IMG/VR virus record: IMGVR_UViG_3300032360_000027
Coordinates: 1-37,422 of that record
Direction: 5' to 3' (one strand)
Length of the DNA: 37,422 bases
Source of the DNA: a virus
This document shows, piece after piece, positions 1 to 37,422 of this stretch. How positions within the stretch are numbered: the first letter of the stretch is position 1; each line of letters opens with the position of its first letter. The notes under the pieces were generated by a model. It saw only the letters and a list, made by a program, of their open reading frames with translations. It was not told where the DNA came from and did no database searches. The translations under genes were made by a program, and so were the position numbers.

Positions 1-1
1 T

Positions 2-802
2 GGGGTACTTAGATGCTTGGAAGCCATCAAGAACTATCAACCAAATTGCAGATTCTATTCTGCCGGATCAAGCGAAGAGTTCGGAAACATAGATTATTGC
101 CCCCAAGACATGAAACACCCAATGAAACCGCGTAGTCCTTACGGGGTTTCCAAATGTGCCGCGCACCATATGGTGAAAGTATACAGGGAGTCTTACGATA
201 TGTTTGCTGTCCATGGGGTCTTATTTAACCATGAGGGGACAAAGAGGGGCGAAGAATTTGTGACTAGAAAAATCACTAAAGGAGTAGCTAGAATCTACGA
301 CAAGATCAGAAGCGTAGACAGCTGGAGAGGTCGTCATGGCGAGGCCGCGTTATTTGACCCAATTGAGCTTGGCAATCTTGATTCGAAAAGAGACTGGAGC
401 GACAGCGAAGATTTTGTAGAAGGAATTTGGCTCATGTTAAACCAAGACAACCCAAAAGATTACCTTCTCGCAAGCGGAGAGGCTCATTCCATTAGGGACT
501 TTGTTGAAAAAGCCTTTGAGGTCGCCGGCTTTCGCGGTCACTGGGAAGGAGAAGGGGTAGAAGAAAAATACATAGATAGTGGAGGCCGCCATAAGTATCT
601 TTTTGTTAAAGTCAATCCTGATTTTTACCGCCCTGCAGAAGTAGAGCTCCTTTTGGGTGACCCGAAAGAAGCTATTGAAGAATTAGGATGGAAACCCAAG
701 AATTCATTTGACTCTTTAGTAACAAAGATGGTACAATGGGATATTGAAATCGAACACGAAAAACACCACGCTAAAAGATCTGCCGGCACTAGGATGGGGT
801 AG
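2..802 (+). CDS. gmd: GDP-mannose 4,6-dehydratase, C-terminal part (5' end outside window)
   Basis: The reading frame is open to the left edge, so this is the last ~266 residues of a gene that normally encodes about 345-370. The missing part is the N-terminal NAD(P)-binding glycine motif. Family landmarks are clear: the SSEEFG stretch near base 80, the catalytic Tyr-x3-Lys as YGVSK at bases 140-154, VLFNHEG, FVTRKI, the SKRDWS/EDFVEG segment, and FYRPAEVELLLGDP followed by LGWKP near the end. The enzyme converts GDP-mannose to GDP-4-keto-6-deoxymannose, the precursor of GDP-fucose and related deoxysugars, in the cytosol. With the cupin and the glycosyltransferases in this window it suggests a phage-directed glycan pathway. 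The next gene starts inside its 3' end, and a promoter lies within its coding sequence at 708-737. The identification is secure; the final sugar made is not known. Confidence 0.93.
   Translation, partial: GVLRCLEAIKNYQPNCRFYSAGSSEEFGNIDYCPQDMKHPMKPRSPYGVSKCAAHHMVKVYRESYDMFAVHGVLFNHEGTKRGEEFVTRKITKGVARIYDKIRSVDSWRGRHGEAALFDPIELGNLDSKRDWSDSEDFVEGIWLMLNQDNPKDYLLASGEAHSIRDFVEKAFEVAGFRGHWEGEGVEEKYIDSGGRHKYLFVKVNPDFYRPAEVELLLGDPKEAIEELGWKPKNSFDSLVTKMVQWDIEIEHEKHHAKRSAGTRMG
708..737 (+). promoter_or_regulatory. Sigma-70-type promoter for the 744 gene, inside gmd
   Basis: TTGACT at 708-713 and TACAAT at 732-737 are separated by 18 bases. The -10 box ends 6 bases before the TTG codon at 744, so transcription would be expected to begin at or next to that codon. 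The same architecture recurs at 3858, 9954, 14110, 16983 and 20853. It supports TTG 744 as a genuine start even though no Shine-Dalgarno sequence precedes it. Confidence 0.6.
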
Positions 803-1139
803 TCCCAAGATATCCAACATCTACCAATACCTAGTCTGGAAGTTTTGTAAAGATCCAGCTAAAGTTAGCTGGCCTAAAGAGATTAGTATCGCAAAAAAAA
901 TGCTCGCCAAGTATAGTGAGTACAAATTCTGGGGAGCATGTGATTTTGGTTTTAAATTAAACAGTCTTTGTTTTCTTCTTACTCCAAAAGGAAAATACTT
1001 ACTTGAGGTTGAGCTTAAGAAGTATAAATTTAGAATGAGCCCAAAGAAAAAAGCTCCCCGATTAGGAGAAAAGGTAGGCGAAGATTACAAGCCCAAGCCT
1101 AAGCGCAAAAAGTTTTTTAATTTTAATCATTTTAAATAG
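744..1139 (+). CDS. Small basic protein of unknown function
   Basis: 131 residues, not recognised. The chosen start is TTG at 744, the only standard start before an internal ATG at about 900, and it lies 6 bases downstream of a consensus-like -10 box. The gene overlaps the last 59 bases of gmd in another frame. The body (about residues 20-90) looks like a compact globular domain rich in Tyr, Trp and Lys. The last ~40 residues are very basic, with PKKKAPR and KPKPKRKK clusters, as expected for nucleic-acid contact. It ends 2 bases before the RecA-like gene and so is probably co-transcribed with the recombination genes. A DNA-binding accessory role is inference from charge and context only. No signal peptide or membrane segment is seen. 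Confidence 0.6.
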   Translation: MKSNTKNTTLKDLPALGWGSPKISNIYQYLVWKFCKDPAKVSWPKEISIAKKMLAKYSEYKFWGACDFGFKLNSLCFLLTPKGKYLLEVELKKYKFRMSPKKKAPRLGEKVGEDYKPKPKRKKFFNFNHFK

Positions 1140-1141
1140 TT

Positions 1142-2269
1142 ATGGCGAAGAAAAAGAAAGCAGAAGCGACGAATAGTTCTAGCTCTTCACAGATGAAGGG
1201 CCTACTGAAACAATACGAAAAAGATCATTACAACTTCAAAGAAGACGTATACTACACGGTAAGTACCGGAAGTCTTATCTTGGATATCCACACTGGCGGC
1301 GGCTTAATGCCCGGTCTTCACAGATTTTGCGGAGTAAATGAAGGAGGCAAGACCTCCGAGGCTCTGGAAGTAATGAGGAACGCGCTTGCCACAGTGGATA
1401 ACTGCAAAGGCGTATACGTGAAAGCAGAAGGAAGGCTCAGTCCAGAAATGGAAACCAGATCTGGCATAAAATTCCACAAAGACCCAGAGGAGTGGGGGGT
1501 TGGATCATGTTTCGTGTTGGAGTCAAACGTATACGAAACAGTTTTTAAAATAATTAAAACTCTAGTCACAGACAACGAAGAAAAAGTAAGGTATTGCTTC
1601 GTGATCGATTCGATGGATAGCCTTATCCCCAAGTGCGACATAGACAAAGACCTAGATGAAGCGTCCAAGGTCGCCGGAGGAGCCCTACTAGCCTCCAAGA
1701 TCATGCAGAGGATTTCCCTCGACATGAGCAAAGGGGGCCACATCATGATCCTTATTAGTCAGGTCAGGTCAGACATACAAATAGACCCATACAGTAAGAG
1801 ACCATTCAAGACTACTTCAGCATCCGGAGGACACGCGCTGTTGCACTATGCGAATTTCATTTTCGAATTTGAAGGGAGATACAAAAAAGACCTCTTTCTA
1901 GAGAAACCCAATATGCAATATGACCCTAAGAAAAATAAAATAATAGGTCACGAAGTCAAGCTCGCTATCAAGAAATCCCCCAATGAAAAGACTAACGCAA
2001 TCGTCACTTACCCAATAAAATATGGGCGCAAAAACGGAAAGAGCATCTGGAAAGAACTAGAAGTTAAGACTTGCCTCTTTGAAAACGGTCAGTTCAGAAA
2101 ATCCGGAGCTTGGGCTGAGGCTGACGAGTCCGTTATAGAGGAATCAAAAACCCTTGGCGTAGACTGTCCAGCTAAATTTCATGGCGAACAGGCCATCCTC
2201 ACATTCCTAGAAGAAAATCCTAAATTTGTAGAGCATTGGTACAACAGATTCAAGGAGGCGCTGTCATGA
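1142..2269 (+). CDS. uvsX: RecA/UvsX-family recombinase
   Basis: 375 residues, close to phage UvsX and bacterial RecA length. The Walker A motif is GVNEGGKT (residues 64-71), a variant of the bacterial GPESSGKT. Walker B is YCFVIDSMDS with Asp156. It is followed by the LISQVRSD segment and an L2/GGHALLHYAN region matching the RecA core. The N-terminus is Lys- and Ser-rich and the C-terminal third is the less conserved family tail. It would form ATP-dependent filaments on ssDNA and drive strand exchange in recombination-dependent replication and repair. The stop codon overlaps the start of the endonuclease gene (ATGA), so the two are translationally coupled. The annealing protein at 20889 gives the phage a second recombinase type. 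Whether it is nearer RecA or UvsX needs a tree. Confidence 0.92.
   Translation: MAKKKKAEATNSSSSSQMKGLLKQYEKDHYNFKEDVYYTVSTGSLILDIHTGGGLMPGLHRFCGVNEGGKTSEALEVMRNALATVDNCKGVYVKAEGRLSPEMETRSGIKFHKDPEEWGVGSCFVLESNVYETVFKIIKTLVTDNEEKVRYCFVIDSMDSLIPKCDIDKDLDEASKVAGGALLASKIMQRISLDMSKGGHIMILISQVRSDIQIDPYSKRPFKTTSASGGHALLHYANFIFEFEGRYKKDLFLEKPNMQYDPKKNKIIGHEVKLAIKKSPNEKTNAIVTYPIKYGRKNGKSIWKELEVKTCLFENGQFRKSGAWAEADESVIEESKTLGVDCPAKFHGEQAILTFLEENPKFVEHWYNRFKEALS
2252..2258 (+). promoter_or_regulatory. Strong Shine-Dalgarno for the endonuclease gene
   Basis: AAGGAGG sits 7 bases before the ATG at 2266, inside the 3' end of the recombinase gene. It decides the start: a longer in-frame reading from TTG 2236 would place this ribosome site inside the coding region. 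It also shows that leadered, SD-dependent genes coexist here with the apparently leaderless ones. Confidence 0.8.
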
Positions 2270-2691
2270 CCATGAGGATGTATAACATCACCGGCAAATT
2301 GATGGCTAAAAACGTATCTAAATACAAAATAAATTGGAGCAAGAAGTCAAGGTCCAAACTGCAGTTCACGGTTAAACAGTTCCTAAAACCCCACTGGTGC
2401 TATCAGGTATGTTTCGAGGAGTTCCCAGTGTTCGGAACGAAGATGTTCGTAGATATCCTTAATGCCACAAAAAAGATTGCCGTTGAAGTTAACGGCCCCC
2501 AGCACAAAAAGTTTAATAAATTTTTTCACAACAACTCTAGGGCTAATTATTTTAACTCAATCAAAAGAGACTGGAAAAAGGCTGAATGGTTAGAAAGGAA
2601 CGGCTACACCCTAATAGAAATAGAATATAACGAAATAAAAGACCTATCGGTTGAGTTTATTCAAGAGAAGTTCGGCGTATCCATAGTGTAA
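2266..2691 (+). CDS. PD-(D/E)XK endonuclease, Vsr/DUF559-like
   Basis: 141 residues. The core shows FVDILNATKKIAVEVNGPQH, an Asp followed by a Glu-Val-x-Gly-x-Gln-His strand, then RDWKKAEWLERNGYTLIEIEYNEI. This is the Asp...Glu-x-x...Gln-His pattern and 'Asp-x-x-Lys ... nGy.li.I' helix-strand ending of Vsr-like and DUF559 endonuclease folds. The role is probably metal-dependent DNA nicking or cleavage in recombination, repair or branch resolution; the real substrate is not evident. The start ATG overlaps the recombinase stop (ATGA) and has a strong ribosome site, so it is co-expressed with RecA/UvsX. The stop overlaps the next start (TAATG). A Holliday-junction-type nuclease is an alternative reading. 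Confidence 0.72.
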   Translation: MTMRMYNITGKLMAKNVSKYKINWSKKSRSKLQFTVKQFLKPHWCYQVCFEEFPVFGTKMFVDILNATKKIAVEVNGPQHKKFNKFFHNNSRANYFNSIKRDWKKAEWLERNGYTLIEIEYNEIKDLSVEFIQEKFGVSIV

Positions 2692-2981
2692 TGAAATGTG
2701 TGAGTAAAAAGAAGGAATTCGTGTTTCCAGAACAAGTATTGAACCAAGTGAACGAGTGTTCAAATGGTGGGTTTGTGCTTTTCAACTTCGACTCCAAAGG
2801 AACGCCTCAAGTATTCTCTCAAGTAGATGACGTAACTAATGCTATGGCTCTACAGCTTCATATATCAAACTGGACCAAGGCCCTCGAGGCTTACAACCTA
2901 GAGACAGCCATGGATCAATTTGCTCACGACGCAAAAGAAGAAGAGAAACGAGAAGACGGAGAAGACGAAGAGCTTGAATAA
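2691..2981 (+). CDS. Small acidic-tailed hypothetical protein
   Basis: 96 residues, not recognised. The first ~70 residues (FVFPEQVLNQ, GGFVLFNFDSKGTPQVF, LQLHISNWTKALEAY) look like a small alpha/beta domain. The last ~20 residues are dominated by Glu and Asp, as in proteins that bind basic partners or mimic DNA. The start ATG overlaps the stop of the endonuclease gene in a TAATG junction and the stop overlaps the desaturase TTG start, so it belongs to the recombination operon. A role as a partner of RecA or the endonuclease is only a guess. Confidence 0.7.
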   Translation: MKCVSKKKEFVFPEQVLNQVNECSNGGFVLFNFDSKGTPQVFSQVDDVTNAMALQLHISNWTKALEAYNLETAMDQFAHDAKEEEKREDGEDEELE

Positions 2982-3861
2982 ACCACCAAAAATACCATTT
3001 AAATATCTAGGCATAGCAACTCAAGTTTTACCCATACTTGGTACTCTTTTTGCTGTCGTTTTAGCTATCCTTACTGGTATAGGCTGGATGGAAATAAGCT
3101 TATTGATGCTTATGCATTTTCTTGTAATGGGTAGCGGAGAGATTGGCGCACACAGGATGTTCACCCATCGAGCCTTCAAGGCTCATAAGTCTGTTAGTGC
3201 TGTCTTTTGTGCTTTCTCGTCGATGGCTACCCAAGGGCCGGTTTTATACTGGGTAATGCACCATCGATTACATCATCAGTATTCTGATACAGAAAAAGAC
3301 CCCCACTCTCCTCATGTTTATCCCGGCGCTGATAAGCGGGGACTATTGCACGGCTTGTTTCGTGCTCATTTTAGTTGGATATATGATAAAGACACCGTGG
3401 CCTTAAGCTATAATGAAATTGCATTCAGTAATGAGGCGAGAAGACTCGTTGCTCATACTAAATACCCCAACATTGTTAAAATTTCCAATTATTATTGGTT
3501 TTGGATTTTGCTTGGCGTTGCCATACCAGCCTTAATTGGTGGACTCTGGATGGGTACTTGGCTAGGGGCACTAAAGGGTGGGCTCTGGGGAGGTATTGTC
3601 AGGATTTTTATCGGCCAACACGCTACTTGGGGGATAAACTCTTGTTCTCATCATTTTGGCACAAGAGATTTCGAGTGCAAAGACAAGAGCACAAACAACT
3701 GGCTGTTCGCGATGCTTACTTGGGGAAACTGGCACAACAACCACCACGCTTTCCCAAGCAGCGCCCAAACAGGCCTCAAATGGTGGCAGGTTGATATTGC
3801 TTGGTGGGTAATTCTGTTGCTAGAAAAGCTTGGCTTAGTGTACAACGTAAAACGCCCTTGA
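2974..3861 (+). CDS. Membrane fatty-acid desaturase (acyl-CoA delta-9 type)
   Basis: 295 residues when read from TTG 2974, which overlaps the previous stop (TTGAATAA). An upstream TTG at 2920 would add an unlikely Lys-rich leader copied from the acidic gene's other frame. The three histidine boxes of the di-iron desaturase family are complete: HRMFTH (residues 60-65), HRLHH (97-101) and HNNHH (254-258). Hydrophobic segments flank them (residues ~12-45 and ~170-205), fitting an integral membrane enzyme. It would insert a cis double bond in host acyl chains, changing membrane fluidity during infection. This is metabolic cargo placed among replication genes. Its stop codon TGA forms part of the -35 box of the next promoter. 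The electron donor is not encoded nearby. Double-bond position cannot be read from sequence alone. Confidence 0.9.
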   Translation: MNKPPKIPFKYLGIATQVLPILGTLFAVVLAILTGIGWMEISLLMLMHFLVMGSGEIGAHRMFTHRAFKAHKSVSAVFCAFSSMATQGPVLYWVMHHRLHHQYSDTEKDPHSPHVYPGADKRGLLHGLFRAHFSWIYDKDTVALSYNEIAFSNEARRLVAHTKYPNIVKISNYYWFWILLGVAIPALIGGLWMGTWLGALKGGLWGGIVRIFIGQHATWGINSCSHHFGTRDFECKDKSTNNWLFAMLTWGNWHNNHHAFPSSAQTGLKWWQVDIAWWVILLLEKLGLVYNVKRP

Positions 3862-3886
3862 CCTCAGCCCACAACTGATGTATCAT
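3858..3886 (+). promoter_or_regulatory. Sigma-70-type promoter for dnaB, predicted leaderless
   Basis: TTGACC at 3858-3863, a 17-base spacer and TATCAT at 3881-3886. Six bases later comes ATG 3893. The TGA stop of the desaturase gene lies inside the -35 box. An in-frame ATG at 3878 would lie within the promoter and be excluded from the transcript, which argues for ATG 3893 as the start. Confidence 0.75.
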
Positions 3887-3892
3887 GGGAGC

Positions 3893-5350
3893 ATGATATA
3901 CTCATTACAAGTAGAAAAACACGTATTAGGAGGACTGCTAAAGCATCCTCAGGTATTCCCAGAAATAGATCCCTTCCTTACAGAAAACGATTTTTATTCA
4001 AAGGTGCACTCAACTATTTATCTTGTCATAAAGTCCTGCCTGTTAGCCGGTAAGAACGTAGACAAAGTCTTAGTAGCAAACGAGATTAAAAACTTGGGAG
4101 TCTCATTCAAAGATGAAATAAATATTTTTGATTACGTTGACAATCTAGCTTTCACCCAAATAACAGAAGCAGCCACTCAGAAAGCAGCTGAGGAGCTTTA
4201 CAAAATAAGAGTCCGAAGAGACCTATCAGATACCCTAGGCGAAGCAATTAAATTCCTAGAAACAAACGGAAATAATTCGTTAGATGAAATAGTTTCCAAT
4301 GTCGACGGTATCATAAACGACAAGGTTTCCAGTTACGGGATAGATGAAGAACCCCAGAACATCTTTTCAGGTCTAGAGGACGTGATAGAACAGATAGGAA
4401 ACGAACCCAATGAAGAAAACGGATACGCTACTTCATTCTCAGAATTCAATAGAATGTACGGAGGACTGAAGCCCGGCAACCTATACGCAGTATGCTCAAG
4501 ACCGGGGCAAGGCAAAACCACGTTCCTAAATTGGCTGGCTTTCCAAACCTATCTCTCAAGCAGCGCTCACCCCAAGGTTCTTTATCTTGACACTGAGATG
4601 TCGTCATTAGAAATAAAATTCAGGCTTACTTCCGCCCTAACAGGCGTATCTGTCTGGCATCTTGAGACTGGAAACTGGAGAAAAAATCCAGAGATGGTAG
4701 AAAAAGTAAGAGCAGCGTGGCCTGAGGTTAAAAAGTATAAGTATTTCCACAATCACGTCGGCAATAAAAACATCGACCAGATATGCTCGCTTATTAGAAG
4801 GTGGCACTTTAAGCACGTAGGGAGAGGCGAGCCCTGCTTGATAGTTTATGACTATGTTAAATTGACCGGAGAAAGAGTTGGCAACAACTGGGCCGAATAC
4901 CAAGCCATTGGAGACAAAGTAGATAAGCTTAAAAAAATAGCCGAAGAAATAAACGCCCCGTTGCTTACAGCCATGCAGCTAAATAGATCTGGGGAAAGCG
5001 CTACAGACGATAGCTCTGCTATCGCGCTGTCTGATAGGCTACAATGGTTTGCAACGTTTGTTGCCATCTTCAGAAGGAAAACTATTGAGGAAATAGCCGT
5101 GGACGGAGAACAATTCGGAACACATAAGCTAATACCACTGAAGTCTAGACACCAAGGCCAACACGCCCCGGGTCATCAAGACCTGCACAGGAGGAATATC
5201 AATGGCAAGTTTAAATATGTTCAAAATTTTTTAAATTTTAACGTGGAAAACTTTAGAGTCGACGAGCAGGGGTCGCTCTTAGATATAATAAATCACGAGA
5301 ACGCCTCCTACGAAATGGAGGAGCCCCAGCAACCCGGAGAGCTTCTGTAA
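3893..5350 (+). CDS. dnaB: Replicative DNA helicase, DnaB family
   Basis: 485 residues, a normal length for DnaB. The N-terminal helical domain begins IYSLQVEKHVLGGLLKHP, as in family members. The RecA-like motor domain has Walker A SRPGQGKTT (residues 202-210), the YLDTEMSS motif, Walker B as CLIVYDYVKL, and MQLNRSGE, with an Arg-rich HRRNINGKFKYV segment near the end. It would be the hexameric 5'-3' helicase at the fork, acting with the primase directly downstream (TAATG overlap). The start is ATG 3893, because the -10 box ends at 3886. The C-terminal ~30 residues are acidic (EMEEPQQPGELL). Overall identification is firm; whether a loader is needed is unknown, and none is evident in the window. 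Confidence 0.93.
   Translation: MIYSLQVEKHVLGGLLKHPQVFPEIDPFLTENDFYSKVHSTIYLVIKSCLLAGKNVDKVLVANEIKNLGVSFKDEINIFDYVDNLAFTQITEAATQKAAEELYKIRVRRDLSDTLGEAIKFLETNGNNSLDEIVSNVDGIINDKVSSYGIDEEPQNIFSGLEDVIEQIGNEPNEENGYATSFSEFNRMYGGLKPGNLYAVCSRPGQGKTTFLNWLAFQTYLSSSAHPKVLYLDTEMSSLEIKFRLTSALTGVSVWHLETGNWRKNPEMVEKVRAAWPEVKKYKYFHNHVGNKNIDQICSLIRRWHFKHVGRGEPCLIVYDYVKLTGERVGNNWAEYQAIGDKVDKLKKIAEEINAPLLTAMQLNRSGESATDDSSAIALSDRLQWFATFVAIFRRKTIEEIAVDGEQFGTHKLIPLKSRHQGQHAPGHQDLHRRNINGKFKYVQNFLNFNVENFRVDEQGSLLDIINHENASYEMEEPQQPGELL
5336..5341 (+). promoter_or_regulatory. Ribosome binding site for the primase gene
   Basis: GGAGAG lies 8 bases before ATG 5350, inside the end of the helicase gene. With the TAATG stop-start overlap it supports coupled translation of helicase and primase. 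Confidence 0.6.
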
Positions 5351-6252
5351 TGGACAGAATAGGTGAAATCTTAAGCGAGATGGGGTACTGTCTACGCGAC
5401 TACGGCAAGGAGTACAGAACCACTCCCTTATATAGGGAATCAGACAACCCCACGGTATTAAGCATAAAGAAAGAGACGGGGAGATGGGTCGACTTTAAGC
5501 ATTCACTAAGCGGTTCCTTCGAGGAGCTTGTTAAGCTAACGCTGAACCTCAAGTCCTTAGAGGAGGCTCAAAATTGGCTCAAAACAAAAAATCATTACTC
5601 GAACAAAGTTGCCTCCAGACCCAAGCTTAAAACCCGCCGGTCCTTTGATAAATCCACCCTAGAAAGCTTGATCAAAGATCATTCGTATTGGGAAAACAGA
5701 GGGGTAGGGTCAGACACTTTGAATCTTTTTTCTGGCGGCATTATGCCAGAGGGGAGGATGAAGAACAGGTATGTATTTCCAATCTTTAATTCAAAAAAAA
5801 TCCTACTTGGTTTTACCGGTAGATATTTATACGATAATGAAAAAGTTCCGAAATGGAAACACCTAGGAGACAAGTCTCAATGGATATATCCATTTCAAAT
5901 AAATCATAACATAGTCGAGGAACAGAAACAAATTATTCTAATCGAAAGCGTGGGCGATATGTTATCCCTATGGGAAGCGGGGGTTAAAAACTCTATGGTT
6001 ATATTTGGTCTAGACGTCAGCGTCGCCCAACTCAATGCTCTCATTAGGCTAGACCCCAACAAAATAATAATATCGCTCAACAACGATGAGAAAAATAACA
6101 GCGCCGGTAACCTTGCCGCCGAAAAGCTAAAGAGGAAACTGTTAAAGTACTTTGACGCTAGGCAAGTATCAGTCAGGTTGCCCACGGAAAACGACTTCGG
6201 AGAAATGAGCATTCAACAAATAGAAAAATGGAAATCTAAAAATGAAATATAA
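5350..6252 (+). CDS. DNA primase, Toprim type, with a degenerate zinc-binding domain
   Basis: 300 residues, about half the length of bacterial DnaG. Residues ~1-75 (YRTTPLYRESDNPTVLSIK, RWVDFKHSLSGSFEELVKLTL) follow the layout of the DnaG zinc domain (substrate strand, then 'f.c..G.g.d.i.fv'), but the four metal-binding Cys/His positions are not conserved. The central part (VFPIFN, LLGFTGRYL, KWKHLGDKSQWIYPF) matches the primase RNA-polymerase core. The Toprim motif is IESVGDMLSLWEAG (catalytic Glu199) followed by IIISLNNDEKN in place of the usual Asp-x-Asp. No helicase-interaction domain is seen, though it sits next to DnaB. It would make RNA primers for lagging-strand synthesis. Loss of zinc ligands is known in some phage primases, so activity is plausible but untested. 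Confidence 0.82.
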   Translation: MDRIGEILSEMGYCLRDYGKEYRTTPLYRESDNPTVLSIKKETGRWVDFKHSLSGSFEELVKLTLNLKSLEEAQNWLKTKNHYSNKVASRPKLKTRRSFDKSTLESLIKDHSYWENRGVGSDTLNLFSGGIMPEGRMKNRYVFPIFNSKKILLGFTGRYLYDNEKVPKWKHLGDKSQWIYPFQINHNIVEEQKQIILIESVGDMLSLWEAGVKNSMVIFGLDVSVAQLNALIRLDPNKIIISLNNDEKNNSAGNLAAEKLKRKLLKYFDARQVSVRLPTENDFGEMSIQQIEKWKSKNEI

Positions 6253-6595
6253 CCCGAAAGTAGTAGAAAAAGAATGGGGTCACGAGGTCTGGATGGCCAA
6301 TAACGAGGAAGAAAATTATTGCGGTAAGATTCTTCACTTAAACAAAGGCCACAGGTGCTCAATGCACTTCCACGCGGGCAAGCATGAATCGTTCTATGTC
6401 TTAAAGGGAAAAGCTCTAATAAGACACATAGACACGTCGACATCTGAGCTAAGGGAAACCAGCCTTAGCGAAGGGGAATGCTACGAGATAGACAGGTTTT
6501 TCCCGCATCAGATCGAAGCGCTGGAAGACCTTGATATTATAGAGAGCAGCACATTCCACAATGACGAAGACAGCCACAGGGTATGGAAAGATTAA
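6242..6595 (+). CDS. Cupin-fold protein, mannose-6-phosphate isomerase type II-like
   Basis: 117 residues forming a single cupin barrel. Motif 1 reads GHRCSMHFHAGKHESFYVLKG with metal ligands His42, His44 and Glu49. Motif 2 reads GECYEIDRFFPHQIEA with His89. The opening KVVEKEWGHEVWMAN resembles the start of the C-terminal isomerase domain of GDP-mannose pyrophosphorylase/isomerase proteins. It may interconvert fructose-6-phosphate and mannose-6-phosphate, feeding the GDP-mannose used by the dehydratase at the left edge. Other small sugar-binding cupins look similar, so substrate is inference. It overlaps the primase gene by 11 bases and the halogenase gene by 13. Confidence 0.72.
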   Translation: MKYNPKVVEKEWGHEVWMANNEEENYCGKILHLNKGHRCSMHFHAGKHESFYVLKGKALIRHIDTSTSELRETSLSEGECYEIDRFFPHQIEALEDLDIIESSTFHNDEDSHRVWKD

Positions 6596-8223
6596 CCGAC
6601 GTAGTTATTATAGGATCCAACTTAAGCGGGTCCATGCTCGCCTCCATTTTGGCTAAAAATGGAGTCGATGTAACTATCGTCGACCCGAAGACTCACCCTA
6701 AATTCACTATAGGAGAAGCCACCACTCCGGACTCTAGCTGCAGATTCAGAATAGTTGGAGAAAAATATGGTATACCAGAGATCTCATACCTGTCCAACTT
6801 TCATGACTTAAAAAATAAAGTAAGCGAAAACTGCGGAGTCAAAAGGTCTTTCAGCTTTCTGCATCACCAAGAAGGCAACATCCATTCCCCAGAAAAAACA
6901 CATCAATTTCCCGGCCCAGACAATAAGGTCTTTGGTCCAGATTGTCATTTTCTCAGACAGGACGTGGACTATTTTTTATTTCGCACAGCAGTAAAATACG
7001 GAGCCAAGGCCCAGAACTCAGAAATAAGCTCCATCAAATTCAACAAAGATAAAGTCAGGGTGTCCTGCTTCGGCGGAACAAATATTACCTGTTCATACGT
7101 ATTTGATACGTCTGGAAAAGACTCAAGACTAGCGACCAGATTTGGCCTTAGAAAATGGAATGAGTTCGACACGAATTCCAGAAGTATCTTTACTCACATG
7201 ACAGGAGTAAAGAATCTTAACACCTCAGGCTCTTGGCCTTTCGACTTCAAATCCCTATACGGAGCCAAGGTCCCATTTTCCCAGAGCACCCTTCATCACG
7301 TCTTCGAGAATGGGTGGTTCTGGGTTATACCATTTAGTAAAAAGAACGACATGACCAGCGTTGGTCTGGTATTAAATAGATCTCGCTATTGCCCGCCTTT
7401 TAAGTCTCCAGAAAAAGAGTTCGCCTCTTACGTAAAAAAATTTCCAACAATAAGAGAACAATTCGAAGACGCTAAAGTCGTCCAAAAATGGATATCCACA
7501 GGTAGACTCCAGTACTCTAGCGAAAAGATTTTTGGTAATAGATTTTGTCTCTCCGCTAATTCTGCTGGCTTTATCGACCCCCTTTATTCCTCTGGGCTAC
7601 ACTTGGCAACTATAATGGTTGACTTACTAGCTGAAGAGCTACTAAGCGCAATTAAGGATAACGATTTTGACACGCATAGGTTCCAACATATAGAGGACAC
7701 CATGAAGGCTTCCTTCACTCATTACGATGAGATGATTAGCAACTCGTTTTCTTCTTTTCCTCATTATGATTTATGGGATGCTTGGTTTAGGGTGTGGGCT
7801 AGCGGTAATTTCTTAGGTACGGTTTCTAATATAAACTTATTACTCAACTACTTTCAAAGCGAAAATAAAAAATACCTTTTCAGAACATCTAAATCACCTT
7901 ATAATATACCACTAGGGATAGAACTGAAAGAACACAGGCAGCCCTTCTCTGAAGCCCTGCTCCTTATGGATCAATTTAAATACCAAAAAAAACCCAAGGA
8001 AGAGACAAGGAAATCTATTTTAAACGTGATAAAAAACCACGAACTTATCCCTTCCTATTTTGAATGGCACAAACCAACCAAGAGATGCACCCCAGAGTTC
8101 GGTTTTACGGGGTTCGTCAGGCTCTACCTTTGGGCACGAATGAATGCCACGGAGAAAACAAGACGGGAGCTTTTTTCTTATAACCCCCTAAGCAGCTTTT
8201 TAAATAATTATGTCAACAGCTAA
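6583..8223 (+). CDS. Flavin-dependent tryptophan halogenase-like protein
   Basis: 546 residues, in the 500-550 range of the family. An N-terminal FAD-binding strand-helix reads VVIIGSNLSGSMLAS, followed by VTIVDP and FTIGEATTP, where halogenases have the GES/T segment. The diagnostic WxWxIP motif is present as GWFWVIPF (residues 244-251). A later segment, SANSAGFIDPLYSSGLHLAT, matches the conserved 'G.iDPl.ssG' flavin-site motif. The family uses FADH2, chloride or bromide and oxygen to halogenate tryptophan or other aromatics; the flavin reductase partner is not in the window. Related genes occur in aquatic phages with unknown substrate. It may instead be a monooxygenase-like relative. It overlaps the neighbours on both sides (13 and 14 bases), so it is transcribed with the primase and nuclease. 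Confidence 0.82.
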   Translation: MERLTDVVIIGSNLSGSMLASILAKNGVDVTIVDPKTHPKFTIGEATTPDSSCRFRIVGEKYGIPEISYLSNFHDLKNKVSENCGVKRSFSFLHHQEGNIHSPEKTHQFPGPDNKVFGPDCHFLRQDVDYFLFRTAVKYGAKAQNSEISSIKFNKDKVRVSCFGGTNITCSYVFDTSGKDSRLATRFGLRKWNEFDTNSRSIFTHMTGVKNLNTSGSWPFDFKSLYGAKVPFSQSTLHHVFENGWFWVIPFSKKNDMTSVGLVLNRSRYCPPFKSPEKEFASYVKKFPTIREQFEDAKVVQKWISTGRLQYSSEKIFGNRFCLSANSAGFIDPLYSSGLHLATIMVDLLAEELLSAIKDNDFDTHRFQHIEDTMKASFTHYDEMISNSFSSFPHYDLWDAWFRVWASGNFLGTVSNINLLLNYFQSENKKYLFRTSKSPYNIPLGIELKEHRQPFSEALLLMDQFKYQKKPKEETRKSILNVIKNHELIPSYFEWHKPTKRCTPEFGFTGFVRLYLWARMNATEKTRRELFSYNPLSSFLNNYVNS

Positions 8224-9226
8224 AGATAAATTCCTATCCGCTTCCAGAATAAAGACTCTGGAAACCTGCAGTTGGGTATACTGGTGCAAATACCACCTTC
8301 ACCTTCCTGACAGATCTAATTCTGGAGCCCTTAGGGGGACAGTCTGCCATAGTGTTTTCGAATTCCTCTTGAGGAGTAAGCATAGGAAGCACTACGACGC
8401 CATTCTTAAGGCGGACTCAATTGAGGGCTCCGAAGCTGTGGTAAGATATATACATTCATATCTACGCAAATGCGACATCGAGAATTTTGGTAATGAAACC
8501 TACCAAGAGAACTATGACCTCATAGACGACATGATCGTTGTAGGTCTCAAAAATGATTTTTTTGGCGACGAATCACTGATAGACGGCACCCCTTACATAG
8601 AGAAACCCGAGCAAGAATTTGAAATAACTAATAGAAAACCAAAATACAAAATAAGAGGCTTTATAGATAAACCTATACAGTACAAAGACAAGAAAGAAAT
8701 AAGAATAGTCGACTATAAATCAAGCAAATATAAATTCAGAGGGGACGATCTAACTTCAAATGTCCAAGCGATGATGTATTCATTAGCTTCCTTAAAACTC
8801 TGGCCCAAACTTAAGCCGGTGGTAGAATTTTTATTCCTGAGGTTCCCGAGGCAACCCGTGCAGCGATTAGAGTTCTCGAAAGAACAGCTTAAAGGCTTTG
8901 AGCATTATCTCGAGCAAGTATACGAGGTAATAAATAACTTCTCGGAAAAGGATTCAGCTTCCAACTTTGCAATCGATGGCGGCTGGAAGACCAAATGGAT
9001 GTGCGGTCCCACCAAAAGCGGATGGGAATGCCCACTTAAGCACCCGTATGAATATTATGTATTAAAAAATAACAGAGGCAAAATCATAAAGTCCTCACTC
9101 GAAAATGATTTAGTCACCGAGAAAAAGGGGCAGAAAATAGAAAAACTTAAGTATGATGGCTGCCCCAAGTTCAATAGCTCCGGAGGGAACGAGGAGTCGC
9201 TCCAAGATGATCCGTTTGATTGGTAA
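8210..9226 (+). CDS. Cas4/RecB-like PD-(D/E)XK nuclease with probable Fe-S cluster
   Basis: 338 residues. The start LSASRIKTLETCSWVYWCKY is the usual beginning of RecB/AddB/Cas4 nuclease domains. The active site shows GFIDKP (Asp153), VDYKSS (Asp168, Lys170) and QAMMYSLA. Cys20 near the N-terminus together with Cys265, Cys274 and Cys318 near the C-terminus fit the split four-cysteine 4Fe-4S arrangement of Cas4-type nucleases; Cys26 is an extra. It would be a 5' or 3' end-processing exonuclease supplying ssDNA for RecA or the annealing protein. No CRISPR genes are near, so a spacer-acquisition role is not supported. The last six residues are acidic and aromatic (DDPFDW), resembling the tips used to bind partner proteins. 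Confidence 0.8.
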   Translation: MSTAKDKFLSASRIKTLETCSWVYWCKYHLHLPDRSNSGALRGTVCHSVFEFLLRSKHRKHYDAILKADSIEGSEAVVRYIHSYLRKCDIENFGNETYQENYDLIDDMIVVGLKNDFFGDESLIDGTPYIEKPEQEFEITNRKPKYKIRGFIDKPIQYKDKKEIRIVDYKSSKYKFRGDDLTSNVQAMMYSLASLKLWPKLKPVVEFLFLRFPRQPVQRLEFSKEQLKGFEHYLEQVYEVINNFSEKDSASNFAIDGGWKTKWMCGPTKSGWECPLKHPYEYYVLKNNRGKIIKSSLENDLVTEKKGQKIEKLKYDGCPKFNSSGGNEESLQDDPFDW

Positions 9227-9229
9227 TAC
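9221..9229 (+). promoter_or_regulatory. Possible extended -10 promoter before the glycosyltransferase gene
   Basis: TGGTAATAC (TGN plus TAATAC at 9224-9229) ends 5 bases before ATG 9235. No -35 box is evident. It overlaps the stop of the nuclease gene. The weak match means it may be chance. Confidence 0.3.
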
Positions 9230-9234
9230 TGTTA

Positions 9235-9945
9235 ATGAATAACTATGGATACTTGTATTGTCTATACTCTGAAGATGGACAGAAAAATGACTATTTTGAT
9301 AAGGAACTAATCCCATCGTTTAGTTCTCTTAAATTAACTGTACCTACCGCAAGCGTGTCTCTTTATACCAATATTAAGTTTGATAATGATGAAGGATTCG
9401 ATCATGTTATATATGACGAACACATTGATAAAAGACATATAGCAAAAGCTCACGCCTTGCTAAAGAGTCCCTATGATAGGACTATATTTTTGGATACAGA
9501 TACGATTATACATAGAGATATAATCAACGACATCTTTAAGGTGTTAGATGAATTTAATTTCACTGTAGTATACGGGGGAGCTTTCGGTGCTGGCACAATT
9601 TATCCAGACTTTAATACGGGATTGATTGGAGTAGCAAACAATAATGAGACCAAAACAATACTCAATGAATGGGTGCGATTGTTCGAAGAAACTCCGCGGG
9701 CCTTGCGAATGCCCCGCTGCAGCGGCGGATCGTTGAAGGATCAATGGTCTTTTAGGGAGGTATTCATGAAGAACAAGAAAATGTTCCATATACTTCCAAC
9801 TTATTTTATGTATAGGTGGCACATAATGAAGCAATACCCGCGCCATGCAGTGTTAACTCATGATCGATCAGCTAAGGATGGATTAACATACAGAAATAAC
9901 GTTACTAAAAAGATAATTAATACTTATGTAAGAGACCATTTATGA
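9235..9945 (+). CDS. GT-A-fold glycosyltransferase (GT8-like)
   Basis: 236 residues from ATG 9235; a TTG at 9220 would extend it by five residues into the previous gene's stop. Key features are HALLKSPYDRTIFLDTDTIIHRDI, with the Asp-x-Asp metal and nucleotide-sugar motif (FLDTDT), then FNTGLIGV and a C-terminal HDRSAKDG segment. These are typical of nucleotide-sugar transferases of the GT8 kind. It would transfer a sugar from a nucleotide donor to an unknown acceptor: phage DNA, virion protein or host glycan. It stands alone between the nuclease gene and the polymerase piece, with 43 bases before the next start. Its third-base usage looks more A/T-rich than its neighbours, which hints at separate acquisition, but this was judged by eye. 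Confidence 0.75.
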   Translation: MNNYGYLYCLYSEDGQKNDYFDKELIPSFSSLKLTVPTASVSLYTNIKFDNDEGFDHVIYDEHIDKRHIAKAHALLKSPYDRTIFLDTDTIIHRDIINDIFKVLDEFNFTVVYGGAFGAGTIYPDFNTGLIGVANNNETKTILNEWVRLFEETPRALRMPRCSGGSLKDQWSFREVFMKNKKMFHILPTYFMYRWHIMKQYPRHAVLTHDRSAKDGLTYRNNVTKKIINTYVRDHL

Positions 9946-9953
9946 AATTTTTG

Positions 9954-9982
9954 TTGACTTCATTCCAGTATGATGCTATGGT
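9954..9982 (+). promoter_or_regulatory. Sigma-70-type promoter for the PHP-domain gene, predicted leaderless
   Basis: TTGACT at 9954-9959, a 17-base spacer, TATGGT at 9977-9982, then 6 bases to ATG 9989. It fills the 43-base gap after the glycosyltransferase gene. The -10 box is weaker than in the other examples. Confidence 0.65.
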
Positions 9983-9988
9983 TAGAAC

Positions 9989-10744
9989 ATGAAAGTATTA
10001 CCTCTGTTTAAGAGTCACTATTCCTTAGGCAGAAGCATTCTCACTCTCGAAGAAGACTCCTCGATGAAGGGCGGCCCCCGTTCAATCGTTGACATCTGTA
10101 AGGAGAACGATATAGATAAGCCCCTTCTTGTTGAAGATAGCATGGGCGGATTTCTTCAGGCTTATACGAATTTTTCTAATTTAAAAATAAATTTCATCTT
10201 TGGTCTTCGAATCACCTTTTGCCCAGACATAACTATCAAAGATGAAGAGTCTCTGAATCAAAGCTCTAAATATATAATTCTTTCCAAAAACTCTTCCGGC
10301 TACAAGAGGCTCATTAAAATTTATAGCTGCGCCGCCAAAGAAGGTTTCTACTATAACCCCCGTATGGATTTTGAAAATCTAAAGAAGTTTTGGTCCAACA
10401 AAGATCTGATGCTTGCCGTACCGTTCTACGATTCCTTTATCTATAAAAATTTATTAACATACAACGCCTGCGTTCCAGACTTTAGCTTCTCTGAGCCAGT
10501 TTTTTTTACTGAAGAGAATACGCTGCCCTTCGACGACCTAGTTCAACAAAAAGTAGAAGAATACTGCGATGGCAAGTTCGAAATAAGAAAAGCTAAAAGC
10601 ATTTTCTACGAAAAGAAAAAGGACTTCAAGTCTTATCTTACTTTCAGGTGCATCAACAACAGGAGCACGTTAAACAAACCGCAGTTCGATCATATGTGTA
10701 GCGACGAATTCTGTGTGGAAGAATGGATTAAGAGCAATGCATAA
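9989..10744 (+). CDS. dnaE: DNA polymerase III alpha, N-terminal PHP-domain fragment as a separate gene
   Basis: 251 residues that align by eye with the first ~250 of bacterial DnaE: an opening Leu-Phe-Lys-Ser-His-Tyr-Ser-Leu in place of the usual His-x-His motif, VEDSMGGFLQAY for 'LTDHGNl.ga', FIFGLRITF for 'piiG.E.yv', YIILSKNSSGYKRLIKI, and EGFYYNPRMD. It ends with the SYLTFRCINNRSTLNKPQF stretch that in DnaE precedes the palm. The metal-binding His residues are largely lost, so a PHP nuclease or pyrophosphatase activity is unlikely; a structural role with the polymerase core is more likely. The catalytic remainder is encoded 3.7 kb downstream at 14423. The ORF has its own promoter and ends in an ATGCATAA overlap with the oxygenase gene. 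No intein or splice signal was found at the end. Confidence 0.78.
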   Translation: MKVLPLFKSHYSLGRSILTLEEDSSMKGGPRSIVDICKENDIDKPLLVEDSMGGFLQAYTNFSNLKINFIFGLRITFCPDITIKDEESLNQSSKYIILSKNSSGYKRLIKIYSCAAKEGFYYNPRMDFENLKKFWSNKDLMLAVPFYDSFIYKNLLTYNACVPDFSFSEPVFFTEENTLPFDDLVQQKVEEYCDGKFEIRKAKSIFYEKKKDFKSYLTFRCINNRSTLNKPQFDHMCSDEFCVEEWIKSNA

Positions 10745-11396
10745 TAAGCCAATCAATAGAGAGCTTATGTCTCCTGATGAATGCGAAGAAATCGTAAAAG
10801 AAATTTACGAGCTAGAAAAGTATTGGACCAAAAGAAGCTCTGTCCAATATACTCTAGGTCTAGCGTCGTATATGGATTGTGGTTTAGAAACGAGAGACTA
10901 CTTTAACCCCACAAAGCTACACAACAATAACCAGATACTGCAAGCACGTTTTTCTGACCTCTACGAGCAGCTAGCCTTTTTTCTTGGGGACCTACTCGGC
11001 ACTAGAGCGTACCTTTATGACAAAGCTGCATATCCGGGATTCCATATATATCCCCCGTCAACACTATGGACGGGAGACACATTTAATCTTGCCGCTATTC
11101 ATAAAGACATACAATTTAAAGATGTATTCCCAGAAGAAAAATGTACCAAGGAAAATCTAACCTCATTCACCCTCTCCTTGAGGCTTCCAGAGGAACAAAG
11201 CGGTAGCGGCATGAACATATGGCCTAACGGCAAAAAAGAAAAAAAAGAATTCATCAAGTATAAGGAGGGTTGCATAGCCGTACACAGTGGTCTAACCACC
11301 CACCAAGCGGTCATAGGAAGCTGCCTTAAACGCCCTAGGATCACCCTACAGGGCCACGGATTCACAACCAAGGGTGAAACACTACTTTATTGGTAA
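10737..11396 (+). CDS. 2-oxoglutarate/Fe(II)-dependent oxygenase-like protein
   Basis: 219 residues from ATG 10737, which overlaps the PHP gene stop; GTG 10713 is possible but less likely. The facial triad is visible: HKD (His122, Asp124) in AAIHKDIQF and the distal His189 in LTTHQAV, followed by Arg201 in RITLQGHG, the expected 2-oxoglutarate-binding residue. Spacing suits prolyl-hydroxylase-like or PhyH-like double-stranded beta-helix enzymes. It would hydroxylate a protein, nucleic-acid base or small molecule; nothing in the sequence fixes the substrate. Such genes are common in aquatic tailed phages. It lies between the two polymerase pieces, just before the exonuclease. The final residues are Leu-Tyr-Trp. 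Confidence 0.7.
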   Translation: MHNKPINRELMSPDECEEIVKEIYELEKYWTKRSSVQYTLGLASYMDCGLETRDYFNPTKLHNNNQILQARFSDLYEQLAFFLGDLLGTRAYLYDKAAYPGFHIYPPSTLWTGDTFNLAAIHKDIQFKDVFPEEKCTKENLTSFTLSLRLPEEQSGSGMNIWPNGKKEKKEFIKYKEGCIAVHSGLTTHQAVIGSCLKRPRITLQGHGFTTKGETLLYW

Positions 11397-11397
11397 T

Positions 11398-12036
11398 ATG
11401 GACAACAAACTACTGAGATTCAATAACAAAAAAACCATAGTCTTAGTTGACTTTGAGACGGAAAATCTTTGCCTGCATGGTGAGGAAAACCTGCCTTGGC
11501 AGGCCGCAATGATTCTATCTTCGGGTGGAAACTTGATAAACCATAAGAACTTTTATGTTAAATGGCATCGAGAGCTTAAAGTAAGCAAGGAAGCGGCAAG
11601 AATAACTAGGTTCAGCCCCACGGAACACAAGAAAAAAGCCTTACCAATAGAAGACATATTCCCCACCATGAAGGACTGGTTCGACAAGGCGGATTACATC
11701 TTAGGCCACAACATACTCGGTTTTGATATCTACTTGATGAGATATATCTACTCTTACATGGGGGAAGACTACAGGCCCCTAATGCCCAAAATCATAGACA
11801 CTATGTGTGTAGCCAAAGGCATCAAGTATGGTATCTTTTATAAACCAGAAGAGGATTTCCTAGAGTATCAATACAAGATTTTACATACAAGAAGGAAGGG
11901 AGTTAGGACCAGTTTAGTTTATCTAGGTAAAGAGTTTAAAATTGAACACAACTATGACAAATGTCACGACGCCATAGTTGACTTAGAATTAAATCTAAAA
12001 GTCTGGAATCAGTTGAAGTATCAGATCGAGCTTTAA
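11398..12036 (+). CDS. dnaQ: DnaQ-type 3'-5' exonuclease (DEDDh)
   Basis: 212 residues from ATG 11398; an in-frame GTG at 11374 would overlap the oxygenase gene. Exo I is VLVDFETEN (Asp18, Glu20), Exo II is ILGHNILGFDIYLMR, and Exo III is HDAIVDLEL with the His-x4-Asp of the DEDDh group. It is the likely proofreading partner (epsilon role) of the split polymerase III alpha, since its gene lies between the two alpha pieces. A general DNA-repair or RNase role is an alternative. Its stop TAA overlaps the stop of the convergent structural gene in the palindrome TTAA at 12033-12036, leaving no space for a terminator. Confidence 0.86.
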   Translation: MDNKLLRFNNKKTIVLVDFETENLCLHGEENLPWQAAMILSSGGNLINHKNFYVKWHRELKVSKEAARITRFSPTEHKKKALPIEDIFPTMKDWFDKADYILGHNILGFDIYLMRYIYSYMGEDYRPLMPKIIDTMCVAKGIKYGIFYKPEEDFLEYQYKILHTRRKGVRTSLVYLGKEFKIEHNYDKCHDAIVDLELNLKVWNQLKYQIEL

Positions 12037-13649
12037 GGGTAATCCGACCCCTTTATGATGGCTGAACCGTGGGCGTTATAGGAAACCGCAGAGCTACTGT
12101 CGTATTCCAAGGCTTTTCCAGCGTACCCACCACGCGAGGCCGAGATGGATGATATGCTCATCACTGGGATATCTATTAGCTCACCACCATACGGACTAGA
12201 GATTGTCTTACCCGGATAACTATAGTTGCCGCCACGGCTCCCGTAGCTTCCACCAGCAACCCCATTGCTATGACTTCCGAACACAGAGTCCGCGCTGGAT
12301 CCATCCACGTTACTATTGAGAAGCACCGTACAATCGTCTCCCCCTTGGTAGTTGCCCTTGAAATCTTCTAAGGTGGGCTTGCCAGCGCTAAAGGAGTTGG
12401 TCGCCCCATCCCCTCCGGCCTCAAGCCCTCCTTCGCTTGCTCCATCAGTAGAGATCAACGCGTTTCTTGCGTTATGCGAGAACACAGTAGACCCCTTCAC
12501 TGTTATTGCTTTCGTTACGTAGTCTTTTGAAAACGGTTGAGAAGCCCAATAAATACCGAGCCATGTACCGTTGACATTCCAAGAATAATTTTCTAAATTT
12601 TGAGCTTTTGTCGTTAAGACTCCTGCGTGTTCGTCGTCATCGACTGATGATTTCGGCCCAGAAGCATCCTCCTCGTAATATGTCCTGCTTCCCAGAGTGT
12701 CTGTTTCTAGTCCGTTTATTTCAAATTTTTGAACCTTCTCTGCTTCAAAACATTGCGGCGTTAAGACGCTTTGGTCCAAGGCTAATGATATTATTTTGTA
12801 ATCATTTGATATTTTTTCCAGTGGGAGCTCGCTGCTCGAAGAAAACTCATCAAAATCCCCCGCTTCTCCATATGGAGCCCCTCCTCCTCCAGCGCCTCCG
12901 TTTCCGAAGTCCATTACCATCCAGCCCTCTCTGATTGGTGTCCCATTTAACCCTCCATAAGTGGTGGAACCCCCTAAGGAAACCAAAAATGGCCCGCCTG
13001 TTTGCTCTATGTAATTCATGTAGGCTCTTACCATAGGCAAGCCCGCTGCTCCTCCACCGCCTCCTCCCCATATATTTCCATGATTGTGTATGGACACGTT
13101 TGTGTCTTGAATTTTTATTGCGGTTCCCCCGTTCTCTCCGTGAACATCATGTATCTCGTCCCATTTAAACGGACCTTTTGAATCACTAAGCGCGGCGCGA
13201 AGAGGCGAATAAGCTTTCCCTCCTTTTCCTCCCCTTCCAGCAATCGTGCCGTAGTTGTTTATAACCACAGTTGTTCCCTCTCCAAAGTTCGCTATGTATA
13301 ACGCGGGTGAATAGTCGTCCTTTCCATCTCTTTCTCCCAGTATAACCGCGGATGAATTTATATTTAAAATAATTGAAAACGGATAGATTGAAAGAAGCTC
13401 TTCGGAATATGCTGTTTGCTCGCTAGCTAGCTGTTTTAAGCTCAATGAGGTGTGAACTCCGGCCTCTACTGTAAGCGTTATGTTTATTTCTATAGCTCCC
13501 TCCGGTAAATGAACAAGCTCCCAGCCCGTGTTTGTCTTTTGAAATACCTGTTTGGCTTTTTGCCAAGAACCATCGTGTTTTATGTGCCAAAATCTAGCCT
13601 TTGAGAATCCATCCCCATGCTTCTTGTAGGTTTTCCTAAGTAAGTCCAT
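12033..13649 (-). CDS. Glycine-rich tail fibre / adhesin-like protein
   Basis: 538 residues on the minus strand, starting one codon boundary after the stop of the upstream structural gene (TAAATG). Residues ~15-50 contain two short Trp motifs (ARFWHIKHDGSWQKAK, FQKTNTGWELVH) of the kind that begin many phage fibre proteins. Next comes a beta-rich part (INITLTVEAGVHTSLSL). The centre and end carry glycine tracts (GRGGKGGKAY, WGGGGGGAAG, GNGGAGGGGAPYG, SEGGLEAGGDGA, GSYGSRGG) separated by Asn- and Ser-rich loops. This recalls the polyglycine-helix distal adhesins (gp38 type) that bind host receptors; that link is inference. It sits on the strand opposite to replication genes and lies between the two polymerase pieces. 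It ends convergently with the exonuclease gene. The exact place in the virion is not known. Confidence 0.72.
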   Translation of the reverse strand: MDLLRKTYKKHGDGFSKARFWHIKHDGSWQKAKQVFQKTNTGWELVHLPEGAIEINITLTVEAGVHTSLSLKQLASEQTAYSEELLSIYPFSIILNINSSAVILGERDGKDDYSPALYIANFGEGTTVVINNYGTIAGRGGKGGKAYSPLRAALSDSKGPFKWDEIHDVHGENGGTAIKIQDTNVSIHNHGNIWGGGGGGAAGLPMVRAYMNYIEQTGGPFLVSLGGSTTYGGLNGTPIREGWMVMDFGNGGAGGGGAPYGEAGDFDEFSSSSELPLEKISNDYKIISLALDQSVLTPQCFEAEKVQKFEINGLETDTLGSRTYYEEDASGPKSSVDDDEHAGVLTTKAQNLENYSWNVNGTWLGIYWASQPFSKDYVTKAITVKGSTVFSHNARNALISTDGASEGGLEAGGDGATNSFSAGKPTLEDFKGNYQGGDDCTVLLNSNVDGSSADSVFGSHSNGVAGGSYGSRGGNYSYPGKTISSPYGGELIDIPVMSISSISASRGGYAGKALEYDSSSAVSYNAHGSAIIKGSDYP

Positions 13650-14063
13650 TTAAATCACGAACCATAGGTCGCCCTCTTTACCGCTTGCTGTCGCTGGGTT
13701 ATCGGCGCTTACCCAATGCTGGGCGTAGGCCCCATTATACACGCTTGCGCCCTCGCCCTCGGTTTTCACCAAAACTTCATCATAATATGCTATGTCCCCA
13801 AGGTCCAGTATCCCAGCGCTTGGTTCCACATTAATGCCCCTAGCTCTCCCCACTCGCACAGGCACGTTTGACGGAGAGTAGAACCCGGCATCATTGTTCA
13901 GGGCTGAGGTCTCTATCTCTGGAGCAAGTGAGTCAGCTAGGACCGCCGCTCTTGTATGAAGATATAGACCAGAAGTGGTATTATACGTAATAAAATCGCC
14001 ATCCTGAGGCGGATCAAATTCGCCGCTTTTTACCCTAACTAGATTAACTTTACTGAGTGCCAT
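13650..14063 (-). CDS. Small virion structural / fibre-connector-like protein
   Basis: 137 residues from the minus-strand ATG at 14063 (MALSKVNLVRVKSGEF); an ATG at 14096 would add 11 residues but lies upstream of the -10 box. Segments such as GDFITYNTTSGLYLHTRA, SGILDLGDIAYYDEV and the ending SGKEGDLWFVI are of the kind found in phage tail fibres and neck appendage proteins (the 'GD.W..' ending is frequent there). It is transcribed with the glycine-rich adhesin gene, whose ATG follows its stop directly. It could be an attachment or trimerisation partner. No signal peptide or membrane segment is present. Function within the virion is inference. Confidence 0.6.
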   Translation of the reverse strand: MALSKVNLVRVKSGEFDPPQDGDFITYNTTSGLYLHTRAAVLADSLAPEIETSALNNDAGFYSPSNVPVRVGRARGINVEPSAGILDLGDIAYYDEVLVKTEGEGASVYNGAYAQHWVSADNPATASGKEGDLWFVI

Positions 14064-14069
14064 GTTACT

Positions 14070-14075
14070 ATTATA
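14070..14075 (-). promoter_or_regulatory. -10 box (TATAAT) for the minus-strand structural genes
   Basis: Perfect TATAAT on the minus strand, ending 6 bases before ATG 14063, the same geometry as the plus-strand promoters. No convincing -35 hexamer is found 16-18 bases upstream, so it may depend on an activator. With the plus-strand promoter at 14110-14138 it makes a divergent promoter region of about 80 bases. Confidence 0.55.
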
Positions 14076-14109
14076 GTAAAAATTACACTGTTTCACACCA
14101 AAAATATGT

Positions 14110-14138
14110 TTGACTATGTGGCAGAACTGGGTTATTAT
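14110..14138 (+). promoter_or_regulatory. Sigma-70-type promoter for the polymerase-core operon, predicted leaderless
   Basis: TTGACT at 14110-14115, a 17-base spacer and TATTAT at 14133-14138. Seven bases later is ATG 14146. The TTG inside the -35 box is in frame with the downstream gene but would not be in the transcript, so ATG 14146 is the preferred start. Confidence 0.75.
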
Positions 14139-14145
14139 CTTAATT

Positions 14146-14439
14146 ATGAGTTCAATGGACTACGTGTTTGACCTAGCAGACAAGCTTGAAGAGAATAACA
14201 TTCAGTATGTTATGACCACCTTGAGACCCGGTGAAAAAGTAGACAAAATAGACGTTTATTATTCAATTACAGACCAGCTATCAAGAAAAGAATTAGCCAC
14301 GGTACTGGGAAAAATTTCCCAAGACCTCCTGAACAAAACAGACGAAGAGATTCAAAAAGAACGCACAATTACACCAGAAGATTATGAAGCTGACGACGAA
14401 GCAGAAGACGATTTCTTTAAAGATGACTCGGAAGACTAA
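14146..14439 (+). CDS. Small acidic protein of unknown function, before polymerase core
   Basis: 97 residues from ATG 14146. Not recognised. The first ~65 residues (MDYVFDLADKLEENNIQYVM, KIDVYYSITDQLSRKELATVLGKI) look like a small alpha/beta or helical domain. The last ~30 are strongly acidic (DYEADDEAEDDFFKDDSED), with Phe residues set among Asp and Glu like an ssDNA-binding-protein tip. The gene overlaps the polymerase-core gene by 17 bases, so the products are probably made together. It could be a polymerase accessory or bridging peptide, but this rests on position only. Confidence 0.65.
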   Translation: MSSMDYVFDLADKLEENNIQYVMTTLRPGEKVDKIDVYYSITDQLSRKELATVLGKISQDLLNKTDEEIQKERTITPEDYEADDEAEDDFFKDDSED

Positions 14440-16993
14440 AAAGGACAACTTTTTAGAAAGATTCTCTCCGCTAGACCTACCCCTGCACGGGGTAAGGCTG
14501 CCTGAGTTTAAAATTTCTAATAAATATAAACACAAGCACAAAGTAAGCGAAGATGTTGATAACTTCGACTTCCTTCGAGCTATTTGCTTAGAGGGGTTTA
14601 AGAAACTCGACGTTAAAAAGACTTCCGCGGACTACGACAAATACGTAGAAAGAACAAAATACGAGCTTAAGACTCTGAAAGACTTGGGCTTTGTAGATTA
14701 CATACTACTCGTTTGGAACGTTATCAATTTTTGTAAAGAAAACGATATTCCTACTGGAGTTGGCCGTGGTTCTGCCGCTGGCAGCTTGGTTCTTTTTCTT
14801 ATCGGAGCAACCGGAATAGACCCCGTTAAAAATGATTTGTATTTTGAGAGATTCATCTCCAAAATTAGAGCGAAAAAGAAAGAAGTAGATGGGGTAACCT
14901 ACCTAGACGGCTCCCTAATGTGCGATGTCGATATAGACGTCTGTTATCACAACAGACAAAGAGTGCTCCAGTACCTAGAAGAGCTTTTCAAGGGCAGGAC
15001 CTCCAAGATCATAACATTTAATACCCTCAGTAGCAAATTACTCATTAAAGAGTGCGGCAAAATAGTAGGCGAAAAAACAGAGCAGGAAATGAACACTGTT
15101 TCCTCGCTTATCCCCAAAGTCTTTGGTCAAGTCAAAGACTTGAAGGAGTCACACGAAGAGGTCCAAGCATTTAAAGAATGGTGCGACAGCAATCAAGAAG
15201 TCTACAAAACCGCGTTAAAGCTTAGAGGGCTCATAAAGAACAAAGGGGTACACCCTTCTGCTATTTCGCTATCTTACGAAGCGATGGATGACTGCTGCCC
15301 TACCGAACTGTCTTCTGACAAAGATTCCATTTCCTCATACGACATGAACTGGGTTTCAATTTTTAATGTGAAACTCGACGTACTGGGCCTTAGGAGCGTA
15401 TCTGTTGTCCATGACGTATGCAAAACACTCGGGATTAAAGTGTCCGACATCGATCTCGATGACCTAGGAATTTATAGGAACCTACAAGAATTAAATACCC
15501 CTCACGGTCTATTTCAAATTGAAGCAGATACAAATTTTAGGGTATGCCGAGACGTTAAGCCCAAAAATTTGGAAGAGCTCAGTGCTGTATTGGCGTTGGC
15601 CAGACCCGGAGCCTTAGCTTTTGCCGATCAGTACGCGAGCTACGCAAACCATGGAGTTTACGATCCAATACATCCCTTTTTTGATGAAATTCTAAAACCC
15701 ACAGGTGGCGTTGCCTTGTATCAAGAGCAACTGATGAAGATGGCGCATAAAGTGGGTTTCACCTTGGATGAATCTGAAATTTTACGCCGCATTGTGGGTA
15801 AGAAGAAGACCTACGAAGTACGCAAATGGAAAAAGAAAATCAAAGACAAAATAATAGAAAATAATCTTGACCCTCAGATCGCTGATATTTTATGGAAAAT
15901 TCTCGAGGACTCTGCTAATTATAGTTTCAATAAATCCCACTCTATTGCTTACGCTGCCTTATCTGCTAGCACCATTCACCTCAAGTTCAAGCACCCCAAA
16001 GAATTCTTTTTGTCTCTTCTAAAAATGAGCAGAAACGAACCTGATCCGATCAATGAAATATCAAAAATACACAGAGAATTACAATACTTCGACATGGAGT
16101 TACTGCCTCCTCACATTCTAAAATCTGATTTGGATTTTTCTATCGAGGGAAACAACATTCGTTTTGGATTACTCTCAATCAAAGGCATATCTGACAAATC
16201 AATCGAAAAAATTTCTAATTTTAGAAAAAAATATGCAAACAAATTCGAAGTTTTTCAAGGCTCGAAAGAGGCGGGCCTTGGAATAGGAATCCTGTCTGCA
16301 TTGATTCAAGCTGGAGCCCTACAGGACCTCAAACAATCCCGCAGTAAGGTCGTCTTAGAGGCCCAACTGTGGAATATCCTCACAGACAGGGAGAAAAGAT
16401 ACTGCATGGATCTTGGCGAAAAATTCGAGTTCGATTTAATAAAAATAATCAAGCACCTAACCACCGCCTCAGACGAAAAAAGCAAAGCGATCATTAAAGA
16501 GTCTCGTTACGGCACCATAAAGAAAAAGTATGCGCCCTACGTCAAAATCTATGAGCTCAATAGTAAATCAGAGAGTCTTGCTAATTGGTATTATGAAAAC
16601 AATTTGTTAGGATATACATATAATAAGCCGCTTAAGGAGATTTACTCTTCTAAGAGAAGTGATTTGTCCAGCTTAAGAGAAGTGAACGAAAGCTCCGACG
16701 GAGAGAGGGTAGTTTTTGTCGGAACCGTTAAGGATGTTTACCTCGGCACCTCAAAAAATAAAAATAAATACTTTAAATGCGAGGTTGCAGACCAGACAGG
16801 CGTGCTAAATTGTCTTATTTTTAATGATAACATAGAGCAGTGCAAAACCCTCAATTCGAGCCTCCCAGAGAAGAAAAACATAGTGATTATCAAGGGGGTA
16901 AAGAAACAAGATTGCGTATTTGCTAACCTAATTTCCGTACAAGACCATCAGATTTATACCAAGCTTTCTCAATTAAAAAACATTGACAAATAA
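14423..16993 (+). CDS. dnaE: DNA polymerase III alpha, catalytic core and OB domain without PHP domain
   Basis: 856 residues from ATG 14423 (an ATG at 14384 would add 13). The palm motif TGVGRGSAAGSLV and the catalytic aspartates CDVDIDV (Asp168, Asp170) and LDVLGLRS (Asp319) are intact. Finger segments LFQIEADTNFRVCR, ALARPGAL, GGVALYQEQLMKMA, LRRIVGKKK and SYNF-type 'YSFNKSHSIAYA' match DnaE. A helix-hairpin-helix region (LLSIKGISDKSIEKI) and a C-terminal OB fold (RVVFVGTVKDVYLGTSKNKN, TGVLNCLIFND) follow. The PHP domain is missing here and encoded at 9989. The protein would be the replicative polymerase, joined by the PHP chain and the DnaQ-like exonuclease. No beta clamp or tau gene is evident in the window. 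The -35 box of the next promoter lies in its last codons. Confidence 0.9.
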   Translation: MTRKTKKDNFLERFSPLDLPLHGVRLPEFKISNKYKHKHKVSEDVDNFDFLRAICLEGFKKLDVKKTSADYDKYVERTKYELKTLKDLGFVDYILLVWNVINFCKENDIPTGVGRGSAAGSLVLFLIGATGIDPVKNDLYFERFISKIRAKKKEVDGVTYLDGSLMCDVDIDVCYHNRQRVLQYLEELFKGRTSKIITFNTLSSKLLIKECGKIVGEKTEQEMNTVSSLIPKVFGQVKDLKESHEEVQAFKEWCDSNQEVYKTALKLRGLIKNKGVHPSAISLSYEAMDDCCPTELSSDKDSISSYDMNWVSIFNVKLDVLGLRSVSVVHDVCKTLGIKVSDIDLDDLGIYRNLQELNTPHGLFQIEADTNFRVCRDVKPKNLEELSAVLALARPGALAFADQYASYANHGVYDPIHPFFDEILKPTGGVALYQEQLMKMAHKVGFTLDESEILRRIVGKKKTYEVRKWKKKIKDKIIENNLDPQIADILWKILEDSANYSFNKSHSIAYAALSASTIHLKFKHPKEFFLSLLKMSRNEPDPINEISKIHRELQYFDMELLPPHILKSDLDFSIEGNNIRFGLLSIKGISDKSIEKISNFRKKYANKFEVFQGSKEAGLGIGILSALIQAGALQDLKQSRSKVVLEAQLWNILTDREKRYCMDLGEKFEFDLIKIIKHLTTASDEKSKAIIKESRYGTIKKKYAPYVKIYELNSKSESLANWYYENNLLGYTYNKPLKEIYSSKRSDLSSLREVNESSDGERVVFVGTVKDVYLGTSKNKNKYFKCEVADQTGVLNCLIFNDNIEQCKTLNSSLPEKKNIVIIKGVKKQDCVFANLISVQDHQIYTKLSQLKNIDK

Positions 16994-17011
16994 CTAGAAC
17001 CCCCCTATTAT
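16983..17011 (+). promoter_or_regulatory. Sigma-70-type promoter for the ssDNA-binding protein gene
   Basis: TTGACA at 16983-16988 is a perfect -35 hexamer, followed by a 17-base spacer and TATTAT at 17006-17011. ATG 17021 follows after 9 bases, so the leader would be at most about 2-3 bases. It is the closest to consensus in the window, fitting a protein needed in large amounts. Confidence 0.8.
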
Positions 17012-17020
17012 AGGCATAAC

Positions 17021-17551
17021 ATGATACAATTCTACAAGCCAAAGCCCACAGTAACAGGTTCAGCCTGCTCTTTCTACCTCAACGACGAGGAGAACTCTTT
17101 TTTTGCATCCATAATCAAGCAAAAAAGCTGGGACAAACAGAAGAGGAGGGCCTCCTTTGAAAAGGACGATCCAATGAAGAAGGTTATAGTGAAATTTAAC
17201 CGAAAAGAAATTTGTGGGTTTATCGATACCATCAACAGGAACGTTGAGCTCTCCGGTTACCACGGAAGCAATCAAATTATCCAATTTAAATTCGGCCCCT
17301 ATATGAGAGATGGCGATCAGCTTGGATTTTCCTTCATCGTAAATAAGCAATCTAAAGAAGACTCAACTAAGAAGGCTTCCTTTGCAATAGGGTTTGATTT
17401 TCCCGAGTCAGTAGAACTGAAAACTTTTCTAGAGCATATGGTCCGAAGAAGCTTCGACAACGATAGAAAACTAAGAGCCAAAAGTAAAGCTAAAGCCAAA
17501 AAAGTAGTAGCTCCTGTACAGACAGAGGCAGAAGAGAATGAGATTTGGTAA
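17021..17551 (+). CDS. Putative single-stranded DNA-binding protein
   Basis: 176 residues. The N-terminal ~125 residues look like one beta-rich domain (KPTVTGSACSFYLNDEENSFFASIIKQKSW, VIVKFNRKEICGFIDTI, IQFKFGPYMRDGDQLGFSFIV, SFAIGFDFPES), reminiscent of PC4/Whirly-like or other ssDNA-binding beta folds, followed by a helix (FLEHMVRRSFDND). Next is a Lys/Ala linker (KAKAKK) and an acidic tip ending EENEIW, a layout like SSB proteins, whose acidic, aromatic tail recruits partners. It has the strongest promoter seen here and lies directly after the polymerase core. Assignment rests on this architecture and context rather than a decisive motif. The stop overlaps the next start (TAATG). Confidence 0.5.
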   Translation: MIQFYKPKPTVTGSACSFYLNDEENSFFASIIKQKSWDKQKRRASFEKDDPMKKVIVKFNRKEICGFIDTINRNVELSGYHGSNQIIQFKFGPYMRDGDQLGFSFIVNKQSKEDSTKKASFAIGFDFPESVELKTFLEHMVRRSFDNDRKLRAKSKAKAKKVVAPVQTEAEENEIW

Positions 17552-19488
17552 TGGCAGAAAAAAAGCTTAAAGTATTACTCCAGACAGATTCGTCACTAGC
17601 AAAAACAGGCTTCGGCAGAAACGCCAAAGCCATACTGTCTTACCTTTACAAGACAGGCAAGTACGACCTCGTGCATTATTGCGTCGGCGTAAATCTCTCG
17701 AACCCCGACCTCAAGAGAACGCCTTGGAAATCCGTTGGTTGCTTACCGGATAGCCAACAGGAGGTCGACCAACTAAATCGTGACCCCAATGTAGCTAGGC
17801 TAGCTGGGTATGGAGCCCACTACCTAGATAAGACAATCAAAGAGGAAAAACCCGACGTTTACATCGCAGCCCAAGATATTTGGGGCGTAGATTTCGCCAT
17901 TAAGAAAATATGGTTTGACAAAATTACCTCAGCAATATGGACAACTCTTGATTCCCTACCAATACTACCCACAGCAATAGAGACCGCTAAAAAAGTTAAA
18001 AACTATTGGATTTGGAGCAGTTTCGCGACCAAAGCTCTTAACAAATTAGGGCACGAAAAGGTAGAGACAGTGCACGGGGCAATCGACGACACCTGTTTCT
18101 TTAAGATCGAAGACGAGAAAAGAGAACAACTACGATCAAGCCTCACCTTGCCTGAGAATGCCTTTGTTGTTGGGTTTGTTTTTAGAAATCAATTAAGAAA
18201 AAGCGTACCCAATCTCTTAGAGGGGTTTAAAATATTTCAGAAAAAGAACCCAAACGCCAACGCCTTTCTTCTTTTGCACACAAGCTGGGCGGAGGGATGG
18301 AATATCCATAGACTAGCTGATGAATACAACGTCGATAAAAATAGGATCTTAACTACGTATGCTTGTAAAAGTTGTCACAATTACAGCATAAGGCCTTTCA
18401 CGGGTCAAGAGCAAGCGTGCAATCACTGTCCAGACGACAAGGGTATGTCAACGACTGGCGTAGGTTTTGGAGTAAGCGAGGAGCAACTTAATGAAGTCTA
18501 CAACTTGATGGACGTTTATTGTCACCCATTTACTTCTGGCGGTCAAGAAATACCAATTCAAGAAGCTAAATTCGCTGAGCTCATCACTCTAGTCACGGAC
18601 TACAGTTGTGGAGAAGAAGTGTGCGAACAGGGAGCAGGGTCACTTGCTTTGGCTTGGTCCGAATACCGAGAACATGGTACTGAATTTAGGAAAGCCTCCA
18701 CTGATCCCAAATCTATAGCAAATAGACTGGAAGAGGTATTCAAAATGAGCCCGAGAAAGAAAGAGAAGCTAGGCAAGAAAGCTAGGCAGTGGGCTATAGA
18801 TAATTATTCAGTCACAAACGTGGGCAAAAAAATCGAAAAATTCCTAGACTCTTGCCCGCATACGACATACGACTTCTCCTTGAAAGAGGAAGAACGCGAT
18901 CCTCATTTTCAAGTCCCAGAGGTGAGCAACGATAGCGAATGGTTGACATGCCTGTATCACAATATCCTAAAGATGAAGCACGTTGATGACAATGACGACG
19001 GACACAAATACTGGATGCGAGAACTAGCTAAAGGAGTCAAGAGAGAAAACGTAGAAAAATACTTTAGAGACGTCGCCATTAAAGAAAACACAGAAAATCT
19101 TAAGAAAAATACAACATTAGAGAAGCTTTTAGAGAAAGAGGATACAGGCAAGAAGAGAGTCTTATATGTGATGCCCGAAAGCGAACAGGACGTCTTCCTT
19201 TCCACTAGCCTGTTCCGCTCAATGAAGGAAAGTTACCCTGATTACGATATATATGTCGCCACCAAGCCCGAGCATCAAGAGTTACTGGACGGGAATGAAC
19301 ACATCAAGACGATCTTGCCATATGACCAACAGATGGACCAAATATACTCCCTCCAAGGCATGGGCGACCACAAGGGGTATTTTGATATAGTATTTTCCCC
19401 GTATTTTGTTACCCAAAGACACCCCACCTATTCGCACAACGGACTAGACTCCGTTGCTTACAAGGATTTAAAATATGAAGAAGGATGA
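17551..19488 (+). CDS. GT4 glycosyltransferase with zinc ribbon, fused to N-terminal half of a GT9 domain
   Basis: 645 residues from ATG 17551. Residues 1-~440 follow GT4/GT-B layout: LLQTDSSLAKTGFGRNAKAIL, YIAAQDIWG, HGAIDDTCFF, VVGFVFRNQLRKSVPNLLEGF and the donor-site region HPFTSGGQEIPIQEAKF. A four-cysteine insert (Cys272, 275, 290, 293) forms a probable zinc ribbon. Residues ~534-645 (KKRVLYVMPESEQDVFLSTSLFRSMKESYP, VATKPEHQELLDGNEHI) match the first Rossmann domain of GT9 (heptosyltransferase-like) enzymes. The chain then stops before the second Rossmann domain, which is encoded separately at 19696. It would add sugars to an unknown acceptor. Sequence or assembly error at the split is possible but the small gene between makes it unlikely. 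Confidence 0.78.
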   Translation: MAEKKLKVLLQTDSSLAKTGFGRNAKAILSYLYKTGKYDLVHYCVGVNLSNPDLKRTPWKSVGCLPDSQQEVDQLNRDPNVARLAGYGAHYLDKTIKEEKPDVYIAAQDIWGVDFAIKKIWFDKITSAIWTTLDSLPILPTAIETAKKVKNYWIWSSFATKALNKLGHEKVETVHGAIDDTCFFKIEDEKREQLRSSLTLPENAFVVGFVFRNQLRKSVPNLLEGFKIFQKKNPNANAFLLLHTSWAEGWNIHRLADEYNVDKNRILTTYACKSCHNYSIRPFTGQEQACNHCPDDKGMSTTGVGFGVSEEQLNEVYNLMDVYCHPFTSGGQEIPIQEAKFAELITLVTDYSCGEEVCEQGAGSLALAWSEYREHGTEFRKASTDPKSIANRLEEVFKMSPRKKEKLGKKARQWAIDNYSVTNVGKKIEKFLDSCPHTTYDFSLKEEERDPHFQVPEVSNDSEWLTCLYHNILKMKHVDDNDDGHKYWMRELAKGVKRENVEKYFRDVAIKENTENLKKNTTLEKLLEKEDTGKKRVLYVMPESEQDVFLSTSLFRSMKESYPDYDIYVATKPEHQELLDGNEHIKTILPYDQQMDQIYSLQGMGDHKGYFDIVFSPYFVTQRHPTYSHNGLDSVAYKDLKYEEG

Positions 19489-19693
19489 TAAACCCGATTT
19501 CCCCTATACATCCCCTATACCCCCTCACCTCACACCAGAGGAAAGAGAACAGTGGGAGAAGGACCAAGAATGGCAAGAAAAAGAAGTCGAAAGACGGAAG
19601 AAAGATGGACTTTATGACTCTCGTAAGTTCAAAAGAAAAAGAGGCAGACCATCCTCAAAAAAATATGAAATGAAGCCCTTTCACTCCCAATAA
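19475..19693 (+). CDS. 72-residue AT-hook-like basic protein
   Basis: 72 residues with AAGGA 8 bases before ATG 19475, a good ribosome site. The N-terminus is Pro-rich (DFPYTSPIPPHLTPEE), the middle is a charged helix (EREQWEKDQEWQEKEVERRKK), and the C-terminal third has KRKRGRPSSKK, matching the AT-hook core Arg-Gly-Arg-Pro, which binds the minor groove of A/T-rich DNA. It lies between the two halves of the GT9 enzyme, overlapping the first by 14 bases. It might be a DNA-binding or virion-associated peptide. The function is not known, and AT-hook calls on such short motifs can be fortuitous. Confidence 0.6.
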   Translation: MKKDDKPDFPYTSPIPPHLTPEEREQWEKDQEWQEKEVERRKKDGLYDSRKFKRKRGRPSSKKYEMKPFHSQ

Positions 19694-19695
19694 AT

Positions 19696-20856
19696 ATGCA
19701 CTTAGTAGAATCATACGCCACAAATTGCGGCCTCAAAATAGACAAGCCCGCCATCTATGAAAAATTTTTTCCGTTGGGCTTCGATAAATATATAACTTTC
19801 GAGACTTCACTTGAGGCGTCCAAAGATTACGATTATTGGCATGACGTAGTCAATACTATATTTCCGAAGTTGTTAAATAAAGGAATTACCATAGTTCAAA
19901 TTGGCAAGCGCGGGAGCAAGCACGTACAAAATTGCGCCTCAGCCATTGGCATAACCAACAGAAATCAAGAAGCTTATGTCATTAAAAATTCCATGCTACA
20001 CCTCGGCGTGGACGGCTACACAAGCCAACTAGCCGGAATGTACGACGTGCCGATTGTTTGCCTTTATTCCAATAACAATAAAAACGACGTTAAACCATAC
20101 TGGGGGAATCCCGAAAAACAAATACTAATCGAAAGCGACAGGGGAGGCAGAAAGCCTAGTTATTCTAACGTGGAAAACCCAAAGACTATCAACATGATTA
20201 TGCCCGAAACCATCTCTGGGGCTATTTGTAAATTATTAAATTTAGAACACAATTTTAATTATAAGACTCTAGAATTTGGTTTTAATTACGCTAATAAAAT
20301 AGTAGAAACGGTTCCCAATCAGATAGTTAGTGCCCAACAGATGGGCATAAGCTCCATTATTGTCAGAATGGATTTTGAGTTTAATGAAGAAAAACTTGCG
20401 GAGCAGTTAAAACATTCAGTATGCTCTATAGTGACAGACAGACCGATAGGGGAAGAGATATTCGCTAGGTACAAGAAAAATATAAAAGAAGTAATTTATT
20501 ATGTAAAAGAAGACAACGATCCGAACTTCATTGGTGTTTTACAAAAAAACGCTATCCAATTTGCTCTCTTCAGCGATTTAAGTGAGGAAACCATAAACCC
20601 ATTTAAGATTCACTACATGGATTACGGCATCATTCACAGAAAAGATATTCCATCATTCGAGCACCTAAAAAAGAAAGACAACATTTACTATAAATCCTCC
20701 AAGCTTACCCTTAGCAATGGAAAAATGTACCCATCTAAGGCTGCGTATCTTGAAAATAAGCCCAGTAAAGACCAATTTGAAATCTGCAAGGTTATAGATA
20801 ATGAAGAGTTCTGGAGAGAAGCTGACTATTTCTGTTTCCTCGAAAAGACCTCTTGA
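19696..20856 (+). CDS. C-terminal half of a GT9 (heptosyltransferase-like) glycosyltransferase as a separate gene
   Basis: 386 residues. The start MHLVESYATNCGL corresponds to the GT9 interdomain segment. The second Rossmann domain follows: ITFETSLEASKDYDYWHDVV, KGITIVQIGKRG and the donor-binding stretch MLHLGVDGYTSQLAGMYDVPIVCLYSN, which matches the GT9 'dtg..HlA.a.g.p.v.ly' site. The N-terminal Rossmann domain is at the end of the preceding large protein. Residues beyond ~200 are a further alpha/beta region without a recognised family. The two halves probably assemble in trans. There is no clear ribosome site. Its stop TGA is part of the next promoter's -35 box. Confidence 0.7.
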   Translation: MHLVESYATNCGLKIDKPAIYEKFFPLGFDKYITFETSLEASKDYDYWHDVVNTIFPKLLNKGITIVQIGKRGSKHVQNCASAIGITNRNQEAYVIKNSMLHLGVDGYTSQLAGMYDVPIVCLYSNNNKNDVKPYWGNPEKQILIESDRGGRKPSYSNVENPKTINMIMPETISGAICKLLNLEHNFNYKTLEFGFNYANKIVETVPNQIVSAQQMGISSIIVRMDFEFNEEKLAEQLKHSVCSIVTDRPIGEEIFARYKKNIKEVIYYVKEDNDPNFIGVLQKNAIQFALFSDLSEETINPFKIHYMDYGIIHRKDIPSFEHLKKKDNIYYKSSKLTLSNGKMYPSKAAYLENKPSKDQFEICKVIDNEEFWREADYFCFLEKTS

Positions 20857-20881
20857 CCCCACTCTAGAAAGGTGCTAGTAT
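20853..20881 (+). promoter_or_regulatory. Sigma-70-type promoter for the annealing-protein gene, predicted leaderless
   Basis: TTGACC at 20853-20858, a 17-base spacer and TAGTAT at 20876-20881, then 7 bases to ATG 20889. The TGA stop of the GT9 gene lies inside the -35 box, as at the dnaB promoter. An out-of-frame ATG at 20885 is just upstream of the used start. Confidence 0.7.
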
Positions 20882-20888
20882 CTTATGT

Positions 20889-21620
20889 ATGACAGCAGCT
20901 AGCAACCTTGGCTTGCCCGAGCCCAAAACCAGACAGATTAAAAGAGACGAAGACGGCCTCATAGAGGGATTAGATTACGTCTTCAACGAAGAAGGCCAAA
21001 TTGATTGGCGAAAAATGGTCAAACAAGAATTTCTTGTCGCTAACCGTGATAGAACCAGCGAGAGCGACGTTACAAAACTTGAAGACAACCAACTGCTAAT
21101 TCTTCTTGGGGGCATAAAAGAGCTAGCTCAAATTAGGGGATACACAAATGTGCAATACAGTGTCCAGACCCCCTCTTCAGACTACGTTGTAGCGACCTGC
21201 AGTATAAGTTTCGTACCAAATTACGAAACAGAGGGGCGCGAGATTACATTCTCAGCCATCGGAGACGCCTCCCCAGATAATACAAAAAGTTTCGCTAGAT
21301 TTTTCTTGGGTCCAATCGCGGAGAACAGGGCCTTTGTTCGTTGTGTTCGTAATTTTTTAAAAATTAATATTGTTGGCCAAGACGAGATGGGCGAATCCAA
21401 GCTTGTCTCCTCCTCTCCAAAAAAAGATAACCTAACTGATCCGGTTTCTATCTTGGAAACCCTTATGGCTAAGAAGGGCGTGTCCTTTGAAAAAATCAAA
21501 GAAAAATTAGTCAAAGAAGAAGTAAAAGGAGCGGCTGATTTCGATTACCTAAACCAAATACCCAGACTAAAAGTCTTCGAATTGATAGAAAGACTCAAAA
21601 AAGCCAAAACCAAAGCTTAA
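20889..21620 (+). CDS. Rad52-like single-strand annealing protein (probable)
   Basis: 243 residues. The N-terminus (TRQIKRDEDGLIEGLDYVFNEEGQIDWRKMV) precedes a central domain with YVVATCSISFVPNYETEGREITFSAIGDASPDN and IAENRAFVRCVRNFLKINIVGQDE. The 'Gly-Asp-Ala ... Ala-Glu-x-Arg-Ala-x-x-Arg-x-Leu-Arg' pattern is typical of Rad52/Erf-like annealing proteins of phages. The C-terminal ~60 residues (VSILETLMAKKGVSFEKIKEKL) may be a small helical domain. It would anneal complementary single strands during recombination, complementing the RecA-like protein. It has its own promoter. The stop overlaps the stop of the convergent giant gene in TTAA at 21617-21620. The family is judged by eye and needs a profile search. 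Confidence 0.55.
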   Translation: MTAASNLGLPEPKTRQIKRDEDGLIEGLDYVFNEEGQIDWRKMVKQEFLVANRDRTSESDVTKLEDNQLLILLGGIKELAQIRGYTNVQYSVQTPSSDYVVATCSISFVPNYETEGREITFSAIGDASPDNTKSFARFFLGPIAENRAFVRCVRNFLKINIVGQDEMGESKLVSSSPKKDNLTDPVSILETLMAKKGVSFEKIKEKLVKEEVKGAADFDYLNQIPRLKVFELIERLKKAKTKA

Positions 21621-22085
21621 TGGTTTCCATCAGCACCGTATTGGTTAGTCTCCTTCCCCCATGGGTACAATCTCGTTCTTAACCACCCTGATGGTTCTGG
21701 ATACTGCACGTTAACGTAGAGCCATCCAGTGTCATAGGTAATCCATCCCGCTCCAGAGCCACTGGACGGATCTAAAGTTCCGGTTGGAGCATTACCCGTA
21801 GGCAGGTAGCGCAGTTTTCCTGAAATAAGCTGGTCTCCGCTTGTCTGATTGAACGACACGTTTCCGTTAATCTGAAGCGCGTTATAGTTTGTGACATTAC
21901 CCTGTATAGTTGGGTTGACCCAAGTGCCTTGAGAGTTTTCGCGGTAAAAAACAGAGCCTCCGATATTGTCTATATCGTCCAATTTACCTGTATGGATATG
22001 TACATCATCGTTAAACGTCAGATACTGCCCAGTCAAAAATATCAAGTTCGGCACCGTGGTGGTGGTGGGGAAATTTAAAGTGGCT
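21617..22085 (-). other. Non-repeat C-terminal domain of the giant protein
   Basis: About 155 residues with no YxTG periodicity, including GSVFYRENSQGTWVN, LQINGNVSFNQTSGDQL, KLRYLPTGNAPTGTLDPS and DTGWLYVNV. Short strands with Trp and turn-rich loops are typical of the distal ends or trimerisation heads of phage fibres. It could hold the receptor-binding or folding part of the protein. Confidence 0.6.
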
Positions 22086-25000
22086 CCAGTTACGGCGGGA
22101 GCATGTATAACTGAACCGGTTATATTGTACGTGTTGCTGTCTATGGATCCTGTCGTGTATATTATTCCGCTGTTTATAGCTACGTGATCTCCAGTAAAGT
22201 AAGCGGTTCCTCCGGAGTTCATCACGGTGAAGTGTTTACCGCTCACGAAGAGCTTGCTAGCGTTTCCAGTGTTTTGTATCGTGCTCCCCGAAATTCCTAC
22301 AACACCGCCGGTTACATAGTTTACTCCACCGGTTATCAAGAAGGTATTCCCTGTTGCAAATGTGGTTATCGCACCCTCTGTTTCGCTTGTTATATAACTT
22401 TCAAATCCGGTTATGTTTACTATACCGCCAGTAATTGTATTTATACCGCTTACATTGGTTATATATTGTCCCGTTATCTTGTGGTTTCCCACGCCAGTTA
22501 TGGTTATGTTATATCCAGAAATGTTATTTGTTCCGGAGCCCGTTATGTATATATTTTGCCCGGTTATATGATTGTCTCCACCAGTTATGAACGCTGTCCC
22601 TGTTATGTAAACCCTAGTTCCGGTTACATTGTTCTGGGTGTACTGTCCGCCGGTTATATATACTTGGCTACCGTGTATTGTGTTGATGATTTGATTGGTG
22701 TTGTACTGTTCTGGCGCGGTAATACCCTGATTTGCGTATACTGTATTTCCTGATACATAGCTCCTTAAAGAACTATTTGCGACAGCGATTCCGCTTATAT
22801 TTACAACTGCTCCCGTTGCGTACTGAATAGAATCTGGCGCGCCAGTTATATATATATTTTGTCCCGTAATATGCTGCGCGCTATCTGGACCACCCGTAAT
22901 GAAGGTGTGGCCGCTTGTTATATACTGCGCCTGTCCGGTAATGTAGTGCACGCCGCCGGTAATGAGCGTGCCGTTACCCGTTATATAGTTTGTTCCGCCA
23001 GTTATGAAGAAGTTGGCTCCAGTGAGGAAATTATTGCCGCCTGTTATATCTATGTCCGTACCGGTGATATATATCGTGTCATTTTGTCCGGTTAGATTTA
23101 TATTCGTGCCGGTTATGAATATGTTATCTCCAGTTATGAAGTTCGTACCACCCGTTACGAATGCGCTTTGGCCTCTTCCGGTGAAGAAGTTGGTGCCGCC
23201 TTCTATGGTTACATTTACGCCTGACACGAATCCGGTTTGCGCGGTTATCGTAGATACACCTCCGGTTATGCTAACAACGTTGCCCGTTATGTAGTTCGTT
23301 ACGGCCTTGGCCGTCGACGCAGACAAGGAGTGTCCGCCGAAATAGCTTAGAGCTTCGTCGCCATCTATGTTGCACGTTCCGCCTTCGATCTCCTCAAAAT
23401 ATGTCCATACCTCAAAGTAGTCATCCTTATCCGCTTCAGCCATGACCGAAATCTGCATGGTTCTTTCACCATCGGCATAGCCGGCTGAGGCGGAATTATT
23501 GTCGTACTGGATCAAGCGTGAATTCTTCGCTATCGACGACCCGTTCTTACGAAGTTCTATGTAGCTTTCTGTGTCGTAGTAATGCACCTCAGTGAGGGTG
23601 ACCATCGCTGTGAAGGAGTATCTTCCATCTTGTGGAGCAACAAACCTTTTTTGCGTAGTGTCAAAATTATTTCCGATATCAAAATCTATATTATTAAATT
23701 TAGCCTTAGTTGCGGTATCTTCGTCAACAGCTTGGTCACTCCCGCCCCTATTAGCTAAGAATGAAATCTCCGCATTACCCGACCCACTGGCTACCTGATG
23801 GAAGACAAACGAACCGCCGGTTATGTAGTTAATGCCACCGCTTACGATGGCGCTGGTGCCGGTTATGTTGCTCGTTCCACCCGATATGTATACATTTGAA
23901 CCAGTTATAGACTGCGTAGTATTTGAGCCGCTGACATAAATAGAACCGCCTCTCATGTAATGTGTTCCACCCGTAAGGTAAGTCACTCCGCCGCTTATAC
24001 TCACGCTTGTTCCGGTGTTTATCGTCGTAACTCCACTTGTGCTGTATATGTTTGTCGGGTTGGTTGCGCCACCCGTTATGTAATTAGTGCCACCCGAAAG
24101 ATTAATAGTATTGCCTGTTATGAACGAGGTGCCCGACCCATAGATGTTAGCATATGCCGCGAAGTCCTCTGACTCCTCAAGAGTTAGGTACATTATTGAG
24201 TCACCAGATTGCGTTAGCTCTAGACTCTCCGTCCCTGATATGTGTATTGACGCTCCATCATGAGCGTGGAGCGTATGCTGTCCGCCTGTTACAGATATGA
24301 CATGGCCGCTAAATGTTCCCGAACCAGAATATATGGTTACATTTTGACCAGTTACAGTGATGGTCGCCCCACTTCCTCCGGTTATATGAGTTATTCCTCC
24401 CGTGACAAATACGGTCTGCCCTGTCACATAACTTGTTCCACCAGTCTGGTAGAACGAGGCTCCGGTCACGTAATTCGTACCGCTCATTATGGTGTTGTTC
24501 GCACCCGTTATGTAGTTTGTCCCCCCGGTTATTGAATTGTTTACGCCTGTTACATAATTCGTACCGCTTGTAATAAAGTTAAGTCCTGTTACGGAGATCG
24601 ACGAACCAACGTGCCCAGTTATATATGTGGTTCCACCCGTGATATTAATAGCTTCCCCCGTTATATACGAGGTTCCGCTCATTACATTTATATTCGTTCC
24701 CGTCAGATATGTGGTACCGCCAGTTATGTCTATGTAGGCTCCCGTTACAGTATTGGTTCCTTCACTCAAGTACGCAATGCCCGTTACGTTCAGGGCATTT
24801 GCTATAATCGTGTTTGTTCCACCGGTCACGAGCACGGTGTCGCCGGTGATATTACTTGTGCCGCTGTATATTTGGAAGCTAGCTTCTCCTCCGCTTATAT
24901 AAATATTCCCTCCGGTTATAGTTATGTCTCTGCCGCTTACATAGCTCGTACCACTTGTTATGGAGTTTATTCCACTAACCATGGAGAAGGTTCCGCCGGT

Positions 25001-28000
25001 AACCACGTTGTTACCACCGGTTATATTGATTGTGAATCCTGTTACTTGGTTAATCCCGCTTAACACCTCTATTTGGCCACCCGTTATGTAATTAGTGCCG
25101 CCGGTTACGTTGACAGTCTCTCCCGATATATTGTTATCACCACTCATGATGGTGATGTTGGAGTCTGCGCCCCCTGTCACGTTGACATACGTGCCGGTTA
25201 TGTGAGAGGTACCGCTGAGCACCGTGATTGCACCTCCGGTTACATAGTTTGTCTGGACTCCACTAAGATTTATTATTGCCCCAGTTACATAGTTTGTGTT
25301 TACTCCGGTAATATTTATCTCAGTTCCGGTAATATAATGGGTACCGCCGGTTATTCTTACATCCGCATTCTGTCCCGTTATGTAGAAATTTGTACCCGTT
25401 ATGTAGTGTGTGCCCCCGGAAATCTCGAATTGATATCCTGTAGCGTTTACGGTCTGATTACCCCCGGTTATATAGAAGTTTCTGCCAGAGGCATGCGTTA
25501 CGCCTCCTGACACGTCGAAGCTTATGCCGCTTGCGTATGTTGTGCCTCCCGTTATGTATACGTCTGATCCAGTTATGTAGAACAGTGTATCGGGATCTCC
25601 CGACAGATGGAAGGTGCCGCCAGTGATGTTGAATGTCTCACCTGTTATATTTACTACGTCAGACCCGCTTATGAAAGCCGTGTTAACTCCCGTTATAGAT
25701 ACATTAGAGGCTCCAGTAATATTTATGGTGTTTCCCGTAATGTATTGTATTCCGCCTGTTATGTAGGCTGTACCTGTTATATTAAACGTACCAGTCCCTG
25801 ATATGTAATTAAGGCCGCTTGTTATTGTTATATTTCCACCGGTTATGGAGTTGTGTTCTCCACCTGTTATGTTGATCGTGTTGCCGCTTACCACACCCAT
25901 CGTTCCGCCGGTTATCGTGACTGTGGTTCCGGTTATGTAATGAGTTCCACCGGTTATAAACGACGTGCCGCCGGTTATGTTATACGTCACCTCGTTTCCG
26001 GTTACATAGTTAAATCCGCTGGTGATATTAAATACTTCACCCGTTATGTAGTTATCTCCTCCAGTTACTGTGTATGAAGCGCCAGTTAGATAATTGCTCC
26101 CCCCTGCCACGTATATATTTCCACCAGTAGCGTACACAGTGTTCCCGCTCACATGCGAGGTTCCGGTGATGTAAACTGAATCTCCTGTTGCAAAATTTGT
26201 ACCGCCAGTTATGAAAATTGATTGCCCGGTGAACTGTCCACCCGACCCGCTATTGATGTATATCTCTAATCCGGTTACGGTTTGAACTTCTGCCCCATAC
26301 AGATTCGTTATATCTGCAAAGGAATTTAGATCTCCCCCCACATCGAGAGACTGGAAGAGTCCACCCGTTATGTAGGCGTTTCCACTTGTGTTTATGTCGA
26401 ATGTTCCACCCGTAAAGAATAAATCACCAAGTAATCCGGTCCCGGTTATGTAATTTACGCCACCGCTTATATGGATATTATGCCCTGAAAGAATAATGTT
26501 CCCGCTTGTCGCGTATATTTCCTGACCAGTAATGTAACTTGTACCACCGCTTATCGTGGTTACTCCTCCCGTTATATAGGCAGTGGTGCCCGTTATATGA
26601 CTGGTTCCACTGCTAACATTTATTACGTGCCCTGTTGCGTAAGTGGTTCCACCGGTTATATTCGTGGTTCCACTTGTGTACGTAATTCCACCTGTTACAT
26701 AAGTGTTTCCAGACGAATAATTAACCCCGGTCACATACATATTTCCGGTTGAGTAGTTGATCCCACCGGTGATGAAGGTTGTCCCTGTCGCGTAGGTTAC
26801 GCCTGTGGCGTAAGTTGTTCCAGTTATATAACTGATCCCCGTGGTGTAAATGTTTTCTCCCGTTATGTATTGGGTTCCCGTGGCGTAGGTCGTCCCTGTC
26901 GCGTAGACCGTACCTGTCGCGTAGGTGTTGCCCGTTACATAAGATGTTCCAGTTATGTAAATATTCTCTCCAGTTACATAGGATGTGCCAGTTATGTAGT
27001 TGAATCCAGTCGTGTACGCAGTTCCCGTGATGTAATTGGTTCCAGTCGCATATGTGGTTCCCGTGATGTAGTTGGTTCCAGTTGCGTATGTGGTTCCAGT
27101 TGCATACGTAGTACCGGTTGCATATATAGTTCCAGTTGCATACGTAGTACCGGTTGCATACGCGGTTCCTGTTATGTAGCTAGTGCCGGTTACATAAGTG
27201 GTTCCGCCGGTTATAAAGAATTGTCCGCCTGTTGCATAGGTGGTTCCACCGCTTATCAGATCCACGGTTCCCGTTATAAAACTGGTGCCAGTTATAAAGT
27301 TTGTACCTCCTGTGATAAATATTCCACTTCCAGACACATACAGATTGGCGTCTGCTTCTCCCGTTACGGATACGTAATATGCATGTAGTGTAGAATCCCT
27401 AAAGATATTGTTGTTCCCGGTGAACTCAAGAATTGTTGAGTCCTCAACCTCGTTACCGTCACCAATCAAATATAAATTGTTAGCCTCGCTTACTGTCGTA
27501 TCCGAGTAGAGTACGTAAATATTTTCTCCGCTGCGCACTGTGTTTGTGCCACCCGATATCCATACGCCAGATCCACTTATTGAATTTGTTCCACCTGTTA
27601 TGTAAAATTTGTTATTAGTACCCGTGAATAATCCGGTACCACTAATATTTACCATAGCAAAGGTGCTGCTGTCTGCACTTATTGTCGTAATCCCAGAAGC
27701 ACTTATAGTTACAGTGGAGTCGCTTATCGTATTTTGTCCGGTACCATAGATTGCGTTAGTGCCCTCAGATATTGTAATTTCACCACCGCTTATGTAGTTT
27801 GATCCGCTGTATATCGACAGGTGCCTTCCGGTAATGTATGTATCTCCCGTTATGTGTAGGTTACTGTCTTCTACATTAAAACTCGGATGAGTATTCCCGG
27901 AGAAGTATCCAGTTATATTAACTATATCTGCCCCAGTTATTCTTATAACCGACCCAGATAGCGACTGGATAACTCCGCTGTTTATTGTAACGTCAATCCC

Positions 28001-31000
28001 CGTTACGGTAGCTCCACCCGTTATGTAATTTGTTCCACCGTCTATTGTTACGGTATCTATTAGCGCGCCGCTGATAGTATTTACTCCGCCTTCTATGTTG
28101 ACGGCGTCTAACACTAGGTCTAAATCGCCATAGTTTGTTAGTGCCGTTACGGTTCCGGTTATATTGGTTACTCCACTATTAACTATCGTATTCGTTCCGC
28201 CGGTTATATTTATGTTGCCGCTTATTGAGCCCGTGAAGGAGCTTGTGCCTCCCGTTATGAATATATTTTGCCCCGTAACTGATGCCGTCGAGCCTATTAG
28301 CTGAATTGTCTGGCCGGTAGCATATACATCGCCAGTTACATAAGCGGTAGTTGCTCCCCCCGTAATTGATACGTTAGATCCCGTTGCTGAAATCGTATTT
28401 ATGCCTCCGCTCAGATAGAATTGATTGCCTGACAGGTACCCTGTTCCGCCGGTAATATTAACGGTTTGTGCGCCGGTTATGTGAGTAGTGCCGCTGATTG
28501 TCGTGACGTTGTCTGGCGTGAGAAACAGCGTTCCAGAATTATCTATAGTTGTGTGGCCGCCGCTTATGTGTACCCTAACGCCACTTTGAGCAACTAGATT
28601 GGTGTTTCCACCCGTTAAGTACATTTGCGTGCCTTCACCCGTCCCCGTTATATAGTTAATTCCTCCGGAAATCGTAAGCTGCTCTGTATCTGTATAATTT
28701 ATGCCAGAATTTATGTGCGTAAGATCGCTGTGAACAAAAGCTAAACCAAATTCACTTAGGTTTACATGCGTTATGCCATTGTAAGTTCTTAGCTCTCCAT
28801 CAGTAGCGTTGAACACGTTGTAGCCCGAGTAGACATTAAGATTTCCTGTTGAGCTTATCGTGTTGTTTCCGCCTGTAACGGTAATTCCGGTTCCTGTTAT
28901 GTAATTGGTACCGCTTATTATTCTTGTGTCTGATCCGGTTATGTATACCGATGTTCCAGACGCGTATACTGTATTTATGCCGCTTACCAATGAAAATCCA
29001 GACGCTGACTGTATATTAACTGACCCCCCTGTTGCGTATATTGTAATGCCTGTACCAGATATAACTATGTCTGACCCGGTTGCAGTTACGTTTTGTATTG
29101 TGTCTCCTGTTATAGTTATGGTTCCATCGGAAACATTAATTTGTTCCACCGTAACTTCGTTGACTCCGCCAGTAACGTTGACGATATCCGCAGTCACTAC
29201 GTTTATTCCGCTATACAGATTAGATATTCCACCTGTTATAAACCCAGTTCCCCCGCTCATGAAGAGCGTACCGCTGGTGATATTGAATTGACCAGAGCCC
29301 GTTATATGAGTAGTTCCACCGGTTATATTTATTTGCGGCGCAGCTGGACTATTTATCGTTTGATAAGTCGTTCCGCTTACTATATTAATTTGTCTTCCTG
29401 TTATTGAGTTTTCCCCACCCGTTACAGTAACAAAATTTCCCGTTACGACCCCAATCTCTCCCCCGCTTATGTATATATTTTGCCCAGTTACATAGTGGGT
29501 GCCTCCCGTTATGTAGGTTTCCCCTCCTGTTACGTAGAAATTCGTTCCGGTCAGATAATTTATCCCGCTTTGTATTATATCTACGCCAGAGATATAGTTT
29601 CTTCCGCCAGATATGTAAATTTGATTACCAGTAATTGACGCTGTAATTTCATCCGAGTTAAATATCACCGAAGCGTTACCGGTTATTAAGCCAACGTCAC
29701 CGGTTACATAATTTGTTCCTCCATCTATTGTGATGTCTGCTCCGGTCAGGTATACGTCGGACTGGTTAAATATACTATTTTGCGAGCCGGTTATATTTAC
29801 CGAGCCTTCCTTGTTGTGTATTGTATTCCCAAGGCCACCAGTTATATTTACGGTCTGGTATACGCCAGTAAGAGTGTTTGTGCCGCCGGTTATATTTATT
29901 GGTGTATTAGCCGCGCTTCTTCCTATATTTCTTATTTCTACCTCTTCACCAGAATCAGGCGCTTCGCTAAAGTTGAGGTAAGCGCCGCTGAGATAATAAT
30001 CTGCATCCGGATTTTGTATCAGTCCCCCTACAGACACTATCAACTCAGACGTGCTCGTCGCAACGCCTTCGCCAGAGATAACATATCCCGTAGCCCTTGT
30101 CCCAGTGGTTATTCCTGAAACTATATAGTAAGCTGTAGCGGATTGTCTGCTGCTTTGATTTTCAAATACGTAGCTTGTACCGCTGTATATATTTATTCCA
30201 TCACCGGTTATATTATTGGGCCCGCCAGTAATTATTATACCACCAGAAACTGAAATGCTGCCTCCAGTAACGTGGCTCACATCACCAAGGAAGTACTGGA
30301 TTGCGCCAGTAACATAGGTTACCCCACCCGTTATGTAGGTTGTTCCTCCCGTAATGTTGCTTGTGCCGCTTGTTATAGTGGAGGTTCCGCCTGTTATAAA
30401 TACGTTGTTCCCGCTCAGGTTGGTGATGCTTGAGCCGGTAATGTAAGCCGTAACCGTGTTTATTGTTTCTGCTGTTCCTGTTATATAGGCCGTGGTCCCC
30501 GTTACGTTTATATTTGCTCCCGTTATAAACTGCGTGATTCCACTTACGTAACTTGTTCCTCCCGTTATATAGGCTGTTCCCCCCGTTATGTAATTAACAC
30601 CGGAAGCATAGATGTTGGCTCCAGTTGCGTATGCGGTTCCAGTTACATAGGTCGTCCCCGTGGTGAAAGCCGTACCATCGATATAAGATGTTACATTTTG
30701 TCCCGTTATGTGGGCGCTCCCATTTACGGTTATATCGTAGGTGCCTCCGCCGGTTACATAAAGATTTACCCCCGTCGCATAGGTGGTTAAGTTATTTCCG
30801 GTTATGGTGGTTGTTCCAGTTGGATAAACGCTTACTGATGATCCGTCGTTGAAGTTGAACTCGTTTCCAGTCAAGTAAGAAGTTCCACCAGCAACGGTTA
30901 TGGTGTGCCCGGTTAAATAGTTTGTAATTCCTGACGCATTGATCTGAGCACCAGTTGCGTAAATTGTCTCTCCCGTCATGAACAGGTTCGTACCCGTTAT

Positions 31001-34000
31001 GTAGCTTACTCCGCCTGTTACATGTATGTTGGTTCCCGTGAAATATCCTGTTCCACTGTATACGTTTATTACTCCTCCTGTAGCCGCTACAGTTCCTCCC
31101 GTGTTATGAATGTGCCATGTTCCCCCAGAAGGAATAGAGAAGCTTCCAGTATTATGGAAATGCACGTTTGTTCCAGACTGTATGAAGATTCCGGTTTTAG
31201 CCCCAGTGATAACTCCAGTGATATGGGTTGTTCCGCCGGATATTTGAACCGTCTCGAAAGTCCCAGTCAGCACGTTGTCACCGTCAGTTAACTGTACGTT
31301 TTTAAATTGTGAGAAGTCTATTACTCCGGTGTCTGCTATATAGAGTAATGCACCCTCGTTTATGTTTATTGTATGGAATCCAGTTCCGGTTACATGGACA
31401 TTCGAGTCGGCAAAGTTAAAGTTTGCTCCGGATTCTCCTGTTATCGACACGGTGCCACTAGTAATATCCACATCTGATCCAGATATGTACTGTGACCCTC
31501 CGGTTATGTTGAAATTATTTCCGGTTATATAAGCGTTTCCTGACCATATATCTATATCTGCACTTTGGAAATTACCCGTCAAATGGAGGTCCCCGGTTAT
31601 TTGTAAATTTCCTTCGGACCCCGAATTGAAATATATATTATCACCAGTTATATGAGCGGTTGTTCCCGTCAGGTATACCTGTTCTCCCGTTATGTAAGCT
31701 ACGCCGGTTACATTAACGCTTTCTGGGTCTGTAACATACGCTATTCCACTTAAGAAATTAGTTCCGTTTGTTATGTTGCTAACCGACCCTGTTATGTAAT
31801 TGGTTCCATCTGTTATGTTGCTGGTCACTCCTGATACATAAGTAGTTCCCTGCAGATTTATAGTTTCTCCGCTTGCGTAAATATTGAAGCCGGTAACATT
31901 AACCACGCCGCCGGTTATGTAGCTAGTCATTCCCGTTACGTTTATGCCGGTTCCGGTTATATAACTGGTGATCCCGGAGACGTAAGTCGCTGTTGATCCG
32001 GTGATGTAAGTATTAACGCCGGTTACGTAATTTGTACCCCCCGTTATCCTAACAATTGACGCGCTTATGACAGGCGTTCCGCCGGTTATGGTTACTGGCT
32101 GCGTTGTAGTTATGCCGCCTGCTACGTTATAATTCGCATCATCACCGCCGTAAACATTAACGTCTCCCGTTACGTGTACAACATCGGCCCCGTCCAGTCT
32201 AGTGTCGTCTCCTATTATCGTGATTCCTGAACTATGATTTATTGTATTTGGACCGCCGGTAATAGCTATGCTTCCGCTTGACTTGTTTGGCAGGTTAACT
32301 ATTCCAGAGTTGACAACGTAGAGCGTCCCCATATCAGCAATTTCGATAGAGGCCTTGTTAAGTATCGTTGCTGGTGGTATTTCTAGCACGAGTGAGCCTA
32401 GATTATCCGCGTCTATAACTGGGGCGACAGTACTTCCAGTTAGCGTAATCTTAGCAACAGAATCTTCTAAATGTATTGCGTCCAGAGATCCCGTGAAATT
32501 GAAATTATCAGCCCTAAAGCCCGTTATTATATCAGCCCTTGCGTTTACCGTTACTCCACTTGCGTTTACATTGATAGCGTGATTACCGCCAGTGATATTC
32601 ACCTCGTTCCCAGAGTGAAGAGTGAGAACGTTTTCTCCGCTGTTTATGGTGATTGTATTATTTTGGCCAGTATATAGATTAGTTCCGCCGGTTATTGTTA
32701 TATTATTTCCAGTGAAGCTTGAATTAGTCGAATTAGATACGAACACATCCCCATCTAGGGCAATTGTATTCTCTGGATAATAATTAATTGTATCAAATGT
32801 TCCGGAGAACGTTCCGGTGCCGGATGTATAAATCGTGGTTCTATTTGAACCCCCCGTGAAGTGATAGCTGCCACCGGTGCTATATATTACATTTATACTA
32901 TCATTTAGATTGAATGTGTTGTCTCGCCCTGTTAGATATAGATTTCCGCTGGGGTGACTTATTGTTCCGCCGGATATGTTAATTGTTTCTATTCCGGTTA
33001 GTTCTATATTCTGTCCCGTTATGAAAGCCTTCTCTATGTAATTTGTTCCACCGGATATGTTAGCTGTGGCCCCTGTAATGTAATTGTACCCACCTGTTAC
33101 TGATATATTGCTTCCCGTTAACCTGTTCGTTCCGCCGGTTATGAATATGTTGTATCCTGTCCCAGAAACAGTTGCTCCAGCCTGATTTATTATTGTCGTC
33201 GGGGTGAGTGCTGGCACATGGAAAACACCAGTGTTATATATATTTACCGTACCTCCGGATATTATTATTCCGCTTCCAGAAATAATACTACCACTATGTA
33301 TGTTTGTTACGCCTCCTGTTATACTTAAGCCGGTGAAAACGCCAGAGAAGGTATTGATCCCACTTATGAGTTGGACCGCGCCAAATTTTGAAAAGTCAAT
33401 AACCCCAGTATCGTCTATATGGAGCATCGCCCCAGCGTTTATCTCCACGTTATGTCCAGACCCCGTTATGTTAACGGTTGAATTATAGGCTGTTAAATTA
33501 AATCCAGAGCCGCCTGTCATGTGCACAACACCACCGGTCATATTCAGACCGGTTCCTGTCACGTGGCTTGTTCCAGAAATAATTTGTATAATTCCGTCTC
33601 CACCAGTCAGGTAAATATTGTTTCCCGTGATATTGGCTGTGGAATTTTCGTTGAAATATATATTGTCTCCTGTTACATGAGCGACGCTTCCTGTTAGGGA
33701 TATGTTTCCGCCAGTTATATAATTCGACCCACCGGTTATGCTTATATTTGTTCCCGTTACATAGGAGGTTCCGTCTGTTGAGTATATGTTTTCTCCAGTT
33801 ATATACGCGGTGCCACTTACAACATCCGCTGTTCCCGTTATGTAAGATACTCCACCTGTTATATATTGAGTCCCTGTCGCGTAGGTCGTTCCGCCTGTTA
33901 TGTATTGAGTACCAGTAGCGTAGGTCGTTCCACCTGTTATATATTGAGTGCCCGTCGCGTAAGCAATGCCCGAGACGTAACTGATGGCACCGGTAACATA

Positions 34001-37000
34001 AGCCGTACCGGTTATATAAGCGCTACCTCCCGTCACATAAGCCGTTCCGGTTATATAACTATCGGTTCCCGTGACGTAGGCTATTCCAGTTATATGACTA
34101 GCGGTTCCCGTTACGTAAGCTGTTCCGGTTACGTAGCTTATGCCCGTGGCGTAAGTTATTCCTGTTGCGTAGGTAACTCCACTTACGTAAGATGTCCCCG
34201 TGGCGTAAACTGTGCCTGTTATGTAGCTAGTGTCTCCTGTGACATAAGCTATTCCGGTTATATAATTGTTGGCCCCAGTAATATAGGCCGTTCCCGTAAC
34301 ATAGCTGTTGACCCCCGTGGCGTATGTAGTCCCCCCCGTAGAATAAACATTTATCCCTGTAGCGTAAACCGCGCCTTCCCCGTTGTGATAAGTAATGCCT
34401 GTAGCGTAGGTAGTCCCTATCGTGATATTGGTGCTGGAGGCATACGTCGTACCCGTCGTATAGGTAGTCCCTGCGGCATGAGTCGTACCTGTCGCATAAA
34501 CAGTCCCCGCGGCATGCGTCGTACCTGTCGCATAAACAGTCCCCGCGGCATGCGTCGTGCCTGTCGCATAAATAGTTCCCGAGGCATGTGTAGTGCCTGT
34601 TACATAGGTGGTGCCCGTGGCGTAAGCTGTTCCTGTTACGTATATATCTCCCCCTGAAAGATAATTAAGCCCATCCGTGACAAATATTTCAGTTCCTGTT
34701 GCGTTAACAGTTCCGGTGTTTAGCACCGTTACGGTAGATTGCTCTGCTATCGTAAATATTCCAGTATTTAGTATATTAACAACTGCGCCGCTCCTTATAA
34801 CTACCCCACTTCCCGATATGACTGTCCCACTTTGGAAATTTGTTACCCCACCCGTTATTTCTACCCCACTTACAACACCGTTTATATTAGTTGTCCCACT
34901 TACAAATGAAAGATGAGTGAACTGCGTTAGATCTAAAACACCGGTATCTTCTATCCACAGCGACGCCCCAGCCTCAATTGTTACATTATGCCCAGAACCA
35001 CTTATGGTCACGGTTGAGTTGCTTATCGGAACGTTAAATCCAGATCCGCCAGTTACATAAACGGTTCCCCCATGAATGCTTAAACCTGTTCCGCCTGTCA
35101 CGTAATATGTGCCAGAAACCAACTGCACAAGTTCCCCTGTAAATACGTTAGTTCCGCCGGTTATGCGTACTGTTCCACCCGTTATGTAGTTGATCCCTGT
35201 TACGTTTATGTCTGTTCCTGTTATGTAATTAGTTCCAGTTACATAGAAAGAACTACCAGTTGCGTAAGTAGTTCCGGTTGCATAGATATTTCCTGATGCG
35301 TAGGTCGTTCCTGTCGTATAAGTCGTTCCCGTCGCGTAGGTCGTTCCTGTTGAGTAGGTCGTTCCTGTTGCGTGGGTAACTCCACTTACGTAAGATATTC
35401 CTGTGGTATAGACATTTCCCGTGGCGTAAGTTATTCCTGTTGCGTAGGTAACTCCTGTTACATAAGATGTTCCCGTGGAGTAAACCGTGCCGGTTATGTA
35501 GCTGGTGTCTCCAGTGATATAGGCTGTTCCGTTTATATAACTGTTGATTCCCGTTACGTGAGCCGTCCCGGTTATATAGTTGATCCCTGTCGCATAGGTA
35601 GTGCCCGTAGCGTAGGTTATGCCCGTGGCGTAGGTCGTGCCCGTTGTGTAGGTGATGCCTGTCGCATAGGTAACCCCGGTTACATAAGATGTTCCTGTGG
35701 AGTAAACCGTGCCGGTTATGTAGCTAGTGTCTCCGGTGACGTAAGCCGTCCCGTTTATATAACTGTTGATTCCCGTTACGTGAGCCGTCCCGGTTATATA
35801 GTTGATCCCTGTCGCGTAGGTAGTGCCCGTGGCGTAGGTTATGCCCGTGGCGTAGGTCGTGCCCGAGACATAGGTTGTGCCCGTTGAGTAGATGGTGCCC
35901 GTGGCGTAGGTTGTGCCCGTCGAGTAGATGGTGCCCGTGGCGTAGGTTGTGCCCGTCGAGTAGATGGTGCCCGTGGCGTAGGTTGTGCCTGTAGCATAAG
36001 TGGTTCCTGTTACGTAAGTGGTCCCCGTGGCGTAAACAGCACCCCCGGTTACATAAACAAAATTTCCAGAGACGTAAGACTTATAGCCTGACACTGACAA
36101 ACTGCTTCCGGTCACGTAAACTATACCCCCCGTTACGCTTATGCCAGTTCCAGTTATATATACCGAAGCGCCAGTTACATTTATAGAATCACCCGACGTT
36201 ATAAAAGTATCGCCCTGAACAGTAAGATTTCCCACTGCTCCATCGCCAAAGGTTATGTTTCCTGTCCCAGAAAGATAAGTAGTTCCGCCTTCTATGCTTA
36301 TATCATAACCAGTTACATAATTTGAAACTCCCGATGCGCTAATTGAATTGCCCGTTAAATAAATCGTTCCACCAGTAACAAAAGTTTGATACCCGGTTAC
36401 GTAAGCGGTGTTTCCTGAAATTATATTGCTTCCGCCGGTTACGTATACCGTGCCGCCAGTTATTAAGCTCCCATGTCCCGAAACGTAAAAAGTTTCACCT
36501 GATAAATAATTCGTTCCGCCAGTTATTCCCCCGAAGAAAGCGCCGGTTATAACATTTATTCCTCCTGTTATTGAAACGCTTGTGCCGGTAATATAGTTCG
36601 TCCCACTCGTAACATAGATGTCTTCCCCAGTGTAGAATCCTGATCCGCTGGCGAATACATTTATCGCCGAACCAGAGGCTATTACGTGTCCATAATTGTG
36701 AACATGCACCGGCTCCCCGGAAGGAATAGAATATATGCCTGTATTGTGCAAATGCACTTCCGCACCGGAGAATATTACGATACCTGTGTCTGCTGCGTTT
36801 ATGGTACCCGTGATGTGAGTTATTCCTCCGGTTATATTTATACCACTAATGATTCCGCTTATGAATCCTGTTCCACCTTCAAGAATTAAGTTCGTGAATC
36901 TGGTAAAGTCTATAACACCTGTATCACTTAAGAAAAGTCGTGCACCGTCGTGTATGTTTACCCCGCTGCAATCACCGGTCATCCTTATATCTGAGCTATA

Positions 37001-37422
37001 TACATTAAGAATAGCGCCGGACTCTATTCCCGTTATTCCTATGTTTCCACTTTGAATGGTTATGTCTCTTCCGGTTACGAAGGTGTGACCCCCGGTTATA
37101 TTAGCCGTGCCAGTTACGTAGATGTTAACACCCGTAGCGTAAGCCGTACCAGTCACGTAGGTATTAGTACCCGTAGTGTAAGCCGTGCCGGTTATGTAAT
37201 TAGTACCCGTAGTGTAAGCCGTGCCGGTTACGTAGGCCGTTCCATTTACATAGCTGTTGGTTCCCGTAACGTAGGCTGTTCCTGTTATGTAACTATCGGT
37301 CCCCGTAATGTAGACCGTTCCAGTTGCATAACTGGTGGTTCCTGTTACATAAGCCGTCCCGGTTACGTAGCTGATACCCGAGGCATATACGGTCCCGGTT
37401 GCGTAGGTTATGCCCGTGGCAT
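21617..37422 (-). CDS. Giant YxTG/ITGG-repeat structural protein (5' end outside window)
   Basis: The frame is open from the right edge to a TAA at 21617-21619, so at least 5,267 residues are encoded and the N-terminus is missing; the GTG at 37156 is only an internal codon. Almost the whole chain is short repeats of about 6-7 residues of the form Tyr-x-Thr-Gly-x-x (YATGTT, YITGGT, NITGG, YVSGGT), rich in Gly, Thr, Ile, Val, Tyr and Asn and with very few Cys. This pattern suggests a long beta-solenoid. The regularity is broken by four ~120-residue modules, a C1q-like domain, a short fibre-type domain and a non-repeat C-terminal domain that ends WLRTRLYPWGKETNQYG. There is no transport signal in view. 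A long tail or side fibre that reaches the host is the best guess; a capsid decoration or adhesin is an alternative. The plus-strand ORFs here are shadows of the repeat. Confidence 0.88.
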   Translation of the reverse strand, partial: ATGITYATGTVYASGISYVTGTAYVTGTTSYATGTVYITGTDSYITGTAYVTGTNSYVNGTAYVTGTAYTTGTNYITGTAYTTGTNTYVTGTAYATGVNIYVTGTANITGGHTFVTGRDITIQSGNIGITGIESGAILNVYSSDIRMTGDCSGVNIHDGARLFLSDTGVIDFTRFTNLILEGGTGFISGIISGINITGGITHITGTINAADTGIVIFSGAEVHLHNTGIYSIPSGEPVHVHNYGHVIASGSAINVFASGSGFYTGEDIYVTSGTNYITGTSVSITGGINVITGAFFGGITGGTNYLSGETFYVSGHGSLITGGTVYVTGGSNIISGNTAYVTGYQTFVTGGTIYLTGNSISASGVSNYVTGYDISIEGGTTYLSGTGNITFGDGAVGNLTVQGDTFITSGDSINVTGASVYITGTGISVTGGIVYVTGSSLSVSGYKSYVSGNFVYVTGGAVYATGTTYVTGTTYATGTTYATGTIYSTGTTYATGTIYSTGTTYATGTIYSTGTTYVSGTTYATGITYATGTTYATGINYITGTAHVTGINSYINGTAYVTGDTSYITGTVYSTGTSYVTGVTYATGITYTTGTTYATGITYATGTTYATGINYITGTAHVTGINSYINGTAYITGDTSYITGTVYSTGTSYVTGVTYATGITYATGNVYTTGISYVSGVTHATGTTYSTGTTYATGTTYTTGTTYASGNIYATGTTYATGSSFYVTGTNYITGTDINVTGINYITGGTVRITGGTNVFTGELVQLVSGTYYVTGGTGLSIHGGTVYVTGGSGFNVPISNSTVTISGSGHNVTIEAGASLWIEDTGVLDLTQFTHLSFVSGTTNINGVVSGVEITGGVTNFQSGTVISGSGVVIRSGAVVNILNTGIFTIAEQSTVTVLNTGTVNATGTEIFVTDGLNYLSGGDIYVTGTAYATGTTYVTGTTHASGTIYATGTTHAAGTVYATGTTHAAGTVYATGTTHAAGTTYTTGTTYASSTNITIGTTYATGITYHNGEGAVYATGINVYSTGGTTYATGVNSYVTGTAYITGANNYITGIAYVTGDTSYITGTVYATGTSYVSGVTYATGITYATGISYVTGTAYVTGTASHITGIAYVTGTDSYITGTAYVTGGSAYITGTAYVTGAISYVSGIAYATGTQYITGGTTYATGTQYITGGTTYATGTQYITGGVSYITGTADVVSGTAYITGENIYSTDGTSYVTGTNISITGGSNYITGGNISLTGSVAHVTGDNIYFNENSTANITGNNIYLTGGDGIIQIISGTSHVTGTGLNMTGGVVHMTGGSGFNLTAYNSTVNITGSGHNVEINAGAMLHIDDTGVIDFSKFGAVQLISGINTFSGVFTGLSITGGVTNIHSGSIISGSGIIISGGTVNIYNTGVFHVPALTPTTIINQAGATVSGTGYNIFITGGTNRLTGSNISVTGGYNYITGATANISGGTNYIEKAFITGQNIELTGIETINISGGTISHPSGNLYLTGRDNTFNLNDSINVIYSTGGSYHFTGGSNRTTIYTSGTGTFSGTFDTINYYPENTIALDGDVFVSNSTNSSFTGNNITITGGTNLYTGQNNTITINSGENVLTLHSGNEVNITGGNHAINVNASGVTVNARADIITGFRADNFNFTGSLDAIHLEDSVAKITLTGSTVAPVIDADNLGSLVLEIPPATILNKASIEIADMGTLYVVNSGIVNLPNKSSGSIAITGGPNTINHSSGITIIGDDTRLDGADVVHVTGDVNVYGGDDANYNVAGGITTTQPVTITGGTPVISASIVRITGGTNYVTGVNTYITGSTATYVSGITSYITGTGINVTGMTSYITGGVVNVTGFNIYASGETINLQGTTYVSGVTSNITDGTNYITGSVSNITNGTNFLSGIAYVTDPESVNVTGVAYITGEQVYLTGTTAHITGDNIYFNSGSEGNLQITGDLHLTGNFQSADIDIWSGNAYITGNNFNITGGSQYISGSDVDITSGTVSITGESGANFNFADSNVHVTGTGFHTININEGALLYIADTGVIDFSQFKNVQLTDGDNVLTGTFETVQISGGTTHITGVITGAKTGIFIQSGTNVHFHNTGSFSIPSGGTWHIHNTGGTVAATGGVINVYSGTGYFTGTNIHVTGGVSYITGTNLFMTGETIYATGAQINASGITNYLTGHTITVAGGTSYLTGNEFNFNDGSSVSVYPTGTTTITGNNLTTYATGVNLYVTGGGTYDITVNGSAHITGQNVTSYIDGTAFTTGTTYVTGTAYATGANIYASGVNYITGGTAYITGGTSYVSGITQFITGANINVTGTTAYITGTAETINTVTAYITGSSITNLSGNNVFITGGTSTITSGTSNITGGTTYITGGVTYVTGAIQYFLGDVSHVTGGSISVSGGIIITGGPNNITGDGINIYSGTSYVFENQSSRQSATAYYIVSGITTGTRATGYVISGEGVATSTSELIVSVGGLIQNPDADYYLSGAYLNFSEAPDSGEEVEIRNIGRSAANTPINITGGTNTLTGVYQTVNITGGLGNTIHNKEGSVNITGSQNSIFNQSDVYLTGADITIDGGTNYVTGDVGLITGNASVIFNSDEITASITGNQIYISGGRNYISGVDIIQSGINYLTGTNFYVTGGETYITGGTHYVTGQNIYISGGEIGVVTGNFVTVTGGENSITGRQINIVSGTTYQTINSPAAPQINITGGTTHITGSGQFNITSGTLFMSGGTGFITGGISNLYSGINVVTADIVNVTGGVNEVTVEQINVSDGTITITGDTIQNVTATGSDIVISGTGITIYATGGSVNIQSASGFSLVSGINTVYASGTSVYITGSDTRIISGTNYITGTGITVTGGNNTISSTGNLNVYSGYNVFNATDGELRTYNGITHVNLSEFGLAFVHSDLTHINSGINYTDTEQLTISGGINYITGTGEGTQMYLTGGNTNLVAQSGVRVHISGGHTTIDNSGTLFLTPDNVTTISGTTHITGAQTVNITGGTGYLSGNQFYLSGGINTISATGSNVSITGGATTAYVTGDVYATGQTIQLIGSTASVTGQNIFITGGTSSFTGSISGNINITGGTNTIVNSGVTNITGTVTALTNYGDLDLVLDAVNIEGGVNTISGALIDTVTIDGGTNYITGGATVTGIDVTINSGVIQSLSGSVIRITGADIVNITGYFSGNTHPSFNVEDSNLHITGDTYITGRHLSIYSGSNYISGGEITISEGTNAIYGTGQNTISDSTVTISASGITTISADSSTFAMVNISGTGLFTGTNNKFYITGGTNSISGSGVWISGGTNTVRSGENIYVLYSDTTVSEANNLYLIGDGNEVEDSTILEFTGNNNIFRDSTLHAYYVSVTGEADANLYVSGSGIFITGGTNFITGTSFITGTVDLISGGTTYATGGQFFITGGTTYVTGTSYITGTAYATGTTYATGTIYATGTTYATGTTYATGTNYITGTTYATGTNYITGTAYTTGFNYITGTSYVTGENIYITGTSYVTGNTYATGTVYATGTTYATGTQYITGENIYTTGISYITGTTYATGVTYATGTTFITGGINYSTGNMYVTGVNYSSGNTYVTGGITYTSGTTNITGGTTYATGHVINVSSGTSHITGTTAYITGGVTTISGGTSYITGQEIYATSGNIILSGHNIHISGGVNYITGTGLLGDLFFTGGTFDINTSGNAYITGGLFQSLDVGGDLNSFADITNLYGAEVQTVTGLEIYINSGSGGQFTGQSIFITGGTNFATGDSVYITGTSHVSGNTVYATGGNIYVAGGSNYLTGASYTVTGGDNYITGEVFNITSGFNYVTGNEVTYNITGGTSFITGGTHYITGTTVTITGGTMGVVSGNTINITGGEHNSITGGNITITSGLNYISGTGTFNITGTAYITGGIQYITGNTINITGASNVSITGVNTAFISGSDVVNITGETFNITGGTFHLSGDPDTLFYITGSDVYITGGTTYASGISFDVSGGVTHASGRNFYITGGNQTVNATGYQFEISGGTHYITGTNFYITGQNADVRITGGTHYITGTEINITGVNTNYVTGAIINLSGVQTNYVTGGAITVLSGTSHITGTYVNVTGGADSNITIMSGDNNISGETVNVTGGTNYITGGQIEVLSGINQVTGFTINITGGNNVVTGGTFSMVSGINSITSGTSYVSGRDITITGGNIYISGGEASFQIYSGTSNITGDTVLVTGGTNTIIANALNVTGIAYLSEGTNTVTGAYIDITGGTTYLTGTNINVMSGTSYITGEAINITGGTTYITGHVGSSISVTGLNFITSGTNYVTGVNNSITGGTNYITGANNTIMSGTNYVTGASFYQTGGTSYVTGQTVFVTGGITHITGGSGATITVTGQNVTIYSGSGTFSGHVISVTGGQHTLHAHDGASIHISGTESLELTQSGDSIMYLTLEESEDFAAYANIYGSGTSFITGNTINLSGGTNYITGGATNPTNIYSTSGVTTINTGTSVSISGGVTYLTGGTHYMRGGSIYVSGSNTTQSITGSNVYISGGTSNITGTSAIVSGGINYITGGSFVFHQVASGSGNAEISFLANRGGSDQAVDEDTATKAKFNNIDFDIGNNFDTTQKRFVAPQDGRYSFTAMVTLTEVHYYDTESYIELRKNGSSIAKNSRLIQYDNNSASAGYADGERTMQISVMAEADKDDYFEVWTYFEEIEGGTCNIDGDEALSYFGGHSLSASTAKAVTNYITGNVVSITGGVSTITAQTGFVSGVNVTIEGGTNFFTGRGQSAFVTGGTNFITGDNIFITGTNINLTGQNDTIYITGTDIDITGGNNFLTGANFFITGGTNYITGNGTLITGGVHYITGQAQYITSGHTFITGGPDSAQHITGQNIYITGAPDSIQYATGAVVNISGIAVANSSLRSYVSGNTVYANQGITAPEQYNTNQIINTIHGSQVYITGGQYTQNNVTGTRVYITGTAFITGGDNHITGQNIYITGSGTNNISGYNITITGVGNHKITGQYITNVSGINTITGGIVNITGFESYITSETEGAITTFATGNTFLITGGVNYVTGGVVGISGSTIQNTGNASKLFVSGKHFTVMNSGGTAYFTGDHVAINSGIIYTTGSIDSNTYNITGSVIHAPAVTGATLNFPTTTTVPNLIFLTGQYLTFNDDVHIHTGKLDDIDNIGGSVFYRENSQGTWVNPTIQGNVTNYNALQINGNVSFNQTSGDQLISGKLRYLPTGNAPTGTLDPSSGSGAGWITYDTGWLYVNVQYPEPSGWLRTRLYPWGKETNQYGADGNH
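23301..23814 (-). other. C1q/TNF-like domain inside the giant protein
   Basis: About 170 residues interrupt the repeats. The order FNNIDFDIGNNFDTTQKRF, VAPQDGRYSFTAMVTLTE, YIELRKNGSSIAKNSR, MQISVMAEADKDDYFEVWTYFEE matches the C1q-like jelly roll (start strand, 'F.aP..G.Y.F', '.l.kNG', '.v.l..GD.v.v'). Such domains trimerise and bind ligands in many fibres. It contains a Cys (GGTCNIDG), one of very few in the whole protein. It is followed on both sides by YITG repeats. Confidence 0.78.
29901..30166 (-). other. Short phage-fibre domain inside the giant protein
   Basis: About 85 residues without YxTG repeats: ATAYYIVSGITTGTRATGY, ELIVSVGGLIQNPDADYYLSGAYLNFSEAPDSGEEVEIR. The 'vsv.G..Q.p..dY..sg..l.F..aP..G..v.i' pattern is widespread in phage tail-fibre proteins. 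It supports a fibre identity for the giant protein. Confidence 0.7.
30994..31370 (-). repeat. Higher-order module, copy 4, in the giant protein
   Basis: About 125 residues: GALLYIADTGVIDFSQFKNV, ETVQISGGTTHITG, SGTNVHFHNTGSFSIPSG, IHNTGGTVAATG and YFTGTNIHVTGG. It is closest to copy 1 in its His-containing strands (VHLHNTG versus VHFHNTG). It starts 2,080 bases after copy 3. Confidence 0.75.
33091..33450 (-). repeat. Higher-order module, copy 3, in the giant protein
   Basis: About 120 residues: HIDDTGVIDFSKFGAVQL, FTGLSITGGVTNIHSG, GGTVNIYNTGVFHVPALT, NQAGATVSGTG and ITGGTNRLTG. It starts 1,534 bases after copy 2 in the reading direction. Confidence 0.75.
33850..33963 (-). repeat. 39-bp tandem repeat encoding YITGGTTYATGTQ units
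   Basis: Three consecutive 13-codon units, each with one YITGG and one YATGT motif. Differences between copies are mainly synonymous. It shows that unit length can switch between 36 and 39 bases while the frame is kept. Confidence 0.75.
34482..34589 (-). repeat. 36-bp tandem repeat encoding YATGTTHAAGTV units
   Basis: Unit starts at 34482, 34518 and 34554, with the first two almost identical and the third with a few changes. It encodes alternating YATG and HAAG motifs, a variant of the general YxTG pattern in which Tyr is replaced by His. Confidence 0.78.
34633..34984 (-). repeat. Higher-order module, copy 2, in the giant protein
   Basis: About 117 residues: GASLWIEDTGVLDLTQFTHL, SGVEITGGVTNFQSG, SGAVVNILNTGIFTIAEQ, VLNTGTVNATG and then LSGGDIYVTG. 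It aligns in order with copy 1, with 1,977 bases between the two module starts. Repeats of variable length lie between. Confidence 0.75.
35457..35900 (-). repeat. 222-bp tandem duplication within the giant gene
   Basis: Two copies (35457-35678 and 35679-35900), 74 codons each, starting with the same GTTACATAAGATGTTCC stretch on the plus strand and staying nearly identical for ~180 bases, with only scattered differences mostly at third bases. The length is a multiple of three, so the frame is kept. Related but more diverged versions are visible at about 34143-34350 and 37195-37350. Confidence 0.8.
35895..36002 (-). repeat. 36-bp tandem repeat encoding YSTGTTYATGTI units
   Basis: The 36-base unit starting at 35895 is repeated exactly at 35931 and partly again at 35967. 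It encodes twelve residues with alternating YATG and YSTG. Exact identity between copies points to recent slippage or unequal exchange. Confidence 0.8.
36587..36961 (-). repeat. Higher-order module, copy 1, in the giant protein
   Basis: About 125 residues. It starts with GARLFLSDTGVIDFTRFTNL, passes through ISGINITGGITHITG, SGAEVHLHNTGIYSIPSG and VHNYGHVIASG, and returns to YITG repeats. The same order is found in copies at 34633, 33091 and 30994. The conserved core is 'DTGV[IL]D[FL]..F', 'ITGG.T', '.[IL]..NTG.[FY].[IV]P' and '[VT]..[AS][TS]G'. Confidence 0.75.

Follow-up and report, generated by a model that had tools for sequence, protein, structure and literature searches.

Fibres and tailspikes of tailed phages, like the tail-tip proteins of lambda type, are encoded in the tail region next to L, K and J, and the fibres are long and modular, occupy a variable slot, and have a terminal domain conserved among relatives. 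In grasses, a solved beta-roll fold has 14-15 residues per coil, a rise of 4.5-4.8 Å and a Thr/Ser-rich flat face (PMC7383708), and in Thermus phage P23-45 a tape measure protein of 5,002 aa was termed giant by its authors (PMC10770324). We describe here a giant repeat protein encoded in a viral DNA stretch of 37,422 bp (the window, an entire linear IMG/VR record), and propose that it is a tail-associated fibre or adhesin with a beta-roll shaft, whose distal part lies in the window, in a siphovirus-type phage with lambda-like tail-tip genes. We put the probability of this reading at roughly 0.68, because of the location of the gene, its modular architecture, the variability of its slot, the conserved end domain, and the low-charge repetitive body; the position in the virion, the total length and receptor binding we infer.

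A giant gene at the end of a contig

A single uninterrupted minus-strand frame runs from position 37420 to a TAA stop at 21617-21619. The window is the whole record, and the 5′ end of the gene is therefore missing, cut by the contig end. The features first needed are the following:

21617..37420, minus strand: 3′ part of the putative giant fibre gene, 5,267 codons, with the 5′ part past the contig end (open frame, coding constraint, orthologues in G001, G009 and G010)
14384..16993, plus strand: DnaE-like DNA polymerase, the query for related phages (profile and sequence search)

The preliminary description had reported a 15.8-kb minus-strand frame open at the window edge, which these 5,267 stop-free codons bear out, and a protein of at least 5,267 residues, which holds as a lower bound, with a relative (G009) carrying 2,742 more upstream. 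The encoded part has a mass of 537 kDa and a computed pI of 4.4; it is rich in Thr (19%), Gly (17%) and Ile (11%), poor in Lys (0.4%) and Arg (0.8%), and contains 2 Cys. Because only 66 of its 5,267 residues are Lys or Arg, a standard tryptic digest would leave it almost invisible to proteomics.

The frame is a real gene under coding constraint, neither chance nor artefact. Between two copies of a 222-nt unit, 16 codons differ synonymously and 2 non-synonymously, and the 23 copies of the peptide TTYATG use 19 different codings. The gene does stop at the contig edge inside repeat-rich DNA, a zone of assembler failure, as a chimeric repeat assembly or a chance open frame in low-complexity DNA might; however, the repeats show purifying selection, orthologues are present in three other IMG/VR records, and the protein is collinear with that of G009 at 86% identity across 930 residues, leaving an artefact a negligible likelihood overall and ruling it out for those parts of the gene that have orthologues.

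A search with the window polymerase identified hundreds of metagenomic phage contigs, and orthologues of the giant TG-repeat protein were found in only three IMG/VR records. G001 (57 kb) codes for a complete orthologue of 3,774 aa, and G010 (54 kb) for one of ~3,600 aa, broken only by a run of Ns; a biological break near the 3′ end of the G010 gene was rejected on account of that N-run. The third, G009 (IMGVR_UViG_3300031800_000001, 116 kb), was found by searching with a repeat module. Its residues 2743-3676, which reach the end of its contig, are collinear with window residues 1-975, with 86% identity over aligned residues, and its open frame is intact across these 975 comparable window residues. 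A 42-residue indel between the two lies in uncertain alignment; it may represent seven repeat half-units of 6 residues each, an odd count that would speak against the pairing of half-units proposed below. Because G009 has 2,742 further N-terminal residues, the intact window protein probably comprises ~8,000 aa (2,742 + 5,267 = 8,009) if the G009 architecture applies, an estimate resting on a different phage whose contig ends inside the gene.

Relatives came only from polymerase-, alignment- or module-based searches; the C-terminal sequence alone, or the C1q/repeat part, returned none in IMG/VR. Among deposited phages (50,697 records) there was no relative except one weak low-complexity match, to the ITGG repeats (E 3e-3) in Salmonella phage Sasha, which we rejected as a resemblance of low complexity; the 321-aa protein concerned has no tail genes near it in the part of the genome displayed. 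Searching bacterial and archaeal genomes with the repeat module gave no relative. A TG-rich protein in L029 was excluded, its collagen-like GATGATG repeat being a different one; such proteins lie near the adhesin slot in other group members (L029 18623-19999 and L031 18457-19839, minus strand).

Periodicity and proposed fold of the repeats

The Thr-Gly repeats noted in the preliminary description are genuine, with 623 [TS]G dipeptides spaced mainly by 7 (n=213) and 6 (n=150) residues. The YxTG arrays have a period of 6 residues, with 12 and 24 also strong and some stretches at 13, and the ITGG regions have a period of 7/14; alternation between 6- and 7-residue spacings shows no excess over chance in the giant protein. 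The half-repeat consensus is T-T-Y-[IAV]-T-G at spacing 6 and G-T-I-Y-[IV]-T-G at spacing 7. Interspersed in the window are four copies of a module that is longer and better conserved, GA.L.I.DTGVIDF ... SG..V.I.NTG.F.IP, which has one related copy in G001. Arrays and modules are arranged as follows:

37106..37420, minus strand: hexapeptide (YxTG) array 1, aa 1-105 (sequence, TRF)
36611..37003, minus strand: solenoid module copy 1 (GA-L-DTGVIDF ... NTG), aa 140-270
35216..36058, minus strand: hexapeptide array 2, aa 455-735, holding two 222-nt units
34631..35038, minus strand: module copy 2, aa 795-930
33821..34648, minus strand: hexapeptide / 13-residue array 3, aa 925-1200
33086..33508, minus strand: module copy 3, aa 1305-1445
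31016..31423, minus strand: module copy 4, aa 2000-2135
26621..27253, minus strand: hexapeptide array 4, aa 3390-3600

When half-repeats are aligned on [TS]G and similarity is scored over the four preceding residues, the value is 0.274 at lag 1, 0.382 at lag 2 and 0.281 at lag 3, and 34% for fourth neighbours. Permutation within runs shows the lag-2 excess to be significant overall (p <= 0.0004) and also for aa 3600-4530, an ITGG region (p <= 0.0007) in which TRF detects hardly any DNA tandem repeat and yet the excess holds. Because every second half-unit is more alike, even where DNA tandem repeats are scarce, the pattern indicates that a structural turn would consist of two half-repeats (12-14 residues), favouring a two-sheet beta-roll over a three-sided helix. 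The earlier suggestion of two to three units per turn is thereby narrowed to two, the lag test of half-repeats rejecting three. The two-unit parity could partly stem from past duplication of two-unit blocks.

The preliminary description had tied the repeats to no named family, and a Pfam profile search now ties them weakly to one, LbR_Ice_bind (PF21300), with one score just above the cut-off and two below it. The principal matches are these:

36368..36628, minus strand: aa 265-351, the top-scoring LbR_Ice_bind (PF21300) match in the first piece (30.4 bits, cut-off 30)
22895..23155, minus strand: LbR_Ice_bind match at aa 4756-4842, overlapped by a 3ULT match (profile and PDB sequence search)

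Across four pieces of the window protein PF21300 scores 30.4 bits (cut-off 30), 29.8 and 22.3, with none in the fourth; G009 gives 20.4 bits, and residues 1-2,000 of the G001 protein give no match. A PDB sequence search with the repeats leads to the Lolium protein 3ULT, with a large compositional bias correction; the 3ULT match is not significant for the G001 protein (E 0.12), and neither LbR_Ice_bind nor 3ULT matches two residue-shuffled control sequences. A PHROG tail-fibre match to the repeats is weak, and at E 0.01 none of the pieces scanned matches, in Pfam, the YadA head repeat of YadA-type trimeric autotransporters. Structure prediction, carried out for a monomer, gave all-beta models of very low confidence, on which we do not rely: AlphaFold models of aa 600-1000 and 4500-5267, built from small internal alignments, have pLDDT values of 45 and 40, and a PDB fold search with the first (aa 600-1000) returned nothing significant (no E < 0.8).

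By sequence, the grass ice-binding beta-roll appears weakly as the closest solved fold, and would be the best structural analogue, with kinship unproven and the likeness partly compositional. The ITGG regions match the 14-15-residue coil of the grass type by their 7+7 spacing with lag-2 parity, and the YxTG arrays have 12-13 residues. In the half-repeat profile I/V/A stands before [TS]G and Y/N one residue earlier; the grass fold has interior Asn/His ladders. We infer that the shaft is a thin two-sheet beta-roll. If this fold is right, the ~4,870-4,900 roll residues in the window, at 13-14 per turn, would make about 350-375 turns and span 160-180 nm, and the claim that the fibre is exceptionally long stands, at ~350 rungs within the window.

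An intertwined trimeric shaft, such as a triple beta-spiral or a trimeric beta-helix, would leave the tail-fibre function unchanged. In known proteins, domains of the C1q-like fold and fibre domains of the T7 type assemble as trimers, and both are matched here or in the neighbouring gene; however, the parity of two half-repeats and the consensus with one apolar residue preceding [TS]G suit the coil of a beta-roll, and three separate rolls could still be joined by trimeric end domains, so we consider an intertwined shaft unlikely. Less probable by a wide margin is a role of the repeats as a surface that binds ice or inhibits its recrystallisation, by which the virion would be tethered to ice or shielded in frozen water. 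Grass ice-binding beta-rolls are the sole Pfam and PDB matches of the repeats, and regular Thr ladders are expected along one face, but the match concerns the pattern of the fold, and the length, the tail-operon location, the lectin and C1q-like inserts and the variable slot occupants all point to adhesion.

End domains, neighbourhood and the putative adhesin slot

The single-chain beta-roll that we favour would carry several domains of other kinds, and it ends beside a gene that marks its slot:

29906..30148, minus strand: internal non-repeat domain, aa ~2425-2505, ..ELIVSVGGLIQNPDADYYLSG..SGEEVEIRN (conserved in G001, 47% identity)
23330..23722, minus strand: C1q-like domain, aa 4567-4697 (Pfam C1q 21.7 bits, cut-off 23.7; cerebellin chains)
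21620..22069, minus strand: C-terminal domain, aa 5118-5267, ..LQINGNVSFNQTSGDQLISG.. WITYDTGWLYV..SGWLRTRL (conserved in G001 and G010)
20889..21620, plus strand: convergent neighbour gene, 243 aa, adhesin-slot marker (homologue in 66 of 80 related loci)

The C1q-like domain named in the preliminary description is visible by sequence, with matches to cerebellin single-domain chains (E 2.7e-4 to 1.2e-3 in a PDB sequence search), while its Pfam score falls just under the cut-off; no counterpart was seen in the G001 orthologue. Relatives conserve an internal domain and the C-terminal head described there, the C-terminal domain being kept across three lineages (window, G001 and G010).

Lambda-type tail genes flank the fibre operon, with gpL, Prok-JAB/NlpC (K) and J identified by family in G001, and G009 and G010 have the same tail gene order. 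The gene thus lies in the tail region in all three relatives; the window itself ends short of the tail side. On its other side the operon converges on the 243-aa gene, followed by replication genes. In G001 and G010 the orthologue is preceded by a protein of 2,149-2,186 aa with Laminin_G_3, in which a Phage_T7_tail match is above cut-off in G001 and below it in G010, and a small gene preceding this in G001 has a TIG match above cut-off. These first ~2,150 residues form a separate gene ending in ITG repeats, and the next gene starts at once, at a TAA-ATG junction in G001 and an ATGA overlap in G010. In G009, N-terminal parts and repeats are fused in one open frame, in the order ~1,300 residues (which look like Ig/TIG-type domains), Laminin_G_3, small fibre domain, repeats. 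The fibre is split at the same place in G001 (13969-31854) and G010 (12904-28322) and fused in G009, a natural case of fusion or fission.

The minus-strand gene after the 243-aa gene is often a variable Ser/Thr/Gly/Asn-rich one, and in some phages tail-tip gpJ itself; across the 66 loci with the 243-aa gene, the slot holds Ser/Thr/Gly/Asn-rich ORFs, FG-GAP repeats, collagen-like repeats, or gpJ. Variable adhesin slots are typical of host-recognition genes. In L061, L062, L066 and L077 the slot proteins encoded after the 243-aa gene are very Thr-rich (24-34%), some being Cys-rich too. Giant low-charge repeat proteins are also typical of bacterial surface adhesins, and this one could be displayed on or secreted by the infected cell, outside the virion, in surface exclusion, aggregation or as a biofilm adhesin. 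We regard this as improbable: the gene adjoins tail genes in three relatives, the same slot carries gpJ-type genes in other phages, and the module search yielded no bacterial or archaeal relative. A tail-associated fibre, which the preliminary description had proposed as a fibre or solenoid, is instead well supported by the neighbourhood, the slot comparison, the repeat parity and the conserved end domains.

Elsewhere in the window, a second fibre-like locus (12033-14096, minus strand) lies between replication genes and codes for proteins of 538 aa (PHROG tail fibre match, weak GP38) and 148 aa, the equivalent position in G001 being occupied by proteins of 1,848 and 696 aa. A gene with a PHROG tryptophan halogenase match (6583-8223, plus strand) also lies among replication genes. 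A glycosyltransferase-like gene (17545-19488, plus strand) is conserved in 69 of 80 related loci, and with a nucleotide-sugar epimerase-like gene (2-802, plus strand) it has possible functions in glycan modification.

A candidate fibre compared with known systems

We propose that the chain would start as in G009, with ~1,300 Ig/TIG-like residues, a Laminin_G_3 (ConA-like lectin) domain and a small fibre domain, and that the remaining several thousand residues would fold into a thin two-sheet beta-roll. Each turn would consist of two half-repeats of 6-8 residues, x-x-[YN]-[IVA]-[TS]-G, with I/V/A probably in the core, Tyr/Asn/Thr forming ladders and Gly placed at the turns. If a turn takes 12-14 residues and adds about 0.45-0.48 nm, the full chain would make a rod of about 170-200 nm. 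The roll would act as a rigid, nearly uncharged spacer bearing the inserted C1q-like and fibre domains, the conserved C-terminal domain would serve receptor binding or fold termination, and the rod would keep the host-binding domains away from the phage tail.

At 72847-90960, G009 also codes for a tape measure protein of 6,037 aa (L123:16761-20000 and L120:1-14874), the N-terminal part of which matches many PHROG tape measure families; it exceeds the 5,002-aa tape measure of P23-45, and its size suggests an extremely long tail. At the same locus, relatives have open frames of 1,762-5,143 aa, some perhaps cut by contig ends. Tentatively, and at somewhat less than even odds, we picture a single chain of ~8,000 residues folded into an unbroken two-sheet beta-roll rod of ~200 nm. 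Lectin-like domains would sit at one tip and the conserved head at the opposite tip, and the siphovirus bearing the rod would have an extremely long tail, to judge from a tape measure of 6,037 residues. If true, it would rank with the longest phage fibres and beta-rolls described for a single chain. Neither phage fibres nor beta-roll solenoids are new in themselves, and it is their combination at such size that would be new; the open-access literature yielded no description of this fibre type, which leaves its absence unproven. The proposed fibre would extend the size range of phage fibres and add a beta-roll-like shaft without a relative among deposited phages, and the finding points to an uncultured siphovirus group with very large tail proteins. 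Together, the phages with two genes and a giant of ~3,600-3,800 residues, the fused gene of G009 and the larger gene of the window make up a natural series in which solenoid growth by repeat gain, with units under purifying selection, can be studied.

Like tailed-phage fibres and tailspikes and the lambda-type tail-tip proteins, the giant gene lies in the tail region by L, K and J, and its product is likewise long and modular, in a variable slot, with a terminal domain conserved among relatives; it differs in being several times longer than ordinary phage fibres and in having a shaft of YxTG/ITGG repeats. The P23-45 tape measure is similarly a structural protein of giant size in a phage with extreme virion dimensions, as we propose for the fibre, but it is a tail tape measure and not an external repeat fibre, and G009 has its separate tape measure. 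The Lolium perenne IRI protein (PDB 3ULT, PF21300) has coils of ~14 residues, each built from two half-repeats that end in [ST]G, as we propose for the phage protein; it is Thr/Ser-rich like the phage repeats, and is their best sequence match. It has 118 residues and 8 coils, whereas the phage protein would have several hundred coils, in which, unlike in the grass beta-roll, Tyr or Asn/Ile precedes the core residue; and the grass beta-roll binds ice, and the sequence resemblance between the two is in part compositional.
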